DNA of 64,000 bases, taken from positions 1 to 64,000 of the forward strand of contig NZ_JAHHIR010000050.1 of assembly GCF_018678075.1 (NCBI RefSeq). The letters are read 5' to 3'. Made by a program: the position numbers and the translations under genes. A model generated the notes under the pieces. The model worked only from the letters and a program-made list of their open reading frames with translations, was not told where the DNA came from and ran no database searches. The DNA comes from Epibacterium ulvae. GTDB lineage: Bacteria > Pseudomonadota > Alphaproteobacteria > Rhodobacterales > Rhodobacteraceae. Shown here one piece after another: positions 1 through 64,000 of this stretch; within the stretch, counting starts at the first letter, position 1; every line of letters begins with the position of its first letter.

Positions 1-161
1 TGTTTGCGTGGAATCTCTTGACAGAAGTGCTCCCGTTACCGAAGGCCTGAACCTAACGACCGTCACTTTGATCGCAATCGGCACAATCATTTTAGGTGAC
101 TTGAGACCTTATAATTCCTCCACCTTTGAGTAGGATCGGTCCCAAGCATTAGAGACGGGAT

Positions 162-428
162 ATGAAGAAGTGGCGGTTCAGCGCAGAACGGATCATAGCG
201 ATGATCAAAGAGCAGGAAGGCGGCGTCGCGACGGCTGAGGTTTGTCGCAAGCACGGCCTCAGCACAGCGTCGTTTTACAAATGCAAATCGAAGTTCGGCG
301 GGCTGGATGTGTCCGATGCGCGCAAGCTTAAGGCGCTTGCAGACGAAAACGCCAAACTCAAGAAGCTGCTGGCCGAACAGATACTCGATAATGCCATGCT
401 GAAGGATGTCGCCTCGCGAAAGGGGTAA
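162..428 (+). CDS. IS3-family transposase OrfA
   Basis: This 88-residue protein is the DNA-binding OrfA subunit of an IS3-type transposase. It has an N-terminal helix-turn-helix (residues about 8-45, with the characteristic AEVCRKHGLS stretch) followed by a leucine-zipper-like segment (about 55-85, KALADENAKLKKLLAE) used for multimerisation. Length and composition fit the family. Translation of the full OrfAB transposase would need a -1 frameshift near the end of this ORF, as is usual for IS3 elements. OrfA looks intact, but its partner OrfB is interrupted. Confidence 0.85.
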   Translation: MKKWRFSAERIIAMIKEQEGGVATAEVCRKHGLSTASFYKCKSKFGGLDVSDARKLKALADENAKLKKLLAEQILDNAMLKDVASRKG

Positions 429-451
429 CGCCCGTTGAGAAGCGGAAAGCT

Positions 452-1240
452 GTGGGTCACCTGCGCGAAGAGCATGGGGTCAGCCAGCGGCGGGCGTGTG
501 ACGTGTTGGATGTTGATCGGTCGCGTGTGCGATATCGCAGCATCCGGCCAGATGATGCTGATCTGCGCAAAGCCATGAAAGAGGTCGCTGCTGAACGGAG
601 GCGTTTCGGTTATCGGCGCATTCACATCATGCTGGAGCGCCAGGGCATCTGGGTGTACCAGAAGAAGTTGCAATGACTGTACCTCGAAGAAGGATTACAG
701 GTACGCAAACGGGGCACGCGCCGCCCGGTGGTCGTGCCGCAGACCATCAATCAGCGATGGAGCCTAGACTTCGTCTCGGACGCATTCACGGATGGGCGCA
801 GGTTTCGTGTGCTGGCTGTCGTCGATGACTTCAGCCGGGAATGTTTGGCGCTCGTTCCGGACACATCGTTATCGGGTGCGCGGCTGACACGTGAGCTGGA
901 TGAGATCATTCAGACGCGCGGGTTGCCGAATAGAATTGTCAGCGACAATGGCACGGAGATGACCAGTCCGGCTGTACTCACATGGTGCCAAAAGACAGAG
1001 GTCGACTGGCATTACATCGCTCCGGGAAAGCCAACACCGAACGCCTTTATCGAAAGTTTCAACGGCAGATTCCGAGACGAATGCTTGAACGAGACGCTGT
1101 TATCGTCGCTAGCAGACGACCGATCAGAGATCACCAAGTGGAAGGAGGGCTACAATCAAAACCGGCCGAATTCATCACTGGGCAATCTCACGCCCAACCA
1201 ATTTGTGGCCAATATGACATTGCAAAAGCAGGCCGCATGA
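452..1240 (+). pseudogene. IS3-family transposase OrfB, broken by an in-frame stop
   Basis: This is the catalytic subunit of the IS3 transposase. The N-terminal HTH_21-like part (452-673) ends at a TGA at 674-676. The same frame then continues to 1240 with the integrase core: LDF (first Asp), SDNGTE (second Asp) and FIESFNGR (Glu) form the DDE triad. A CGA-to-TGA change would explain the stop, because family members usually have Arg-Leu-Tyr here. The linker after the stop also looks a few residues shorter than usual. A GTG at 728 could start a core-only product, but an active transposase is unlikely. Confidence 0.8.
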
Positions 1241-1305
1241 GGCCAGAAATCAATACGCGGATTCTCATAAAGACTGGAGGAAACTTGGGGCTCAGGTCAT
1301 AGTGA

Positions 1306-1503
1306 TTACTTGGCTTGGCGCTTGTAGTCAGAACTCAGCAGGCTGACCGGACGCTTACAAAATGACTTTGCAAAAACTTGGAACAGCGCTTCGATTTCAA
1401 TGGCGGAAACGACTGTAGTGAGTGCCTCGTTGAGCGTATCACATTGATCCGCATCTATCTCAAATGTTTGTCCGTTTTGGAATGTTTCTGAAAGAGAATA
1501 CAC
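1306..1503 (-). CDS. hypothetical small protein
   Basis: A 65-residue open frame starting with GTG, immediately beside the right end of the IS element. It is acidic in its middle part (EIDADQC) and has no recognised motif, signal peptide or membrane segment. No convincing ribosome binding site precedes the GTG. It may be a chance frame or the residue of a gene damaged by the IS insertion. Confidence 0.2.
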   Translation of the reverse strand: MYSLSETFQNGQTFEIDADQCDTLNEALTTVVSAIEIEALFQVFAKSFCKRPVSLLSSDYKRQAK

Positions 1504-1888
1504 CGTAGACGTCTCACCATTTTATATTGTCACTTCCCATCCTTCCTGAAGCCAATTCCTTTGTGATAGGAGGGGAAGCGTAGTCTCTGCCAAGGGCAGA
1601 TGGTCCACTTTGGGCTGGAAGTGCCATTTAGTATCATTTGGGCTAAGGCGACGCACTCACAATATCGCCCTGTCACCACCTCGCAGCTCACCCGGTTTTC
1701 GCCTCCCCTCCGCCTGATAGGTTTACATCCCCTTCACATCTTTGCGACTATCTAGGCCAAAGTCAGCGTGAAAGCGTTCAGTGCTTGGTCAGACGGTTGA
1801 AACTTGGGCCAAAACGCCCATTTCGGCGTATGGCAATTGGTGTCCCGTTGTGGGATACCACTCGAAGACTTTTGAAGGGGCGACAGTC
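1504..1888. other. intergenic region upstream of gor, no gene seen
   Basis: No convincing coding frame, RNA gene or terminator was recognised. The frame of gor stays open upstream to about 1781, but the translated extension (Trp/Pro-rich, unlike glutathione reductases) is not expected to be protein. The gor promoter should lie in this stretch. Confidence 0.4.
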
Positions 1889-3244
1889 ATGAGCTTTGAC
1901 TACGATCTATTTGTAATCGGTGGTGGTTCTGGTGGTGTGCGGGCAGCACGCGTTGCAGCAGCCGGAGGGGCCAAGGTTGGTCTGGCCGAAGAGAGCCGCT
2001 ATGGCGGCACCTGTGTCATTCGCGGCTGCGTGCCCAAAAAATTCATGGTTTATGCGTCCGAATACCCGAGCATGGTCGAGGACGGCCGCGCCTATGGGTG
2101 GGATTTGAGCGAGAACGGCTTTAGCTGGGACACGTTCAGCGGCAAGTTGAATGCCGAGCTGGACCGTCTGGAAGGCATCTATCGCAAGCTTCTGGCCAAT
2201 TCGGGTGTTGAAAGCTTTGACCAGCGCGGCAAGCTGGCGGATGCACATACGGTGGAACTGGCCGATGGCACCACAAAAACTGCGAAACATATTCTGGTGG
2301 CAACCGGCGGCTGGCCGGTTATTCCGGAATTTCCCGGCAGCGATCTGGCGATCACTTCGAACGAGATTTTTCACCTGGAAAAACTGCCTGAAAACATCCT
2401 GATCGTGGGCGGTGGCTATATCGCGTCTGAATTTGCCGGTATCATGAATGGTCTGGGAGTGAAGACGACGCAATTCTATCGAGGCACGCAAATCTTGCGC
2501 GGATTTGATGAGGAAGCGCGCAACGCTGTGGCCTCTGGCATGTTGGAAAACGGTGTTGATTTGCAGCTGGAAACCAATGTGGTCTCCATGGTGCAAGAGG
2601 GTGATAAGATCCGCGTCACTGACACCAAGGGCAACGACACACTGTTTGACAAGGTCATGTATGCCACGGGCCGCGCGCCGAACTCCAAGAACCTCGGCTT
2701 GGAAGAGCTGGGCATCGCGGTCGGCAGCAAGGGTGAGATCAAGGTTGATCAATACAGCCAGACCAGCGTTCCGTCTGTCTATGCTGTTGGTGATGTAACC
2801 GATCGCGTGAACCTGACACCAGTTGCGATCCGTGAAGGCATGGCTTTTGTCGAGACTGTGTTCAATGGCAACCCAACCAGCCCTGACCACGATCTGATCC
2901 CGACCGCGATCTTTACCCAGCCTGAAATGGGCACCGTGGGCCTTGGCGAAGAAGAGGCAGCCAAACAGGAAGCGATCGAAGTTTATGCGACCTCGTTCAA
3001 ACCGATGCAGCAGGCCTTTGCTGGACGCGCCGACAAGGTCCTGATGAAACTGGTCGTCTCCAAGGCGACGCGAAAGGTTCTGGGCTGTCATATTGTCGCG
3101 CCGGGCGCGGGTGAAATGATTCAGCTGGCCGGTATCGCCGTAAAGATGGGCGCAACCAAAGAAGACTTTGACCGGACCGTGGCCGTGCACCCGACCATGT
3201 CTGAAGAACTGGTCACAATGAAAACACCGGTGCGTGAAACTTGA
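1889..3244 (+). CDS. gor: glutathione-disulfide reductase
   Basis: A 451-residue flavoprotein that reduces oxidised glutathione with NADPH in the cytoplasm. The N-terminal FAD-binding GGGSGG motif is at residues 11-16. The redox-active disulfide is Cys42/Cys47 in the motif GGTCVIRGCVPKK. A second Rossmann motif (GGGYIASEFA) binds NADPH, and the C-terminal dimer domain carries HPTMSEE with the catalytic His. The lipoamide dehydrogenase signature (GGTCLNVGC) is absent, so glutathione reductase is preferred over Lpd or mercuric reductase. The ATG at 1889 is chosen because an AAGGGG ribosome site lies just upstream and the protein then begins at the usual place (MSFDYDLFVIGGG). It is followed by hflKC on the same strand. 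Confidence 0.92.
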   Translation: MSFDYDLFVIGGGSGGVRAARVAAAGGAKVGLAEESRYGGTCVIRGCVPKKFMVYASEYPSMVEDGRAYGWDLSENGFSWDTFSGKLNAELDRLEGIYRKLLANSGVESFDQRGKLADAHTVELADGTTKTAKHILVATGGWPVIPEFPGSDLAITSNEIFHLEKLPENILIVGGGYIASEFAGIMNGLGVKTTQFYRGTQILRGFDEEARNAVASGMLENGVDLQLETNVVSMVQEGDKIRVTDTKGNDTLFDKVMYATGRAPNSKNLGLEELGIAVGSKGEIKVDQYSQTSVPSVYAVGDVTDRVNLTPVAIREGMAFVETVFNGNPTSPDHDLIPTAIFTQPEMGTVGLGEEEAAKQEAIEVYATSFKPMQQAFAGRADKVLMKLVVSKATRKVLGCHIVAPGAGEMIQLAGIAVKMGATKEDFDRTVAVHPTMSEELVTMKTPVRET

Positions 3245-3314
3245 ATTCTCAAAAAAAACGTTCAGGTTACACAAGACCAACCCGAACGGTTGAACTTTAA
3301 GGGATAGGAGACAT

Positions 3315-4460
3315 ATGGCGGGCAATAATGGTGGCCCTTGGGGGGGCGGAGGCTCTTCTGGGGGAGGTAACCGGGGAAATAACGGCGGAGGCGACGGTGG
3401 TCGCCGGCCTGAAGATCCTCAAATTCCCGAAATCGACGAACTGGTCAAAAAAGGCCAGGAGCAGCTGCGCGTCCTGATGGGCGGTCGCGGCGGTCAAGGT
3501 GGCGGCGGCAAACGCGGCGGCGGCGGAGCAGGGGGCGGTGCGCCTTTGTTCACCAAAGGCTCGCTGTTGTTGGGCGGTATCGCGGCTGTGTTCCTGTATG
3601 GGTATGCAAGCTTCTACACCGTCAAACCCGAGGAAAAGGGCGTTGAACTGTTCCTTGGCAGCTTCCATCGGACCACCGATGAAGGCCCGCACTTTGCCTG
3701 GTGGCCGTTCATCTCGGCCGAGGTTATCCCGACCAGTACTGAACAGATCGAAAACATCGGCACCGGCTCGCGTGGGTCTGATGCGGGTCTGATGCTGACA
3801 GGCGATGAAAACATCATTGATGTTGAATTCCAGGTGGTTTGGAACATTAATGATCCGGCACGTTTCCTGTTCAACCTGCGTGACCCACGCACCACGATCA
3901 ACGCGGTGGCTGAATCTGCCATGCGTGAGATCATCGCCCAGTCTGAGCTGGCGCCGATCTTGAACCGCGATCGTGGTATCATCCGGGATCGTCTGGAAGA
4001 GCTGATCCAGGCCACATTGGACAGCTACGATTCTGGTGTGAACGTTGTCCGGGTCAACTTTGACGGTGCCGATCCGCCAGAGCCGGTAAAAGATGCCTTC
4101 CGCGAAGTGCAATCCGCAGGTCAGGAACGTGACCGGTTGGAAAAGCAGGCGGATGCCTACGCAAACCGCAAACTGGCGGGGGCCCGTGGTCAAGCCGCGC
4201 AAACCCTGGAAGAAGCCGAAGCCTATCGTGCGCAAGTTGTGAACGAAGCCTCGGGTGAAGCCAGCCGTTTCTCGGCCGTTCTGGAAGAATACCAGAAAGC
4301 CCCGGATGTAACGCGCAAGCGTCTCTATCTGGAAACCATGGAAGAGGTTCTGGGTCGGGTCGACAAGATCATCCTGGATGATAACGTAGGCGGAGGCTCC
4401 GGTATTGTGCCCTACCTGCCGCTGAATGAACTGCGCCGTTCCGGCTCGGAGGGTAACTGA
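3315..4460 (+). CDS. hflK: FtsH protease modulator HflK
   Basis: A 381-residue membrane-anchored SPFH/prohibitin-family protein. With HflC it forms the large complex that surrounds and modulates the FtsH protease in the inner membrane. The first about 75 residues are a Gly-rich, Asn-rich cytoplasmic tail. One membrane helix follows (about 82-97, LLLGGIAAVFLYGYAS), then the SPFH domain starting at YTVKPEEKGVELFLG, then a long Ala/Glu-rich coiled coil (about 260-335). A clear GGATAGGAG ribosome site precedes the ATG. The stop codon overlaps the hflC start (TGATG), so the two are translationally coupled. Confidence 0.95.
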   Translation: MAGNNGGPWGGGGSSGGGNRGNNGGGDGGRRPEDPQIPEIDELVKKGQEQLRVLMGGRGGQGGGGKRGGGGAGGGAPLFTKGSLLLGGIAAVFLYGYASFYTVKPEEKGVELFLGSFHRTTDEGPHFAWWPFISAEVIPTSTEQIENIGTGSRGSDAGLMLTGDENIIDVEFQVVWNINDPARFLFNLRDPRTTINAVAESAMREIIAQSELAPILNRDRGIIRDRLEELIQATLDSYDSGVNVVRVNFDGADPPEPVKDAFREVQSAGQERDRLEKQADAYANRKLAGARGQAAQTLEEAEAYRAQVVNEASGEASRFSAVLEEYQKAPDVTRKRLYLETMEEVLGRVDKIILDDNVGGGSGIVPYLPLNELRRSGSEGN

Positions 4461-5335
4461 TGAACCGTTCTAACCTTCTGATTATTATCGTCGTTGGCGC
4501 AATGGTTGGGCTTTTGTCCTGTATCTATATCGTGGACGAGCGTGAAAAAGCGCTGGTTCTGCGCTTTGGGCGCGTGGTCAACGTCAAAGAAGAGCCTGGC
4601 CTTGCGTTCAAACTGCCGCTGGTGGATCAGGTTGTCACTTATGAAGACCGTATCCTGAGTCTCGAAGTTGGGCCGTTGGAGATCACGCCGTCGGATGATC
4701 GTCGTCTGATCGTGGATGCCTTTGCGCGCTACCGGATTGCGGATGTGGAAACCTTCCGCCAAGCGGTTGGTGGTGTAGGTGTCTCTGCGGGCGAACAGCG
4801 TCTCGACAACATCATGCGTGACCAAACGCGCGAGATTTTGGGTACTGTAAGCTCAAACGACATCCTGTCGTCAGATCGTGCGGCGCTGATGCTGCGGATC
4901 CGCAACGGTGCGATTGCACAGGCGCGCGGTCTTGGTCTTGAGGTGATCGACGTGCGCCTGAAGCGCACCGACCTGCCGCAGGCCAACCTGGAAGCGACCT
5001 TTGCCCGGATGCGGGCAGAACGCGAACGGGAAGCCGCGGATGAAATCGCACGCGGTGAAGAAGCCGCCCAGCGTGTCCGTGCCCAAGCGGACCGGACCGA
5101 GGTTGAATTGGTCTCCGAAGCCGAACGCGAAGCCGAGGTTATCCGCGGTGAAGCAGATGCGGAACGCAATGGGATCTTTGCCGAAGCCTATGGTGCGGAT
5201 ACGGAGTTCTTTGAGTTCTATCGCTCGCTGAACGCCTATTCCAACGCGCTGCAGCCTGGCAATTCCTCTATGGTTCTGTCACCCGACAGCGAGTTCTTCA
5301 ACTACCTGAAGTCTGCGACTGGCAACGGTCAATAA
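4460..5335 (+). CDS. hflC: FtsH protease modulator HflC
   Basis: A 291-residue partner of HflK in the periplasm-facing SPFH complex that controls FtsH. It has an N-terminal membrane helix (residues about 4-24, LLIIIVVGAMVGLLSC), the SPFH domain (IVDEREKALVLRFGRV onward) and a charged Arg/Glu/Ala-rich coiled coil (about 180-245). Size and order match the family. The start overlaps the hflK stop by one base. A strong terminator follows at about 5360. In many relatives the next gene is a Deg/HtrA protease. Here that gene appears only at 9.1 kb, after a block of mobile and accessory DNA. Confidence 0.95.
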   Translation: MNRSNLLIIIVVGAMVGLLSCIYIVDEREKALVLRFGRVVNVKEEPGLAFKLPLVDQVVTYEDRILSLEVGPLEITPSDDRRLIVDAFARYRIADVETFRQAVGGVGVSAGEQRLDNIMRDQTREILGTVSSNDILSSDRAALMLRIRNGAIAQARGLGLEVIDVRLKRTDLPQANLEATFARMRAEREREAADEIARGEEAAQRVRAQADRTEVELVSEAEREAEVIRGEADAERNGIFAEAYGADTEFFEFYRSLNAYSNALQPGNSSMVLSPDSEFFNYLKSATGNGQ

Positions 5336-5359
5336 GACTTCTGCGTTGAGGGGAAATTC

Positions 5360-5391
5360 AAACCGGCCTTGTTCTGCAAGGCCGGTTTTTT
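5360..5391 (+). terminator. rho-independent terminator of hflKC
   Basis: Stem AACCGGCCTT / AAGGCCGGTT with a short GTTCTGC loop, followed by a run of T. It lies 25 bases after the hflC stop and closes the gor-hflK-hflC block. Confidence 0.9.
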
Positions 5392-5629
5392 ATGGCCATG
5401 GACCTGTGGTCTGGCAGGTACAGTTCGTTCCGCAATTGGGAAGGAAATGTAAACCTCAAAGAGCGCGCCTGTTAAGGGCACGGTTCGACGAATTGAACTG
5501 CGTGCGCACTGGTCAAAGCCTCCCGAAACACAGATGTCGGCTCAGAGCATGCGTAATTGGGCTGCCCTCTATTCTGAGGTCGAGCTCCCGATAGGATCAC
5601 AGGATATCTGTGAACAAGGGAGATAGAAG
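5392..5629 (+). other. 5' non-coding end of IS110 element, candidate bridge RNA region
   Basis: About 240 bases between the hflC terminator and the transposase start contain no plausible gene. In IS110-group elements the non-coding 5' end specifies a structured bridge RNA that selects donor and target DNA; that is established for IS621/IS110 relatives. Here it is an inference from position only: the RNA itself, its two loops and the exact left end of the element were not resolved by eye. A GGGAGATAGAAG ribosome site for the transposase lies at the right edge. Confidence 0.4.
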
Positions 5630-6697
5630 ATGGAATACTTTGCTGGAATAGACGTATCGCTACGATCCTGTGCGCTTTGCATTGTCGATGGTAAGGGAAC
5701 CGTACTGCTTGAGCGAGAGCTACCATGCGAGGTCCGCGACATCACTGAGTGGCTTGGAACGTTTCCCCATCCGATTGAACGGGTCGGCTTTGAAGCGGGC
5801 ACGATGAGCCAACATCTGTTTTTTGGCTTGAAGGCAGCAGGTTTTGACGTCGTTTGTATGGAGGCGCATCAGGTCAATGCGGCGCTGTCGGCGATGCGCA
5901 ACAAGACAGACAAGAATGATGCGCGTCGCATCGCTCAGGTCCTCCGCACCGGTTGGTTCAGCCCGGTTCACATGAAGAGCCGCGAAGCGCATGGCGTTCG
6001 CGCTTTGCTCAGCACACGCAAGGCACTGCTCAAGAAGACGATGGACCTCGCCAATGAAGTACGTGGGCTATTAAAGATCTTTGGCATTCGTCTTCCCATG
6101 ACTGTGAAGCACGGCAGCTTTGACGGTGTCGTACGGCCACTGATCGAAATGGACGAAGTTTTGGTTCATGCTTTGGTGCCGCTGCTAGATGCACGCGTCG
6201 TCCTGTATGAACACTTTTGGGAACTGGATCGCAGGGTCAAACGCGCCGCCAGCCAAGATGAGGTGTGCATGCGAATGATGACGGTTCCAGGTGTCGGGCC
6301 GATTGCCTCGCTCACCTTCAAAGCTGCAGTCGATGATCCGACGCGCTTCAAACGGTCACGGATTGTTGGTGCGCATTTTGGTCTGACACCGCGACGCTAT
6401 CAGTCTGGCGAACATGACAATCCCGGCCGCATATCGAAAGCTGGAGATCGAGATGTCCGCGCAACACTGTACGCTGCCGCCAACGCTTTGCTTATGCGCA
6501 CGATGGCGGGGTCCCAGATCAAATCCCAGATCAAATCATGGGGGGGCATGCGACTGATGCGGACCAAAGGCCGCCGTCGCGCTGTTGTTGCGGTCGCACG
6601 GAAACTCGCCGTCTTGCTGCATCGCATGTGGGTTGATGGCACGGAATTTCGTCAGGATCAGGTAGGAGGCAAGGCATGACTTAAAACGCCACCCATC
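5400..6697 (+). mobile_element. IS110-family insertion sequence
   Basis: The element is defined by the intact transposase at 5630-6679 plus flanking non-coding DNA. Its right boundary is placed near 6697 because minus-strand homology to an unrelated IS3 orfA stops there. The left boundary is only bracketed between the hflC terminator (5391) and the transposase. IS110 elements lack clear terminal inverted repeats and make little or no target duplication, so the ends cannot be fixed without a second copy. Confidence 0.6.
5630..6679 (+). CDS. IS110-family transposase (intact)
   Basis: A 349-residue DEDD recombinase. The RuvC-like N-terminal domain has D8 (GIDVS), E55 (VGFEAG), D94 and D97 (KTDKNDARR). 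The C-terminal Tnp domain contains the PGVGPIASLTF helix-hairpin-helix and the conserved RISKAGD motif with the candidate catalytic Ser269. Length and all acidic residues fit an active IS110-family enzyme. A good GGGAGA ribosome site precedes the ATG. A 12-bp in-frame duplication (repeat of SQIK near residues 287-294) is visible but does not break the frame. The non-coding block lies 5' of the gene, as in the IS110 rather than the IS1111 subgroup. Confidence 0.9.
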   Translation: MEYFAGIDVSLRSCALCIVDGKGTVLLERELPCEVRDITEWLGTFPHPIERVGFEAGTMSQHLFFGLKAAGFDVVCMEAHQVNAALSAMRNKTDKNDARRIAQVLRTGWFSPVHMKSREAHGVRALLSTRKALLKKTMDLANEVRGLLKIFGIRLPMTVKHGSFDGVVRPLIEMDEVLVHALVPLLDARVVLYEHFWELDRRVKRAASQDEVCMRMMTVPGVGPIASLTFKAAVDDPTRFKRSRIVGAHFGLTPRRYQSGEHDNPGRISKAGDRDVRATLYAAANALLMRTMAGSQIKSQIKSWGGMRLMRTKGRRRAVVAVARKLAVLLHRMWVDGTEFRQDQVGGKA

Positions 6698-6866
6698 CCA
6701 TCCTGACACCCAGATCATCCGCGACCTGCTTACGTGTTAGCCCGCTGGTCAGCGCGATCCGCACTGCATCTTGGCGGAATTCGTCCGTCCGTTTCAGTCC
6801 CATAGTCAGTCTCCTTTGCTGAAATAAATGCTATCAAAGGAGCGGCATCAAACCGCGACAGGTTCA
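6697..6866 (-). pseudogene. 5' fragment of a different IS3-family element (orfA start)
   Basis: On the minus strand, a TGAACC-type IS end at 6866 is followed by a start codon at 6803 and about 33 codons of a typical orfA (MGLKRTDEFRQDAVRIAL, then TRKQVADDLGV). Homology stops near 6697 at the edge of the IS110 element. The rest of this IS is missing, including on the far side of IS110, so a deletion accompanied or followed the IS110 insertion. This element had itself inserted into the tautomerase gene to its right. Confidence 0.7.
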
Positions 6867-6948
6867 GTTCGGTTGTCTGGTGGATCAGGTCTTCTTTTTG
6901 TGCCGAAGAGAGTGAGTCTTGTGGCAGTTTGTAGTGTGCAAATGGCAT
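6867..6948 (-). pseudogene. tautomerase-family protein, 3' truncated by IS insertion
   Basis: The first 27 codons read MPFAHYKLPQDSLSSAQK and then EDLIHQTTE. This matches the start of small 4-oxalocrotonate-tautomerase-like proteins, in which the Pro after the initiator Met is the catalytic base. The gene then runs into the IS3 end at 6866. A ribosome site (AAGGAT) precedes the ATG. It lies 27 bases downstream of the SDR gene on the same strand and probably shared its transcript before it was broken. Confidence 0.65.
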
Positions 6949-6975
6949 TGGGATATCCTTTCAAGGCAAGGGAGG

Positions 6976-7713
6976 TTAGATCACGCCGCCATTGGCGCGC
7001 AGGGTCTGGCCGCTTATCCAGCGGCCATCTGGACCCGCCAGAAACGCCACGGCTCCAGCGATGTCATCAGGCGTCCCTAGACGTCCAAACGGGTTCATCT
7101 TCTTGATGTTTTCGACCAACGCTTCTGGCTTGCCAGCCATAAAGAACTCTGTCTCCACCGGGCCAGGTGCAACGGCATTCACTGTAACACCACGGGGTCC
7201 AAGCTCCTTTGCGAAGACATGCGTCATAGCTTCGACTGCCGCCTTCGTCGCTGCATAAACACCGTAGGTCGGTTGATAAAGCCCGACAACGCTGGACGAC
7301 ATGCTGACAATGGCTCCGCCGTCCTGCAAACGGGCTGCCGCTTCGCGCATGCCGCGAAATACACCGCCAATGTTGATGGCGCATTGCGTCTCAAAATCAG
7401 CGTCTGCTGTTTCGCCGAGCAGGCCCAGACGCATGACACCCGCGTTGTTGACCAAGGCATGCACAGGCCCGAATTCCTGCTCCGCCGCATCAAAAAGGCG
7501 GGCCATGCCGGCCGGCTTTGCAACGTCGGTATGGACGGCGATTGCCTTCCCACCCGTGGCTTTGATCCTTTCGACTGTTTGTGCGGCACCCGCTTCGTCG
7601 CGCGCATAGTTCACGACAACGGCGTGACCGCCTTGGGCGAGGCGTTGAGCAATTGCGGCCCCGATCCCCTTGCTGGCACCTGTGACGATTGCGGTTTGGG
7701 ATTGCTGTGTCAT
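6976..7713 (-). CDS. SDR-family NAD(P)-dependent oxidoreductase
   Basis: A 245-residue classical short-chain dehydrogenase of the FabG-like type. The cofactor motif TGASKGIG is near residues 11-18. NNAG follows (about 89-92), the active-site Ser is in the SMSSS segment, and the catalytic pair is YAATK (about 153-157). The C-terminus GQTLRANGGVI resembles 3-oxoacyl-ACP reductase-like SDRs. The substrate cannot be told from sequence. An AAAGGAG ribosome site fits the ATG. The gene is divergent from a LysR regulator, and a broken tautomerase gene follows, a common arrangement for LysR-controlled SDR loci. Confidence 0.88.
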   Translation of the reverse strand: MTQQSQTAIVTGASKGIGAAIAQRLAQGGHAVVVNYARDEAGAAQTVERIKATGGKAIAVHTDVAKPAGMARLFDAAEQEFGPVHALVNNAGVMRLGLLGETADADFETQCAINIGGVFRGMREAAARLQDGGAIVSMSSSVVGLYQPTYGVYAATKAAVEAMTHVFAKELGPRGVTVNAVAPGPVETEFFMAGKPEALVENIKKMNPFGRLGTPDDIAGAVAFLAGPDGRWISGQTLRANGGVI

Positions 7714-7730
7714 GTCTTTCTCCTTTGTGT

Positions 7731-7748
7731 TGTCTGTGGAGATAGACA
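7731..7748. promoter_or_regulatory. candidate LysR operator
   Basis: Inverted repeat TGTCT-N8-AGACA in the intergenic region between the divergent SDR and LysR genes. Its size and place fit a LysR-type binding site that controls both promoters. Assignment is by symmetry and position only. Confidence 0.4.
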
Positions 7749-7806
7749 GAACTACAACCCAGATAATGACCCATGAATCGATATTAAAATTCGGAAATAG
7801 CGAACA

Positions 7807-8703
7807 ATGATGGACCGGCTCGATACGCTCAGGCTCTTCGTGAGAGTTTTGGAACGCGGTAGCTTCACGAAAGCCGCTGCTGACCTCAACATTCCGCGCT
7901 CAACGGCCAGTGAGGCCATCCAGCGGTTGGAACGCGATTTGGGAAGCCGGTTGCTGGAACGTACTACGCGCCATATTGCACCCACGCCGGACGGGGATGC
8001 CTTCTACCGAAGATGCGTGTCGATCCTCACCGATCTGGAAGACGCCGAGGGCGCATTGCGCGGACATGAGCCGACCGGACTGCTGCGCATAGATGCGCCC
8101 GGTACGCTGACCCGCGTTTTCTTGTTGCCGCACCTTTCTGAATTTTTGGCGAGATACCCGAAGATCACCCTTCAACTGGGACAAACAGAACGATTGGTCG
8201 ATTTGGTGCGTGAGGGTGTCGATTGCGTTATCCGCGCCGGAGACCCCCTCGACAGCAGCATGATATCGCGCCGCCTCGCAAGCATGCCGGAAATCACCTG
8301 CGCCAGCCCGGACTACCTTGCCAAGTTCGGCACACCAAAGACAACAGCGGACCTAAACGGGCACCATATGGTTGGCTTTCTATCGTCGCGCACCGGTGCT
8401 GCGTTGCCGCTGGAGTTTGGTGTTGGCAAACGGATCGAGACGGTCACTTTGCCAGCAACAGTAGTCGCCAACGATGCAGACACGGTCCATCATTTGGCTC
8501 GTGAAGGCTTCGGCCTCGCCCAAGCACCAAAGTACCGGTTCGCGGACGACCAGAAAACTGGCCGCCTCGTTGAAGTATTGCCAGACACGCCGCCCCCTGC
8601 AATTCCCTTGGCTGCCTATTATCCCCAGAACCGACAACTCTCTCCGCGCGTGCGGGTCTTTCTAGATTGGGTTGTCGGCATATTTGCCGGGACTGCGTTT
8701 TGA
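7807..8703 (+). CDS. LysR-family transcriptional regulator
   Basis: A 298-residue LysR protein with an N-terminal winged helix-turn-helix (about residues 4-62: LDTLRLFVRVLERGSFTKAA) and a substrate-binding domain from about residue 90. The SFTKAAADLNIPRSTASEAI stretch is the recognition-helix region of the CrgA-like subgroup. It is transcribed away from the SDR gene and most likely controls it and the former tautomerase. ATG at 7807 or 7810 would both serve as start. The inducer is unknown. Confidence 0.88.
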   Translation: MMDRLDTLRLFVRVLERGSFTKAAADLNIPRSTASEAIQRLERDLGSRLLERTTRHIAPTPDGDAFYRRCVSILTDLEDAEGALRGHEPTGLLRIDAPGTLTRVFLLPHLSEFLARYPKITLQLGQTERLVDLVREGVDCVIRAGDPLDSSMISRRLASMPEITCASPDYLAKFGTPKTTADLNGHHMVGFLSSRTGAALPLEFGVGKRIETVTLPATVVANDADTVHHLAREGFGLAQAPKYRFADDQKTGRLVEVLPDTPPPAIPLAAYYPQNRQLSPRVRVFLDWVVGIFAGTAF

Positions 8704-9142
8704 AACATGGGCTGGTCAAATCACAGTGCCGTCATTGGCGCGGACGCGGCGAAACTCCGTTCTGTCCCGCTCTGCGGACACCGGAACCGGCGTTCCGATG
8801 CTGTCGATTTATGCCAGAACACCAAGGGCGCTCCTTAGTCAACTGCGAAAATGCCGGTCTCGCCGATCTGTTGGCTTGGGATGACGCGGAAACGTGGTAA
8901 TCATGGTTTCAAGGTGAGGTTGAGGGTGATGGAAGCGGTCGACCGTGGTACACGGAAACGTTTCAAGTGTTTCAAGCACTTTCACTTCGATTTGAATCTG
9001 TGCAACATTCGTTGCAGCTCGATTGGGAGACACTACATTGGATTTGCGTGTTCGCGGTCTCTGTCGCGCCTGGGAGAAAACCGGGTGAGATGGGGGAGGC
9101 ATCGGACCATGGACGAATTTGGCTATGACAAGGAGTAGTTCC
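8704..9142. other. intergenic region before the Deg protease gene
   Basis: No convincing gene. Short open frames on both strands show no recognisable protein features. A direct repeat of GTTTCAAG (8960-8967 and 8969-8976) is followed by a CACTTTCACTT stretch and could be a regulator site for the downstream protease gene. This is also where the accessory patch that separates hflC from the protease gene ends. Confidence 0.4.
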
Positions 9143-10627
9143 GTGCAGCCACAAGTATCAATTTTACCGCGTCAGGCGCGCAAGAATGCGCCCATGCGCA
9201 TGTTTGCCGTGGCCGTTTTGGCCACTGCACTGATGATGGCACAGGCGATGGTCGCACAGGCGCGTCCTGAAAGCCTGGCACCTTTGGCGCAACAGGTGAG
9301 CCCGTCGGTGGTGAATATTACGACAACCACCGTTGTTGAAGGACGCACCGGTCCGCAAGGCATCGTGCCAGAAGGCTCGCCGCTGGAAGATCTGTTCCGT
9401 GATTTTCAGGACCGTGGTGACGAAGGCCGTCGCCCGCGCCGCTCTTCTGCGCTGGGGTCGGGCTTCGTTATTTCTGAAGACGGGTTCATCGTGACCAACA
9501 ATCACGTGATTGAAGGCGCCGATGAGATCGAGATCGAGTTCTTTCCAGGCGAAGGTCAGCCGGCCGAGCTGTTGCCGGCCGAGGTGATCGGCACCGATCC
9601 CAACACCGACCTTGCACTGTTGAAGGTCAAGGCGCCAATGCCGCTGACCTATGTGCAGTTTGGCGACAGTGACGCGGCTTTGGTTGGCGATTGGGTTGTG
9701 GCGATGGGCAACCCGCTGGGGCAGGGGTTCTCTGTTTCGGCTGGTATCGTCTCGGCTCGCAACCGGGCGCTGTCTGGCTCCTATGATGACTACATCCAGA
9801 CCGACGCTGCGATCAACCGGGGCAACTCGGGCGGTCCGCTGTTTAATATGGATGGCGAAGTGATCGGCGTGAACACTGCTATCCTGTCGCCCAATGGTGG
9901 CTCGATCGGTATTGGCTTTTCCATGGCGTCCAATGTTGTGAGCAAAGTTGTCGCGCAGCTGAAGGAATTTGGCGAAACCCGTCGCGGTTGGCTGGGTGTG
10001 CGCATTCAGGATGTCGACCAGGATGTGGCAGAGGCCATGGGTCTGGAAGTTGCCGAAGGCGCGCTGATCACCGACGTGCCGGATGGACCGGCCAAGGACG
10101 CGGGCCTGTTGTCGGGCGACGTCATCTTGACCTTTGACGGTGTTGATGTGGCCGATACCCGTGGGTTGGTACGTCAAGTTGGCAACTCGGAAGTTGGCAA
10201 AACAGTGCGCGTTGTCGTCTATCGCGAAGGCAAGACTGAAACCATTCGCGTGACCCTTGGGCGTCGTGAAGAGGCCGAGCGTCAGGCAACACCTGAGGGT
10301 GAGGCGGAACCAGAGTCGGAAGAAAGCGAAAAGCAGCTGTTGGGTATGACCGTTGGTCCGCTGGCCGAAGAGCAGCGCGAGACGCTGAATGTTCCCGAAG
10401 GGACCGATGGTCTGGTAATCATGTCCGTGGATGAAGCGGCGGAAGCCTGGGAAAAAGGTCTGCGCGCAGGTGATGTGATCACCGAGGCTGGCCAGCAAAA
10501 AGTGACCGATGTAGCCTCGCTTGAGGCGCGGATTGCCGAAGTGCAGGACGCGGGTCGCAAATCCCTGCTGCTGCTGGTGCGTCGCAATGGTGAGCCACGT
10601 TTTGTGGCGCTGAACCTGAGCGAGTGA
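9143..10627 (+). CDS. degQ: Do/DegQ-family periplasmic serine protease
   Basis: A 494-residue HtrA-type protease/chaperone for misfolded envelope proteins. An N-terminal signal sequence (MRMFAVAVLATALMMAQAM, cleaved near AQA) leads into a trypsin-like domain with the catalytic triad: His in NNHVIEG, Asp in NTDLALLKV, Ser in GNSGGPLF. Two PDZ domains follow (about 275-370 and 395-490), separated by a Glu-rich linker. GTG at 9143 is chosen because AAGGAG (9130-9135) lies seven bases upstream; the frame is open further back to a TTG at 9119. The gene is probably the ancestral neighbour of hflKC, now displaced. Confidence 0.92.
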   Translation: MQPQVSILPRQARKNAPMRMFAVAVLATALMMAQAMVAQARPESLAPLAQQVSPSVVNITTTTVVEGRTGPQGIVPEGSPLEDLFRDFQDRGDEGRRPRRSSALGSGFVISEDGFIVTNNHVIEGADEIEIEFFPGEGQPAELLPAEVIGTDPNTDLALLKVKAPMPLTYVQFGDSDAALVGDWVVAMGNPLGQGFSVSAGIVSARNRALSGSYDDYIQTDAAINRGNSGGPLFNMDGEVIGVNTAILSPNGGSIGIGFSMASNVVSKVVAQLKEFGETRRGWLGVRIQDVDQDVAEAMGLEVAEGALITDVPDGPAKDAGLLSGDVILTFDGVDVADTRGLVRQVGNSEVGKTVRVVVYREGKTETIRVTLGRREEAERQATPEGEAEPESEESEKQLLGMTVGPLAEEQRETLNVPEGTDGLVIMSVDEAAEAWEKGLRAGDVITEAGQQKVTDVASLEARIAEVQDAGRKSLLLLVRRNGEPRFVALNLSE

Positions 10628-10651
10628 TCGTAGACTTTTGAAATTGTAGAA

Positions 10652-10683
10652 AAGGCCGGGGATCATCTCCCCGGTCTTTTTTA
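10652..10683 (+). terminator. terminator of the Deg protease gene
   Basis: Stem GGCCGGGGA / TCCCCGGTC with a short loop, followed by a T run. It lies 24 bases after the stop and between convergent genes, so it may also limit transcription from the minus-strand Crp/Fnr gene. Confidence 0.85.
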
Positions 10684-10703
10684 TGTGCAGGACCTTTATG
10701 GGG

Positions 10704-11366
10704 TCAGATCATGTCGGGTTCGGCCAGCACTTCCAATTCGGCGCGGTCCAAGATTTCGACACCGCCACGGCTGATTTCCAGGATATCGTTGCGCTTCCAA
10801 CCGGCCAGCGTTTTGGACACCGCCTCCCGCGTTGCGCCGACATATTCTGCCAGTTCCGATTGAGACAGCGCCAGACGGCCATCTTGCCCCTCGGGCGATA
10901 GATGCAGCAGTTTGCGGGCAAGGCGTACGGGCAGGGGCATGAACACCTGTTCGTTCAACTGGGTGCTCATCCAGCGCATGCGTTGACCGGCCAGTCGCAG
11001 CAGGTCTTCGGCAAGTTCCGGGTGTTGTTGGATCTTGGCCAGCACATCGCGGCGGCGCAGACGGCGCAAGGAACAAAGCCCTACGGCATGGGCCGAGGCG
11101 GTGCGCACGCCGGGATCAAACAGCGCAATCTCACCAAAGACGGCCCCGGCGCGCAGCCTGTCCAACGTGTGTTTGCGCCCGGTGGAGGACAGAACAGACA
11201 GTTCCAGCTCTCCTTCGATCAGGGCAAACAGTGCCTCGCCCGTGTCGCCTTGCTCAAACAAAGTATCGCCAGATGCGAGGGTGATCTCGCTGGCCTGACT
11301 GTCGAGCATATCGCGCAACCGGTCAGAGGCACCGGACAAAAAACCGGTGGTGGGCAATGAGACCAT
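10704..11366 (-). CDS. Crp/Fnr-family transcriptional regulator
   Basis: A 220-residue regulator with an N-terminal cyclic-nucleotide-binding-like beta barrel (FEQGDTGEALFALIEGELEL, then GAVFGEIALFDPGVRTASA) and a C-terminal winged helix (LSQSELAEYVGATREAVSKT). The GEIALFDPGVRTASA segment resembles the cAMP pocket of Crp. There is no N-terminal Cys cluster, so it is not an oxygen-sensing Fnr. The ATG at 11366 follows an AAAGGAG site. The frame is open for 20 more codons upstream, but those have no family match. The ligand is unproven. Confidence 0.88.
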   Translation of the reverse strand: MVSLPTTGFLSGASDRLRDMLDSQASEITLASGDTLFEQGDTGEALFALIEGELELSVLSSTGRKHTLDRLRAGAVFGEIALFDPGVRTASAHAVGLCSLRRLRRRDVLAKIQQHPELAEDLLRLAGQRMRWMSTQLNEQVFMPLPVRLARKLLHLSPEGQDGRLALSQSELAEYVGATREAVSKTLAGWKRNDILEISRGGVEILDRAELEVLAEPDMI

Positions 11367-11442
11367 GGAAGGCTCCTTTGTGTTTTGAGCCGGTTTCAGG
11401 CTGATCCAACACCGCGCCAACGGCACTGGTCGGGGGAACTGG

Positions 11443-11985
11443 TCAACGTTTGACCGAAATCAAACCAAGTTTGCGGGCATTTTCAAGTGAGAGTGTCGGA
11501 CTGTCGAGGCCTTGACTGCGTTGATAGGCTAATATTCCCCGTTGCGTCGCGCGATCCAGCACTCCGGTCAGGGGACCAGGGAAATGTTCGCGCGCGGCCA
11601 GAGCACGTTGCAGCGTGGCGACAAAATCGGGTGAAAAATCCGCCGGGCAGAGGGTTTCGAACCAGGCTTCACTGCGGGGGCGGACAACTTCTTGTCGCGT
11701 CACGGTGCGAAAGGTGGCGGGAGCCGTGACCTGTCCGGTGGCATCCACACGGGGCGGGGTGACCTGTTCCTGGCGGGTGACGGTTTCGATTACGGCCGGC
11801 GTAATTTCAGTATCCCAGCAGCTGCCCGCGGGCGCGCCGGGAGGCGTTTTTTGGGACGCGCTGCGCACCGATTGCCCAAGCCCTTGCGGCACACGTCCCG
11901 GACCTTCGGGCGCGCAAGCCGACAGCAGCACCGCGATGAGTGCTGGCAGCAGTGTATAGAGTCGGCGGGAAAGGTGGTAAGGCAT
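11443..11985 (-). CDS. lipoprotein with peptidoglycan-binding-like C-terminus
   Basis: A 180-residue protein with a type II signal peptide (LPALIAVLLSAC, lipobox Cys at about residue 24), so an outer- or inner-membrane lipoprotein is predicted. The middle part carries two similar segments (ETVTRQEQVTPP and RTVTRQEVVRP), an internal repeat. The C-terminus (FPGPLTGVLDRATQRGILAYQRSQGL) resembles the PG_binding_1 fold. No enzymatic motif is visible. A structural or cell-wall-anchoring role is an inference. Confidence 0.7.
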   Translation of the reverse strand: MPYHLSRRLYTLLPALIAVLLSACAPEGPGRVPQGLGQSVRSASQKTPPGAPAGSCWDTEITPAVIETVTRQEQVTPPRVDATGQVTAPATFRTVTRQEVVRPRSEAWFETLCPADFSPDFVATLQRALAAREHFPGPLTGVLDRATQRGILAYQRSQGLDSPTLSLENARKLGLISVKR

Positions 11986-12023
11986 TGGTATAAAAGTGAC
12001 GTCGCGCTAGGATTGCGGGAAGG

Positions 12024-12431
12024 TTAGCCGAAGTCGTCGACCGGCGCAAAGGCTGGATCGTCGCTGCGCCCCTGTGGGGCCAGAAGAAGGTCGAGCATGG
12101 GGGAAATATCCTCAATCTGATGGGCGATCACATGGGTGACGGAATGGGCACGCTGCACTTGTCCGGTGACCCGCAGCAGCCGTCCGGCAATCACCGCACG
12201 GCGGAAGGTTTCATACATCTTGCGCCAGACAATGATGTTCACCACGCCGGTCTCATCCTCCAGGGTGAGAAAGATTACCCCTTTGGCGGTGCCGGGGCGC
12301 TGTCTGAGAATCACCAGCCCGGCCACGGTGACATGTATATCGTTGCGACAGCCCTTGAGTGCCGCAGCGGGCAGGCTGGCGGGGCCGGGAAAGGCAGATG
12401 GGGTGTCAGGCGTTTGCATAAGGGCGGTCAT
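12024..12431 (-). pseudogene. dnaE2: 3' remnant of error-prone DNA polymerase DnaE2 (OB-fold only)
   Basis: A 135-residue frame whose residues about 30-120 match only the C-terminal OB-fold of the alpha-subunit-like polymerase DnaE2: VTVAGLVILRQRPGTAKGV, then LEDETGVVNIIVW. Full DnaE2 proteins exceed 1000 residues, and none of the PHP or polymerase domain is present upstream. The first about 28 residues are unrelated to that fold. A perfect alphaproteobacterial SOS box lies 59 bases upstream of the start, which fits a former imuA-imuB-dnaE2 cassette reduced by internal deletion. The open frame could still yield a small OB-fold protein. Confidence 0.65.
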
Positions 12432-12466
12432 GGCATCGATGATGGTGTGTAATGTCTAGGTTCTGA

Positions 12467-12948
<482 letters not shown>

Positions 12949-12949
<1 letters not shown>

Positions 12950-13785
12950 TGTGGATGGGGGCCTGTTGCTTGGCAACGGAGGCACGGCGTCGGCTGTTGC
13001 GACTTGGGCCCCCGTTGGTACGCCGTGCCACGCAGATGTTACTCGTGTTGCTGGCGACTGCAGTTTTTGTTGCGCCAGCAGTTGTATGGTCAGACGGCGT
13101 GGTATCCGCCACCTTTGGCGATCCCACCCGACGCTATAGTCATGCGATTTTAGGGGATGACATCGAGTATGGCAGCCTCACTATTGTTGGTCGGCCCGGA
13201 TTGGGGCGTTCGACAGGCAGCTTGAAAACCTCCCCTGTCTGGGTTGAGAACGAATTCAAGATTACGCTGCCGTTGGATCATGTGTTCGAGGACCTTCAAC
13301 CCCGCCTTGTTGATTTTGATTTCGACGGAGGCATGGAAGTTATGGTCGTCGAGACGGACGTCGCCAAAGGCGCGCAGTTGGCGATTTATGATGGGGCTGG
13401 CAAAAAGATCGCTGAGACTCCACATATCGGCCGATCCCATCGATGGCTGGCCCCGATAGGGGCGGTCGATTTCGATGGGGACGGATATGTCGAAGTGGCC
13501 TATGTCGACAGACCACATTTGGCCAAAGTGTTGCGAGTTTGGCGTTACCGCGATGGCCGATTGGAAGAGGTCGCAAACCACGCAGGTCTAACGAACCACC
13601 AAATAGGTCAGGGCTTTATCACGTCGGGTTTGCGAGATTGTGGTGACGGCGCTGAAATGGTTCTGGTAGATGCGGAGTGGTCGCGTATTGTGTCAGTGCG
13701 TCTGCTGGATGATCAGCTTGACGTGCGCGAACTAGGACAATTTGCATCCGACCCCAACCTGAAAGAAACGCTGGCCTGTCGCTAG
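12949..13785 (+). CDS. secreted FG-GAP/VCBS-like repeat protein
   Basis: Up to 278 residues. A hydrophobic signal segment (MLLVLLATAVFVAPAVV) starts at a second Met (ATG 13036), so the true protein may be 249 residues. Two Asp-rich FG-GAP-type repeats are visible: VDFDFDGGMEVMVVE and VDFDGDGYVEVAYVD, calcium-loop-like elements of a beta propeller. A third, weaker unit follows (LRDCGDGAEMVLVD). Predicted to be periplasmic. The first start overlaps the ferredoxin stop; initiation there would add about 29 basic residues ahead of the signal. Function unknown. Confidence 0.75.
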
Positions 13786-13827
13786 CGTCCGGAGGTGTCG
13801 ACGCGACAAGCGCCTGGGTGCGTCAGG

Positions 13828-14436
13828 CTAGTCCTCAACCACATGGTCGCCAGATAAATCCCCAAGTGAAGAGAACAGCGCGGCCGTATTGTTCACACCG
13901 ACCTTGCGCAACAATCTGGCGCGATGCACTTCGACGGTTCTGTGGCTCAATTCTAGGCAGCGGGCTATTTCCTTGCTGGTCATGCCCTCGGTCAACAGGG
14001 AATAAACCTCGCGCTCGCGCCGGGTCAGCGGCTGATAGGGGCGGTTGGCGGACAGATCCGCAAAGCTCCAGACCGCCTGGGCCAAAGGATCATCCGGCGT
14101 GAAACTGTGCCCGCGCACCCGCGCCCAGAACAAAACACCACCCTTGCGGCGCATCACGCGTTCGTCCCAGTACAGCGCGCCGGCGCGCAGGCGCTCATCC
14201 CCGCGATTGGTGATGTTCAAAAACTCTTCCTCGGTGGGGTAGAGGAAGGCAAACAACTGCCCCAGCATTTCAGAGCGCGCGTACCCGAAGGTCTCACAAA
14301 ACCGCTGATTACACTCCATAATTACGCGGTTCTCGGTGACCACGATGCCGATCGGTGCAAGGTCAAAGGCCTCTTCCAACATATAGCGTGTCGCAAGACC
14401 AATGGGGGGCTGTGTGGGATCTTTGATGTTGGTCAT
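13828..14436 (-). CDS. PAS-LuxR transcriptional regulator
   Basis: A 202-residue protein with an N-terminal PAS domain (about 20-130: LAPIGIVVTENRVIMECNQR, then the FGYARSEMLGQ segment) and a C-terminal LuxR/GerE helix-turn-helix (about 137-195: LTRREREVYSLLTEGMTSKE, HRTVEVHRARLLRK). The sensor and output domains sit in one soluble chain, with no receiver Asp and no kinase. The ligand or redox signal is unknown. It stands alone, with a GGAG ribosome site before the ATG. About 240 bases without a gene follow upstream. Confidence 0.85.
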   Translation of the reverse strand: MTNIKDPTQPPIGLATRYMLEEAFDLAPIGIVVTENRVIMECNQRFCETFGYARSEMLGQLFAFLYPTEEEFLNITNRGDERLRAGALYWDERVMRRKGGVLFWARVRGHSFTPDDPLAQAVWSFADLSANRPYQPLTRREREVYSLLTEGMTSKEIARCLELSHRTVEVHRARLLRKVGVNNTAALFSSLGDLSGDHVVED

Positions 14437-14676
14437 TGGGGCTCCGTCAAAAATATGAACTTGTGAATGAAAACAAAATCAGGAAGAGACTGCCGTCCGG
14501 TAAGTATATGCCAGTAACCGCATGAGAAAAGTTCAATAAGTGCGCGTGGATAATAAAAAGATCAAAAAGACGTCCGGTCATATACGGCGGGGCTATTTGA
14601 AACATGCGCGCATTGGAGGAGACGACGGGCAGGTTGCGGTAACGGCGTGCGAGTCGCGGCTGGCTAACGCCGACAG

Positions 14677-15138
14677 TTAGACCGCGCGACGCATGGTGAC
14701 AGAGGTCGGTTTTGTAAATCCAGGATGGGAGCTGCGCGCGACCTCCACAAAACCCATGTGGGCAAAGGCGGCTTGATTCTCTGTGAGTTCAACCCGCACC
14801 TCCAACTCGAGAAAGCCGCAGTTATGGGCAGCTGCACGGTGCGCCACGTGGTCGACCAATTGGTGGGCAAACCCGCGCCCTCGATGGTCTTGATCAACCG
14901 CCAGCTTGCCCAGATAAAGGCTATCTCTCCGTGGGGTCAGCACAACGCAAGCCGACAGTGGGTCGCCCAAGGCCCAGATCTCTCCACGCGACGCTTGGTC
15001 CTGTAGCTGCGCCACGGTCAAACGATTGATCGACGACGGCGGGTCAATCCGCCCATCCATAAAGGCAAAGCTTGCACGCATCAGCGCCAATGCGTCGGTC
15101 AATTCGGGGGTGGTGGGAAACAGGCGATAGGGGATCAT
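14677..15138 (-). CDS. GNAT-family N-acetyltransferase
   Basis: A 153-residue acetyltransferase that would move an acetyl group from acetyl-CoA to an amine. The acetyl-CoA pyrophosphate loop is DQDHRGRGFAHQLVDH (motif A, R/Q-x-x-G-x-G/A). Strand beta4 (SLYLGKLAV) precedes it, and the C-terminal strand FLELEVRVE with NQAAFAHMGF forms motif B. The substrate is not predictable. It stands alone between two minus-strand genes. Confidence 0.82.
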   Translation of the reverse strand: MIPYRLFPTTPELTDALALMRASFAFMDGRIDPPSSINRLTVAQLQDQASRGEIWALGDPLSACVVLTPRRDSLYLGKLAVDQDHRGRGFAHQLVDHVAHRAAAHNCGFLELEVRVELTENQAAFAHMGFVEVARSSHPGFTKPTSVTMRRAV

Positions 15139-15241
15139 GCGGCCATAAGACAGGGAGATTTTCGGGAAAACAAGACCTCAAAACCAGCACGGTTCGATTG
15201 CGGGCCACCGCGCAGCGGGCCGTTAGGCCCGCTGCCACGCC

Positions 15242-15272
15242 CAACGAAAAAGGGGGCATTGCTGCCCCCTGA
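15242..15272 (-). terminator. terminator of purD
   Basis: Read on the minus strand: stem GGGGGCA / TGCCCCC with a GCAA tetraloop, followed by TTTTT. It lies about 45 bases beyond the purD stop. Confidence 0.88.
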
Positions 15273-15317
15273 TTTTCGGCGGGAGTGCCCCGCTGATAGT
15301 GTGACGTTTGGTGCGCT

Positions 15318-16580
15318 TTACAGCGCGCGCCAGCCGATGTCGCGGCGCACAAAACCCTCGGGCCAGTCGATCTGATCCACCATCGCATAGGCGCGATCAC
15401 GAGCCTCTTGCAGATTGTCGCCACGCGCGGTGATATTCAGAACACGGCCACCATTGGCCAGAATTTTGCCATCGACAGCTTTTGTGCCTGCATGAAAGGC
15501 CATGTTCATACTGTCTTCGGGCAATGCCGCCAGGCCTTTGATTTCTGTGCCCTTTTCATAGGATCCAGGATAGCCGTTTGCCGCCATGACAACGGTGATC
15601 GCATGATCATCCGCCCAGTTCACCTGCGCCTCTGCCAGACGCCCTTCGGCAGTGGCTTGCAACAGATCCAAGACCTGACCACCAAGGCGCAGCATCAGAA
15701 CCTGACACTCTGGATCGCCAAAGCGGACGTTGTATTCCACCAGACGCGGCTGGCCGTCTTTGATCATCAGACCCACATATAGCACGCCCTGATAGGGTAT
15801 GCCGCGATCGGCCATAGCTTTCATGGTTGGTTTGACGATCTCTTCCATGGCTTTGGCTTCGATCTCGGCCGACAGGACCGGCGCGGGGGAATAGGCGCCC
15901 ATGCCGCCGGTGTTGGGGCCGGTGTCGCCTTCGCCGACCCGTTTGTGGTCCTGTGCGGTCCCGATGGACAGGACCTCTTCGCCGTCTACCAGCACAAACA
16001 ACGACGCTTCTTCGCCTTCCATGAATTCCTCGATGACCACTTCAGCGCCGGCACCCCCAAAAGCACCACCAAACATATCATCGATGGCGTCCAGTGCGGT
16101 CTGTTCATCCATGGCGACAATCACGCCTTTGCCCGCCGCCAGCCCGTCGGCCTTGACCACGATCGGGGCGCCGTTTTTGCGCACATGTGCCTTGGCCGCT
16201 TCGGAACTAGTGAAATGGCCATAGCCCGCAGTGGGCGCATTGGCGACGTCGCAGATTTCCTTGGTAAAGCATTTGGAGGCTTCCAGACGCGCTGCATCCT
16301 TTGAGGGGCCAAAGACCAGCAGACCCGCTTCGCGCAGACGGTCGGCAACCCCTTCGGCCAGGGGCGCTTCGGGGCCGACGATCACAAAATCAATCGCTTC
16401 CTCTTCGGCAAAGCGCGCAACTGCACCGCCGTCGAGAATATCCAGATCCGCACATTCTGCGATGGCAGCGATACCTGCATTCCCCGGCGCCACAATCAGC
16501 TTGTCGCATTTGGGGTTTTGCTTCACAGCCCAGGTCAACGCATGTTCGCGCCCGCCGCTGCCGAGGATAAGGATGTTCAT
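15318..16580 (-). CDS. purD: phosphoribosylamine--glycine ligase
   Basis: A 420-residue ATP-grasp enzyme (GARS) that joins phosphoribosylamine and glycine in purine biosynthesis. The N-terminal domain begins MNILILGSGGREHALTWA. The ATP-grasp region includes IVVKADGLAAGKGV and VIEEFMEGEEASLFVLVDGE, and the C-terminal RFGDPECQVLM motif is the family signature. The length is normal. It is divergent from xseA with about 100 bases between, the usual arrangement in many alphaproteobacteria. Confidence 0.95.
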   Translation of the reverse strand: MNILILGSGGREHALTWAVKQNPKCDKLIVAPGNAGIAAIAECADLDILDGGAVARFAEEEAIDFVIVGPEAPLAEGVADRLREAGLLVFGPSKDAARLEASKCFTKEICDVANAPTAGYGHFTSSEAAKAHVRKNGAPIVVKADGLAAGKGVIVAMDEQTALDAIDDMFGGAFGGAGAEVVIEEFMEGEEASLFVLVDGEEVLSIGTAQDHKRVGEGDTGPNTGGMGAYSPAPVLSAEIEAKAMEEIVKPTMKAMADRGIPYQGVLYVGLMIKDGQPRLVEYNVRFGDPECQVLMLRLGGQVLDLLQATAEGRLAEAQVNWADDHAITVVMAANGYPGSYEKGTEIKGLAALPEDSMNMAFHAGTKAVDGKILANGGRVLNITARGDNLQEARDRAYAMVDQIDWPEGFVRRDIGWRAL

Positions 16581-16681
16581 TGCGCTGTCTCCGATCTGCT
16601 TGGCCTTGCTTGCGGCGTGTCATATGCTGCGCGCGAACCTAAAACAAGAACCCTTGCAAACCTGCCGAGGCCCGAGCCCCC

Positions 16682-18184
16682 ATGTCCGACCTGTTTGATG
16701 ACCCCGCCCCCGGCCAGAACGCGCCTGAATTCACGGTTTCCGAACTCTCCGGTGAGGTCAAACGCACGTTAGAGGGCTCCTTTGGCCGGATCCGCGTTAG
16801 GGGCGAGGTGGGGCGCGTGTTCAAAGCCCGCTCTGGCCATATTTATTACGACATCAAGGACGATAAATCCGTTCTTGCCTGTACCACCTGGAAGGGGCAG
16901 ATCGCTGGCTTGTCGGTGGTGCCCGAAGAAGGGCTTGAGGTTGTGGTCACCGGGCGTCTCACCGCTTTTGGGGCGCAGTCCAAATACAATATGAACGTGG
17001 ATGAGGTTGCCGTGGCGGGGCAGGGCGCGCTGATGGCCCTGTTGGAGAAACGTAAGAAACAGCTGGAAGCGGAGGGGCTGTTTTCTGATGCACGCAAAAA
17101 ATCATTGCCCTATCTACCGCAGTTTATCGGTGTAGTGACCTCACCCTCGGGGGCGGTGATCCGCGATATTTTGCACCGGCTGCGCGATCGTTTCCCACGC
17201 AAGGTTCTGGTCTGGCCAGTGGCGGTTCAGGGACAGAACTGCGCGCGCGAAGTGGCCCATGCCATCCAAGGTTTTAACCAGATGACACCGGGTGGCGCCT
17301 TGCCGCGGCCGGATCTGATTATTGTCGCCCGTGGTGGTGGCTCGATCGAGGATCTGTGGGGTTTCAACGAAGAGGTTGTCGCCCGAACCGCCGCAGAAAG
17401 TGACATCCCGCTGATCTCTGCGGTGGGGCACGAGACTGATACGACGCTGATCGATTATGTCTCGGACAAGCGCGCGCCGACGCCGACAGCTGCGGCTGAA
17501 CTTGCGGTGCCGGTGCGGCTGGATCTGCTGGGCTGGACCTCGGAACAGGGTGCGCGCCTGGCGCGGGCGGCGGGCCAAGCGGTGCAGATGCGCAGGCAGC
17601 GTTTGAACGATCTCTCCCGCGCCTTGCCGCGTCCCGATGTCTTGCTGGAAACTCCGCGTCAGCGGTTGGACCGGGTGGCGGACCGCTTGCCAAATGCGTT
17701 GATTTCCGGCGTGCAGCGGCGGCGTGTCACTTTGAGCGAGCGGGCCGCGTCCTTGCGCCCGGCAACATTGCGGGGGTTGGTTGAGGGGCGGCAGGACAAG
17801 CTGCACAACCTGTCATCACGCCTGACGCTGCGCCCCATTGAACGCGATGTCGCGCAAAAGAAAGAGCGCATTGCCGCCCTGGTCCAACGGATGGAGGCCG
17901 CGCAATCCGGACGTCTAGACCGGCAGGCCCAGCAGCTGTCAGCCACCGCCCGCCAGCTTGAGATCTTGAGCTACAAGGCGACGTTGGAGCGTGGCTATGC
18001 GGTGGTGCGTTCCGGCGAGGGTATCATCACCAGCAGCGCCGCCGCAGCCGAGGCGGGTGCCTTGCGGATTGAATTCGCAGATGGTGAATTTGATCTGGCC
18101 CAAGGCGCAGAGCAAAAGCCTTTGCAACCGGCCAAGGCTGCCAAAGCGGACGAGGGCGGGCCGGGACAGGGAAACCTGTTCTAA
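16682..18184 (+). CDS. xseA: exodeoxyribonuclease VII large subunit
   Basis: A 500-residue subunit of exonuclease VII, which degrades single-stranded DNA. An N-terminal OB-fold (about 15-115, VRGEVGRVFKARSGHIYYD) is followed by the catalytic domain with GVVTSPSGAVIRDI, VARGGGSIEDLWGFNEE and SAVGHETDTTLIDYV. A long coiled coil follows, and a C-terminal segment has the YATLERGYAVVR-type motif (here YKATLERGYAVV). The last about 40 residues are Ala/Lys/Gly-rich and variable in the family. The xseB subunit is not in the window. Confidence 0.95.
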   Translation: MSDLFDDPAPGQNAPEFTVSELSGEVKRTLEGSFGRIRVRGEVGRVFKARSGHIYYDIKDDKSVLACTTWKGQIAGLSVVPEEGLEVVVTGRLTAFGAQSKYNMNVDEVAVAGQGALMALLEKRKKQLEAEGLFSDARKKSLPYLPQFIGVVTSPSGAVIRDILHRLRDRFPRKVLVWPVAVQGQNCAREVAHAIQGFNQMTPGGALPRPDLIIVARGGGSIEDLWGFNEEVVARTAAESDIPLISAVGHETDTTLIDYVSDKRAPTPTAAAELAVPVRLDLLGWTSEQGARLARAAGQAVQMRRQRLNDLSRALPRPDVLLETPRQRLDRVADRLPNALISGVQRRRVTLSERAASLRPATLRGLVEGRQDKLHNLSSRLTLRPIERDVAQKKERIAALVQRMEAAQSGRLDRQAQQLSATARQLEILSYKATLERGYAVVRSGEGIITSSAAAAEAGALRIEFADGEFDLAQGAEQKPLQPAKAAKADEGGPGQGNLF

Positions 18185-18205
18185 ACCGGCGACGTGGCTG
18201 AATGG

Positions 18206-18598
18206 TCAGACGCCGACCTCGGGGCCGGGGCAGATGAGCTGGCGATCATTGGGGGGAACTTCCTGCAATTCGGTGCGGCCAAATTCGCTTTCTAACACCG
18301 CGCTGATGCCGTTTTCACTCAGCTCGAAATCCCAACATTGCGCAAGATCGCTGCCATCATAGAGAAAGCAGATCTGCTCTCCCTCTGGATACCAGCTGCC
18401 TTCTTGGCAGGCCCCATCCAGAAACGACCAGCGTACCCGTCGATTGCGCAGATAGGTTTCCGCGCCATAGGGCACACCGTTTGAATCGTAATAGACCGTT
18501 TTGCCTTGGGTGTAGCTGTCAAACCGTTCCGCTGTCAGCGGCTCGGCCTCGGCCGCGAGGGCCGATAATATCAGGGGAATCACAAATCCAATACGCAT
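18206..18598 (-). CDS. hypothetical periplasmic protein
   Basis: A 130-residue protein with an N-terminal signal peptide (MRIGFVIPLILSALAAEAEP, cleavage near AEA). The mature part is rich in aromatic and acidic residues, with three Cys (in GACQEGSW, EQICFLYDG and AQCWDF) plus one near the C-terminus (QLICPG). That even number could form two disulfides. The pattern YYDSNGVPYGAETYL then WSFLDGACQEG recalls small secreted proteins common in Rhodobacteraceae. No function is assigned. Confidence 0.65.
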   Translation of the reverse strand: MRIGFVIPLILSALAAEAEPLTAERFDSYTQGKTVYYDSNGVPYGAETYLRNRRVRWSFLDGACQEGSWYPEGEQICFLYDGSDLAQCWDFELSENGISAVLESEFGRTELQEVPPNDRQLICPGPEVGV

Positions 18599-18638
18599 GG
18601 GCTTACTGTGCCAGAGTTTCCGCCCGGTTCGGTAAAAT

Positions 18639-19640
18639 TCATTGTGAGGTCAGCGCGTTCAGCTGCCGCGCCATGATGCGGCGCCACAAAGGCGGGTGAA
18701 GCGCGATGACGGCCATGACCGGCAGAGCATAGGGTAGGGTCGGCATCTGCGGTGTTAGCTCTAACGCTGGGTAAGACGTCGTGGGGGCCGTGTGATGATG
18801 CGAATGGCGCGGTGCGTTCAACATCATGGCGGATGAATACCAATGGGGGGCGTTCCAGGAATGCTCAGGGCCGACGGGTTCCGGCTTTCCCGTGTCGCGG
18901 ATCTGACGGCGCAGGCCGTAGTGTTGCACATAGTCGGCCAGAAACACCTGGGCCTGCGCGTAGAGACAGATGAACAAGACCCACAGCATGCCCTGCAACT
19001 GGGCGAACAGGGCCGCACTGACAAGTATCGCCGCCGCCCACAGGGTATGCCCGACATAAGGGTGGCTGATCCAACTGGTAGGCGCGGTTTGGCGGGCGCG
19101 GGCGGCACTTTCGGCACGGAGCCCGGCGCGAAAGGACCCGATCCAGGCGCTGATATAGAACCGATAGAACCCCATCCCACGCGGCGCTGAGTTTGGATCG
19201 TGGTCCGTTGCCACGTGAATGTGATGCACCCGCATATGGGCGCTGGCGTGATGGCCCAACAAGATGCTGCCGTAAATCGCACGTCCAAAGCGGCGCATGA
19301 AGCGCGATTTGTGGTGGATCATTTCATGGGCGGCGGGGTGCGACACCTGGCCAAGGGCCAGACCGGCAGACAGGGCCACTGGCAGCGCCTCAGCCAGGGT
19401 ATGGTGCGTGATGCCCAAAAGTGTCGCGATCAAGACCGCGAAATGTGCGCATCCAACTGCGACAAGCAAGGCATCGGCCCCGCGTTCCGAAGGGGCGAGG
19501 TGACGACGGCTAAAATGGTCAAGGCAAAAGACACCCAACGTGATGCCAGCCAGCGCAGCCCACCCCCACGGCCCGCCAAAGAGCGCGGCGAGGATCACCA
19601 GCCCGAGCGGGGAGAGGCTTGCAAAGGTGAACCAGAACAC
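18639..19640 (-). CDS. alkB: AlkB-like membrane non-haem di-iron alkane hydroxylase
   Basis: A 333-residue membrane monooxygenase of the AlkB/XylM family, which oxidises alkanes or related hydrocarbons with electrons from rubredoxin or ferredoxin. The His-rich iron ligands are present: HEMIHHKSRF, then HMRVHHIHVAT, then NAPRHSHHHT. YVQHYGLRR also matches the family. Six hydrophobic segments can be traced. It is shorter than Pseudomonas AlkB (about 400 residues) but typical of the Rhodobacteraceae group. No rubredoxin gene is adjacent; the ferredoxin at 12.6 kb is a possible but unproven donor. Confidence 0.8.
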   Translation of the reverse strand: MFWFTFASLSPLGLVILAALFGGPWGWAALAGITLGVFCLDHFSRRHLAPSERGADALLVAVGCAHFAVLIATLLGITHHTLAEALPVALSAGLALGQVSHPAAHEMIHHKSRFMRRFGRAIYGSILLGHHASAHMRVHHIHVATDHDPNSAPRGMGFYRFYISAWIGSFRAGLRAESAARARQTAPTSWISHPYVGHTLWAAAILVSAALFAQLQGMLWVLFICLYAQAQVFLADYVQHYGLRRQIRDTGKPEPVGPEHSWNAPHWYSSAMMLNAPRHSHHHTAPTTSYPALELTPQMPTLPYALPVMAVIALHPPLWRRIMARQLNALTSQ

Positions 19641-19819
19641 AGGCGGCAGATCTCCGGGATAAATGTGCGGATGTGCGGGCTAACTTGGCCGCAGCTAGGG
19701 GCGGGAACAAGGGAAAGCTGCCACGTTTGCTCTATTATTTCTGCTTTCGTGGCCCCTTGGCTTTGCAAGTCCCGGCAATCCGCATTAGGTGGTGTGCAAA
19801 CGATGGTCTGGAGTGCTCG

Positions 19820-20965
19820 ATGGCGTTTTTCTCAAAGCTCAAGGAACGGCTGTTCAAATCTTCTTCGAAACTGGAAGAGGGGCTTGATGCGATTGTGGAA
19901 GAGGGGGCGCAGACGCCTGCGCAGGACGCGCCAGTTGAACCGGCGGCGTCTGAGGTCGAGACTGCCGCCGCGCCAGAGCCGGGTAATGTCCCTGCTGCGG
20001 CAGTCACGCCGGAACCCGAAACGCCGCCTGCCGAAGCCACGCCAGCGCCTGCACCGAAACCGGCAGAACCCGCACAGTCACCGGGTATTCTGGGACGTCT
20101 CATGGGACGCGGTGCCAAAGATGAGCCGCGCCGGGTGCTGGATGACGATATGTTGGAGCAGCTGGAAGAGTTGCTGATCAGCTCGGACATGGGCGTCGAG
20201 ACCGCGCTGCGGGTGACCGCGAATATGGCCGAGGGGCGATTGGGGAGACGCCTGTCCAGCCGTGAGATTAAAGAGCTTTTGGCGCAGGAAGTGGCCCGCG
20301 TGATGGACCATGTGGCCAAGCCAATGCCGATCTATGAGAAGCGCCCGCAGGTGGTGTTGGTGGTTGGTGTGAACGGCTCTGGGAAAACCACGACCATCGG
20401 TAAATTGGCCAGCCAGTTCAAGGCGGCCGGTAAATCGGTGGTGATTGCAGCAGGTGACACATTTCGCGCGGCGGCTGTGGAGCAGTTGCAAGTCTGGGGC
20501 GACCGGGCCGGGGTGCCCGTCTTGACCGCACCCGAAGGGTCAGACCCGGCGAGCCTTGCCTTTGATGCGATGACCAAGGCCGAAGAAGACGGCGCGGATC
20601 TGTTGATGATCGACACGGCGGGACGTTTGCAAAACCGTGCGGATCTGATGGAGGAACTGGCCAAGATCGTGCGGGTGATCCGCAAGAAGGATCCAAGCGC
20701 GCCCCATAACACCCTGTTGGTTTTGGATGCCACCACCGGGCAAAACGCGTTGAACCAGGTGGATACCTTCCAAAAGCTGGCAGATGTATCAGGCCTTGTG
20801 ATGACCAAATTGGACGGCACCGCCAAAGGGGGCGTTCTGGTCGCACTGGCGGATAAATTTGGCCTGCCGATCCATGCGATTGGTGTGGGCGAGCAGATCG
20901 ACGACCTTGCTCCCTTTGATCCCGAAGAATTTGCAGCCGCTTTGACCGGTCTTGATCGGGGCTAA
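19820..20965 (+). CDS. ftsY: signal recognition particle receptor FtsY
   Basis: A 381-residue SRP receptor GTPase that docks ribosome-SRP complexes at the inner membrane. An Ala/Pro/Glu-rich acidic A domain (about 20-90) is followed by the NG domain: G1 GVNGSGKTTTIGKLA, DTFRAAAVEQL, G3 DTAGRLQ, G4 TKLDGTAKGG, and the closing GVGEQIDDLAPFDPEEF. ATG at 19820 is used because MAFFSKLKERLFKSSSKL is the standard start. The frame is open upstream for 49 more codons without family match. Confidence 0.95.
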   Translation: MAFFSKLKERLFKSSSKLEEGLDAIVEEGAQTPAQDAPVEPAASEVETAAAPEPGNVPAAAVTPEPETPPAEATPAPAPKPAEPAQSPGILGRLMGRGAKDEPRRVLDDDMLEQLEELLISSDMGVETALRVTANMAEGRLGRRLSSREIKELLAQEVARVMDHVAKPMPIYEKRPQVVLVVGVNGSGKTTTIGKLASQFKAAGKSVVIAAGDTFRAAAVEQLQVWGDRAGVPVLTAPEGSDPASLAFDAMTKAEEDGADLLMIDTAGRLQNRADLMEELAKIVRVIRKKDPSAPHNTLLVLDATTGQNALNQVDTFQKLADVSGLVMTKLDGTAKGGVLVALADKFGLPIHAIGVGEQIDDLAPFDPEEFAAALTGLDRG

Positions 20966-20968
20966 TGG

Positions 20969-21871
20969 GTGAGCACTTGGCTGATCTCACTTGAGGGGAC
21001 CGAGGCTGGTCACCAGCTGGCGCTGATCCTGGCCCTGTCAGCCGCCTTTTTGCATGCTGTGTTTGGTGCGCTGCAAAAGGGTCGCCATGATCCCTGGCTG
21101 TCACGTGGTGCGATTGATTTTTCATACGGCATCATGGCCGCCCCATTTGCGCTGTTTGTTGTGCCTTGGCCGGAACCGCATATGTGGGTGATCTTTCTTG
21201 GCGCTTGGGTCATTCATGTGGCCTATAAGCTGCTGCAGGCCTTTGCCTACACCAAGGGCAGCTACACGGTGGTCTATCCGGTTGTGCGGGGCACGGGGCC
21301 GTTGTTTGCAGTGATCGGTGCCTCTCTGATCTTTGAGGAGACCTTTACGCTGGCCCAATGGTTGGGCGTCGGGGTTTTGCTGGCAGGGATCTTTGGCCTT
21401 GCGGTCTATAACCACCTGTTTTTGGAAACCAACCGGGACACATTGGGTGTCGCCTTGGCGTTGGCTGGGCTGACGGGGCTGTTTGTGGCGCTTTATACGA
21501 CCTATGACGCCTATGGCATTCGTGCGACGGCGGATCCCTTTACCTTTCTGGCGTGGTTTTTCATGATCGACGGCGCGGTGTTTCCGGTGATCGCCGCCCG
21601 ACGTTGGAGCAAGATGGAGGCGCGGCCAACGCTTGCGCCTTTGATGTTGCGCGGGTTTGTCGGCGGCTTGGTCGCTTTTGCGTCCTTTGGCTCGGTGATG
21701 TTGGCCACGCGGCTTGATAAGGTTGGTGAGGCTGCGGTGCTGCGCGAGACTTCAACTGTGTTTGCAGCCCTAATCGGCTGGATTGTGTTGAAAGAGACTG
21801 TGGGGCCACGTCGCCTCATGTTGATGGCCTTGATTGCGCTGGGCGCGGTCATTGTGGAAATGGGCGGCTAA
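20969..21871 (+). CDS. EamA/DMT-family transporter
   Basis: A 300-residue membrane protein with about ten predicted helices in two EamA repeats (about 15-140 and 155-290), the drug/metabolite transporter fold. Characteristic segments are YKLLQAFAYTKGSYTVVYPV, RGTGPLFAVIGASLIFEE and the second-half LRETSTVFAALIGWIVLKE. It starts with GTG three bases after the ftsY stop, so it is probably co-transcribed with ftsY and yciB. The substrate is unknown. Confidence 0.85.
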   Translation: MSTWLISLEGTEAGHQLALILALSAAFLHAVFGALQKGRHDPWLSRGAIDFSYGIMAAPFALFVVPWPEPHMWVIFLGAWVIHVAYKLLQAFAYTKGSYTVVYPVVRGTGPLFAVIGASLIFEETFTLAQWLGVGVLLAGIFGLAVYNHLFLETNRDTLGVALALAGLTGLFVALYTTYDAYGIRATADPFTFLAWFFMIDGAVFPVIAARRWSKMEARPTLAPLMLRGFVGGLVAFASFGSVMLATRLDKVGEAAVLRETSTVFAALIGWIVLKETVGPRRLMLMALIALGAVIVEMGG

Positions 21872-21892
21872 AGTGGTCGCATAAGAATTGGA

Positions 21893-22522
21893 ATGGGACA
21901 GATGAGCGAAAAGACAATTGCCCCTTGGGTGAAACCTGCGCTGGAGTTCGGGCCGGTCCTGCTGTTTTTCATCGGCTATCTGAAGCTGAAGGATGAGGTG
22001 TTCACCATTGGTGGCACCGAATACGCTGGTTTCATCGTAGTGACAGCGTGTTTTGTGCCGTTGCTGGTGATCTGCTCTGGCATCTTGTGGAAACTCACGG
22101 GGCATCTGTCCAAGATGCAGATTGCAACCGTTGTTCTGGTGGTGGTCTTTGGCGGCCTGTCGGTTTGGTTCAACGATGATCGTTTCTTCAAGATGAAGCC
22201 CACGATGATCTACCTGCTGTTTGGGGGACTTCTGGGCGTCGGACTACTACGTGGCAAAAGCTATCTGAAAGTTGTGATGGAAGAGGCCCTGTCGATGGAA
22301 GATGCCGGTTGGATGATCATCACACGCAGGCTGTGTGCGTTTTTCCTGGTCCTTGCCGTGCTGAACGAACTGATCTGGCGGACGCAAAGTGAAGAGACCT
22401 GGGTCTATTTCAAGACCTTTGGCCTGTCAGCTGCAATGTTCCTTTTCTTTATGGCGCAAACCAAAGTGTTTCAGGCCTATGGCATTGAAAAGGATGACAG
22501 CGCGCCCACCAAAGAGGGGTGA
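21893..22522 (+). CDS. yciB: inner-membrane septation protein A (YciB family)
   Basis: A 209-residue inner-membrane protein of the YciB/IspZ family, linked to septation and envelope integrity. Five or six hydrophobic helices are visible. The family signatures LEFGPVLLFFIGY, NDDRFFKMKPTMIYLLFG and AVLNELIWR are present. ATG at 21893 or 21902 could start it. It lies 21 bases after the transporter gene, on the same strand as ftsY. Confidence 0.9.
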   Translation: MGQMSEKTIAPWVKPALEFGPVLLFFIGYLKLKDEVFTIGGTEYAGFIVVTACFVPLLVICSGILWKLTGHLSKMQIATVVLVVVFGGLSVWFNDDRFFKMKPTMIYLLFGGLLGVGLLRGKSYLKVVMEEALSMEDAGWMIITRRLCAFFLVLAVLNELIWRTQSEETWVYFKTFGLSAAMFLFFMAQTKVFQAYGIEKDDSAPTKEG

Positions 22523-22635
22523 GCTCCCGCCCACGCGGCGCACAATCTGAAGATTGTCACCTTGCGGTTGGGCGTGGCCGCGCCTTTGCCGCGGCGGATT
22601 GAACTGACGCGCCAAAGGCGCGACCGTTTTGTAAG

Positions 22636-22660
22636 ACAGGCGCGTTTTAAACGCGCCTGT
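22636..22660. terminator. perfect hairpin between convergent genes
   Basis: A 25-base palindrome with 12-base arms (ACAGGCGCGTTT / AAACGCGCCTGT) around one T. It sits between the yciB stop and the convergent GST gene. There is no long T run on the plus side, so factor-independent termination is plausible but not certain. Confidence 0.5.
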
Positions 22661-22679
22661 TGTGCGTTTACAGCCAATC

Positions 22680-23369
22680 TCAGCTCTCTGCTGCAAAGAG
22701 GTCATCCGTGACCCAAGAATCTGACCGATCCTTGCGCATATCCGCATGAAGCGCGCGACCGCGGCGCAGAGCGGGGCGATCCCAAAGCGTTTTCAACCAG
22801 CGCGCCAGATGGGGTTTGTCCTCCAGCGTCTGCTCTTGTCCTTGCCAGAGCGAGGCCCAGGGCCAGATCGCCATATCGGAAATCGTATAGTTGTCACCCG
22901 CAACAAAGGCACGGTCGGCAAGGCGCCGATCCAGCACGCCATAAAGACGTGCAACTTCGTCGCGGTAGCGGGTCTTGGCATAGGGCAGGTCGTCGGGAGC
23001 GTATTTGAGGAAATGATGCGCTTGTCCGGCCATCGGGCCAACTCCGCCCATCTGCCACATCAACCACTGATCAACCTCAACCTGTTCACTTGCGGTTTCT
23101 CCGCCAAACTGGCCAGTTTTCCGCGCCAGATACTGCAGGATTGCGCCGCTTTCAAAGACAGATATTTCACCCCCATCCGGCCCGTTTGGATCGATGATCG
23201 CAGGCATACGGTTGTTGGGAGCGATTTTCAGAAAGTCCGGGGCGAATTGGTCGCCGGCACCGATATTGATCAGATGGGTGTTATAGGGCAGGCCAAACTC
23301 CTCCAACGCGATGGAGATCTTCCATCCATTGGGCGTGGGCCAATAAAAGAGTTCAATTGCGTCTGACAT
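22680..23369 (-). CDS. glutathione S-transferase family protein
   Basis: A 229-residue GST-like protein of the Nu/YfcG-YghU type. The N-terminal thioredoxin fold begins IELFYWPTPNGWKISIALEE, with Thr and Asn in the active-site loop rather than Ser or Tyr. NNRMPAIIDP carries the cis-Pro, and VFESGAILQYLARK binds glutathione. The helical C-terminal domain follows. These proteins often act as glutathione-dependent disulfide reductases. ATG 23369 is chosen because AAGGGG lies directly upstream; an ATG six codons earlier lacks a ribosome site. Confidence 0.85.
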   Translation of the reverse strand: MSDAIELFYWPTPNGWKISIALEEFGLPYNTHLINIGAGDQFAPDFLKIAPNNRMPAIIDPNGPDGGEISVFESGAILQYLARKTGQFGGETASEQVEVDQWLMWQMGGVGPMAGQAHHFLKYAPDDLPYAKTRYRDEVARLYGVLDRRLADRAFVAGDNYTISDMAIWPWASLWQGQEQTLEDKPHLARWLKTLWDRPALRRGRALHADMRKDRSDSWVTDDLFAAES

Positions 23370-23404
23370 GGGGTCCCCTTCTGACATGTGTCAGAGGGAG
23401 AGGA

Positions 23405-24337
23405 TCATGACTTCTGCCATACAGGCAAGGGGGCTTGGCGTGGGATCGGGGCAAAAATGCGTGACCAGCGGCTGGCGCTTTGTGTTGGGAGCTGATTGCG
23501 CAGGCTCGTGAGCGGTGTGGCCTCGGGGGTGCGCATGAGTTTCTTGTAAAACCGCAATGTGCCCGCACGGGTATATGTCGACCAGTGGCAGACCCGGCGA
23601 CGGGGATGCGGGATGGCAAAGCCGCGTGCCTCGAGTTGTTTCAATGTCTCTAGGCAGTCGATCTGGATCGTCAAAGCATTGCGCGCCGTCAGCCCCTGAC
23701 CAATGGCGCGGTCACCGCGTCGGGGCGCTGGTGTCAGCAGTTCAAACAGATAGTCAAACGGGTCGTTTTCCCGGCTGGTGATATTGAACAATTCCACCGT
23801 GCGTCCGGCAGGTGTGTCCAAGGCAGCAAGCGCGCGGCTTTGATAGCTTGCACCAGTCAGAGAGATGATCCGGTCCACTGCGTTTTGCGGCAGGTGGTGC
23901 AGCGCCTCTAGCGCGATATCTGCGCCTAGAGAATGACCAATGATATGGACCGGGCGTGTGGCGGCGACCTGGTGCAGGCATGCAACCACTTTTGCCAAGG
24001 CACGTCCCGCATCGAAGGCGCGGGATTGGGCCTGCAGCAGGTTGCCGCGTGCATTCCAGCCAAAGGCAATGGCGTGCCCCTCATCCGCGTGGCCGAGCCC
24101 AAAGCCGAGCTGGCGCGGCCAAGAGGGCGCTTTCCAGGGCAAATGGTCCGGATCGAGCGAGAAGATATGGCGGTGCGGGCAATGATGCGGATTGCCGGGC
24201 TCATACTTATAGCCGTGGATCATGACGATGATCGGTCCCGCCCCCTCCTCAAGTTGAGAGAGTGCTGCGTTTACATCAGCGGGTGATCCGTGCATCTGCG
24301 GGTAATCGCCAACCGCATTAATCCGAAGAAAAGCCAT
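23405..24337 (-). CDS. alpha/beta-hydrolase-like protein
   Basis: A 310-residue protein with an alpha/beta hydrolase core. IVMIHGYKYEPG forms the oxyanion region, the nucleophile elbow is IIGHSLGADIAL, and ENDPFDYLFELL is a candidate acid region. A His-rich insert (NPHHCPHRHIFS) follows the first strand and is unusual. No signal peptide is present. It resembles DUF900-like alpha/beta hydrolases found in Rhodobacteraceae; the substrate is unknown. It is transcribed away from metZ. Confidence 0.75.
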   Translation of the reverse strand: MAFLRINAVGDYPQMHGSPADVNAALSQLEEGAGPIIVMIHGYKYEPGNPHHCPHRHIFSLDPDHLPWKAPSWPRQLGFGLGHADEGHAIAFGWNARGNLLQAQSRAFDAGRALAKVVACLHQVAATRPVHIIGHSLGADIALEALHHLPQNAVDRIISLTGASYQSRALAALDTPAGRTVELFNITSRENDPFDYLFELLTPAPRRGDRAIGQGLTARNALTIQIDCLETLKQLEARGFAIPHPRRRVCHWSTYTRAGTLRFYKKLMRTPEATPLTSLRNQLPTQSASRWSRIFAPIPRQAPLPVWQKS

Positions 24338-24484
24338 CTTATACCCCAGTTATAAGATATGTTTGCGCTCTCGCGTAGAGTAGTGTCATGACGCGTGGAT
24401 GACGGCTTGGTAACAGCTTGGTAACGATCAGCGGGCTTGACGCGGAACTTGTGTAAGCGTAGCAACGAAGTGTCAGCTTTTGGC

Positions 24485-24538
24485 TGATCGTGGTGATTTG
24501 TTACCGGATTGCGGGCCACGTTAAACTTGCCGCTAAAG
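24485..24538 (+). ncRNA. SAM-II riboswitch
   Basis: The stretch TCGTGGTGATTTG, then CCGGATTGCGGGCCACGTTAAA, then GCTAAAGAG matches the SAM-II (metA motif) consensus, an H-type pseudoknot that binds S-adenosylmethionine. It lies about 85 bases upstream of metZ, the usual regulon for this RNA class in alphaproteobacteria. High SAM should lower metZ expression. A strong terminator-like hairpin follows at 24556-24589. Confidence 0.92.
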
Positions 24539-24555
24539 AGGTCAGGACGACAAGG

Positions 24556-24589
24556 ACTCCCTTTCGCTTGGCCGGACGGGAGTTTTTTT
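24556..24589 (+). terminator. terminator hairpin downstream of SAM-II riboswitch
   Basis: Stem ACTCCC / GGGAGT, with a GC-rich inner part, followed by seven T. It sits between the riboswitch and the metZ ribosome site, so it can act as the transcriptional attenuator for the riboswitch. Confidence 0.75.
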
Positions 24590-24621
24590 ATGTGCGCCGC
24601 ACATGCGCAGGAGAACATGAG

Positions 24622-25812
24622 ATGAGCGACAACTGGAAAAGCCGCACCAAGCTGGTTCACGGGGGCACCCGTCGGAGCCAATATAACGAGGTGAGTGAAT
24701 CGATCTTCCTCACCCAGGGCTTTGTGTATGACACCGCCGAGCAGGCCGAGGCCCGCTTTGTCGAGATTGGCGAAGATGAGTTTATCTATGCCCGCTACGG
24801 TAACCCAACGGTGGCGATGTTCGAAAAACGGATTGCGATGCTGGAAGGGGCCGAAGATGCTTTTGCCACCGCGTCTGGCATGGCGGCTGTCAGCGGCGCG
24901 CTGACCTCGCTTTTGAAAGCGGGGGACCACATTGTGTCCGCCAAGGCGCTGTTTGGCTCCTGTCTCTATATTGTTGAGAGCATTCTGGCGCGCTACGGCG
25001 TTGAGGTGACATTTGTCGATGGCACCGATCTGGACCAATGGCGCGCGGCTGTGGGTCCGGGGACCAAGGCGGTGTTCTTTGAAAGCATGTCGAACCCGAC
25101 GCTGGAAGTGATTGATGTCGCGGCGGTGGCCGAGATCGCCCATGCGGTTGACGCGGTTGTTGTGGTCGACAACGTGTTTTCCACGCCGGTGTTTTCCGAT
25201 GCCATCGCACAGGGTGCCGACCTGGTGATCTATTCTGCGACCAAACATATCGACGGTCAGGGACGTGCCCTGGGCGGAGTGATCCTGGGCTCCAAAGAGC
25301 TGATCCGCGGCACGGTTGAACCCTATATGAAACACACCGGCGGCGCGATGAGCCCGTTTACGGCTTGGGTCATGCTGAAAGGCTTGGAAACCATTGATCT
25401 GCGGGTCAAGGCCCAGGCTGAAAGCGCCTTGAAAATTGCCACGCACTTCGAAGGTCACCCGGCCCTGGAACGCACCATCTATCCCGGTTTGGAAAGCCAC
25501 GCTCAACATGCGTTGGTGCAAAACCAGCTGGGCGGTAAGGGTGGAACGGTTTTGTCACTGGATCTCAAGGGCGGCAAAGAGGTGGCGTTTAAATTCTGCA
25601 ACGCGCTGACCATTCCGGTGATATCCAACAATCTGGGCGATGCAAAATCCATCGCAACCCACCCGGCAACCACAACCCACCAACGTCTGAGCGATGAGCA
25701 AAAGGATGATCTGGGCATCACACCGGGCCTTGTGCGGTTCTCGGTTGGTTTGGAAGATGCAGACGACCTGATTGCCGATCTCACCCAGGCGCTGGAAGCA
25801 GCACAGGCCTGA
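24622..25812 (+). CDS. metZ: O-succinylhomoserine sulfhydrylase
   Basis: A 396-residue PLP enzyme of the Cys/Met metabolism class that makes homocysteine from O-succinylhomoserine and sulfide. The PLP lysine is in YSATKHIDGQGRALGG. YARYGNPTVAMFEKR, the SGMAAVSGAL phosphate loop and PTLEVIDV are family signatures. ATG 24622 is chosen because AGGAG lies eight bases upstream and the protein then begins MSDNWKSRTKLVHGG. It is regulated by the SAM-II riboswitch just upstream. MetB and MetY belong to the same family, so the choice of MetZ rests on overall resemblance. Confidence 0.9.
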   Translation: MSDNWKSRTKLVHGGTRRSQYNEVSESIFLTQGFVYDTAEQAEARFVEIGEDEFIYARYGNPTVAMFEKRIAMLEGAEDAFATASGMAAVSGALTSLLKAGDHIVSAKALFGSCLYIVESILARYGVEVTFVDGTDLDQWRAAVGPGTKAVFFESMSNPTLEVIDVAAVAEIAHAVDAVVVVDNVFSTPVFSDAIAQGADLVIYSATKHIDGQGRALGGVILGSKELIRGTVEPYMKHTGGAMSPFTAWVMLKGLETIDLRVKAQAESALKIATHFEGHPALERTIYPGLESHAQHALVQNQLGGKGGTVLSLDLKGGKEVAFKFCNALTIPVISNNLGDAKSIATHPATTTHQRLSDEQKDDLGITPGLVRFSVGLEDADDLIADLTQALEAAQA

Positions 25813-25858
25813 TTGGCCGGGTTCTGATCTGGGCGAGATACCCGAAAACAATTGGACT

Positions 25859-25881
25859 TGGGGGCAGTGCGCCCCCATTTT
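25859..25881 (+). terminator. terminator of metZ
   Basis: Stem TGGGGGC / GCCCCCA with a five-base loop and a short T-rich tail, 46 bases after the metZ stop. Confidence 0.75.
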
Positions 25882-26028
25882 ACGTTGTACGACAGGGGCA
25901 AGCACCAAGCGGGTGTCATGGATTGCGGTTCAAATGCCGTATTTCTCGCATCTCTTTTGTCTTTTCCTGCGTATGAGTCTAAACACGCAAACCTGTGCAA
26001 TCCATGCTGCAACAAGGGGATTTGTCCC

Positions 26029-27132
26029 ATGAACATCCACCCCAGCGATATGGCTGAGACCCCGGACCGCGACGCGGCCCAGGCGGCCCTTGAGGTGCTG
26101 CGCCAATGGGCGGCCAGCGCAACGGAGGTGGAAATTGCGCAGCTGGAGCCAGCCGTGGCGCGGCTACTGCCGGATCGCGCGGTTTCTAACTATCCCGATC
26201 TGTCGCGTGACTACCCCGAAGGTTTTGTTGCAGATGCAGAATACCGGGCGACCCTGCCGGATCTGCAAAATGGCCCATCGAGCCTGATCCGGGGGGCCAA
26301 GGAACAGATCCAGCATGTGGGGATCTCAAACTTTCGCCTGCCGATCCGCTTTCACACGCGCGATGGCGGTGACCTGACCCTGGAAACCTCGGTGACGGGT
26401 ACCGTGTCGCTGGACGCCGACAAAAAGGGTATCAACATGTCCCGGATCATGCGGTCGTTCTACAAACACGCGGAAAAGACGTTTTCTTTTCATGTGCTTG
26501 CAGATGCGTTGGATGACTACCTAGCTGATTTGGACAGTCTGGATGCGCGTCTGCAGATGCGGTTTTCCTTCCCGGCCAAGATCAATAGCCTGCGCTCAGG
26601 TCTGAGCGGCTATCAATATTACGACATCGCGCTGGAATTGGTGGATGTCGACAGAGTGCGTCAGATGATCATTCATCTGGACTATGTCTATTCCTCAACC
26701 TGTCCATGTTCGCTGGAATTGTCGGAACATGCGCGCCAGGCACGCGGGCAATTGGCAACGCCGCATTCTCAGCGCTCGGTTGCACGGATTTCGGTGCTGG
26801 CCGACCCGAATGCCAGCATCTTGTGGTTCGAAGATCTGATTGATCACTGTCGCACTGCGGTGCCGACCGAGACCCAGGTGATGGTCAAACGCGAGGACGA
26901 ACAGGCCTTTGCCGAGTTGAACGCCGCCAACCCGATTTTTGTCGAAGATGCCGCCCGGCTGTTCTGTGAAGCGCTCAAAAGCGATTCGCGGATTGCTGAT
27001 TTCCGCATCGTCGCCAGCCATCAGGAAAGCCTGCACAGCCATGATGCGATCAGCGTCCTGACCCAAGGTCCGACCTTTGCCACGCGCAGTTTGGACCCGC
27101 ATCAATTCTCCACCCTTATCCACAAGGGCTGA
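26029..27132 (+). CDS. folE2: GTP cyclohydrolase I type B (FolE2)
   Basis: A 367-residue GTP cyclohydrolase IB that makes 7,8-dihydroneopterin triphosphate for folate and related pathways. The core contains QHVGISNFRLPIRF, then the metal-site Cys region STCPCSLELSEHARQARGQL followed by PHSQRS, and the C-terminal ESLHSHDAIS. The length is longer than many FolE2 proteins because of an about 60-residue N-terminal part. ATG 26029 follows an AAGGGG site. FolE2 can replace the zinc enzyme FolE; no Zur site was recognised upstream. Confidence 0.92.
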   Translation: MNIHPSDMAETPDRDAAQAALEVLRQWAASATEVEIAQLEPAVARLLPDRAVSNYPDLSRDYPEGFVADAEYRATLPDLQNGPSSLIRGAKEQIQHVGISNFRLPIRFHTRDGGDLTLETSVTGTVSLDADKKGINMSRIMRSFYKHAEKTFSFHVLADALDDYLADLDSLDARLQMRFSFPAKINSLRSGLSGYQYYDIALELVDVDRVRQMIIHLDYVYSSTCPCSLELSEHARQARGQLATPHSQRSVARISVLADPNASILWFEDLIDHCRTAVPTETQVMVKREDEQAFAELNAANPIFVEDAARLFCEALKSDSRIADFRIVASHQESLHSHDAISVLTQGPTFATRSLDPHQFSTLIHKG

Positions 27133-27455
27133 TTTCGGCTCGAACTTGCCACGTATTTTATAGTGCGGCGGCTGCGGCTTGTGCACTGGATGATCGTTGC
27201 CACGGGTTTTTCGCCGCAGTGCGGCATTTTTTATGCTGTGTTGCGGCGGATTGCTGTTACCTTCTTCTTAACGCCAAACGCACAGAGGTGCCTTTGGACG
27301 CTGGAGGGTGTGAATGGATCGATCAGCTCTGTCCAAGCTGCGACAATCCAGGTGCGAAAATCGTACCTGCTCTCCTCTTTGTTTCACCATGACTGGAGGC
27401 CCCTGGGGATTGATCTCTGCCATTGGCGGGCCATTAAAGACGTAAGGAGAAGACA
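27133..27455. other. intergenic region after folE2
   Basis: About 320 bases. A terminator-like hairpin (GCCGC-AGT-GCGGC then ATTTTTT) is at 27213-27232. The rest is low in coding signal; an open frame of 98 codons has no ribosome site or motif. The AAGGAGAAGACA ribosome site of the next gene lies at the right edge. Confidence 0.45.
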
Positions 27456-28238
27456 ATGATCCGTTTTCAAATGTTCCCCGAGGATGCGAAAACGCCGCAT
27501 GAATTGGCGGGGTATATGGCGGGCGCCCAAATGAAGTTCTGGCGCGGATTTACCGGGGCTGCATTGCAAGCCCCTGTTGAGCAGGTCAAATACGCTCAAT
27601 CCATCGCACGCTTTTATCAAACCATGTTTGAAACAGGGCCTTTGATGCTGACGGGCCCTGCAACGGACGCGCCCAAGGCATTGATGCCCCCGGCCAAGCC
27701 TGCCGCGAAACCCGCGCCCAAGGCGCCGGCCAAAAAAGCCGCCGCGCCCAAGACCACGCCAAATGCCGCACCCAAGGCGGCACCAGCCCCTGCACCAAAA
27801 GCCGCACCCAAGGTAGAAGCCCCTAAACCGGCAGCCAAACCCGCACCAAAGGCCGCAGCGACCAAGACCGCGACAACCAAGGCAGCCTCTGCCAAGGCCG
27901 CGCCTGCGCCCAAACCGGCACCTGCAGCCAAAGCAGCACCGAAACCTGCGGCCAAACCTGCCGCGCCAAAAGCGGCCCCAAAGCCTGCGGCAACAAAGGC
28001 GGCGCCCAAGGCAACAGTTGCCAAGAAACCTGCAGCTAAACCCGCGCCAGCCAAACCCGCAGCAGCTGCAAATCCGGCTGAGACCTTTATCAGCACTCGT
28101 CGCGAAGAGGCCAAGACCGCCCCTGCAGCGACCGAGGGCACGTCGAAATCTACGCCCACGCGTCGCGCTGCACGTTCGCCGTCCACCCCCCCGGCGATGC
28201 CTGCAACAAAAGCGGACACTGGCAACAGTTCGGATTGA
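27456..28238 (+). CDS. Ala/Lys/Pro-rich low-complexity protein, phasin-like N-terminus
   Basis: A 260-residue protein. The first about 70 residues form an amphipathic stretch (ELAGYMAGAQMKFWRGFTGA) that resembles phasins, which coat polyhydroxyalkanoate granules. Residues about 75-210 are an irregular repeat of KPAAKPA and KAAPKPA units, like the disordered tails of histone H1-like or PhaF proteins. The C-terminus is Ser/Thr/Arg-rich. Together they suggest a granule or nucleoid-associated protein, but this is inference. A strong AAGGAG site precedes the ATG. The repeat region is recombination-prone, so its length probably differs among strains. Confidence 0.75.
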   Translation: MIRFQMFPEDAKTPHELAGYMAGAQMKFWRGFTGAALQAPVEQVKYAQSIARFYQTMFETGPLMLTGPATDAPKALMPPAKPAAKPAPKAPAKKAAAPKTTPNAAPKAAPAPAPKAAPKVEAPKPAAKPAPKAAATKTATTKAASAKAAPAPKPAPAAKAAPKPAAKPAAPKAAPKPAATKAAPKATVAKKPAAKPAPAKPAAAANPAETFISTRREEAKTAPAATEGTSKSTPTRRAARSPSTPPAMPATKADTGNSSD

Positions 28239-28310
28239 TCCCCGGAACTCAGCTCCTGTGATTAATCAGTGGGTTGACAGAAAGAGCGCGCAGCGCCAAC
28301 GCTGCGCCTC

Positions 28311-29759
28311 ATGTTAGATCTACGTCCTATTGGATATGTCGTCGGCCTTTTGGTCGGCATTCTGGGCTGCACAATGCTGTTTCCACTGTTGGTCGATTTG
28401 ATCGACGGGCAGGGGCATTGGCCTGTGTTCCTAGAAAGCGCGATTGTCACCATTCTGGCCGGCGGGCTATTGGCGCTGTCTTGTGCCAATGGCGTAGGGC
28501 AAGGGTTGGATATTCGCCAGACCTTCATGTTGACCACCGGCGTATGGGCGGCGCTGCCGATCTTTGGCGCAATCCCATTGATGCTGGGGGAGACGGATCT
28601 GCGGTTTGTCGATGCGTTTTTCGAAGCCATGTCGGGGCTGACCACCACGGGGTCAACTATCCTGTCAGGGCTTGAGTCGCTGCCGCGCGGGATCTTGTTG
28701 TGGCGGGCCATCCTGCAATGGTTGGGCGGGATCGGCATTATTGTTGTTGCGATGGTTTTCCTGCCCGAGCTGCGAGTGGGGGGCATGCAAATCTTCCGCT
28801 CTGAAGCTTTTGATACGATGGGGAAAATCCTGCCGCGCGCGCAGGCGATCGCGCGCCAGATCTCAATGATTTATGTCGGGATTACCGTTGCATGTGCCGT
28901 GGTTTATGGCGCCCTTGGGATGACCCCTTTTGATGCGATCTGTCATGCGATGACGACCACTGCGACCGGTGGTTTTGCCAATTACGACGCCTCGTTTGGC
29001 GCGTTTTCCGGGCCGGCTGAATATGCGGCCTCTGTTTTCATGATCCTCGCGGCGCTGCCATTCGTGCGGTATGTGCAGATGGTCAATGGTCAGACGAGCC
29101 CCATTTTTCAAGACGCTCAAGTGCGGGCCTTTTTGACAATTATCGTGCTGCTGGTAGCGGTCACAACTGCAGTGCTGGTCACCGTCTTTCCGCACCATCC
29201 TGAACAAGCGGTGCGCGAGGCATTGTTCAACATCACCTCGATCATCTCAGGCACCGGATACGCCAGTGTTGATTATATGAGCTGGGGCAATTTCCTGGTC
29301 ATGGTGTTCTTTTTCATCGGTCTGATCGGCGGCTGTGCGGGGTCCACAGCATGTTCGGTCAAAATCTTCCGCTATCAGCTGCTTATCGCCTCGGTTCGGG
29401 TGCAAATTCAAAAGATCCGCTCCCCACACGGGGTGTTTTTTCCGCGCTATGAGGGGCGGCCGGTGGGGCAGGATGTTCTCAGCTCGGTTATTTCCTTTTT
29501 CATGTTCTTCATCCTGACACTGGGTGTTGTGGCCTGGCTCTTGGCGCTGACGGGGCTGGATTTTGTCACTGCAGTCTCGGGCGCGGCGACGGCAGTGGCC
29601 AATATTGGCCCCGGTCTGGGCGATGTGATTGGCCCGGCTGGCAATTTTGCGCCGCTCAATGACACGGCTAAGTGGATCCTGATCGTGGCCATGCTGATCG
29701 GACGTCTGGAATTGCTGGCTGTCTACGCGATGTTGACCGTCCGGTTCTGGCGTTCCTGA
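28311..29759 (+). CDS. trkH: TrkH-family potassium uptake protein
   Basis: A 482-residue membrane protein with about ten helices and four selectivity-filter-like loops of the SKT family: AMSGLTTTGSTIL, ATGGFANYDASFG, ISGTGYASVDYM and SGAATAVANIGPGLG. It is the channel-like subunit that imports potassium with the cytoplasmic TrkA, which is not in the window. The C-terminal LELLAVYAMLTVRFWRS is typical. It lies 72 bases after the AKP-rich gene. Confidence 0.92.
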   Translation: MLDLRPIGYVVGLLVGILGCTMLFPLLVDLIDGQGHWPVFLESAIVTILAGGLLALSCANGVGQGLDIRQTFMLTTGVWAALPIFGAIPLMLGETDLRFVDAFFEAMSGLTTTGSTILSGLESLPRGILLWRAILQWLGGIGIIVVAMVFLPELRVGGMQIFRSEAFDTMGKILPRAQAIARQISMIYVGITVACAVVYGALGMTPFDAICHAMTTTATGGFANYDASFGAFSGPAEYAASVFMILAALPFVRYVQMVNGQTSPIFQDAQVRAFLTIIVLLVAVTTAVLVTVFPHHPEQAVREALFNITSIISGTGYASVDYMSWGNFLVMVFFFIGLIGGCAGSTACSVKIFRYQLLIASVRVQIQKIRSPHGVFFPRYEGRPVGQDVLSSVISFFMFFILTLGVVAWLLALTGLDFVTAVSGAATAVANIGPGLGDVIGPAGNFAPLNDTAKWILIVAMLIGRLELLAVYAMLTVRFWRS

Positions 29760-29772
29760 TGACGCTGAGCCA

Positions 29773-29792
29773 CCTTGAAAACAAGGCTTTTT
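29773..29792 (+). terminator. candidate terminator of trkH
   Basis: Short stem CCTTG / CAAGG with an AAAA loop, followed by CTTTTT, 13 bases after the trkH stop. Confidence 0.5.
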
Positions 29793-29892
29793 CCCGATTG
29801 TATCGCTACAATTTGCATTGCTTGCGCTTGAATTGTACCGGGTTTAAAGACGCGCGATACTTTTAACTGAGAGCGCACGGGAGGTTTATCCA

Positions 29893-31128
29893 ATGCCCGT
29901 TCTTGTGATGAAATTTGGCGGGACATCCGTCGCCAATCTGGACCGCATCCGCCGCGCCGCCAAACGCGTCGGCGTTGAGGTGGCAAAAGGCTATGACGTC
30001 ATCGTCATCGTCTCGGCCATGTCCGGGAAAACGAACGAGCTGGTGGGTTGGGTTGGCGAGACGTCACCCTTGTATGATGCGCGTGAATATGACGCCGTCG
30101 TGTCCTCGGGCGAGAATGTCACCGCCGGTCTGATGGCGCTGACCCTGCAAGAGATGGGCGTTCCTGCTCGCAGCTGGCAGGGCTGGCAGGTGCCGCTCAA
30201 GACCAATTCCGCACACAGCCAGGCCCGGATCGAAGAGATCCCGACCGAAAATATCAGCACCAAATTTGGCGAAGGTATGAAAGTCGCAGTTGTTGCAGGC
30301 TTCCAGGGTATCAGCCCTGAGGGTCGCATTACAACGCTGGGCCGAGGCGGGTCTGATACCACTGCGGTGGCCTTTGCGGCGTCCTTTGATGCGGAGCGCT
30401 GTGACATCTATACCGATGTCGATGGCGTCTACACAACCGACCCCCGTATCTGCGCCAAAGCGCGTAAGCTGGACAAAATCGCGTTTGAAGAGATGCTGGA
30501 GCTTGCATCCCTGGGCGCAAAAGTCCTGCAAACACGCTCGGTTGAGCTGGCGATGCGCTTTAAGGTGAAACTGCGCGTCCTTTCAAGTTTTGAAGAACAA
30601 TCCGACGAGGCCGGCACCCTGGTCTGCGACGAGGAGGAAATCATGGAATCCAATGTTGTAAACGGCGTCGCCTATTCCCGTGACGAAGCCAAAATGACCC
30701 TGATCTCGGTTGCGGACCGTCCGGGGATTGCTGCCACGATTTTCGGCTCGTTGTCCGAGTCAGGCGTGAATGTGGATATGATCATCCAGAACATTTCCGA
30801 AGATGGCCGCACGGATATGACCTTCTCTTGCCCCACGGACCAGGTGGCCCGTGCAGAGCAGGCGCTGGTTGCCATCAAGGAGCAAGGCGATCTGAATTAC
30901 GCCGAGCTGGTTGCCGACACGGACGTGGCAAAGGTTTCGGTTGTGGGCATCGGCATGCGTTCGCAGTCTGGTGTTGCCGCTAAAATGTTCAAAGTTCTGT
31001 CTGACGAAGGCATCAACATTCAGGTCATCACCACATCCGAGATTAAGATCTCGGTCCTGATCGACCGTAAGTACATGGAGCTGGCAGTGCAGGCATTGCA
31101 CGACGCTTTTGAGCTCGACAAGGCCTGA
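29893..31128 (+). CDS. lysC: aspartate kinase
   Basis: A 411-residue aspartokinase that starts the lysine, threonine and methionine pathway by phosphorylating aspartate. The N-terminal kinase motif KFGGTSVAN is at residues about 7-15. GRGGSDTTAVA binds ATP, and DVDGVYTTDPR binds the substrate. Two ACT domains (about 270-410) give feedback control, probably by lysine and threonine. A GGGAGG site precedes the ATG. It is followed by ptsP, a conserved pairing in this group. Confidence 0.95.
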   Translation: MPVLVMKFGGTSVANLDRIRRAAKRVGVEVAKGYDVIVIVSAMSGKTNELVGWVGETSPLYDAREYDAVVSSGENVTAGLMALTLQEMGVPARSWQGWQVPLKTNSAHSQARIEEIPTENISTKFGEGMKVAVVAGFQGISPEGRITTLGRGGSDTTAVAFAASFDAERCDIYTDVDGVYTTDPRICAKARKLDKIAFEEMLELASLGAKVLQTRSVELAMRFKVKLRVLSSFEEQSDEAGTLVCDEEEIMESNVVNGVAYSRDEAKMTLISVADRPGIAATIFGSLSESGVNVDMIIQNISEDGRTDMTFSCPTDQVARAEQALVAIKEQGDLNYAELVADTDVAKVSVVGIGMRSQSGVAAKMFKVLSDEGINIQVITTSEIKISVLIDRKYMELAVQALHDAFELDKA

Positions 31129-31152
31129 TCCTAGCATCAGATGTTATGAACA

Positions 31153-31186
31153 TGACCCCCGCCTGTCCAAGGCGGGGGTTTTTGTT
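31153..31186 (+). terminator. terminator of lysC
   Basis: Stem ACCCCCGCCT / AAGGCGGGGGT with a short loop and a T run (GTTTTTG). Confidence 0.9.
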
Positions 31187-31270
31187 TGTGCGCTTTCGTG
31201 GTCGCTGCAAAGTCTAGGACGGGTGACAGGGCCAGCCTGGCGGGATTTTGGTGAAACCCGGAGGGGTAGT

Positions 31271-31447
31271 ATGGAAGTTCAGATATCCCGCAGATGCTGC
31301 AAAGCGGCGAGGAAACTGCTTGCATCCAACCTCTCTCACTCGCACATTGTACCCGGCTTTGCCCAAAGCTGTAGCATGGGCAAGGTGTGGAGGAGAAACT
31401 ACAGCGTTTTCATTTGCGCATTTCACATGGGCAGCTTTATGGCCTAA
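31271..31447 (+). CDS. possible small basic protein upstream of ptsP
   Basis: A 58-codon frame with a strong ribosome site (GGAGGGG, four bases before the ATG). The product is basic and Cys-rich (RRCCKAARK), with no recognised motif. The only support is the ribosome site. It could be a leader peptide or chance. It lies in an otherwise empty stretch of about 300 bases between lysC and ptsP. Confidence 0.2.
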   Translation: MEVQISRRCCKAARKLLASNLSHSHIVPGFAQSCSMGKVWRRNYSVFICAFHMGSFMA

Positions 31448-31484
31448 TAGGCTGTAAAGAATATGAATCCTGGAAAGGGTGTTT

Positions 31485-33725
31485 ATGTCTGAGGCAACAG
31501 AATCCGAAAGTCGCAGGCTGCTTGGTCGTCTGCGTGAGGCTCTGGCTGGCGATGACGCTGGTCAGGCACGACTTGATAAGATCACCCATTTGATTGGCGA
31601 CAGCATCGGCACCGAAGTGTGCTCGATCTATTTGTTCCGCGATGCAGAGACTTTGGAGCTCTGTGCAACCCAGGGCCTAAATCCGGAATCCGTGCACGAA
31701 AGCCGTCTGCGGATCGGAGAGGGGCTAGTTGGACGCGTGGCCAAGACCGGTAAGGTGGTCAATACGCCCGATGCCCCCAATGCCAAAGGCTTCCGTTACA
31801 TGCCGGAAACCGGCGAGGAACGCTATTCCTCGTTCCTGGGGATACCGGTGCAGCGTCTGGGAGAGATGCTGGGTGTTCTGGTCGTACAGTCCAAAGACGC
31901 ACGCGAGTTTTCGGCCGATGCGGTCTATGCGCTGGAAGTCGTCGCGATGGTTCTGGCAGAGATGACAGAGCTGGGCGCCTTTGTCGGGGAAGGCGCGGCT
32001 TTGTCGCCTTTGCACCAGAAACCGGTGATGATCAAAGGGGTCGTCGCCCAGGAAGGTATCGCCGAAGGTCATATCTGGCTGCATGAACCCCGCGTCGTGG
32101 TGACCAACCCTATTGCTGATGATCCCCATCGCGAACGGGAACGGTTGAGCGATGCGGTGGACGCGCTGCGCGTCAGCGTCGATGAGATGCTTGAGATGTC
32201 CAAGAACGGTGACAAGGAGCAGCTGCAAGTCCTTGAAGCTTACCGGATGTTCGCCAACTCCAAAGGCTGGATGCGCCGGATGGAAGAGGATATCGCGCGC
32301 GGCCTGAGCGCCGAAGCGGCGGTTGAAAAAGAACAATCCCTTGCACGGGCGCGGATGGGTCAAGTGCAGGATGCGTATTTGCGGGAACGGTTGAGCGATC
32401 TTGACGATCTGTCCAACCGCCTCCTGCGCAACCTGACCGGACAGGGCAGCGAAACCGGGGCAGAAATGCCTGCCGATCCTATTTTGGTGGCCCGTAACAT
32501 CGGACCTGGCGATCTGCTGGGCTATGGTCGCGCTCTCAAAGGGATCGTGCTGGAAGAAGGGGCCGTTGGCTCCCACGCGGCGATTGTGGCGCGTGCTCTG
32601 GCCATTCCTTTGGTCGTGCAGGCCAAGCGGATCACCACAGAGGCGTTGAATGGCGACTATGTGGTTGTCGACGGCGCAGAGGCACATGTGCATCTGCGGC
32701 CAGACGACAATGTGACCGGCGCGCTGCGTGACAAAATGGCGATGCAGGCCAAGGCACAAGAACGCTATGCCTCGATCCGCACCAAACCTGCGGTGACCAA
32801 GGATGGTGAGCGGGTCAAATTGATGATGAACGCGGGCCTTCTGGCGGATCTTCCGTCGCTGGAAGGGTCAGGTGCCGAAGGGGTGGGGCTGTTCCGTACC
32901 GAATTGCAATTCCTGGCACGCAGTCAAATGCCACGCCGCGGGGATCTGGTGGCGCAATACGAGCGGGTTCTGGATGCCTCCCAAGGCAAACGCGTGGTGT
33001 TTCGGACGCTGGATATCGGGTCGGACAAGGTCCTGCCCTATATGAAACCCACTGACGAGCCGAACCCGGCAATGGGCTGGCGCGCCATTCGGGTCGGGTT
33101 GGAAAAGCCGGGGATGATGCGGATGCAGTTGCAGGCGATGTTGCGCGCTGCAAAAGGGCGTCCCCTGACCATTATGTTCCCGTTTATCGCGCAAGCTGAT
33201 GAGTTTCGTCAGGCTCGGGCCGAGGTCGACAAGACCGTTGAACGGGAACGTCGCCTTGGCCACGTGTTGCCAGAGCGGCTGGAAGTGGGCGCTATGCTTG
33301 AGACACCGTCGCTCGCCTTCTCGCCGCAGAAGTTCTTTGACGAGGTCGATTTCCTGTCGATCGGTGGCAACGACCTGAAGCAGTTCTTCTTTGCCGCTGA
33401 CCGCGAAAACGAACGTGTGCGTAATCGGTTTGACACGCTGAACGTCAGCTTCCTGAGCTTTATCGAGCGCATTGTTGAACGGTGCCAGATCTCCAGCACG
33501 CCGCTAAGCTTTTGTGGAGAGGACGCGGGCCGCCCGGTGGAGGCCGTCTGCCTGGCCGCGATGGGCCTGCGGTCGCTGTCGATGCGCCCTGCATCAATTG
33601 GCCCGGTTAAGTCCTTGCTGACAAAGGTCGATCTGGACGAGCTGCGTGCGATCATCGCAGGTGCCCGGCACCGGGGCGTGCAAACGGTGCGCCCCACAGT
33701 GATGGACTATCTTCGTGATCTTTAA
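31485..33725 (+). CDS. ptsP: phosphoenolpyruvate--protein phosphotransferase (PTS-Ntr enzyme I)
   Basis: A 746-residue EINtr. The N-terminal GAF domain (about 25-165, GTEVCSIYLFRDAETLELC) senses nitrogen or carbon signals such as glutamine. The PTS EI domain follows, with the phospho-His in GAVGSHAAIVARALAIP, then the TIM-barrel PEP site (GVGLFRTELQFL, SIGGNDLKQFFFAADREN) and the Cys in LSFCGEDAGRP. It phosphorylates NPr (PtsO) in the regulatory PTS; that gene is not in this window. ATG 31485 follows GGAAAGG. Confidence 0.93.
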   Translation: MSEATESESRRLLGRLREALAGDDAGQARLDKITHLIGDSIGTEVCSIYLFRDAETLELCATQGLNPESVHESRLRIGEGLVGRVAKTGKVVNTPDAPNAKGFRYMPETGEERYSSFLGIPVQRLGEMLGVLVVQSKDAREFSADAVYALEVVAMVLAEMTELGAFVGEGAALSPLHQKPVMIKGVVAQEGIAEGHIWLHEPRVVVTNPIADDPHRERERLSDAVDALRVSVDEMLEMSKNGDKEQLQVLEAYRMFANSKGWMRRMEEDIARGLSAEAAVEKEQSLARARMGQVQDAYLRERLSDLDDLSNRLLRNLTGQGSETGAEMPADPILVARNIGPGDLLGYGRALKGIVLEEGAVGSHAAIVARALAIPLVVQAKRITTEALNGDYVVVDGAEAHVHLRPDDNVTGALRDKMAMQAKAQERYASIRTKPAVTKDGERVKLMMNAGLLADLPSLEGSGAEGVGLFRTELQFLARSQMPRRGDLVAQYERVLDASQGKRVVFRTLDIGSDKVLPYMKPTDEPNPAMGWRAIRVGLEKPGMMRMQLQAMLRAAKGRPLTIMFPFIAQADEFRQARAEVDKTVERERRLGHVLPERLEVGAMLETPSLAFSPQKFFDEVDFLSIGGNDLKQFFFAADRENERVRNRFDTLNVSFLSFIERIVERCQISSTPLSFCGEDAGRPVEAVCLAAMGLRSLSMRPASIGPVKSLLTKVDLDELRAIIAGARHRGVQTVRPTVMDYLRDL

Positions 33726-33761
33726 ATGCGGTTTTGGCCCTGCTGCAACCTGAAACCTATC

Positions 33762-33798
33762 CAAAACGCCCCGTTTTACAGGGTGTTTTTGGTTTTTG
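33762..33798 (+). terminator. terminator of ptsP
   Basis: Stem AAACGCCC / GGGTGTTT (one G-U pair) with an eight-base loop, followed by TTGGTTTTT, about 37 bases after the ptsP stop. Confidence 0.7.
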
Positions 33799-34287
33799 TC
33801 GCTGATGTATTTCGACTAATTTAGCGCCATTTCTTTTGGATATTGGGTATTACTTGAGGATATTCAACAATTTTGGACCAAGAACGTTCTATCCACCACT
33901 TAATCCACAGGAACAAGCAGGGCTAACCTTCAACTCTGTCGTCAATCCGCAGACGTCACCGCGGAGTTGGTGCAGGATTCGTTCAATGATAGGCAAGGTA
34001 GAAACAGGATGGACCAAGGTCATCCACAATAAGTAGAGGCATTAACACACTAGAAAGATTTGCTGTTACCAACTTACCCACAGACCGCTGAGGCGCGTTG
34101 TGGGTGGAATTTTAGGTTGGAACGGCGTCTTTCCTAAATTTTAAGGGCGCAAAGGTTAACAGGGCCTTAACGCGTGGTGTTTCCTGTGTGTGATTAGGAA
34201 AACTTGAGGCCCCAAAATGGCTTGTCTCACAAACGTCACCTGGACGCGGTAGAGGGGAGCGGTGTTTTCCTGCCGGAGTCTACCGAT
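33799..34287. other. AT-rich intergenic region with DnaA-box-like sites
   Basis: About 490 bases with lower GC than the neighbours. Three sites differ by one base from TTATCCACA and lie in the same orientation: TAATCCACA (33901-33909), TCATCCACA (34020-34028) and TTACCCACA (34074-34082). Weaker matches such as CTATCCACC also occur. No coding frame is convincing: a 66-codon frame at 33836 has no ribosome site. The sites could bind DnaA in a regulatory or origin-like manner, or be chance. Confidence 0.35.
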
Positions 34288-35136
34288 ATGTCCCTGCCGC
34301 CGTTAAAAGAATTCCTTGCTGACAAATCCTGGACCGGCTGCGCCATCGCGCATCGTGGGGCTTGGCACGATACGGCGGAAAACTCGCTGCGGGCGGTTGA
34401 TGATGCGCTGGCGGTGGGATGCCAATATGTCGAGATTGATGTGCAAGAGACCATCGACGGGGTGCCATTTTGCCTCCACGATATCTCACTGCTGCGCACC
34501 ACGGCGCGCGCGGTGAATGCGGCTGCGCACCAATGGCCGCAGATTGCGGAGACGCCGTTGTTGATGGGCTTGGGCGGTGCACATGCCGGGCAGAGCGACC
34601 AGACACTGCCGAGCCTGGACGCGATGCTGGATCACTGCAAGGGGCGCGCCTATGTGGATCTGGATGTGAAACGCCCCCACCAACTGCCCCGCATTGCAGA
34701 GGCGCTGCGTCGCACGGACAGTGGCTCTCAGGTGAACCTCAAGATGTGGGTCCACGGGCGGGCCGACCTGGATTTCGCCCTGTCGATCCAGGATACGTTG
34801 GGCACGATCTTGAAACCTATTGTGTTGATCGATCGCAGCAATATCGATCACATGCTTGAGGTTATTCGCAAGCTGGACGCGCCGGTGGTCGAAGCAAATT
34901 TTGATTGTTGGGACAGCGTGCTGCGTCTGTCGGATGCCGCATGGTCCGAAGGGCGCGATATCTTTGTGAATACGTTAGATGAGGCGCGGTCGACCTTTGT
35001 GATGGACAGCGGCGCGTTGTGCGATCCGCGTGGGACGTGGGGCGCCTTGTTGGATGCGGGGGTGCGCATGTTGCAGACGGATGAGCCCGATGCGCTGTGT
35101 TCCTATCTCAAGATCCACCGCAAAGCGAACGGCTAG
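34288..35136 (+). CDS. ugpQ: glycerophosphodiester phosphodiesterase
   Basis: A 282-residue GDPD-family enzyme that hydrolyses glycerophosphodiesters to glycerol-3-phosphate and an alcohol. The catalytic signature is IAHRGAWHDTAENS, then YVEIDVQETIDG, then PFCLHD (His, Arg, Glu, Asp and His metal/catalytic residues). The C-terminal LDAGVRMLQTDEP is typical. ATG 34288 is chosen because the frame upstream has no family match. No signal peptide, so it is cytosolic. Phosphate or lipid recycling is the expected role. Confidence 0.88.
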   Translation: MSLPPLKEFLADKSWTGCAIAHRGAWHDTAENSLRAVDDALAVGCQYVEIDVQETIDGVPFCLHDISLLRTTARAVNAAAHQWPQIAETPLLMGLGGAHAGQSDQTLPSLDAMLDHCKGRAYVDLDVKRPHQLPRIAEALRRTDSGSQVNLKMWVHGRADLDFALSIQDTLGTILKPIVLIDRSNIDHMLEVIRKLDAPVVEANFDCWDSVLRLSDAAWSEGRDIFVNTLDEARSTFVMDSGALCDPRGTWGALLDAGVRMLQTDEPDALCSYLKIHRKANG

Positions 35137-35205
35137 ACATGAAATGCGCGCGGCAATCGCTTGCCACGCACCTCCGCTTTCCCAAGCGTTGTCGATCTGG
35201 CGGGA

Positions 35206-36189
35206 TTACTTACCCTTTACGCCCGCTGCAGTGATGAGCGGTTTCCAGACGTCGATCTGTGTGCCAACAAAGCCGGTGAACGCTTCGGTCGACAGCGGCT
35301 GATGGGTGATGCCGAGATCGTTCAGAGTTGTGGCAACTTCGGGCAAGGCCAAAACGGCCAGCGTGGTCTCATGGATCTTGGCTGCGATTTCCGGATCAAT
35401 GCCCGCAGGACCTGTCAGGCCGACCCAGTTTTCGATCACGATGTCAAAACCCTGTTCCTTGAACGTAGGCACGTCCGGCATGCCGGGGAAGCGTGCAGAA
35501 GCTGCAATCGCGATCGCCACTGCCTCGCCGTCTTCGATCATGTCCGAGTTCTGCGCGACCATGTCATAGAACGTGTCCAAAACACCGGCGCGGAAGTCCT
35601 GGATCGCCGGTGCGCTGCCTTGGTAGGGGATGTGCAGGGTTTCAACGTGCAGGCTTGCGTCCACCGCTTCGCCCAAGATGTGGCTGATGGAGCCAACGCC
35701 GGATGAGCCGTAGGAGATTGAGTTCGCCTTGGCTGCCTCAACAAATTCCGACACCGTGGTGATGCCGCTGTCAGGCTTCACAAACAGACCGGGCGCGGAG
35801 GCACCGATATAGGCCACATGGGTGAAGTCGTTCATTGGCGCGTAGGGCAGTTCTTCGAACTGGGTCGGTGCGATGGTGAAGGGGGCGTTGTTGGCGATCA
35901 TCAACGTGGTGCCATCCGCGTCCTGATCGGCGACAAAGTCAGCCGCAACTGTGCCTGCTGCACCGGGACGGTTGTCGACGACGGCCTTTTGACCGAAGGA
36001 TTCATCCAGATGTTTGGCCAGAAGGCGCGCCACCAGATCCGAGGTGCCACCGGGTGGGAAGGTAACAACGATGCGCACCGGTTCATCGGACCAAGCGCCC
36101 GGTTCTGCCAGAGCTTGGCCAGCAGGCAGGGCAAATACGGCGGCAGAGGTCAGCGCCATAAGCGCACGTCGCGTGAGTGAGAGGGTCAT
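35206..36189 (-). CDS. tctC: TTT-family substrate-binding protein (TctC/Bug)
   Basis: A 327-residue periplasmic binding protein of the Bug family, with an N-terminal signal peptide (LTSAAVFALPAGQALAEP). Hallmarks are PVRIVVTFPPGGTSDLVARLLA, the two-domain fold with ADFVADQDADGTTLMIANNAP, and ISYGSSGVGSISH. It captures a carboxylate or similar small ligand for the tripartite tricarboxylate transporter. Its start overlaps the tctA stop (ATGA). The ligand is unknown; the neighbouring ureide-like enzymes suggest it is linked to purine or ureide breakdown. Confidence 0.88.
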   Translation of the reverse strand: MTLSLTRRALMALTSAAVFALPAGQALAEPGAWSDEPVRIVVTFPPGGTSDLVARLLAKHLDESFGQKAVVDNRPGAAGTVAADFVADQDADGTTLMIANNAPFTIAPTQFEELPYAPMNDFTHVAYIGASAPGLFVKPDSGITTVSEFVEAAKANSISYGSSGVGSISHILGEAVDASLHVETLHIPYQGSAPAIQDFRAGVLDTFYDMVAQNSDMIEDGEAVAIAIAASARFPGMPDVPTFKEQGFDIVIENWVGLTGPAGIDPEIAAKIHETTLAVLALPEVATTLNDLGITHQPLSTEAFTGFVGTQIDVWKPLITAAGVKGK

Positions 36190-37727
36190 GAGGAGGCTCC
36201 TGTGTTGGACGAGGTTTTGTTATTGGAATGAGCGGTTTTGGGTGCGCGCGATTTGCGCAGAGTGGTCCACAGGCCATAGGCCAGGATCAAAGCAGACACT
36301 GCGAGCAGGCCGCCGCTGATGGGACGTTCCAGGAACACCATGGCGTCACCGCGTGATAGAAGAAGGGCGCGGCGCAGTTGCTCTTCCATCATCGGGCCAA
36401 GAACAAAGCCGATCAGCAGGGGCGCAGGCTCAAAGCGGTAAAGCCGCATCAGATAACCCGCGATCCCGAATAACAGCGTCATCCAGATGTCAAAGACGTT
36501 GTTGTTAAGCGAATAGACCCCGATGCAGATCAGCACGATGATCGCCGGATACATCAGCTTGTACGGGATTTGCAGCAGTCGCACCCACATGCCGATCAGC
36601 GGGATGTTCAAGACCAGCAACATGATGTTGCCCACCAGAAAGCTGGCGACCAGACCCCAGAACAGCTCGGGGTGTTCGGTCAAAATGCGGGGGCCGGGGG
36701 TGATGCCGTGGATCATCAGGGCACCGATGACCATTGCCATGCTGGCGCTGCCCGGCACACCCAGCGTCAACGTGGGAATAAACGCGGTTTGGGTGGCTGA
36801 GTTGTTGGCGGATTCCGGTACGGCCACGCCTTCTACGGCGCCTTGGCCAAATTGGTCTTTGTTTTTGGACACTTTCTTTTCAACCGCATAACCCACGGCC
36901 GCGGCGACGGTCTGGCCGGTGCCAGGTAGCGCGCCAAAGAAGGATCCGATCAGACCACCGCGCCAGATGGGGCCAAAGGAGGCACGCCATTCGCGACGGG
37001 TGGGGTAGAATTTGGTGTAGTCGATCTCTTGACGGCCACGGCCGGTTTGGTTGGCCTTAATCGATGCGATCAGCTCGCCCACCCCAAACAGCCCCATGGC
37101 GACGATCACCAGATGCACCCCGTCGCGCAGTTCGGGCACGCCAAGGGTAAAGCGCAGATCGCCAGTTGTGAGGTCGATGCCCACGGTGGACAGCATCAGC
37201 CCGGCCATCACCATGGCAATGCCGCGCAGCGCTCCGCCATTGCTGACGGCCGATGCCGCGATAAGGCCCAAGAAAATCACCGAGAAATACTCGGCCGGGC
37301 CAAATTGCAGCGCCAGTTTCGCAAGCCCAGGCGACAGAACCGCCATCACAATCATACCAATGATCCCGCCCCCAAATGAGGCGATTGAGGTGATGAACAG
37401 GGCTACGCCCGCGCGACCCTGACGGGCCATGGGATAGCCATCGATACAGGTGATGGATGAGGACGGTGTGCCCGGAATGTTCATCAGGATCGACGCGATC
37501 GAGCCGCCGTATTCCGCACCATAATAGACCCCGGCGATCATCACGATAGCCACGGTCGGCTCCAGATAAAACGACAAGGGCAGGATCATCGCAATCGCGG
37601 CCATAGAGCCGATGCCCGGCAAGACGCCGATGAACGTGCCCAGGAAGACGCCGATGAAACAATAGAGCAGGGTTTGGGGCTGTAGAACAGTGCCCAATCC
37701 GCCTGAGAAATTTGCAATAATTTCCAT
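36186..37727 (-). CDS. tctA: TTT-family large permease (TctA)
   Basis: A 513-residue, twelve-helix permease of the tripartite tricarboxylate transporter. The conserved glycine-rich motifs are present: GTFIGVLPGIGSMAAIAMILP, GGSIASILMNIPGTPSS and SFFGALPGTGQTVAAAVGYAVE. The C-terminal tail after the last helix is Ser/Thr/Asn-rich. It works with TctB and TctC and is driven by the ion gradient. Start 37727 lies three bases after the tctB stop. Confidence 0.92.
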   Translation of the reverse strand: MEIIANFSGGLGTVLQPQTLLYCFIGVFLGTFIGVLPGIGSMAAIAMILPLSFYLEPTVAIVMIAGVYYGAEYGGSIASILMNIPGTPSSSITCIDGYPMARQGRAGVALFITSIASFGGGIIGMIVMAVLSPGLAKLALQFGPAEYFSVIFLGLIAASAVSNGGALRGIAMVMAGLMLSTVGIDLTTGDLRFTLGVPELRDGVHLVIVAMGLFGVGELIASIKANQTGRGRQEIDYTKFYPTRREWRASFGPIWRGGLIGSFFGALPGTGQTVAAAVGYAVEKKVSKNKDQFGQGAVEGVAVPESANNSATQTAFIPTLTLGVPGSASMAMVIGALMIHGITPGPRILTEHPELFWGLVASFLVGNIMLLVLNIPLIGMWVRLLQIPYKLMYPAIIVLICIGVYSLNNNVFDIWMTLLFGIAGYLMRLYRFEPAPLLIGFVLGPMMEEQLRRALLLSRGDAMVFLERPISGGLLAVSALILAYGLWTTLRKSRAPKTAHSNNKTSSNTGASS

Positions 37728-37730
37728 CGC

Positions 37731-38210
37731 TTAAAACGCCCGAAATGCTTTGAACGGGAGGCCAAGCGCCTCGATGAACAGAACATAGCCAAGCGCGGCC
37801 ATGAAGAGGCCCAGCAGGATTTTACCCCACCACGGCAGGCTGCGATCGGGCGCCGATGCTGTGAGCACGGTCAGAAATGTTGCAGGCAACAGCCCAAAAC
37901 GCTCCGTCACAAGGGCAAAGACCATCAGCGCGGAGACTATCGCGCCAAAGGACACCCAATCAGGGCGTTCGGTGATGCCGGTGGAGTGCAGATCCTGCCA
38001 TAAAATCGCCGCTGCCAGGGCGAGCAGGACAAGACCGGAGAAGAACGGAAACGCCCCGGTGCCCGGACGAAACGGGCTTCCAAGCCCCAACTCAAACCCG
38101 CCGATCATGAAATAGAGGCTCAACGCCACCAGAACCGACGCGCCGGCGATCCGCTCGACCTGTTGGCCCAACGTAGCGCGCTGGCCGTCTTCCAATTCAA
38201 TCTGCATCAT
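37731..38210 (-). CDS. tctB: TTT-family small permease (TctB)
   Basis: A 159-residue, four-helix small subunit of the tripartite tricarboxylate transporter. The PGTGAFPFFSGLVLLALAA segment is typical of TctB. ATG 38210 overlaps the stop of the HIUH-like gene (ATGA) and is preceded by GGGGGC; a longer reading adds ten residues with no family match. The operon order on the minus strand is uraD-like, hiuH-like, tctB, tctA, tctC. Confidence 0.85.
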   Translation of the reverse strand: MMQIELEDGQRATLGQQVERIAGASVLVALSLYFMIGGFELGLGSPFRPGTGAFPFFSGLVLLALAAAILWQDLHSTGITERPDWVSFGAIVSALMVFALVTERFGLLPATFLTVLTASAPDRSLPWWGKILLGLFMAALGYVLFIEALGLPFKAFRAF

Positions 38211-38569
38211 AAGCCCCCGCGAAACAGTGAATATCCCCAAGCCGTGAATTTGAACGGCAGGTGATAGTGTTGCTGGGCATCGCCGACGCCGAAATGATAC
38301 CGCACCACATTGAGGAAAGGCGCGCGGTCTTGTGAAGCGTCAGTGCCTGCGTAATAGGCAGCGACCTCGAATTCGGCGATGTATTCGCCAGATGTGATCC
38401 CGTGGCCCTGAACCGTGGGGTGATCAAACAGACCGGTTTCACCGCACTGCCCGTGGGCCAATTCAGTTTCGCCACTATCATCGACCCGCAGCAGGCGCAC
38501 TGCCAACCCTTCGGCTGGCCGACCTGTTGACACGTCAACGCAATGGATTGAGATACCGCCAGCTGTCAT
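38207..38569 (-). CDS. divergent 5-hydroxyisourate hydrolase (transthyretin-like)
   Basis: A 120-residue protein of the HIUH/transthyretin fold. His9 (SIHCVD) and His103 (HYHLP) of the catalytic set are present. The usual catalytic Arg of the DGR segment is replaced: the sequence reads GETGLFD, with Leu47 there. The C-terminal YRGS tetrapeptide is replaced by FRGGL. Both differences suggest a changed or lost reaction. It overlaps both neighbours by four bases (ATGA), so its product is tied to the OHCU-like protein and the transporter. Confidence 0.75.
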   Translation of the reverse strand: MTAGGISIHCVDVSTGRPAEGLAVRLLRVDDSGETELAHGQCGETGLFDHPTVQGHGITSGEYIAEFEVAAYYAGTDASQDRAPFLNVVRYHFGVGDAQQHYHLPFKFTAWGYSLFRGGL

Positions 38570-39102
38570 CTGTGCCCCGCTTCGCCAAAGGCTTTGGTGA
38601 CACGGGCTGCGCTGACAGATGCAATCTCGGCGACGGCCTGTTTGATCTCAGCGTCGCGGGTGCGCTTCAGGCGGTCTTCAAAGACCTGCAAAACCTCTGA
38701 CACGCCGCTCATCCGATGCAGGGCCAGGATGAAGGGAAAGCCAAACCGCGTCTGATATTCAGTATTTAACTGGGTGAACCGCGCGGTCAGTGCGGCGTCC
38801 GGGGCATCCAGGCCAAGGCGCCCTTGTTCTTCCTGTGAGGCGCGGGTCATTGTTTCGGGGGTCGGAGGGGCCAATTCAGGATGGGCGCGGAACAAGGAGA
38901 AAAGATCATCCTCGGGCAGGGTTTGAATGGCGGTCTGAATGCTGCGGGCGATAGCATCAGGGGATGCGAAGGGGCGGTGTTGTGCGACCAGTTCAGCCAC
39001 CTGCGGCGCGCGCTCAATAAAGGGCAGCAAAAGCTCTGCGGCCAGCGCGTCATCCGCGTGGTTGAGCCTGTCCAATTCGGTGTCTGTCAGAGGTGTGGTC
39101 AC
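38566..39102 (-). CDS. OHCU decarboxylase-like protein
   Basis: A 178-residue protein of the 2-oxo-4-hydroxy-4-carboxy-5-ureidoimidazoline decarboxylase (UraD) fold, which normally completes the urate-to-allantoin step. Family marks are FRAHPELAPP (catalytic His), ASQEEQGRLGLD, and FTQLNTEYQTRFGFPFILALH. It is divergent from a LysR regulator and first in the operon with the HIUH-like gene and the tripartite transporter. Urate oxidase is not in the window. The real substrate may differ from OHCU. Confidence 0.8.
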   Translation of the reverse strand: MTTPLTDTELDRLNHADDALAAELLLPFIERAPQVAELVAQHRPFASPDAIARSIQTAIQTLPEDDLFSLFRAHPELAPPTPETMTRASQEEQGRLGLDAPDAALTARFTQLNTEYQTRFGFPFILALHRMSGVSEVLQVFEDRLKRTRDAEIKQAVAEIASVSAARVTKAFGEAGHR

Positions 39103-39185
39103 AAAGAGGTCCTGTGGATTGATGTCTTAATCAAAGCCTAACCACGCAGCGCATTGCCATCTATGATGAAATAAGCAATTCTGCG

Positions 39186-39200
39186 TTCTCAAAAAGAGAA
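39186..39200. promoter_or_regulatory. candidate operator between the ureide operon and lysR
   Basis: Inverted repeat TTCTC-N5-GAGAA directly upstream of the LysR start. It is in the divergent promoter region of the LysR gene and the uraD-like operon. The assignment rests on symmetry and position only. Confidence 0.35.
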
Positions 39201-39213
39201 TGGAACATTACAT

Positions 39214-40140
39214 ATGTCGCTTCATCTGGTGCCCCGTCAGCTGCGTTATGTCTTGGCGGTCGCGGAACATGGCTCGGTTCAGGGGGCCTCACGCGCACTT
39301 GGCATTGCGGCCTCGGCCATTGATCGCCAGATCAAATCCATCGAGGAGGCCAGCCAGTCGCCACTGTTTGAACGCTTGCCGCGCGGAATGAAACCCACCG
39401 CCGCTGGGGAGGCCGTGATTGTCATGGCCCGACGCTGGCAGGCGGATGCGGAACGTTTGGAAGGTGGGTTGAAAGAGATGCGCGGCCAGGAACATGGCAC
39501 CGTGCGCTTGGCGGCGATGGACAGCCTGGCCAATGGCATCCTGCCCGAGTTGGTCGCGTGGATCCAAACGGAACACCCCAGGATCCATCTGGACATCGAT
39601 ATCATGACCCCGGCCCAAGCTGGGCAGGCGCTGGATGTGGGGACCGTCGATCTGGTCTTGGCGTTCAACCTGCCCAATGGGCGCTTTCAACACCGCATAT
39701 GGGAGCGGGAGCTGCCCTTTGGATGCGTGGTACGCCCGTCGCACGCCTTGGCTGCGCGTTCACCTGTGACCTTGGCCATGTTGTCGGGGGTGGCAACCGC
39801 CTCTCAAAGCGCGCTGTTGCCAATCCGCAAATATCTGGACAGCCGCCACGGTTGGCTGTTTGCGGAAAATGCACCGGTTCTGGTGACCAATTCCTTACAG
39901 CTGTTGAAGCAATCGGTGCTGGCTGGCGACGTAGCGATTTTAACCTCTCAACTGGATGTCTTGCCCGAGCTGGAGGCCGGGGTCTTGGCTTTCCTGCCCC
40001 TGGATGAGGCAAGCCTGCGACCGCAGAACATTGTGCTGTCTGTCGACACGCGCCGCCCGCTGGTTCGCGCAACGCGGGTTGTTGCGGATCGGCTGAGCAC
40101 GGTTCTGCCGGAGCGTCTGGACAAGCTGCGCAGCGACTAA
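39214..40140 (+). CDS. LysR-family transcriptional regulator
   Basis: A 308-residue LysR protein with an N-terminal HTH (about 6-65: RQLRYVLAVAEHGSVQGASR, then IDRQIKSIE) and a substrate-binding domain (from about 95). It is divergent from the ureide-like/TTT operon and most likely controls it. The inducer would be the operon's substrate. A typical second-domain segment QSVLAGDVAILTSQ is seen. Confidence 0.88.
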   Translation: MSLHLVPRQLRYVLAVAEHGSVQGASRALGIAASAIDRQIKSIEEASQSPLFERLPRGMKPTAAGEAVIVMARRWQADAERLEGGLKEMRGQEHGTVRLAAMDSLANGILPELVAWIQTEHPRIHLDIDIMTPAQAGQALDVGTVDLVLAFNLPNGRFQHRIWERELPFGCVVRPSHALAARSPVTLAMLSGVATASQSALLPIRKYLDSRHGWLFAENAPVLVTNSLQLLKQSVLAGDVAILTSQLDVLPELEAGVLAFLPLDEASLRPQNIVLSVDTRRPLVRATRVVADRLSTVLPERLDKLRSD

Positions 40141-40210
40141 TGCGCTACCGTGCTTTATAAAGATATTAGGAAGTCCGCATTAGCGTAACTCCGAGATTTG
40201 TGGAGGTACC

Positions 40211-40564
40211 ATGGCCCATATTTTGATTGTAGACGATGAACCCTTGCTGCGTGAAGAACTTCAAGAATCCCTCGAGCTGGAAGACTATGAGGTTTCGACC
40301 GCGGAATCTGGGCCAGACGCGCTAGAGTTGTGTGATGTTATGGCGTTCGATGTTGTCGTGACGGATCTAAAGATGCCCAAAATGGGGGGATTGGAGCTGA
40401 TCCGGAAACTAAAGGAAACGGGCTTTGGTGGGCAGCTTATCGTGGTCAGCGGGCACGGCGCTGAAAGCAATCGAGCGGACGCAATGGCCAGCGGTGCCGT
40501 TGCGTGTTTTGCGAAACCACTTGATATTGAAGAGTTAATTGAAAAACTGGACGCAATTCTTTAA
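40211..40564 (+). CDS. stand-alone response-regulator receiver (CheY-like)
   Basis: A 117-residue receiver domain without output. It has the acidic pocket DDE (residues 8-10), the phospho-acceptor Asp52 in VVTDLKMPK, Ser80, and Lys102 in FAKPLD. Without an output domain it can act only by binding a partner or passing a phosphoryl group. It is the first gene of a same-strand cluster: receiver 2, PhnD-like protein and histidine kinase. A GGAGG site precedes the ATG. Confidence 0.9.
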   Translation: MAHILIVDDEPLLREELQESLELEDYEVSTAESGPDALELCDVMAFDVVVTDLKMPKMGGLELIRKLKETGFGGQLIVVSGHGAESNRADAMASGAVACFAKPLDIEELIEKLDAIL

Positions 40565-40729
40565 CAGTCGACGCCCCAGTTTTCGCCATCCCTCCTTGGA
40601 TTAGGCCGCAATATCCTTTGGAATAGGCGGCCAAAACGCTTTGGGATATGACTCTGGATTAGGGTTTGTTGCCGCGCATCTCTATCCGCCATTGTGACCT
40701 CACAAATTTGGTTATGAGGAGTGCGTTCA

Positions 40730-41263
40730 ATGGCTGATATTTCCACAAAAGATTGCAAAGCAAACCTAACCGTTCTGCTGGTCGACGATGACAAGGAAGC
40801 ACTGGAAGAGCTTCAGGATATTGTTGAGCTGGAAGGTTGGACTGCAATTATCGCGGGCAATGTTGATATGGCGCTGGAGGTGCTGGAATGGTACCCCTAC
40901 ATCGGCGTCGTGGTAACTGATGTTCACTTCATCGACCAGTCCGGCGACACGTCCAGCGGCTTCCAGCTGGTCTCTCGTGCCCAGGCTCGGTTCCCAGATC
41001 GCGACCTGTCCTACATTGTGACCAGCGGCGATCCCTGGGCCTTTAACGGCTCGGCGCAGGCGGGGGCGGTTGATTTCCTCAGCAAACCCTTGGAGCCGGA
41101 TGCGTTGATCGACTCGATCAAGGCTTTTGCCGGCAAGGGCGCGGCACTGACGGACAATCCCGACCGTGATGACAATCTGCTGGAGAAGGTCCAGCAAACC
41201 GCGCAGACCCTGCATGACAAAACCACCCAGATCGAGGGTGTGGTGACGGGAGCAGTGGTATGA
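40730..41263 (+). CDS. second response-regulator receiver with C-terminal extension
   Basis: A 177-residue receiver-domain protein. The pocket is DDD (19-21), the phospho-acceptor is Asp64 (VVTDVHF), and Lys119 is in FLSKP. The loop after Asp64 (FIDQSGDTSSGFQL) is longer than usual. The last about 45 residues (KVQQTAQTLHDKTTQIEG) form an amphipathic helix rather than a DNA-binding domain. ATG 40730 follows GAGGA; an earlier GTG at 40721 is less likely. The stop overlaps the next gene (ATGA). Confidence 0.85.
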   Translation: MADISTKDCKANLTVLLVDDDKEALEELQDIVELEGWTAIIAGNVDMALEVLEWYPYIGVVVTDVHFIDQSGDTSSGFQLVSRAQARFPDRDLSYIVTSGDPWAFNGSAQAGAVDFLSKPLEPDALIDSIKAFAGKGAALTDNPDRDDNLLEKVQQTAQTLHDKTTQIEGVVTGAVV

Positions 41264-42126
41264 AGCGCCTTGTTCTTGCCGCGTTCTGCGCTGGTGTCAC
41301 ATGCGCCCCGGCTGCTCAGGCCACAACGGCCGATGCCCCGTCATCGGATGTTTTGACATTTGGCATCGTGCCGCAACAATCTGCCAGCCGTTTGGCCCGA
41401 ATGTGGGGCCCGTTGTTGGCAGAGCTGAGCACACGAACCGGGGTCACATTCCGGTTCAGAACCACCAAAGACATCCCGTCGTTTGAGGCCTGCCTGGCCG
41501 CGGGCGCCTATGACATGGCTTATATGAACCCGATGCACTACACGATTTTTGCCGAAGAAAGCGCCTATCGTGCGGTAGCGCGCCAGTCCCATAAACGGTT
41601 GAAAGGGGTCATCGTCGCGCGCAAAGGGGCGGATCTGGATGCGTTGGAGGTCTTGGATGGATCCCAGATCGCCTTCCCATCGCCCGGTGCCTTTGGCGCC
41701 AGTATCCTGACCCGCGCGACGCTCAGCGATCGCGATATCGCGTTCGAACCGGCCTATGTTAAATCCCATGACAGTGTCTATCGCGCGGTGGCGGCGGGGC
41801 TGATGCCTGCGGGCGGCGGGGTCACGCGGACCTTTAACGCGGTAGACCCGGAAATCCGCGCGCAGTTGGAGGTGGTTTACGAAACCGAGGGCTTCACCCC
41901 GCATGCCATTGCCGTCCATGACGGCGTAGGCGCAACATTCTCAACCGAAATCCAAGACGCCTTGATGGCGATTGCCGCGGAAAAACCTGAGCTGGTCAAA
42001 GGGGTCGGCATGAAAGGGTTTGAGGCCGCCCATGATGCGGATTGGGACGATGTACGTGCCCTCGAAATGACCCGCGAAGAGACCGGGATTTCACAAGCGG
42101 GGGATGCTGTATGTCCTTCCGATTGA
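41260..42126 (+). CDS. PhnD-like periplasmic binding protein
   Basis: A 288-residue protein of the PhnD/phosphonate-binding class, with a signal peptide (MKRLVLAAFCAGVTCAPAAQA). The fold is seen in LTFGIVPQQSASRLARMWGP, GAYDMAYMNPMHYTIF and IAFPSPGAFGASI. No phn transport gene is nearby. It overlaps both a receiver gene and the histidine-kinase gene, so it probably senses a ligand for that kinase rather than feeding a transporter. Candidate ligands are phosphonates, phosphite or another small anion; none can be chosen from sequence. Confidence 0.85.
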   Translation: MKRLVLAAFCAGVTCAPAAQATTADAPSSDVLTFGIVPQQSASRLARMWGPLLAELSTRTGVTFRFRTTKDIPSFEACLAAGAYDMAYMNPMHYTIFAEESAYRAVARQSHKRLKGVIVARKGADLDALEVLDGSQIAFPSPGAFGASILTRATLSDRDIAFEPAYVKSHDSVYRAVAAGLMPAGGGVTRTFNAVDPEIRAQLEVVYETEGFTPHAIAVHDGVGATFSTEIQDALMAIAAEKPELVKGVGMKGFEAAHDADWDDVRALEMTREETGISQAGDAVCPSD

Positions 42127-44102
42127 AAACTATTTTAGGGATTGCCATGATCGAATTGACGGTCATGGCGCTGTTGATTGCGATCAACCAATTTGCGCTG
42201 GGCGGATCTGCGACGGCGCAGCTGTATCAACGTGCTGAATCCACCGCGCGGGTGTTTTCAAATGCGGTGTCTGATGCGGTGATCGCAACGGATCTTGCGA
42301 CGCTGGATGCGACGATTGAAACTGCGCTTGGCAGTGAAGAGCTCACCTATCTGCGGGTGCGGAGCCCCGACGGGATTGTCTTGTCCGAAGGCGGTGCCGC
42401 TGATGCCCTGGCCGTGCCATTTCAACGTGACGCATCATTTGACACGGCTCGCACGGATCATGTGATCGACATCGACCTGGCGATCACAGTCGAAGGCACG
42501 ACCTTTGGCGTTATTGAATTGGGCCTGTCCACGCTTGCCGTCGAGGAAGAGATCGCAGCCGCCTTGCGCTGGAACGTGATTGTGGCGATGATCGGAATGT
42601 CGCTGGTTGCGGTCTTTGGCTACGGGCTCGGCTCTATCCTGACCCATCAGTTGAGCGGGCTGCGCCAGGGCGCGCGCGAGATTGCGACGGGAAATCTGGA
42701 GTGTCAGATCCGGGTGCGTGGTGGTGACGAGCTGGCGGATACCGCGCTGTGTTTCAATGAAATGGCCCGCACCCTGTCACAGGATCGCGCGGTTCTGCAG
42801 AGCCAACGCAATACGCTCCTGGCCAAGAAAGAACGGGTCGGGGTGATTGTCGACTGTATGCGGCAGATCTCGAAAAACGAAGACGGGGTAACGGTGCCGG
42901 ACACGGATCGCAGCGATGAAATCGGCGATATGGCACGCGCAACTGTGGTCTTCCAAAATGCGATGCAAGCGGTCGAACAGGCGCGTCATGAACAACAGCG
43001 TCTGATCTCCGCTTTTGATCAGTTGGATGAACAGGTGGCGATTTTTGGCACCACAGGCGAGGTCTTGTTCCTGAACCGAGCCTTCCGGGCCTTTAACCAG
43101 CCCATCCTGGAAACATTGCCCGAAGACTTCACGTTGGAGCTTTTCTTGCAGGCAGGCTGTGCAGCGGATGCCTTCCCGGACGCTGGCACCAATCAAGCGG
43201 TCTGGATCAAAGATCAGCTCGCCCGAGAACACGGCACGCCGCAAGAGATCAAGCGCGCACCGGATCGGATCCTGCTGACCGTGCAAACGGATGTCGATGG
43301 CGTCGGCGTGGTCTGGTCCGCACAAGACGTGACAGAGCTGCGCCACAACGAACACCAACTGATCCAAGCGTCAAAAATGGCAACACTGGGTGAGATGGCG
43401 ACGGGCATCGCACATGAGTTGAATCAGCCCTTGGGCGTGATCCGCATGGCCGCATCAAACTGTGTGAAACGGATCGAAAAGGACAAATTCGACGCGGAGT
43501 ATTTCAAGGCCAAATTGCTCAGGATGGGAGAGCAGACAGAACGCGCCTCCCAAATCATCAACCACATGAGGGTCTTTGGGCGCAAAGCGGAAGGCACGAT
43601 GGAGCCCTTTGATCTGCGGGCATCGCTTACCGAAATGGTGACATTGGCGCGGGCCCAGCTGCAGACACTGGATGTCTCGCTCAAACTGTCGCTACCAGAG
43701 GCGGGGGATGGCACTGTGATGGGTGAAAAGGTGATTTTTGAGCAGGTGCTATTAAACCTCTTTAGCAATGCACGCGACGCGATTGACGCTCAGGAGGGGC
43801 GCGGTGGCACGGTTCAGGTCGAGGCTAAGTTCGACACGCCGGACGGTCATGTTCTGCGCATCATGGACAGCGGCGGCGGCATTCCGGATAGTGTCTTGGA
43901 CAAACTGTTTGAGCCGTTTTTCACCACCAAGGAGCCGGGCAAAGGCACCGGGCTGGGCCTGTCGATCAGCTTTGGCACGATCCGCGATATGGGCGGCTTG
44001 ATTACTGCTCATAACGCAGGGGAGGGTGCGTGTTTCACAATCACCTTGCCTGCAGCACAGGTTGCGTTGGGGGATGAGACGCCCGCCATTGCGGCAGAAT
44101 GA
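42111..44102 (+). CDS. membrane sensor histidine kinase
   Basis: A 663-residue kinase. Two membrane helices (about 8-28 and 150-172) frame a periplasmic sensor of about 120 residues. A HAMP segment ([20 protein letters not shown]) follows. A PAS-like domain starts near [20 protein letters not shown]. The phospho-acceptor His435 lies in [11 protein letters not shown] (DctB-type H-box). The ATPase domain has [21 protein letters not shown] and [13 protein letters not shown] 42111 lies 16 bases inside the preceding binding-protein gene. The kinase presumably phosphorylates one or both nearby receivers. Confidence 0.9.
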
Positions 44103-44106
44103 GACA

Positions 44107-44137
44107 TGGGGGCCAATTGGCCCCCACGACGTTTTAA
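44107..44137. terminator. bidirectional terminator hairpin
   Basis: A perfect 20-base palindrome (TGGGGGCCAA / TTGGCCCCCA) followed by GTTTT on the plus side. It lies between the kinase gene and the convergent TRAP operon. Confidence 0.7.
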
Positions 44138-44155
44138 GACCGCCAGACCGCCACG

Positions 44156-45463
44156 CTATCCCTGCGGACGGACGCTGTTTGGCAGCCATGTCGCAAGTTC
44201 CGGCCAGGCCACCAGGATCACCACCATCAGCAGCATCAGCCCCACCATAGGAATGGCGGTTTTTGCGATGTAGGAAATCTCGTGCCGGGTCATGCCTTGC
44301 AGCACAAAGAGGTTGAACCCAATAGGCGGCGTGACCTGCGCGGTTTCAATCACCACCACCAGGAAAATCCCAAACCAAATCACATCAATCCCGGCGGTCC
44401 GGATCATCGGCTCCACAATCGCCATGGTCAGGACAACCGAGGACAGACCGTCCATGAACATGCCGAGAATAAGGTAGAAGACGGTGAGCACCGCAATCAG
44501 CGCAACCGGTGACAGGTTGTAGCTTTCGATCAAAGTGGCCATCGCGCGCGGTAGGCCGGTAAAGCCCATCGACAGCGACAGGAACTCAGCCCCCATCAGG
44601 ATCAAGGCGATCATCGCAGATGTCTTGGTCGCGCCCATCAAGCTGACAGAGAAGGATTTCCAGTTCAGCGAACCTTGCAACAGCGACAGCCCCAATGCGC
44701 CCAGAACGCCAACAGCGGCGGCTTCGGTTGCGGTGGCAAGGCCCATGTACATCGACCCGATCACCACAAAGACCAGCCCCAAAACGGGCACCAGAAACCG
44801 GCTTTCGGAGAGCATCGCGCCAAAGGACATGCGCGGTTCCGGGGCCGGACGCGCGCCTTTGCCAAAGTAGTGCCACCCAATGATGTACGTGGCAAACAAC
44901 CCAGCCAGCACGAGGCCAGGCAGAACGCCGGCCATGAACAGTTTGGTGATGCTTTCGTTCACCGTCACGCCGTAAACGATCAACGTAAGCGACGGCGGGA
45001 TCATTAGGCCCAGTGTCGCGGCACCGGCCAATGTGCCAATGATCATATATTCCGGATAGCCGCGTTCGCGCAGGGCCGGGATCGACATTTTGCCCACCAT
45101 ATTGAGCGTTGCAGCAGAAGAGCCAGAAACCGCAGCAAAAATGGTGCAGCCGGCGATATTGGTGTGCAGCAGGCCTCCGGGTAGGAACCGCATCCACGGT
45201 GCAAGGCCGCGAAACAGATCTTCGGAGAGACGGGTGCGATAGAGGATCTCTCCCATCCAGATAAACAGCGGCAGCGCGGTCAGGGTCCAGGACGAAGCTC
45301 CAGACCATATTGTGGTGACCATGGCGTCGCCCGCGGGGCGGGAGGTGAACAGCTCCATCCCTACCCAGGCGACGCCCATCAACGCCATGCCGATCCACAC
45401 CGAACCGCCCAACAGGGCAAAGAGTGTGAAGATAAAGATTGCAGTTGCATAAAGCTCGGTCAT
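44156..45463 (-). CDS. dctM: TRAP transporter large permease (DctM)
   Basis: A 435-residue, about twelve-helix large subunit of a TRAP transporter. Family segments include FAAVSGSSAATLNMVGKMSI, GTLAGAATLGLMIPPSLTLI and QVTPPIGFNLFVLQGM. It works with DctQ and the binding protein DctP. ATG 45463 overlaps the dctQ stop (ATGA). The frame is open 45 codons upstream but those overlap dctQ and have no family match. Confidence 0.92.
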   Translation of the reverse strand: MTELYATAIFIFTLFALLGGSVWIGMALMGVAWVGMELFTSRPAGDAMVTTIWSGASSWTLTALPLFIWMGEILYRTRLSEDLFRGLAPWMRFLPGGLLHTNIAGCTIFAAVSGSSAATLNMVGKMSIPALRERGYPEYMIIGTLAGAATLGLMIPPSLTLIVYGVTVNESITKLFMAGVLPGLVLAGLFATYIIGWHYFGKGARPAPEPRMSFGAMLSESRFLVPVLGLVFVVIGSMYMGLATATEAAAVGVLGALGLSLLQGSLNWKSFSVSLMGATKTSAMIALILMGAEFLSLSMGFTGLPRAMATLIESYNLSPVALIAVLTVFYLILGMFMDGLSSVVLTMAIVEPMIRTAGIDVIWFGIFLVVVIETAQVTPPIGFNLFVLQGMTRHEISYIAKTAIPMVGLMLLMVVILVAWPELATWLPNSVRPQG

Positions 45464-46173
45464 TCGACGCCTTCCTGCTGGATGTGGACTTCGCAGGTTG
45501 CAAGAAGGCGGGTCAGATGGTCCCAGACGGCAACAGCCAGCAAAACGGTGCCGATTGACATCGGAATTTGCGGCAGCCAGATCGGCGTGTAGACCCAATC
45601 CGATCCGCTCTCAGCCCAGAGCCTCCCCCAGTTCCACGGCCAGGTGCCAAACATAGAGACGGACGTCAGCAGCCATTCCGGCACAAAATCCTGCCCCTGG
45701 GTGCGGTCGTTGATCAGTTCCGACAGGAAATTGGTCTTAATCGCGTAGCGGGCAAAATACGTGGCGACACAGGCGGACAACAACATGGCCACCGCATCCA
45801 GCCAGAACCGGTGGCCGTTTTTGCCATTCAACAAGATCGACACACGAATATGCGCCCCTTGGGTCAAAGCATAGGCCAGCGCAAAGAACGAGGTCGCAGC
45901 CATCGCATAGCCGGAATATTCGGTGGATCCCGGAAAGGTGAGCGAGGACCAGCGCGCCACCATTTGTGCAACGATCAGCAGCAAAATACTGACCATGAAA
46001 AAGGACGCCACGACGCCAGCCGCCACATAGACCTTGTCGAGGACGCGCCAGATTGGACGCAACAGCCCCACCATCATCGGACCTTGAAACAGGCACAATG
46101 CGGCGAGGCAGGTTGGAAAAACAAACAGCCAGACCCACAATGGTAGGCCCAGCACAAGATGCCAGTCTCGCAT
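45460..46173 (-). CDS. dctQ: TRAP transporter small permease (DctQ)
   Basis: A 237-residue small subunit, longer than a typical DctQ (about 170) because of an extra N-terminal helix pair (LPLWVWLFVFPTCLAALCLF). The core has FPGSTEYSGYAMAATSFFAL and AHIRVSILLN, the usual DctQ signature. ATG 46173 follows a GGAG site; another ATG nine codons upstream has none. An additional region of about 45 residues (ELINDRTQGQDFVPEWLLTS) lies before the last helix. Confidence 0.88.
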   Translation of the reverse strand: MRDWHLVLGLPLWVWLFVFPTCLAALCLFQGPMMVGLLRPIWRVLDKVYVAAGVVASFFMVSILLLIVAQMVARWSSLTFPGSTEYSGYAMAATSFFALAYALTQGAHIRVSILLNGKNGHRFWLDAVAMLLSACVATYFARYAIKTNFLSELINDRTQGQDFVPEWLLTSVSMFGTWPWNWGRLWAESGSDWVYTPIWLPQIPMSIGTVLLAVAVWDHLTRLLATCEVHIQQEGVE

Positions 46174-46230
46174 GATATTCTCCGCAAAAAGGTCCTGCAC
46201 CTTGGGCAGCGCAGGACCAAAAGGATGAGG

Positions 46231-47196
46231 TTACTTGGCGGCGAATGCGTCCAGAATGGCCTGTCCGTCGTCACCAACGGTTTCAAGCCATTCGGCGGTC
46301 ATTTTGGCACCGATGGTTTCCAGCTCCGCCTTGAAGCCGTCTTCTGCGTCTTCCACGGTCATGCCATTGGCTTCTAGCTGTTCGAAATACCAATTGGCAA
46401 GCTCTTCCGATTTGGCAAGGCAGGCGGCGCCCGTTTCATCTGCGGCCTTTTGCAGACCGGCTTTGGCAGCGTCGTCCAGCCCGTCCCAGATGCCTTTGTT
46501 GACCATCACATAGTTGCGCGGCAGCCAGGCGTTGACCTTGTAGTAATGGGTCAGATGTTCCCAAACCTTGCGGTCATATCCGGTTGACCCGGATGAGATA
46601 AAGGCCTCCGCCACGCCGGTTGCCAGCGCCTGGCTCAACTCGGCCGCCTCAATCTGCACGGGGATCATGCCCAGCTGTTCGGCAAAGGTCGCCGTAGCGG
46701 TGTTGTAGGAGCGGAATTTTATGCCTTGGGTGTCGTCAGATGAGCCCACTTCTTTTTTGAAATAAAACCCCTGGCCCGGCCATGGGCAGGAATAGAGCGT
46801 GACTAGGTTTTGTTCGGCCAGCACTTCGTTGACGGGACCTTTGGCGGCCTGCCACAGGGCTTCGTTGTCGGCATAGGTCGTGGCGACAAAGGGCAGGTTG
46901 TCCCAGCCCAGAATGGGGGACTCGTTGGCGTGGGCCGACATGAAACGCTCACCGATTGGGACCTGACCTGTCTGCAAAGCGCGCTTTATCTCAGCGCCGC
47001 CATAGAGCGAGCCGCCCGGATGCACAGTGATGTCCACGGCGCCATCGGTGTAGTCGCGGACCTTATCGGCAAAAGCCACGGCCATTTCGGAATGGTAATT
47101 GCTGGCGGAATAGGCGGTGGGCATGTCCCATTTTTCGGCGATGGCAGATGTCGCGCCGAGCGCGAGCAGTAAGCTGACGGTTGATACGGATTTCAT
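46231..47196 (-). CDS. dctP: TRAP transporter substrate-binding protein (DctP)
   Basis: A 321-residue periplasmic binding protein with a signal peptide (VSTVSLLLALGATSAIAEK). Family features are VHPGGSLYGGAEIKRALQTG, FRSYNTATATFAEQLGMIPV and the conserved ligand segment AAELSQALATGVAEAFISSG. An AGGAGTG site precedes the ATG at 47196. It is first in the operon DctP-DctQ-DctM and next to a DadA-like oxidase gene, which suggests an amino-acid or amine ligand. Confidence 0.9.
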   Translation of the reverse strand: MKSVSTVSLLLALGATSAIAEKWDMPTAYSASNYHSEMAVAFADKVRDYTDGAVDITVHPGGSLYGGAEIKRALQTGQVPIGERFMSAHANESPILGWDNLPFVATTYADNEALWQAAKGPVNEVLAEQNLVTLYSCPWPGQGFYFKKEVGSSDDTQGIKFRSYNTATATFAEQLGMIPVQIEAAELSQALATGVAEAFISSGSTGYDRKVWEHLTHYYKVNAWLPRNYVMVNKGIWDGLDDAAKAGLQKAADETGAACLAKSEELANWYFEQLEANGMTVEDAEDGFKAELETIGAKMTAEWLETVGDDGQAILDAFAAK

Positions 47197-47229
47197 TGGT
47201 GGCACTCCTGTTGGTTTTATCGGTTTTTC

Positions 47230-48480
47230 TTATGCACGCTTGGTAAAGCGCATTGGGTCAAAGGGGCTGAGGTCCGCATTTGGCGTATCCCCTCCGATCA
47301 AATCAGCTATGAGGCGACCTGTTTTCGGGCCACCGGTCAAGCCGATATGATGATGTCCAAAGGCCGTAAAAACGCCAGAGCCGCGAATTTCACCAACCAG
47401 TGGGAGACTGTCTGTGGGGGCAGGGCGGAAGCCCAGCCATTCTTTTTCGGACTCTGCAGTGAGGCCGGGAAACATCCGACGGACGCTTTTGCGCAGCAGA
47501 TCCAGAGGGGCACGGGATTTCGTCTCGCTCAAGCCGCCAAACTCCACAACGCCCGCACAGCGCAGACCGGCTGCCATGGGGGTGGCGACAAATTTCCCTT
47601 CAGCCAGCATCATCGGGGCATTGGGCGTCTGGCTCGGGCCTTTGAACAGGATGTGATAACCGCGCTCGGCTTCTAGCGGCACCTGCACACCCAGTTTTTG
47701 CATCAATGGCTTCGACCAAACCCCCGCCGCCAGAACTGTATGGGTGCAGGGAAAGGCGCCCTGATCGGTCTCAACCGCTGTGATCTTGTCGCCGGTATAG
47801 GTGAAATCCTTCACCTCGGCCTGAACGCGTTTTCCGCCCATCTCTTCAAAGACCTGCACCAGATCCTGCACATAGTTGGCAGGATCCGTCACATAGCCGT
47901 GGTCTTTGTTCACAGCCAGAAGCCCCGCGTCCTGGCCGAGGATGGGTTCGCGGGCGCGCACCTCTGCGCCTTCGACAATCTCGGGCTCAAACCCTGCGTC
48001 GCGGCGCAGATCCCAGGCAAATCGGTCGGCCTCAAAGGCGGCGCGGTCGCGGTACACATAGCTGTAGTCGCTGGTTTTGACCCATTTCGCGGCTGGCGTT
48101 CCTGCGGACAGGGCGAGGTGCTGATCCACGCTGTCGCCCAGAAGCGCGTTCAAACCGTGGGAGATCCGGGTCGTGTCCTTTGCATTGGCATTTGCCATGT
48201 AACGCGCGAGCCAGGGCAGAAGGCGCGGCAGGTGGCGCCAGCGCATGAACAGTGGAAAATTCCGGTTCAACAGATATCCCGGTGCTTTGGCCATCAGACC
48301 CGGACCGGTGACCGGAACCACAGAACAGCGCGCCAGGATACCGCCATTGCCAAAGGACGCGCCGTGGCCGGGCGTGTTCTTGTCGATCAATGTCACGTCC
48401 AGCCCTTTGCGCCGCAGCCACAGCGCGCTTGCTGCACCCACGATCCCGGCACCAATGACGACCACAGAAGGCTTGTTCAT
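47230..48480 (-). CDS. DadA-like FAD-dependent amino acid oxidoreductase
   Basis: A 416-residue protein of the D-amino-acid dehydrogenase/oxidase class. The FAD motif is VVVIGAGIVGAASALWLRR, followed by the SFGNGGIL segment. The C-terminal FTAFGHHHIGLTGGPKTGR matches the FAD-site tail of this family. It would oxidise a D-amino acid, a cyclic imino acid such as D-hydroxyproline, or sarcosine-like amine at the membrane. It sits 33 bases from dctP and on the same strand, so uptake and oxidation are probably one unit. ATG 48480 follows GGAGCGAAT. Confidence 0.85.
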   Translation of the reverse strand: MNKPSVVVIGAGIVGAASALWLRRKGLDVTLIDKNTPGHGASFGNGGILARCSVVPVTGPGLMAKAPGYLLNRNFPLFMRWRHLPRLLPWLARYMANANAKDTTRISHGLNALLGDSVDQHLALSAGTPAAKWVKTSDYSYVYRDRAAFEADRFAWDLRRDAGFEPEIVEGAEVRAREPILGQDAGLLAVNKDHGYVTDPANYVQDLVQVFEEMGGKRVQAEVKDFTYTGDKITAVETDQGAFPCTHTVLAAGVWSKPLMQKLGVQVPLEAERGYHILFKGPSQTPNAPMMLAEGKFVATPMAAGLRCAGVVEFGGLSETKSRAPLDLLRKSVRRMFPGLTAESEKEWLGFRPAPTDSLPLVGEIRGSGVFTAFGHHHIGLTGGPKTGRLIADLIGGDTPNADLSPFDPMRFTKRA

Positions 48481-48581
48481 ATTCGCTCCACACATTCGAC
48501 TGCGGCTAGAGTGGAGAGCGCTTGGCATCATTTCAAATACAAAAATTTGCCAAAGACATCACGAAAAATTATAAAACCGCC

Positions 48582-49490
48582 ATGAAGCCCAGATTTCGTC
48601 AGCTCCAAGCCTTTCACGCCATTATGGATAGCGGCACTGTGACCGGTGCCGCTGAAAAACTGGGCATTTCCCAGCCCGGAATTTCCAATCTCCTGTCTCA
48701 ATTGGAAGCCAGCAGCGCCATCAAACTGTTTGAACGGCTGCATGGGCGTCTGATCCCAACGCCCGAGGCGGATATTCTGTTTGAGGAAGTCGACACTTTG
48801 GTGCGGGGTTTGGAACGCACAAGTCAGACGCTGAATGATTTGCAAAGCAACCGGTTGGGACAGTTGCAGGTGGCCTCGCAGCATTCGATCTCATTTGGGT
48901 TCATGCCGCGCCTGATCGCTGAATTTGCAGCCGAACGGCCTGACGTGACGATTTCGTTCCAGTCGCAGTATTCCGGCAAGGTTCAGGAATGGGTTGCTGC
49001 GGGATTGTTTGAAATCGGGATCTGCGAAGCACCGCTGTTTCACGAAAACCTCGACGCTGTTTTGTTGCAGTTTGAGACCTACATCGCCGTGCCCAATGGG
49101 CATCCGTTGGCACAGCACGAGGTGCTGACGCCACGGTTGCTACGCGACACCCCTTTTGTTGTGATGGGACCGCAACATCCGACGCAGCGACGCCTGCGGC
49201 AGGCCTTTGATGACGCGGGCATCCCGCTCAGGGCGCGGGTGCATTCGCATTTGTTCAAGAACCTTCTGAGTTTTGTAAAGCAAGGCATGGGGGTCGCGCT
49301 GGTGGATCAATTCGCCTCCGAAGATGATCAGGAGCTTGGCGTGACTATGTGCAGGTTTGCGCCCCAGATTCCGATGGAGATGGCCGTGGTGACCTCAAAA
49401 TCCCGGCAAATGTCGCGGGTGGGGCAAGATTTCCATGATCTGCTGATCAAGACGTTGCGCGCGCGTGCGACCGCAGCACCGTCACGCTAA
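48582..49490 (+). CDS. LysR-family transcriptional regulator
   Basis: A 302-residue LysR protein with the HTH at about 4-62 (FRQLQAFHAIMDSGTVTGAA, then LGISQPGISNLLSQLE). It is transcribed away from the DadA-like/TRAP genes, so it is their probable regulator. The divergent gap is about 100 bases and contains CTTGGCA and TGCCAAAG half-sites. ATG 48582 is preferred; the frame is open 20 codons upstream. Confidence 0.87.
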   Translation: MKPRFRQLQAFHAIMDSGTVTGAAEKLGISQPGISNLLSQLEASSAIKLFERLHGRLIPTPEADILFEEVDTLVRGLERTSQTLNDLQSNRLGQLQVASQHSISFGFMPRLIAEFAAERPDVTISFQSQYSGKVQEWVAAGLFEIGICEAPLFHENLDAVLLQFETYIAVPNGHPLAQHEVLTPRLLRDTPFVVMGPQHPTQRRLRQAFDDAGIPLRARVHSHLFKNLLSFVKQGMGVALVDQFASEDDQELGVTMCRFAPQIPMEMAVVTSKSRQMSRVGQDFHDLLIKTLRARATAAPSR

Positions 49491-49518
49491 GGGTTGGCGA
49501 CCTGCGGCAGGGTGCGGG

Positions 49519-50193
49519 TCATTTGCCACGGGTTTCCCGGATCGAGACGCCGAATTCCGCACGAAAGGAACGTGATAGGGAAACACCGGAAGAGAACCCA
49601 CAGCGCAATGCAATCTGTTCCTGGCTCAGCTGCGTATCCTCGGCCAGTGTGCGGGCGCGTTTCAGGCGAAACAGGTGGCAATACTTCCCCGGTGTCAGCC
49701 CCAATTCAGCCTGAAACAGCCCGTTTAACGACCGCTCCGACAGCGACGACCGCGCGGCCAATTCAAACGTGGTGAGCGGCTGTTCGATATCTTCCGCCAT
49801 GACATCCAGTGCGGCCAGCAATTTGGCAGAGCCTTGCTCGCGCAGTCGTACCGCGCCGCGGCCGATCTCGCTCTGCCGCTCTGGGTCGTAGATGAACATG
49901 GTGGAGGCATCAAAGGCTGCGGCCGCACCAAAATGGCCCTGGATGAGGGACAGGATCATATCTAAGGCCGTGCTTGCCCCGCCGCATATCATGAACCGGC
50001 CAGAGCGGAAAAAGCGGGCTGTTGTCACCTCGACCTCGGCAAACGTGTCCAACTCCTGCCAATGGAGCGTTGCCTTGTGCCCGTCCAACAGACCAGCGGA
50101 GGCGAGCACCCACGTGGCGGCGTCAATCGCCAGCATCATCGTGGCCTTTCGCTTCGCCTCCATCGCAGTGCACGTTGCGAAAGCGTGATCCAC
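49519..50193 (-). pseudogene. GlxA/AraC-type regulator, 5' truncated
   Basis: A 224-residue frame. The C-terminal half is a complete AraC-type HTH (FELAARSSLSERSLNGLFQA, then the RCGFSSGVSLSRSFRAEFGV segment). The N-terminal half has only the last part of the DJ-1/PfpI-like domain that these regulators carry (LAIDAATWVLASAGLLDGHK, ATLHWQELDTF). Relatives are about 310-330 residues, so roughly 100 N-terminal residues are missing. The gene probably lost its 5' end when the arsenate operon arrived at its right edge. Activity is doubtful. Confidence 0.7.
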
Positions 50194-50318
50194 GTTCCTT
50201 CAGCGCTCCAAGTGCCAAATTCATTTTCGACGTCTGCACCGCGCCGGTCGACGGGGAGCATTTCGATCGAGGTCGGAGGCGGTAGGGCGCCCGTTACAAA
50301 ACTTTCACTTTTAAATCC

Positions 50319-50346
50319 CCATAATTCATATATTCATGAATTATGG
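50319..50346. promoter_or_regulatory. ArsR-type operator overlapping the start codon
   Basis: A perfect inverted repeat with 11-base arms, CCATAATTCAT and ATGAATTATGG, around a six-base spacer. It is AT-rich like known ArsR operators. The start codon of the downstream fusion gene (50343-50345) lies inside the right arm, and no Shine-Dalgarno sequence precedes it, so the transcript may be leaderless. Repressor bound here would block transcription directly. Confidence 0.8.
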
Positions 50347-51182
50347 AACAATATGTCTCAAATCGCCTGTCTACACTCGGCCACCCGCAACGGTTGGCTC
50401 TGTTTCGCCTGTTGATGCGTCGCTATCCGGATCGCGTGCCCGCGACCGAATTGGCGCAGGCGCTTGGGTTGAAACCAAACACGCTGTCGACCTATGTGAA
50501 TGCGCTCAAACAGTCCGGTTTGATTGCGCAAGAACGGGTCGGAACCTCGCTGCGCTATAGCATCGACATGGATGCCGCGCGCGAAACCTTTGACTACCTT
50601 CTGCACGACTGTTGCAGAGGACGTCCCGAAATTTGTGCCCCCTTTATCAACCCCGCCTCAAATGGAGAAATTCCAATGAACAGCGGTATGTACAATGTTC
50701 TTTTCATCTGCACCGGTAACTCTGCGCGCTCAATCTTTGCAGAAACGATCCTGCGTGACCTCGCAGGTGATCGTTTTGTCGCCTATTCGGCCGGCACCCA
50801 GCCCCGCTCGGAACTGAACCCGTTTGCGATCGAAGTTCTGCAGCAAAAGGGCCACGATGTCGCGGCGCTGCGGTCCAAAAACGTGTCCGAATTCCAAGGC
50901 GTGGATGTGCCGGAATTTGATTTCGTCTTTACCGTATGTAATCAGGCCGCAAACGAAGATTGCCCCTCCTGGCATGGTCAGCCGATCAGCGCTCATTGGG
51001 GCCTGCCTGATCCGGTCAAAGTCGAAGGGTCCGACGCCGAAAAGAGCCTGGCGTTTCAACAAACCTACGGCGCTTTGCGCAACCGGATGATCGCCTTTAC
51101 TGCCCTGCCACTTACATCGCTCGACCGTCTGTCCCTGCAAAAAGCAGTCGATGAAATCGGTCAATCCAGCGAAGAAGGATAA
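50343..51182 (+). CDS. ArsR-ArsC fusion (regulator plus arsenate reductase)
   Basis: A 279-residue two-domain protein. Residues 1-90 form an ArsR winged helix (LGHPQRLALFRLLM, LGLKPNTLSTYVNALKQSGL). Cys90, Cys91 and Cys98 lie just after it and resemble the three-Cys As(III) site of AfArsR-type repressors. Residues about 115-279 are a low-molecular-weight phosphatase/thioredoxin-linked ArsC with CTGNSAR (Cys123 to Arg129) and the shuttle pair Cys199/Cys207. It thus carries both a sensor and the As(V)-to-As(III) enzyme that makes the ligand. No dedicated As(III) exporter gene is in the window. Confidence 0.88.
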   Translation: MEQYVSNRLSTLGHPQRLALFRLLMRRYPDRVPATELAQALGLKPNTLSTYVNALKQSGLIAQERVGTSLRYSIDMDAARETFDYLLHDCCRGRPEICAPFINPASNGEIPMNSGMYNVLFICTGNSARSIFAETILRDLAGDRFVAYSAGTQPRSELNPFAIEVLQQKGHDVAALRSKNVSEFQGVDVPEFDFVFTVCNQAANEDCPSWHGQPISAHWGLPDPVKVEGSDAEKSLAFQQTYGALRNRMIAFTALPLTSLDRLSLQKAVDEIGQSSEEG

Positions 51183-51187
51183 TTTAA

Positions 51188-52186
51188 ATGACTGTTTATG
51201 CTCTCAACGGCCTTGGCCGTATCGGCAAGCTCGCCCTAAAACCACTGCTGGCCCAAGGGGCCAAGATCGCATGGATCAACGACGCGGTGGGTGACCCTGA
51301 GATGCACGCGCATCTGCTGGAATTTGACACGATCCACGGGCGTTGGGACGCTGATTTCTCTTTTGAAAGCGACAGCGTCACCATCGACGGCGTTCAGCTA
51401 CCGTTCATCGGCACACGTGACATTTCCGAGCTGCCGCTGGAGGGTGTGGATGTTGTCATCGACTGTACCGGTGTTTTCAAAACCGAAACCAAGATCCAGC
51501 CTTACTTTGACGCAGGTGCCAAAAAAGTGGTGGTCTCTGCGCCGGTCAAAGACGGGGAAACCGCCAATATCGTCATTGGCGTCAACCAAGAAACCTATGA
51601 GCCCGCGCGCCACAATATCGTCACGGCAGCAAGCTGCACAACCAACTGCCTTGCGCCGGTTGTGAAGGTGATCCACGAAAACCTGAAGATCAAACATGGC
51701 TCCATCACAACGATCCATGATGTGACCAACACACAGACCATCGTGGACCGTCCGGCCAAAGATCTGCGCCGCGCGCGCTCGGCTCTGAACTCCCTGATCC
51801 CCACCACAACTGGCAGCGCGACAGCGATCACTTTGATCTACCCCGAGCTCAAAGGCCGTCTGAATGGTCACGCGGTGCGGGTTCCCTTGCTGAATGCCTC
51901 GCTGACCGACTGTGTGTTTGAGGTCGAACGCGAGACCACCGCCGAAGAAGTCAACGCCATGTTCAAAGAAGCCTCTGAAGGGGCGTTGAAAAATATCCTG
52001 GGCTATGAGGAACGCCCGCTGGTCTCCACGGATTACACCAATGATCAGCGTTCCGGCATTGTGGATGCGCCATCGACCATGGTTGTGAACGGCACCCAGG
52101 TCAAAGTCTATGCGTGGTATGACAATGAAATGGGCTATGCGCACCGTCTGGTCGACGTCGCCCTTATGGTCGGAGCCTCCCTATGA
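51188..52186 (+). CDS. ArsJ-associated glyceraldehyde-3-phosphate dehydrogenase
   Basis: A 332-residue GAPDH with the NAD motif [16 protein letters not shown], the catalytic Cys150 in [10 protein letters not shown], and [10 protein letters not shown]. In ars operons with arsJ this isozyme makes 1-arseno-3-phosphoglycerate from arsenate and glyceraldehyde-3-phosphate; the adjacent MFS protein exports it. That reaction is established for ArsJ systems and inferred here from the gene pair. The gene lies five bases after the fusion gene and overlaps arsJ by four. Confidence 0.9.
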
Positions 52187-53475
52187 CGGATCAGGCAACG
52201 CGGCCTGAAGGCATGTCAGCCTATATTGCTGTCACCGCTGCCTATTGGGCCTTTATGCTGACAGATGGTGCGCTGCGCATGCTGGTGCTGTTGCACTTTC
52301 ACACCTTGGGCTTTTCCCCGGTGCAGCTGGCCTATCTGTTCGTGCTGTATGAAATTGCCGGGGTCATCACCAATCTTTGTGCCGGTTGGATTGCTGCGCG
52401 GTTTGGTCTGACGTCGACGCTTTATGCGGGGCTGGGTCTGCAGGTTGTGGCGCTTTTGGCGTTGGCGCAGCTTGATCCCAGCTGGACGGTCACTGTCTCA
52501 GTCCTGTTTGTGATGCTGGTACAAGGCGCAAGCGGAGTGGCCAAGGATCTGGCAAAGATGTCGTCCAAGTCGGCCGTCAAACTGCTGGCACCATCAGAGG
52601 ACGCAGGCCTTTTCCGTTGGGTGGCCATCCTGACCGGCTCCAAAAACATGGTAAAAGGGCTCGGCTTCCTGTTGGGGGCCGCTCTACTTGCGCTGTTCGG
52701 CTTTGTCTGGGCGGTGCTTGGCATGGCGGCGATCCTGGGTGTGATCCTGCTGGCGGTGCTTTTTGCGATGCCTCCGGGTCTGCCCAAGGGGCGCAAAGGG
52801 GCCAAGTTCTCTGAGGTCTTTTCCAAGTCCGCAAATGTGAACTGGCTGAGCGCCGCGCGGGTGTTCTTGTTCGGCGCGCGCGACATCTGGTTTGTTGTTG
52901 GTATCCCGATCTATTTCTACGCGGTGCTGTCTGATGGCACCGAGGAAGGCAACCGGGGCGCGTTCTTTCTGATCGGCACCTTTATGGCGGTTTGGGTGAT
53001 TCTGTATGGGTTGGTCCAGGCCAATGCACCCCGCATTTTGCGGGCCAAGGACCGGACGGACGACGCGTTGATTTCGGTGGCACGTGGATGGGCCTGGGCC
53101 TTGGCTGTGGTGCCGGCTGTACTGACTGCTGCCGCTTTGGTCGCAGGCGCGCCACATCTGTGGCTGACAGTCAGCGTGGTGGTTGGTTTGTTGGCGTTTG
53201 GTGCAATCTTTGCGGTCAACTCGTCACTGCACTCCTACCTGATCCTGTCTTTTACGCAGGCGGAACGGGTGACGATGGATGTGGGCTTTTACTATATGGC
53301 GAATGCGGCAGGGCGTCTGGTTGGCACCTTGCTGTCCGGTCTGACCTATCAGATCGGCGGTCTGCCCCTGATGCTGGGCGTTGCGGCTGTCATGGTTGCG
53401 ACCTCGGCTCTGGCGGTTGGGTATCTGAAACCGGGACCCAACGGCGCAGATAAATCCCAGCCAACACAGGCCTGA
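52183..53475 (+). CDS. arsJ: organoarsenical efflux MFS transporter ArsJ
   Basis: A 430-residue, twelve-helix major facilitator transporter. Adjacent to a dedicated GAPDH, it matches the ArsJ arrangement that exports 1-arseno-3-phosphoglycerate, which then breaks down outside to arsenate. Features include [20 protein letters not shown] at the N-terminus and [20 protein letters not shown] with [14 protein letters not shown] after it. The start overlaps the GAPDH stop. The C-terminus is short and hydrophilic ([13 protein letters not shown]). Confidence 0.9.
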
Positions 53476-53484
53476 TATGATTGA

Positions 53485-53517
53485 TGGAAAGCCTGCGATC
53501 ACCGCGCAGGCTTTCCA
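53485..53517 (+). terminator. terminator hairpin of the arsenate operon
   Basis: Thirteen-base arms (TGGAAAGCCTGCG / CGCAGGCTTTCCA) around a seven-base loop, ten bases after the arsJ stop. There is no long T run. Confidence 0.65.
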
Positions 53518-53574
53518 TCGCGCGCCATCGAACTGGCACCGGACGCAGAGCCTTTGCCGGTTTAATACGTGCTC

Positions 53575-54369
53575 TCAGGCGATCATACGGCTTGCACGGG
53601 ACAGCTGAGAGGCCAGCGCCTTTAGCGCCTCAATTGCTTCGGCTTCGGTGTTTTCTGACATGTCTTCTTCGTAGAGCGTCACAGAGACAGCCATGTTCGA
53701 CGGCCCGGAAGACGAAGAAATCGCCGCGCCAAAGGAAACCATTGAAGGGCGCAGGCCCTTGCTTTCTTGCGCATATCCGGCCTGGCGGGCGTCGTCCAAA
53801 ATACCCAGTAGCTGCCCACGATACTTGGGTTGTGACTTGGTAAGCTGTGGCAGGTCTTCGGACGGGTAGAGGGCGCAAACCTCTTCATTGCTGAGATCGG
53901 CCAGCATCGCGCGGCCCGAAGCAATACAGCAAGCAGGCACCCGCGTGCCGGTGCGAAACGTATATCCAACTGGATGCGGAGAATTGCGAACTGCAACAAA
54001 ATAGGCCTCAGCGTTTTCCCGTACGGTCAGCGTGACCCCATTGCTGCATAGGATTTCTGACCGAGCACACAGGCGGTAGAACTCTTCGACGATGTCGTAT
54101 TCGGCGATTTTCGAGCTGGCCAGATCTAGGATCCGATGGGTCAGCCCAAAAGTTCCGTCGCTCGCTTTTTCAAAATATCCTTCCGAGACCAGCGTCGCGC
54201 AGATGGCATGTGCAGAGCTGAGCGGCAAGCCCACTTCGGCTACGATCTTGGACAGGTTTGGTGCCTCAACACTGGTAGCCACAAACTCCAGAACCTTGAG
54301 ACCGCGGACCAGTGCGGGGACGTTTTTCTTTGTCGCAGGCGCAGTTTGGTTTGGAGACGTTACGTTCAA
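53575..54369 (-). CDS. IclR-family transcriptional regulator
   Basis: A 264-residue regulator with an N-terminal winged helix (PALVRGLKVLEFVATS, then LPLSSAHAICATLVSEGY) and a C-terminal effector domain (GTRVPACCIASGRAMLADLS). It lies downstream of livF on the same strand with 194 bases between, so it has room for its own promoter. It most likely controls the Liv-type importer. The effector is unknown. A CC pair (ACCIASGRA) replaces the more usual residues in the pocket. Confidence 0.88.
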   Translation of the reverse strand: MNVTSPNQTAPATKKNVPALVRGLKVLEFVATSVEAPNLSKIVAEVGLPLSSAHAICATLVSEGYFEKASDGTFGLTHRILDLASSKIAEYDIVEEFYRLCARSEILCSNGVTLTVRENAEAYFVAVRNSPHPVGYTFRTGTRVPACCIASGRAMLADLSNEEVCALYPSEDLPQLTKSQPKYRGQLLGILDDARQAGYAQESKGLRPSMVSFGAAISSSSGPSNMAVSVTLYEEDMSENTEAEAIEALKALASQLSRASRMIA

Positions 54370-54563
54370 AATGTCACCGAAATTCTTTCAATATATCGAA
54401 GGTCAATACCATAGGGCTGTCGTGGCCAGAAGTGTCAAGCTATTCGGTGGACTCGGGCGCGAATTGTTGCTCCAATAATGTACCCAATTCCAGCCATTTC
54501 ATCGCTTTGCGGGCCCCTTTCAACCGGAAGGGGATTTTAGCCACGTGAAATCCATGCGTTAGA

Positions 54564-55223
54564 TCAGGTCAAGTTTTCGGATGTCGCAACCCTTATCTGG
54601 CCGCGTTCAATTGTGTAGACCTTGTCCACTAGACGTTGGGAGTGTGTGTAATCCGACTCAGAGATCAACACGGCAAGGTTCTCCGCTTTCAGATCCGACA
54701 CGACTTCCATCAGTCGCTGTGCGAGGGCGGGGGCGACACCTTCAAAAGGTTCATCCAGCAACAACAGTTGACTGCCCGCAACCAAGGAACGCGCCAAAGC
54801 CACCAATTTTTGCTGCCCGCCGGACAGTGTCATAGCGCGTCGATCGGCAAAGCGGCCGATTTCAGGCATCAGCTCGTAAACCCATTTCACCCGTTTGCGG
54901 TCGCGTTCTTTGGTAGCCCACAAGGGCACCATGATGTTCTCTTCGACTGTGAAATGCGGGACCAAACGGCGGTCTTCAGGCAGGTAGCCGATGCCCAGGC
55001 CGGATCTTTCGTGCGCCTTGGCATGTGTCAAATCCTGACCGTTGAACCGGATTGCATCGCCGGTCACCGGTAAAGCCCCCATTATGGCACGCATCAAGGT
55101 TGTTTTCCCCGCGCCGTTGCGTCCGATCAGCCCACAAGTTTGCCCCGCATCCAGATAGAGGTCTACCGATTTCAAAATCGGCGTGCGCTGAATGGAAACG
55201 CTGATGTCTGTGATGGTCAACAT
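54564..55223 (-). CDS. livF: Liv-type ABC transporter ATP-binding protein (LivF)
   Basis: A 219-residue ATPase. Walker A is GRNGAGKTT, the signature is TLSGGQQKLVALARSL, and Walker B is LLLLDEPFEGVAP. It is slightly shorter than LivF of E. coli (237), with the difference at the C-terminus. It pairs with LivG to power uptake through LivHM. Start 55223 is three bases after the livG stop. Confidence 0.92.
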   Translation of the reverse strand: MLTITDISVSIQRTPILKSVDLYLDAGQTCGLIGRNGAGKTTLMRAIMGALPVTGDAIRFNGQDLTHAKAHERSGLGIGYLPEDRRLVPHFTVEENIMVPLWATKERDRKRVKWVYELMPEIGRFADRRAMTLSGGQQKLVALARSLVAGSQLLLLDEPFEGVAPALAQRLMEVVSDLKAENLAVLISESDYTHSQRLVDKVYTIERGQIRVATSENLT

Positions 55224-55226
55224 GAG

Positions 55227-56027
55227 TCAGCCCTTTGCCTGTTCACGGATATCGGCGACATCCGGCGTTGCTTTGCGGTGGAATTCGCTGCCGATGACAA
55301 ATTCCCGGACCTTGGCGTCATCAAGCACGCCTGCGGTGTCGCCATCGGCCAGGATTGTTCCTTCGTAAAAAGCGATGCAACGGGGTGCGAATGCCTCGAT
55401 CAGTTCCATGTCATGTTCGATGAACAAGACGGCAGTGTCTGTGGCTTGCAAGGCGTCGATCAACGTCGCCATAAAGCTCATCTTTTCCTCGGCGCTGACC
55501 CCGCTGGTGGGTTCATCCAGAAACAACAGGCTCGGCTCTGGTACTGTAGCCATGGCGATGTCGACCAGCTTGCGTACGCCCTGCGCGAGGGTGGTGATCA
55601 GCTTGTCCGCATGTTCTTCGATTTTGAACCGCGCTAGGATCTGCATCGCCTTGTCGGTCAATGCCTCATCCACAGCAGGGGTCAGCCATCCTTTTCTTCC
55701 GCGATTTGCGATGGTGAGTGCGATCAAGAGATTGTCCAGAACGGTCAGCTCTGGAAACAGCTGCGGAATTTGAAAGGACCGGCAAATCCCCATTTGCGTG
55801 ATTTCCCGCGTTGGCAGGCCCGCAATGTCTTTCCCTTGAAACAGGATCTCACCGGATGACGGCGTCAGATAGCCGGTGACCATGTTTACAAAAGTCGTCT
55901 TGCCTGCGCCATTGGAACCGATCACGCCAATGACTTCGGCCGCATCGATGCTAATGTTGATATTATGCGCGGCGACAACGGCATCGAAGGTTTTTTCCAA
56001 CCCTTTCGTTTCAAGAATAACGCTCAT
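55227..56027 (-). CDS. livG: Liv-type ABC transporter ATP-binding protein (LivG)
   Basis: A 266-residue ATPase. Walker A is GSNGAGKTTFVNMVTG. The signature segment TLAQGVRKLVDIAMATV is a weak form of LSGGQ: it reads AQGVRK, with Val where the second Gly of the signature (GGQ) is expected. Walker B is LLFLDEPTSGVSAEE. It works with LivF, LivH and LivM. Start overlaps the livM stop by four bases. Confidence 0.92.
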   Translation of the reverse strand: MSVILETKGLEKTFDAVVAAHNINISIDAAEVIGVIGSNGAGKTTFVNMVTGYLTPSSGEILFQGKDIAGLPTREITQMGICRSFQIPQLFPELTVLDNLLIALTIANRGRKGWLTPAVDEALTDKAMQILARFKIEEHADKLITTLAQGVRKLVDIAMATVPEPSLLFLDEPTSGVSAEEKMSFMATLIDALQATDTAVLFIEHDMELIEAFAPRCIAFYEGTILADGDTAGVLDDAKVREFVIGSEFHRKATPDVADIREQAKG

Positions 56028-56986
56028 GCGGCTGGCTCCTTTGAGGATAGGCGTTTGACGAAGCGTTCAAACAGCGACCACAATCCTTTGGGCAAAAAGA
56101 CAATCGTCAGCAGCATCACGATGCCCAGGATCATTTGCCAGGTATTAGGTGAGATTTCGACGGCATATACCCGCAATACCTCAAGGATCAAAGTTCCGAC
56201 CAAGGGAGCGAACACATTTCCGGTTCCGGCCAAAATCACGATAAAGACGAACTGACCAGAGGTGGTCCAATTGGCCATCTCGGGCGTGACATGTCCCAAC
56301 GCCATGGACCACAGCACGCCGCCAATCGCCGAAATGGTAGCCGCGATCATGTACAGGACGTGGACGGAAACATGCGCCGAAGCCCCCAGATACTCGACCC
56401 TCAGTTCATTTTCGCGAATGGCCTCGATGATTTTTCCGATGGGTCCGCGCAAGAACCGGTTGATCAAAATGGCGCAGGCCAGGGTCAAAATTGCGGTCAG
56501 GATGAACAAGACCGTGCTCCCGGTCTCACCCTCAGGGTGCCAGCCCAGATAGCTTGCCTGCGGTAGGTTGAACCCATCGGTGCTGCCAAGCTCATGCGAG
56601 CTGGACAAAAGCGCAAACAGGATCATGGAGACCGCAAGTGTCAGCATCGCAAAGAAAATCTCGCGATAGCGGCGCAACAGGAAACCCAGAATTCCAGACA
56701 CAGCTACGGTCACCACGATTGCGATGACTAGGATCACGAAGATATCGGAGATGTTCCAAAACTTGCTCGCCATGCCAGCGGTGTAGCCGCCAATGCAGAA
56801 ATAGAGCCCCTGACCAAAGGAGACCAAACCCGCCCGCATCTGGATCATCACGGCCAAAGCCACGAGCCCCATGCCCATCGAGACCTGGACATAATTCACA
56901 AGCCAGGTCGGCAGGGCAAACAGAAGGATGATGAGAACAGGCAAAGCATAAAGCAGCGACCATTCTGTCTTGTCGAAGAACTTCAT
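56024..56986 (-). CDS. livM: Liv-type ABC transporter permease (LivM)
   Basis: A 320-residue permease with about ten helices. The family segment GLVSFGQGLYFCIGGYTAGM and the coupling-helix region IIEAIRENELRVEYLGASAH are clear. It forms the membrane channel with LivH. Start overlaps the livH stop (TAATG). Confidence 0.93.
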   Translation of the reverse strand: MKFFDKTEWSLLYALPVLIILLFALPTWLVNYVQVSMGMGLVALAVMIQMRAGLVSFGQGLYFCIGGYTAGMASKFWNISDIFVILVIAIVVTVAVSGILGFLLRRYREIFFAMLTLAVSMILFALLSSSHELGSTDGFNLPQASYLGWHPEGETGSTVLFILTAILTLACAILINRFLRGPIGKIIEAIRENELRVEYLGASAHVSVHVLYMIAATISAIGGVLWSMALGHVTPEMANWTTSGQFVFIVILAGTGNVFAPLVGTLILEVLRVYAVEISPNTWQMILGIVMLLTIVFLPKGLWSLFERFVKRLSSKEPAA

Positions 56987-57882
56987 TAGATTTTTCTGCC
57001 TTCAGCCAGAGCAAAGAGACCATATGGTTTGATGGCCAAGACCATTGCCATCACCAGATAGATCGAGAACATTTCGATAGGCGGGTACAGGTGGACCGAC
57101 AGAGCACGTGCGAAGCCCACGATCACGGCACCAATCATGGCGCCCCCCACGCTGCCCATGCCGCCGATGACAATCACTGCAAAGGCCATGACGATAACTT
57201 CTGCCCCAATGCCGGGCACCACACTGATTTCAGGTGCGGTCAATGCCCCGCCAAGCGCACCAAGCGTCGTGCCGATGACAAAGGTGACCGTGAAAAACAG
57301 GGTCACGTTGATGCCCAATGCGGCGCTGACCTCGCGGTCATGGATCACCACCAGCAACAGTTTGCCCGCACGGGTGCGGTTCAATCCCCAATACAGGCCC
57401 GCGCCGACGGCCAGCGCGATACCGATGATCAAGAACTTGTAGATAGTGTAGGGAATGCCCGCGACATCGATGGTCCCCAGCCAATAGGCTGGTTGATAGG
57501 CAACGTAGGATTCCGTGCCCCAGATCAATTTGGTCGCATCCTCCAAGATCAAGAAGACCGCATAGGTGACCAGCACCATCAGGACTTCTTCGTGGCCATA
57601 CATGAACCGCAGCAAGCCCCGTTCCACCAAGAGCCCGGTCAGCGTGCCCACGATGATCGCGGCGAGCGGAATGATCAGATAGGTGAGGGCAATCGTATTG
57701 CCGGTCTGCGTATAAAGCCCCACAGCCCAGGCCGCCGAATAGGCACCAAGCGCATAAAAGCCGCCGTGGCTGATGTTCAAGATCCGCATGACACCGTAAA
57801 TCAATGTCAGGCCGACCGATGATAGAAACAGCCAAGCCGCAAAGCCAAACCCATCCAGAATGATGGCAACCGTCGTGGTCAT
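56986..57882 (-). CDS. livH: Liv-type ABC transporter permease (LivH)
   Basis: A 298-residue permease with about eight helices. Family marks are GLTLIYGVMRILNISHGGFY, the GAYSAAWAVGLY segment and VIGGMGSVGGAMIGAVIVGF. It pairs with LivM. It follows the binding-protein gene after 84 bases. Confidence 0.93.
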   Translation of the reverse strand: MTTTVAIILDGFGFAAWLFLSSVGLTLIYGVMRILNISHGGFYALGAYSAAWAVGLYTQTGNTIALTYLIIPLAAIIVGTLTGLLVERGLLRFMYGHEEVLMVLVTYAVFLILEDATKLIWGTESYVAYQPAYWLGTIDVAGIPYTIYKFLIIGIALAVGAGLYWGLNRTRAGKLLLVVIHDREVSAALGINVTLFFTVTFVIGTTLGALGGALTAPEISVVPGIGAEVIVMAFAVIVIGGMGSVGGAMIGAVIVGFARALSVHLYPPIEMFSIYLVMAMVLAIKPYGLFALAEGRKI

Positions 57883-57966
57883 ACCAATGTCTCCAAAGTA
57901 GCGAAGTGGCAGGCGAAGGCGCGCCTTTGCCTGCCGGACCCAATCGGGCGTTTCATGCGTTGTCGG

Positions 57967-59280
57967 TTATTCGCAATCAGCGCCGACAAATCCGCCCTTG
58001 ATCCACTCTTGCGAGGTCAGATCGGCGGGGGGGTTAATGCATTCAGCCTTGTAGGTCACAATGTTCTCAACGGTGCCGAGGCCGGTTTCCGTGTCGAATT
58101 TATAGGTGCCATAGGCAGAGCCCGTGATCGCCTGATGACCATCCGCCAACGCCATATCAACGATGCCACCGGGACCCTCATAGGACAGGCCTTTCAGGTT
58201 GGCGATGATCGCCTCTTCGGTGCCAACGCCGGCCTTGTCCGCGGCGGCTTTCATGCCCAGAACGGCATTTGCCATCTGGTAGGCCGGGTGCACAGGGTAG
58301 ACGCCGTAACGGTCATAGTAGGCCTGGCGGAACCAATCGTTGAGCTCTGATTGCGGAGCGTAGATGCTGTAAGATCCGCGCGCGCCAATAATTGTCCCAT
58401 CCGGGATCTGACGGCCCAGACGGTGAATAGCCGTGTCAGAGGAGGTCAGCACCATTTGGGTGCGACCGAACAGGCCACGCCCGGCGCCTTGGATGACCAA
58501 GGCTTCCAAATCGCCCCCCCAGAAACTGGAGTGCACCACATCTGCGCGCGCCGTCAGCAGGGCCGAAATCTCGGCACCATATTGGCCGGCAAAAATCTTG
58601 GGGAATTGCTCGTTTGCGATTTCAACGTCTTCTTTGAGGACCTGGATCGAGGCGGAGAAGTCGCGCCAAGAGTCAAACCCCCAAGAGTAGTTCTGGTTGA
58701 TGCCCGCAATATCGCTCAGCTTTTCAACGACTTCCGGCGTGTGCTCGACAACGTAACGTGCGGCGGCCACGTTATCCATTGTCGCATGGCTTGCCGCGCG
58801 GAACAGGTATTTCGGCTCGGTGACGATCTCTTCAAAGATCTGCGACGTGCCGCAGGCGGACAAAACAGTGAGCGTTTCCAGCTTTTCCACTTCGGGCGCA
58901 ATGGCCACGCAGCTGCCAGAGGAGTTGTAGCCAACGATGCCGTCTACTTCGTCTTTCTGGACGAGTTTTTGATAATCCGCGACGACGTTCTTGGACGCTT
59001 CATCCGCGAACAATGGCTCAACCAACGTGCCGGCAAAACCAATTGTGTCATATGGCGCGGGCAGGGTGCCCTTGTTGATCGCGTCCACAATCAGCTCTGC
59101 AGCATTGCGCGACGGCACACCAAATGGGCCAGACGCACCGCCCGACAGGAAGCTTACCACGCCAAGTTTAAAGGCAGGTGCATCCTGGGCCAAAAGCGTT
59201 GTCGGAGCGAGCGCCAGCGCCAGCGCCAGCGTCGATGCAAGCGGGCGACTGGCTGTGCCAAGGTGAGAGACTTTGGTCAT
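57967..59280 (-). CDS. Liv-type ABC transporter substrate-binding protein
   Basis: A 437-residue periplasmic binding protein of the branched-chain-amino-acid (LivK/HAAT) class, longer than LivK (about 345). The signal peptide ends near LLAQD and contains a run of ALALALA from a hexanucleotide repeat. The fold marks are FKLGVVSFLSGGASGPFGVP, YNSSGSCVAIAPEVEKLETL and YDRYGVYPVHPAYQMANAVL. The ligand may be an amide, urea-like compound or amino acid. It is first in the operon with LivHMGF and an IclR regulator. Confidence 0.88.
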   Translation of the reverse strand: MTKVSHLGTASRPLASTLALALALAPTTLLAQDAPAFKLGVVSFLSGGASGPFGVPSRNAAELIVDAINKGTLPAPYDTIGFAGTLVEPLFADEASKNVVADYQKLVQKDEVDGIVGYNSSGSCVAIAPEVEKLETLTVLSACGTSQIFEEIVTEPKYLFRAASHATMDNVAAARYVVEHTPEVVEKLSDIAGINQNYSWGFDSWRDFSASIQVLKEDVEIANEQFPKIFAGQYGAEISALLTARADVVHSSFWGGDLEALVIQGAGRGLFGRTQMVLTSSDTAIHRLGRQIPDGTIIGARGSYSIYAPQSELNDWFRQAYYDRYGVYPVHPAYQMANAVLGMKAAADKAGVGTEEAIIANLKGLSYEGPGGIVDMALADGHQAITGSAYGTYKFDTETGLGTVENIVTYKAECINPPADLTSQEWIKGGFVGADCE

Positions 59281-59530
59281 TTCTGTTTTCCCTGTTGTTG
59301 TTTTTGAAATCTCGGGTGATATTTTCGATATAGAGAAGTGAATTCGTTATTTGGAAGTTCGAGAATTGAGGGTAAGTTTGTCAATATAAATGCTGGAATT
59401 TGCCCGACAAAATTCTGTGAGGAGATCAAAGGTGCGGGGAAAGTAGTCGTTTGCGGCGGTTTGATAGGCATGACGAAGGCGGTTGGCCGTACTCCCCTGG
59501 TTCGGCACATTGGAAGATTGCCACACGTAG
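59281..59530. other. promoter region of the Liv operon and boundary of the IS-rich region
   Basis: AT-richer sequence upstream of the binding-protein gene. No gene is recognised. The right part (about 59450-59530) shows a change in composition toward the mobile-element debris that follows. Confidence 0.4.
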
Positions 59531-59815
59531 AGGCCCGATGACCTTCTGCAGGCTGTCAAAACCTATGCCAAGCAAAGAGAATGCTACACGCGCGGCAAGG
59601 TCTACTTCTCAGACAACTGGTTCAAGATGCGCTGAAAAGAGAAGGGCCTTGCCCAGATACAGACGGAGCGCGAGAAAGCGGGAGAGGCCGAAGCCAAAGG
59701 GAGTGTCAGCCTCACCGAGTGGGTCCACGGGCGTCATCCCCTGTGTCGTCACTTAACCAACCGGCAGGTCGAGGACTTAATTGCATCGGAGCAGGTGACA
59801 CCTGAGCAAATTTGA
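59531..59815 (+). pseudogene. prophage-like gene fragment
   Basis: The frame reads DDLLQAVKTYAKQRE, then KVYFSDNWFKM, a TGA (in place of an expected Trp codon), then LAQIQTEREKAGEAEAKG, the segment TEWVHGRHPLCRHLTNRQVE, and a stop. The first part resembles the C-terminal end of phage or plasmid replication-initiator proteins. It has no start and one internal stop, so it is debris. The identification as phage-derived is tentative. Confidence 0.4.
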
Positions 59816-59879
59816 GCCGCGGGGCTGCAGGCATGAGTGCGCCTCGGTTGTTCCGTCATGACGTAAAAGGAGTCGCATC

Positions 59880-59975
59880 ATGGACCTCGCAGCACGAATG
59901 GCCGAGCAGATCCGCGAGGCACTTCGCCGAACGCGTAGGGCGCGCGGCTGGACCCAAAGCGATATCAGCGGCGCA
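59880..59975 (+). pseudogene. truncated prophage-type small gene with HTH-like start
   Basis: An ATG with a good AAAGGAG site is followed by about 32 codons (MDLAARMAEQIREALRRTRR, then ARGWTQSDISG) that resemble the beginning of an XRE-type helix-turn-helix protein. It is cut near 59975 by the IS110 fragment. It belongs with the preceding fragment to a lost prophage. Confidence 0.4.
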
Positions 59976-60057
59976 CGAATTTGCACGTTGCGACGATCTC
60001 GTCGCCGGAGAGTAGCGACACAGGAACCAAGCTCGCCACTGTGCTCGCCGTCATGGC

Positions 60058-61062
60058 GGCTTTGAGGTCATTCTGGTGAATGCCCGCTGCACTAAAAACG
60101 TTCACGAGCGGAAGACGGATGTCAGCGATGCCAGCAAGTTGCGTCAGTTGCATTCATATGGACTTTTGCGTGGTAGCTTCAGGCCATCTGCTCAAATAAC
60201 CACGTTGCGTGCGTATCTGCGACAGCGTGAACGGGGGGTGGAATATGCGGCGGCTCATTTCCAGCACGTGCAGAAAGGACTGAAGGAGATGAACCTCCAA
60301 CGACATCATGTGGTCTCTGATATCACTGGCGTGACAGGGATGAAGATCCTCCCTGCCATCGTCGACGGCGAGCGGGATTTGGATGTGTTGGCATCTCATC
60401 GTGATGTGCGTTGCAAAGCATCAATCGAGACCATCAAAGCCTCGCTCAATGAGAATGATCGCCCTCTTGAGGCGACGTTGAGGGCACTCGGTTCAGATAA
60501 CGAATACGATCCCAGTCAGTTGCCACGTCCACGCACAAAGACCAAGCAGGTGAGCACGCCGTCATTTGGTGTCCGGGCCGCGCTGTTTGGTGTCCTCGGC
60601 GTTGATCTGACTGAGATCCATGGGATGGGGCCTTCACTATCGCTCAAACTGGTCGGGGAATGTGGGACTGACCTGCGCGCGTGGCCGAGCGCCAAACACT
60701 CCACGCCGTGGCTCTATCTTGCACCTGGCAACAAGATCTCCGGCGGCAAAGTGCTGTCTTCTCGGACGCGACGGTCATCAAGTCGCGCCGCTGCCCTCTT
60801 ACGATTAGCTGCTTTTACACTCGGGCGCAGCGATACCGCTCTAGGAGCTTTCTACCGCCGATTAGCAGCACGAGCGGGCAAGGCCAAAGCCGTCGCCGCG
60901 TCAGCGCGCAAGATTGCTGTCCTGTTCTACAACACCCTCAGATACGGCATGACATACAAAGACCCCGGCGCATCCCATTATGAGGAGCGGTACCTCAACC
61001 GCGTACTCGGCAACCTCAAACGCCGCGCCAAGGCATTCGGCTATGGGTTGCAAAATGTCTGA
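60058..61062 (+). pseudogene. IS110-family transposase, N-terminus missing
   Basis: About 330 residues of an IS110-family transposase. It begins inside the RuvC-like domain (GFEVILVNARCTKNVHERKT, then DVSDASKLRQLHSYG), so the first about 90 residues with the Asp and Glu of the DEDD site are lost. The C-terminal Tnp domain (IHGMGPSLSLKLVGECGTDL, then APGNKISGGKVL) is present. A GTG at 60076 keeps the frame open. It is different from the intact IS110 copy at 5.6 kb. Confidence 0.75.
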
Positions 61063-61071
61063 CGACGGACA

Positions 61072-61320
61072 GACGTAGGGCCGGACATAAAGCGGCGACA
61101 TCAGTCGAGGCTCATGACCGTGTTGAAGGCAACAACGACCAATGTGATGCGCGCCGCCGCAAGCCTCCATCGCAACAATGCAGGGATCCAAACCTTCCAG
61201 AAAGTCCAGCAACCGGTGCCGTTGAAGGCGCTTGCGGTACACGACCGCGCCTGTTGCGTCCAATCCCGCAAGGCTGCAAACGGTCTTGCCCAGATCAATG
61301 CCCAATACTTCGACATCCAT
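61072..61320 (-). pseudogene. IS110-family transposase, N-terminal fragment only
   Basis: On the minus strand, an ATG at 61320 begins the RuvC-like part of another IS110-family transposase (LGIDLGKTVCSLAGLDATGA, then AMEACGGAHHIGRCCLQHGH). It ends at about codon 83 (LYVRPYV), where the tail-to-tail junction with the preceding fragment lies. The Asp and Glu of the active site are present, but the rest of the protein is gone. Confidence 0.75.
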
Positions 61321-61394
61321 CAGAATGCTCCTATCTCTCCACCGATGCCCGCAACAATAGCTGCGGTTTGGCAGGAAGGCAGTTCATACCATTG

Positions 61395-61472
61395 GCTCAG
61401 TTCTTCATATTCCGTCTCTAATGCTTGGGACCGATCCTACTCAAAAGTGGAGGAGTAATAAGGTCTCAGGTC
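61395..61472 (-). mobile_element. left-end remnant of an IS3 element like the one at 97-1299
   Basis: Read on the minus strand, the sequence from 61472 runs nearly base for base like the left end of the element at 97: the GACCTGAGACCTTAT end, then GAGTAGGATCGGTCCCAAGC, then the ATGAAGAA start codon region. Identity stops just after that start codon, where the IS110-type debris begins. About 78 bases remain. It is in inverted orientation relative to the first copy. Confidence 0.8.
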
Positions 61473-61814
61473 GCAATACCAGTCTATCAAGTATACCGAA
61501 CTGCTGGCAGAAGCAGGCATCGATCCATCTGTGGGAAGCGTCGGCGTTTCATATGACTGCTCTGGCTGAAAGCATCATCGGACTGTTCAAGACCGAGGTT
61601 ATCAACTTCCTCGATCCGTGGAAGTCTGTCAGCCAGGTTTGATGGGAAACGCCGAAATGGGTGAATTGATACAACACCGAACGCCTGCACAGCGCCATCG
61701 GATACATCACGCCAAAAAGGAAAGAGGAGGCATTCTTCGTAGACTTGAGCATCGCTGAAAAAGCGGCCTAACTATTGAACCGGAAGCTCTCCGGTAAACC
61801 CGGAGCAGTTCCTT
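61473..61814 (+). pseudogene. C-terminal remnant of a different IS3-family orfB
   Basis: Translation gives SIKYTELLAEAGIDPSVGSV with a preceding QYQ, typical of the end of IS3-type OrfB; a frameshift then gives LAESIIGLFKTEVINFLDPW with the catalytic Glu. Stops and frameshifts break the rest. The IS right end is probably the CCGGTAAACCCGGAGCAG stretch near 61793-61814. It is unrelated in sequence to the IS at the window start. Confidence 0.7.
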
Positions 61815-61999
61815 GATTCCAAGGCTAGATGTGATGCCCCGTCAGCAAGCCAGTTCTCATATTCTACAAGCATTTCAACTATTTGAGATTGTGAGTATTC
61901 ATCAACGTTAGACGAGTAGGATATGATCCTGTGCATTAGGCGAGTGTTCAGATGCTCAGCGCTGTAACTATGCTCAAGCTTTCTAATATGTAATTCCAT
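61772..61999 (-). CDS. hypothetical small protein with IS-derived tail
   Basis: A 75-residue frame with a GAGAGG ribosome site before the ATG. It is AT-rich and charged (MELHIRKLEHSYSAEHLNTR), unlike the GC-rich neighbours. Its last 12-13 residues read through the IS end at about 61814, so the original protein was probably longer or different. No motif is recognised. It may be a foreign gene damaged by the IS. Confidence 0.35.
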   Translation of the reverse strand: MELHIRKLEHSYSAEHLNTRLMHRIISYSSNVDEYSQSQIVEMLVEYENWLADGASHLALESRNCSGFTGELPVQ

Positions 62000-62023
62000 C
62001 AAAACCTCTCAATAGAAATAGAG

Positions 62024-62770
62024 TCACCGCACCGCTTCAATCGGCCCCTCAGCACTTCCTGAGATGAACTGCTCCACATACGGATCCCCTGACGCGTCCA
62101 TTTCCGCCACAGGGCCGGTCCAGCGGATTTTGCCGCCGTGGAGCATGGCGACGTTGTCAGCGATGGCGCGGACCGAGGTCATGTCGTGGGTGATGGTCAT
62201 GGCTGTGGCGCCCATCTCAACTACGATTTCGCGGATCAGGTCATTGATGACGCCAGACATGATGGGGTCGAGGCCGGTGGTGGGCTCGTCGAAAAAGATG
62301 ATCTCGGGATCGGCGGCGATGGCACGCGCAAGGCCGACGCGTTTTTGCATACCGCCGGAGAGTTCAGCCGGGAAACGGTCAGCGACGTCCGCTTTCAGAC
62401 CCACGCGGCGGAGTTTTTCGATGGCGATCTCGCGGGCTTCGTCGCGCGGGCGGGCGAGGGAGCCGCGCAGCAGGCGGAAGGCGACGTTTTGCCAGACGGG
62501 GAGCGAGTCAAACAGGGCCGCACCTTGGAACAACATGCCAAAGCGGGCGAGGAAAGCGTCGCGGTCGGCTTTGGTCACGTCTTGGCCGTCGACCAGGATC
62601 TTGCCGCTGTCAGGGGTGATCAGGCCAAGCACGCATTTCAGCGACACGGATTTCCCGGTGCCGGATCCGCCGATGATCACCATGGAGGTTCCGCGGGTGA
62701 TCTCAAGATCAAAGCCGCGCAGGACTTGGTTGTCGCCAAAGGTTTTGTGGACGTTTTCCAGACGGATCAT
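62024..62770 (-). CDS. mlaF: ABC transporter ATP-binding protein, MlaF family
   Basis: A 248-residue ATPase that powers lipid transport between the outer and inner membrane. Walker A is GGSGTGKSVSLKCVLG, the signature is LSGGMQKRVGLARAI, and Walker B is IIFFDEPTTGLDPI. The Lys/Arg-rich RVGL after the signature is typical of MlaF. ATG 62770 overlaps the mlaE stop by four bases. The frame is open 65 codons further upstream, but that part lies inside mlaE. Confidence 0.9.
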   Translation of the reverse strand: MIRLENVHKTFGDNQVLRGFDLEITRGTSMVIIGGSGTGKSVSLKCVLGLITPDSGKILVDGQDVTKADRDAFLARFGMLFQGAALFDSLPVWQNVAFRLLRGSLARPRDEAREIAIEKLRRVGLKADVADRFPAELSGGMQKRVGLARAIAADPEIIFFDEPTTGLDPIMSGVINDLIREIVVEMGATAMTITHDMTSVRAIADNVAMLHGGKIRWTGPVAEMDASGDPYVEQFISGSAEGPIEAVR

Positions 62771-63549
62771 AGCGAGAAGAACATCCCAGTGAGAACGAAA
62801 TTGGCGGCGAGGATGAGGACGGCGGCTGCCTCGACCGAGGATTTTGTGGCGCGTCCCACGCCCTGGGCGCCGCGGCCCGATTGCATGCCGTAATAACAGC
62901 CCATGAGCGCCGCGATCACGCCAAAGGCCGCGCCTTTTGTGAGCGACGACACGATGTCCAGCCACTCTAGGAAATCGACAGTGTTTTTGAGATAGGCAGC
63001 GGGGTTGAAGCCGAGGTTCTGGGTTGCCACGATATAGCCGCCCATGATGCCGATGATGTCACCAACGCCCACCAGCAGCGGCACAGTCAAGAGCGCCGCC
63101 AGCACGCGGGGCGCGACCAGGTATTTCATCGGATGGGTGGAGAGGGTCACCAGCGCGTCGATCTGCTCGGTCACCTTCATCGTGGCGATTTCGGCTGCAA
63201 TCGAAGACGTCACCCGCGCGGCGATCATCAGGCCAGCAAGTACGGGGCCAAGTTCGCGCACCATGCCGATTGCCACGATTTGGGGCACCACGGCTTCGGC
63301 ATTAAAACGCGCGCCGCCGGAATAGATCTGCAGGGCCAGCGCACCGCCGGTGAACACAGCCGTCAGTCCAACAACCGGCAGTGACAGCCAGCCGACTTGT
63401 AACAAGGCCAGCAGAAACTCACGTGGGTAAAACGGTGGGCGCATCATGTGGCCGAAGCTGGAGGCGGCAAAGATCGAGATCCGCCCGGTCGAGGCCAGCG
63501 TCTGCAACACCGCGCGACCCAGGCGCGCCAGAAGGACAACAGGGGACAT
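62767..63549 (-). CDS. mlaE: MlaE-family lipid ABC transporter permease
   Basis: A 260-residue membrane permease with about five helices. Family marks are VVGLTAVFTGGALALQIYSG, AIGMVRELGPVLAGLMIAAR, EIATMKVTEQIDAL and FNPAAYLKNTVDFLEWLD. It pairs with MlaF. No mlaD or mlaC gene follows; the next DNA on that side is IS debris. Confidence 0.9.
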   Translation of the reverse strand: MSPVVLLARLGRAVLQTLASTGRISIFAASSFGHMMRPPFYPREFLLALLQVGWLSLPVVGLTAVFTGGALALQIYSGGARFNAEAVVPQIVAIGMVRELGPVLAGLMIAARVTSSIAAEIATMKVTEQIDALVTLSTHPMKYLVAPRVLAALLTVPLLVGVGDIIGIMGGYIVATQNLGFNPAAYLKNTVDFLEWLDIVSSLTKGAAFGVIAALMGCYYGMQSGRGAQGVGRATKSSVEAAAVLILAANFVLTGMFFSL

Positions 63550-63557
63550 GGAACGGA

Positions 63558-64000
63558 TCAGCCTTTGTAGGTACGGGCGTAACGGTGGCCGAGCGAGGTC
63601 AGGATCTCATACCCGATAGTGCCAGCCGCATTGGCGACAACATCCACGGTCTGTGCCTCGTTGATCAGCGACAGGCTGGCGGGGACTTCGGCAATATCCG
63701 TCACATCCACGGTGATCAGATCCATTGAGACGCGGCCGACAACGGGGCAGGGCGTGGCCTCGGCATAGACCTGAATGCCACCGATGCCCATCGCGCGGAT
63801 CAGACCATCGGCATAGCCGGCCGCGACCGTGGCAATACGGCTGGGGCGTTGGGCGGTCCAGGTGTTGCCATAACCCACCGTTTCACCCGGGGAGAGATCG
63901 CGCATCTGGATAACGGGCAGGTCAAGATGCACAACCGGCATCGCCTGCGTAAAGGGCAGACCGCCATAAAGGCCAATGCCCGGACGGCAGAGATCAAAGT
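63558..64000 (-). CDS. alr: alanine racemase (partial, 3' end in window)
   Basis: About 147 C-terminal residues; the frame continues beyond the window end. The PLP-enzyme interconverts L- and D-alanine for peptidoglycan. Seen are [14 protein letters not shown] at the window edge, GYGNTW, the catalytic Tyr region [13 protein letters not shown], then [15 protein letters not shown], and the C-terminal [15 protein letters not shown]. The stop lies eight bases before mlaE, so alr-mlaE-mlaF form one operon. Confidence 0.92.

Follow-up and report, generated by a model that had tools for sequence, protein, structure and literature searches.

Four genes lying on one strand of the window (the entire 64,000-nucleotide stretch of DNA from the marine bacterium Epibacterium ulvae that was analyzed) constitute a self-contained, portable and patchily distributed module. 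They encode, in order, two receivers (RR1 and RR2), a PhnD-fold binding protein (PBP) and a histidine kinase (HK). What is new here is an extension of the second receiver by an EAL domain, the phosphodiesterase domain of c-di-GMP signaling, seen in two of 14 cassettes (L018 and L023 only). We propose that PBP switches HK, that HK feeds both receivers and that the output is exerted through c-di-GMP, a scheme that as a whole stands an even chance of being right.

Conservation and distribution of the cassette

Gene order and strand were identical in the window and in all 13 Roseobacter-group loci that were fetched (L015 to L027). This constancy in 14 loci means that the arrangement is not due to chance, and it bears out the proposal of the initial annotation that the four genes are conserved together. 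The overlaps described there for the last three genes were also found (4 bp, ATGA, between RR2 and PBP; 16 bp between PBP and HK), with RR1 upstream on the same strand, and the residue numbers D52, D64 and H435 are correct. The stop codon of RR2 overlaps a start codon by 4 bp in 14 of 14 cassettes; the sequence is ATGA in 12, and the two EAL-bearing loci have TTGA (L018) and GTGA (L023). The 16-bp overlap is likewise universal, with HK starting at ATG in 12 cassettes and at GTG in L020 and L021. A fifteenth locus (L107) was left out of overlap scoring because its contig starts at PBP.

At least ten different flanking contexts surround the 14 cassettes, and comparison of the flanks revealed no further gene common to them. 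Counting the window's own genome, six of the 18 genus genomes and four of the 394 genomes sampled from the family carry the cassette. Ten plasmid records, from Vibrio and Salinivibrio, carry relatives at E ≤ 1e-40; a search of viral contigs that reached close relatives only returned none. Promoter and terminator scans gave matches at chance level. No paper on the four-gene cassette was found among the matches listed and abstracts of the open-licence literature, which is not proof of absence.

The two receivers

RR1 (40211..40564, + strand; 117 aa) is a single-domain receiver with phospho-Asp D52 and with Response_reg (2.4e-29) as its sole Pfam content. It is bare in all 14 cassettes, the D52 motif is conserved in the 14-row alignment, and dN/dS values of 0.07–0.20 in seven pairs place it under purifying selection.

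RR2 (40730..41263, + strand; 177 aa) comprises a receiver with phospho-Asp D64, a 5-residue extra loop and a tail of ∼40 residues; Response_reg (5.7e-10) is again the only Pfam match. The start was taken as the ATG at 40730, the first start in the list of open reading frames being a GTG at 40721. Receivers canonically carry a phospho-Asp, an acidic pair, a Ser/Thr and a Lys, and the corresponding residues of RR2 (D20, D21, D64, S99 and K119) are invariant in 14 of 14 cassettes. The extra loop noted after the phospho-Asp is real: alignment places five more residues between this position and the next Gly than in RR1. RR2 is under purifying selection: dN/dS, computable in six of the seven pairs, is 0.03–0.19 (the remaining pair showed saturation, and a number of dS values lie above 2). 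Decay to a pseudogene, which was considered for RR2, was rejected on these values.

Both receivers had been described as lacking an output domain. For RR1 this holds throughout, and for RR2 it is true of the window's copy and of 11 among the 13 relatives, the two EAL-bearing loci being the exceptions.

Origin of the fused EAL domain

No EAL domain follows the receiver in the window's RR2, which is not of the receiver-EAL (HnoB) type. Its helical tail resembles the linker that precedes EAL in L018 and L023; an 18-residue tail/linker stretch, picked after the alignment had been inspected, outscores all 5000 shuffles for each of the two. The EAL motifs are, we take it, intact in one fused relative and degenerate in the other. 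In an EAL tree, L018 and L023 (the latter a long branch) group with a host-type GGDEF-EAL protein (support 95/93) and stand apart from the gammaproteobacterial receiver-EAL proteins found beside related PBP-HK pairs. Because of this grouping the fusion may be a late one, and direct orthology of RR2-EAL with HnoB was rejected. No firm basal order emerged from the 14-row tree. In the HK tree the first branch is the short form L022, and in the PBP tree it is L018.

Within the window's genome, the closest relative of the fused EAL is a GGDEF-EAL protein at contig C85. A likely ortholog of this protein (48–100% identity) occurs in 15 of 16 distinct genomes (17 of 19 genome entries); the sole exception is the L018 genome, an 82%-complete MAG entered twice, where the best match has 33% identity. 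As partner evidence for RR2 this distribution is only suggestive, since the C85 protein occurs in cassette-free genomes too.

The kinase and its partners

HK (42111..44102, + strand; 663 aa) was delineated from Pfam matches, an AlphaFold model and an 18-row alignment. By its domain content it is a membrane histidine kinase with a periplasmic part (∼53–141), HAMP (176–223), a weak PAS (303–414), HisKA (426–494, containing H435) and HATPase_c (542–649). HAMP, HisKA and HATPase_c score above the Pfam cut-off. The HAMP assignment made earlier therefore stands, whereas the PAS match reaches just 18.3 bits against a cut-off of 27, although the model (pTM only 0.35) has an alpha/beta stretch at ∼308–406. 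M1 and S2 are invariant in the alignment, the columns of the H-box and ATP-binding motifs are conserved, and the periplasmic part also has conserved columns.

The initial annotation had suggested that PBP may be a ligand-sensing accessory of the kinase. This reading gains from those periplasmic columns and from the finding that a kinase adjoins PBP in 62 of 67 loci outside the Roseobacter group, and it is highly probable that the four genes form one signaling unit in which PBP is paired with HK.

RR1 and RR2 also have in common a predicted kinase-docking helix. Between the two receivers of the same genome, mean identity in the alpha-1 helix is 0.45 (range 0.23–0.62, n = 14), compared with 0.28 over the remainder of the domain. 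For 143 receivers of other loci compared with the window's RR1, the values are 0.16 in alpha-1 and 0.29 elsewhere; the highest alpha-1 identity among them is 0.46, and that of the window's own RR2 is 0.54. These identities suggest that HK likely serves both receivers.

The binding protein and its ligand

PBP (41260..42126, + strand; 288 aa; Phosphonate-bd 5.6e-55) begins with a signal-peptide-like stretch, as judged by eye, and is a periplasmic protein of the PhnD fold. It scores 186.8 bits against PF12974 (cut-off 27), which places it in the family. The best Foldseek matches of its AlphaFold model (pLDDT 86.5) are PtxB (E 8.8e-20), HtxB, PhnD, ArrX, AioX and XAC2383. Scores against curated phosphonate families fall below cut-off (TIGR03431, 59.2 against 261.1 bits; TIGR01098, 79.2 against 112.05 bits).

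AioX contacts its ligand through Tyr88, Cys106, Tyr131, Ser161, Ser163, His192 and Asp210 (PMC5908839). In an alignment read by hand, PBP keeps one of these seven (H170, at the position of His192); Tyr131 and Asp210 fall in gaps, and N90, I72, A144 and G146 occupy the positions of Cys106, Tyr88, Ser161 and Ser163. Because so few are kept, arsenic or phosphonate sensing by PBP appears unlikely. Phosphonate, phosphite and arsenate, earlier put forward as ligands, are disfavored by the replacement of the Ser-x-Ser and Cys106/Tyr88 positions.

A pair of cysteines was considered as a functional signature. C78 and C285 occur together in 24 of 92 PBP rows, C78 alone in one and neither in 67; these rows still contain duplicates (the 96-row alignment holds 11 duplicate loci, corresponding to 85 distinct). 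The bearers outside the Roseobacter group (L028, L113 and L114) are all alphaproteobacterial and have the 16-bp overlap, which itself encodes the C-terminal Cys of PBP. The pair may therefore be one inherited trait, and the case for a C78-C285 disulfide as a functional signature is weakened.

Proposed mechanism

In the proposed scheme PBP, probably not part of a transporter, would bind a small ligand, presumably other than a PhnD/AioX-type oxyanion. It would then dock on the small periplasmic domain of HK and set autophosphorylation at H435, a step suggested by the fixed pairing and by analogy to AioX/AioS. The shared docking helix would let HK phosphorylate D52 of RR1 and D64 of RR2. RR1 would share or drain phosphate, and RR2 would work through contact with another protein, its most likely target being the turnover of c-di-GMP by an enzyme whose gene lies elsewhere; this last step, for both receivers, is the least certain.

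The EAL fusion in two relatives hints at where the missing output of the cassette may lie. Among relatives outside the Roseobacter group with non-hybrid kinases, c-di-GMP genes lie within ∼6 kb in 34 of 41 loci, compared with 4 of 21 for hybrid kinases (Fisher p = 1.5e-6, overstated because many loci, such as those from Vibrio, are close kin). Against this, 11 of the 13 Roseobacter loci showed no c-di-GMP gene in their flanks, and the remaining two showed just the fused EAL. We regard c-di-GMP as the cassette output tentatively, at somewhat less than an even chance. A more specific version, which we consider speculative and rather unlikely, is that the output is detachable: RR2 would be fused to EAL in some species, and in most the bare receiver, with its tail, would gate a separate host phosphodiesterase in trans, perhaps the C85 GGDEF-EAL protein in the window's genome.

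H-NOX genes lie near 12 of the 41 related non-hybrid-kinase loci, and the 13 Roseobacter loci have none in their flanks. The H-NOX copy of the window's genome sits on another contig (C52). As support for a role of the cassette, H-NOX presence was rejected because 17 of 18 congeneric genomes, cassette-bearing or not, contain H-NOX (16 of 19 genome entries in a first search).

The bare receivers could instead tune the kinase, as a phosphate sink or direct inhibitor unrelated to c-di-GMP, with the output regulator elsewhere or another kinase being inhibited. The bareness of RR1 in 14 and of RR2 in 12 of 14 cassettes fits such tuning, as do the lack of an output gene common to the flanks and the precedent of Osp in the same order (PMC9430884). 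Set against these are the EAL carried by RR2 in two cassettes and the c-di-GMP genes that neighbor most related pairs of this kinase type. We judge tuning less likely than not.

Repeats upstream of RR2

The gap between RR1 and RR2 contains a candidate operator (40598..40650, + strand), consisting of three GGATAGG-like direct repeats at 40598, 40620 and 40643 that are spaced by 22 and 23 bp. At least one repeat pair spaced by 21–23 bp is present in seven cassettes and in none of the other seven; base shuffles gave 0.003–0.18 per gap. The exact pattern has one match in the window's genome, which is the gap itself. A regulon search of 18 genus genomes returned five matches compared with four for the reversed control, no excess; of the six genus cassettes, the strict pattern fails to detect four. 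A perfect palindrome, TTGTGA-CC-TCACAA (40692..40705), also precedes RR2. It is kept in L015 with an altered spacer and is missing from the lists of best palindromes for the other RR1-RR2 gaps.

The array before RR2 in half of the cassettes would suit a kinase that phosphorylates, in addition, a DNA-binding response regulator encoded at an unlinked site, making transcription the output. Sigma-54 regulators near 12 of 21 hybrid-kinase relatives point the same way, as does a receiver adjoining the pair in the alphaproteobacterial loci L113 and L114, which has a weak, below-cut-off C-terminal helix-turn-helix match. However, such sigma-54 regulators are near none of the 41 non-hybrid-kinase relatives, and no DNA-binding regulator is common to the flanks of the 14 cassettes, leaving transcriptional output improbable. 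That PBP serves a phosphonate-type ABC transporter and adjoins the kinase by chance is very improbable: its Pfam and Foldseek placement in the PhnD/PtxB fold and four other above-cut-off PF12974 matches in the genome are outweighed by the invariable overlap with the kinase gene, the kinase adjacency outside the Roseobacter group, the replaced pocket residues and the finding of no permease common to the flanks compared.

Comparison with known systems

If the c-di-GMP scheme is right, the cassette would illustrate how a sensory module travels from genome to genome either carrying or lacking its enzymatic output, and fused and unfused natural versions of one receiver are available for direct comparison. 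The findings also point to a PhnD-fold binding-protein family that has an invariant pocket of its own and that, in marine proteobacteria, recurs beside kinases and c-di-GMP genes.

Binding proteins inform kinases in TorT/TorS and PgtABC. The analogy to TorT/TorS drawn earlier makes the binding protein a kinase partner, but AioX/AioS, ArrX and XAC2383-XAC2382 offer the nearest precedents. NCBIfam scores for PgtA and PgtB are far below curated cut-offs (41 against 650 and 128 against 1000 bits). In Xanthomonas citri, the PhnD-fold periplasmic receptor XAC2383 is reportedly paired with XAC2382, a membrane diguanylate cyclase of the c-di-GMP system. PBP matches XAC2383 structurally (TMq 0.73 at 15% identity), whereas its own partner is a kinase with receivers.

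The AioX/AioS/AioR, ArxXSR and ArrXSR systems sense arsenic by a PhnD-fold periplasmic protein acting through a membrane histidine kinase (PMC5908839). As in the cassette, the PhnD-fold protein is encoded beside the kinase, and it serves sensing and not transport, as PBP probably does. Unlike them, the cassette has two bare receivers in place of a DNA-binding regulator, and its PBP differs from AioX at the four aligned ligand positions given above. In the HnoX-HnoK-HnoB-HnoD (H-NOX/c-di-GMP) network, a kinase feeds a receiver-EAL regulator (PMC8846402). Some related non-hybrid PBP-HK pairs (12 of 41 loci) resemble this network in their H-NOX neighbors, but the Roseobacter cassettes do not, and the EAL of RR2 is not closest to those EALs.

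Osp, a single-domain receiver of Rhodobacter sphaeroides, inhibits CckA (PMC9430884). It is an output-less receiver that, in a bacterium related to E. ulvae, works by contact with another protein. Osp is not known to belong to a binding-protein/kinase cassette, in which it differs from RR1 and RR2. Binding-protein-gated kinases and output-less receivers were already known, and of the new combination proposed by the initial annotation it is the arrangement itself that is new.

Conservation and layout of the cassette

Four plus-strand ORFs make up the cassette in the window: RR1 (40211-40564) and RR2 (40730-41263), each a lone receiver by Pfam, PBP (41260-42126), which matches Phosphonate-bd, and HK (42111-44102), which matches HAMP, HisKA and HATPase_c. 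The initial annotation had described four neighboring same-strand genes with an ATGA overlap between RR2 and PBP and 16 bp between PBP and HK. Both overlaps were confirmed, and its residue numbers for the phosphorylation sites (D52 in RR1, D64 in RR2, H435 in HK) are correct. Among the HK domains, HAMP, HisKA and HATPase_c exceeded the Pfam cut-off; the proposed PAS match fell below it.

A species-genome collection was scanned with PBP, and the best 80 of 117 loci were taken further, 13 from the Roseobacter group (L015-L027) and 67 from outside it. As had been proposed, the genes are conserved together: among these 80 loci, the order RR1-RR2-PBP-HK is identical in the window and 13/13 Roseobacter-group loci. 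The 4-bp RR2/PBP overlap is kept in 14/14 cassettes (ATGA in 12, TTGA in L018, GTGA in L023), as is the 16-bp PBP/HK overlap, which also occurs in three other alphaproteobacteria (L028, L113, L114). Flanking genes within ~5 kb per side, counted as common when the shorter sequence was matched over 60% of its length at ≥35% identity, were common only to two sets, the window with L015 and L016, and L025 with L026; in addition, the window and L027 have a single, more distant gene in common. The four genes are therefore the unit. Values of dN/dS were 0.05-0.17 for HK in seven pairs and similar for RR2, where one of the seven pairs was saturated and the other six gave 0.03-0.19. The cassette is real, conserved and functional-looking. 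Its distribution is patchy: counting the window's own genome, RR2 was found in 6/18 genomes of the genus, and PBP (E ≤ 1e-60) in 4/394 of the family and 4/385 of the class. One incomplete cassette (L107, genome G416, 1-8000), whose contig begins at PBP, was excluded from counts; it has a stop within the PBP signal-peptide region, and its PBP lacks the C-terminal Cys that those of the other cassettes have.

Upstream (35206-39102) lie what we take, from translations, to be a tripartite tricarboxylate-type transporter and genes like ureide-pathway enzymes; downstream (44156-48531) are presumably a TRAP-type transporter and a D-amino-acid dehydrogenase-like gene, also named from translations. In 7/14 cassettes, GGATAGG-like direct repeats spaced by 22 and 23 bp stand between RR1 and RR2 (phased in the window, at 40598-40663), and a perfect palindrome, TTGTGA/TCACAA, lies at 40692-40705 of the window. 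At the same gap, L017 and L027 carry the palindrome GTGTAC-N4-GTACAC. A strict repeat pattern had one match in the window's genome, at the cassette gap, and single matches in four further genomes of the genus, including G013, where it too falls at the cassette. Because the reversed control pattern matched 4 times in the same 18 genus genomes, this search gives no regulon.

Receivers and kinase

The description of RR2 as output-less holds for the window and 11/13 relatives, in which the receiver is followed by a tail of ~40 residues, and fails for two, L018 (449 aa; EAL, E 8.5e-62) and L023 (446 aa; EAL, E 2.6e-33). L018 comes from a MAG of the Rhodobacteraceae (identical to genome G025, where the locus is L013), and L023 from Pelagimonas phthalicica. 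EAL domains are expected to carry the motifs EAL, N, E, DDFGTG, K, E and Q; in translations these are intact in L018 and mostly lost in L023. An 18-residue piece of the bare tail, picked after the alignment had been inspected, beat 5000/5000 shuffles against the pre-EAL linker of both. The reported extra loop past the phospho-Asp is present (5 residues), in fused and bare forms alike, and so does not track the absence of an output domain. RR2 residues D20, D21, D64, S99 and K119 are invariant in 14/14. Note also that L018 and L023 are the two cassettes with TTG or GTG, not ATG, as would-be PBP start in the overlap (5026-5029 and 5923-5926).

Receivers are known to dock on their kinase through helix α1. 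RR1 and RR2 of the same genome agree at 45% of 13 α1 positions (14 genomes, range 0.23-0.62) versus 28% in the rest. Against 143 receivers of other loci, window RR1 agrees at 16% in α1 and 29% elsewhere, with an α1 maximum of 46% versus 54% for the window's own pair; this control used window RR1 alone and included several receivers per locus and those of hybrid kinases. The comparison favors a shared kinase for RR1 and RR2.

The HK periplasmic part (~53-141) was modeled as a small α/β domain flanked by two long helices (block pLDDT 75-88; whole-model pTM only 0.35). Its columns D61, Y80, R82, F104, D107, D116, D120 and E136 are invariant in 18 sequences, 4 of them gammaproteobacterial. Foldseek did not name the sensor fold among the 50 matches listed, which are to kinases and photoreceptors.

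Relatives and history of the EAL domain

Outside the Roseobacters, a kinase lies directly 3′ of PBP in 62/67 loci (among the best 80 of 117). Five loci were not counted: L049 and L074 end at a contig edge past the start of the kinase, L085 has a kinase there by phmmer, and L073 and L089 do not fit. Domains were called with profiles iterated from seeds that Pfam had checked. Where the kinase is non-hybrid, the window's type, the flanks include an EAL, GGDEF or HD-GYP gene at 34/41 loci (as a response regulator at 33/41), H-NOX at 12/41 and a sigma-54 regulator at 0/41; for hybrid-kinase loci the counts are 4/21 (c-di-GMP genes), 0/21 and 12/21. Fisher's p for the c-di-GMP contrast, 1.5e-6, is too small, since many loci are close kin. 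A related PBP-kinase pair lies on a mobilizable 396-kb plasmid of Vibrio sp. THAF191c (L116, 4282-16789), where the annotated genes include H-NOX, ATP-binding (kinase) proteins, PBP, Hpt, HD phosphohydrolase, EAL, CheC, receiver and HDOD. In the flanks of the Roseobacter cassettes no c-di-GMP genes were seen except the two EAL fusions. H-NOX is genus-wide, and its gene in the window's genome lies away from the cassette, between two GGDEF genes (contig C52, 8489-12716).

In the HK tree the bare form L022 branches off before the other 13 (96/90), and L018 pairs with L023 (99/98); in the PBP tree it is L018 that branches off first (93/92), and L022 pairs with L023 (83/84). In the four-gene tree the base is not settled, and constraining L018 with L023 is free of cost (p-AU 0.50). 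The EALs of L018 and L023 are most closely related to each other (98/93). A GGDEF-EAL protein from the window's genome joins them with 95/93 support, L023 sitting on a long branch; receiver-EALs beside related gammaproteobacterial PBP-HK pairs do not. Given these trees, the EAL may have been lost from a fused ancestor, or may have been gained by late fusion.

Proposed signaling and comparison with known systems

The PBP model (pLDDT 86.5) matched PtxB, HtxB, PhnD, ArrX, AioX and XAC2383 in Foldseek. In an alignment of 96 rows covering 85 distinct loci, no row departs from Q39, Q40, E76, Y88, N90, H170, Y174 or H215, and 95 rows have Ala at position 144; this is a family with a conserved pocket of its own. 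The ligand residues of AioX listed in an excerpt of PMC5908839 (Tyr88, Cys106, Tyr131, Ser161, Ser163, His192, Asp210) correspond, in an alignment read by hand, to I72, N90, a gap, A144, G146, H170 and a gap. With 1/7 kept and that pocket, a phosphonate, phosphite or arsenic oxyanion ligand is unlikely. The window's genome encodes a second PhnD-like binding protein adjoining a hybrid histidine kinase (L133, contig C33, 5607-8861; receivers recognized by inspecting the translation).

We propose that ligand-binding PBP would switch HK, which would feed RR1 and RR2, with RR2 as the probable output arm. An RR2 with an intact fused EAL is probably a c-di-GMP phosphodiesterase; output in the window would have to go by contact. 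The window's genome has 3 EAL and 5 GGDEF matches, among them the closest own relative of the L018 EAL, a GGDEF-EAL protein on contig C85 (39.5% identity). Its likely orthologue is absent from only 1/16 distinct genomes searched, that of L018 (an incomplete MAG), and also occurs in cassette-free genomes. The main rival to output through RR2 is that output-less receivers act on kinases instead, as Osp acts on CckA in the same order (excerpt of PMC9430884). Sections of a review describe the HnoX-HnoK-HnoB-HnoD network and give SBP_bac_3 as the only member of the binding-protein clan studied in c-di-GMP networks (PMC8846402). The cassette appears to be a new variant of binding-protein-gated two-component signaling, with an unexpected link, for its presumed output, to c-di-GMP in a minority of members.
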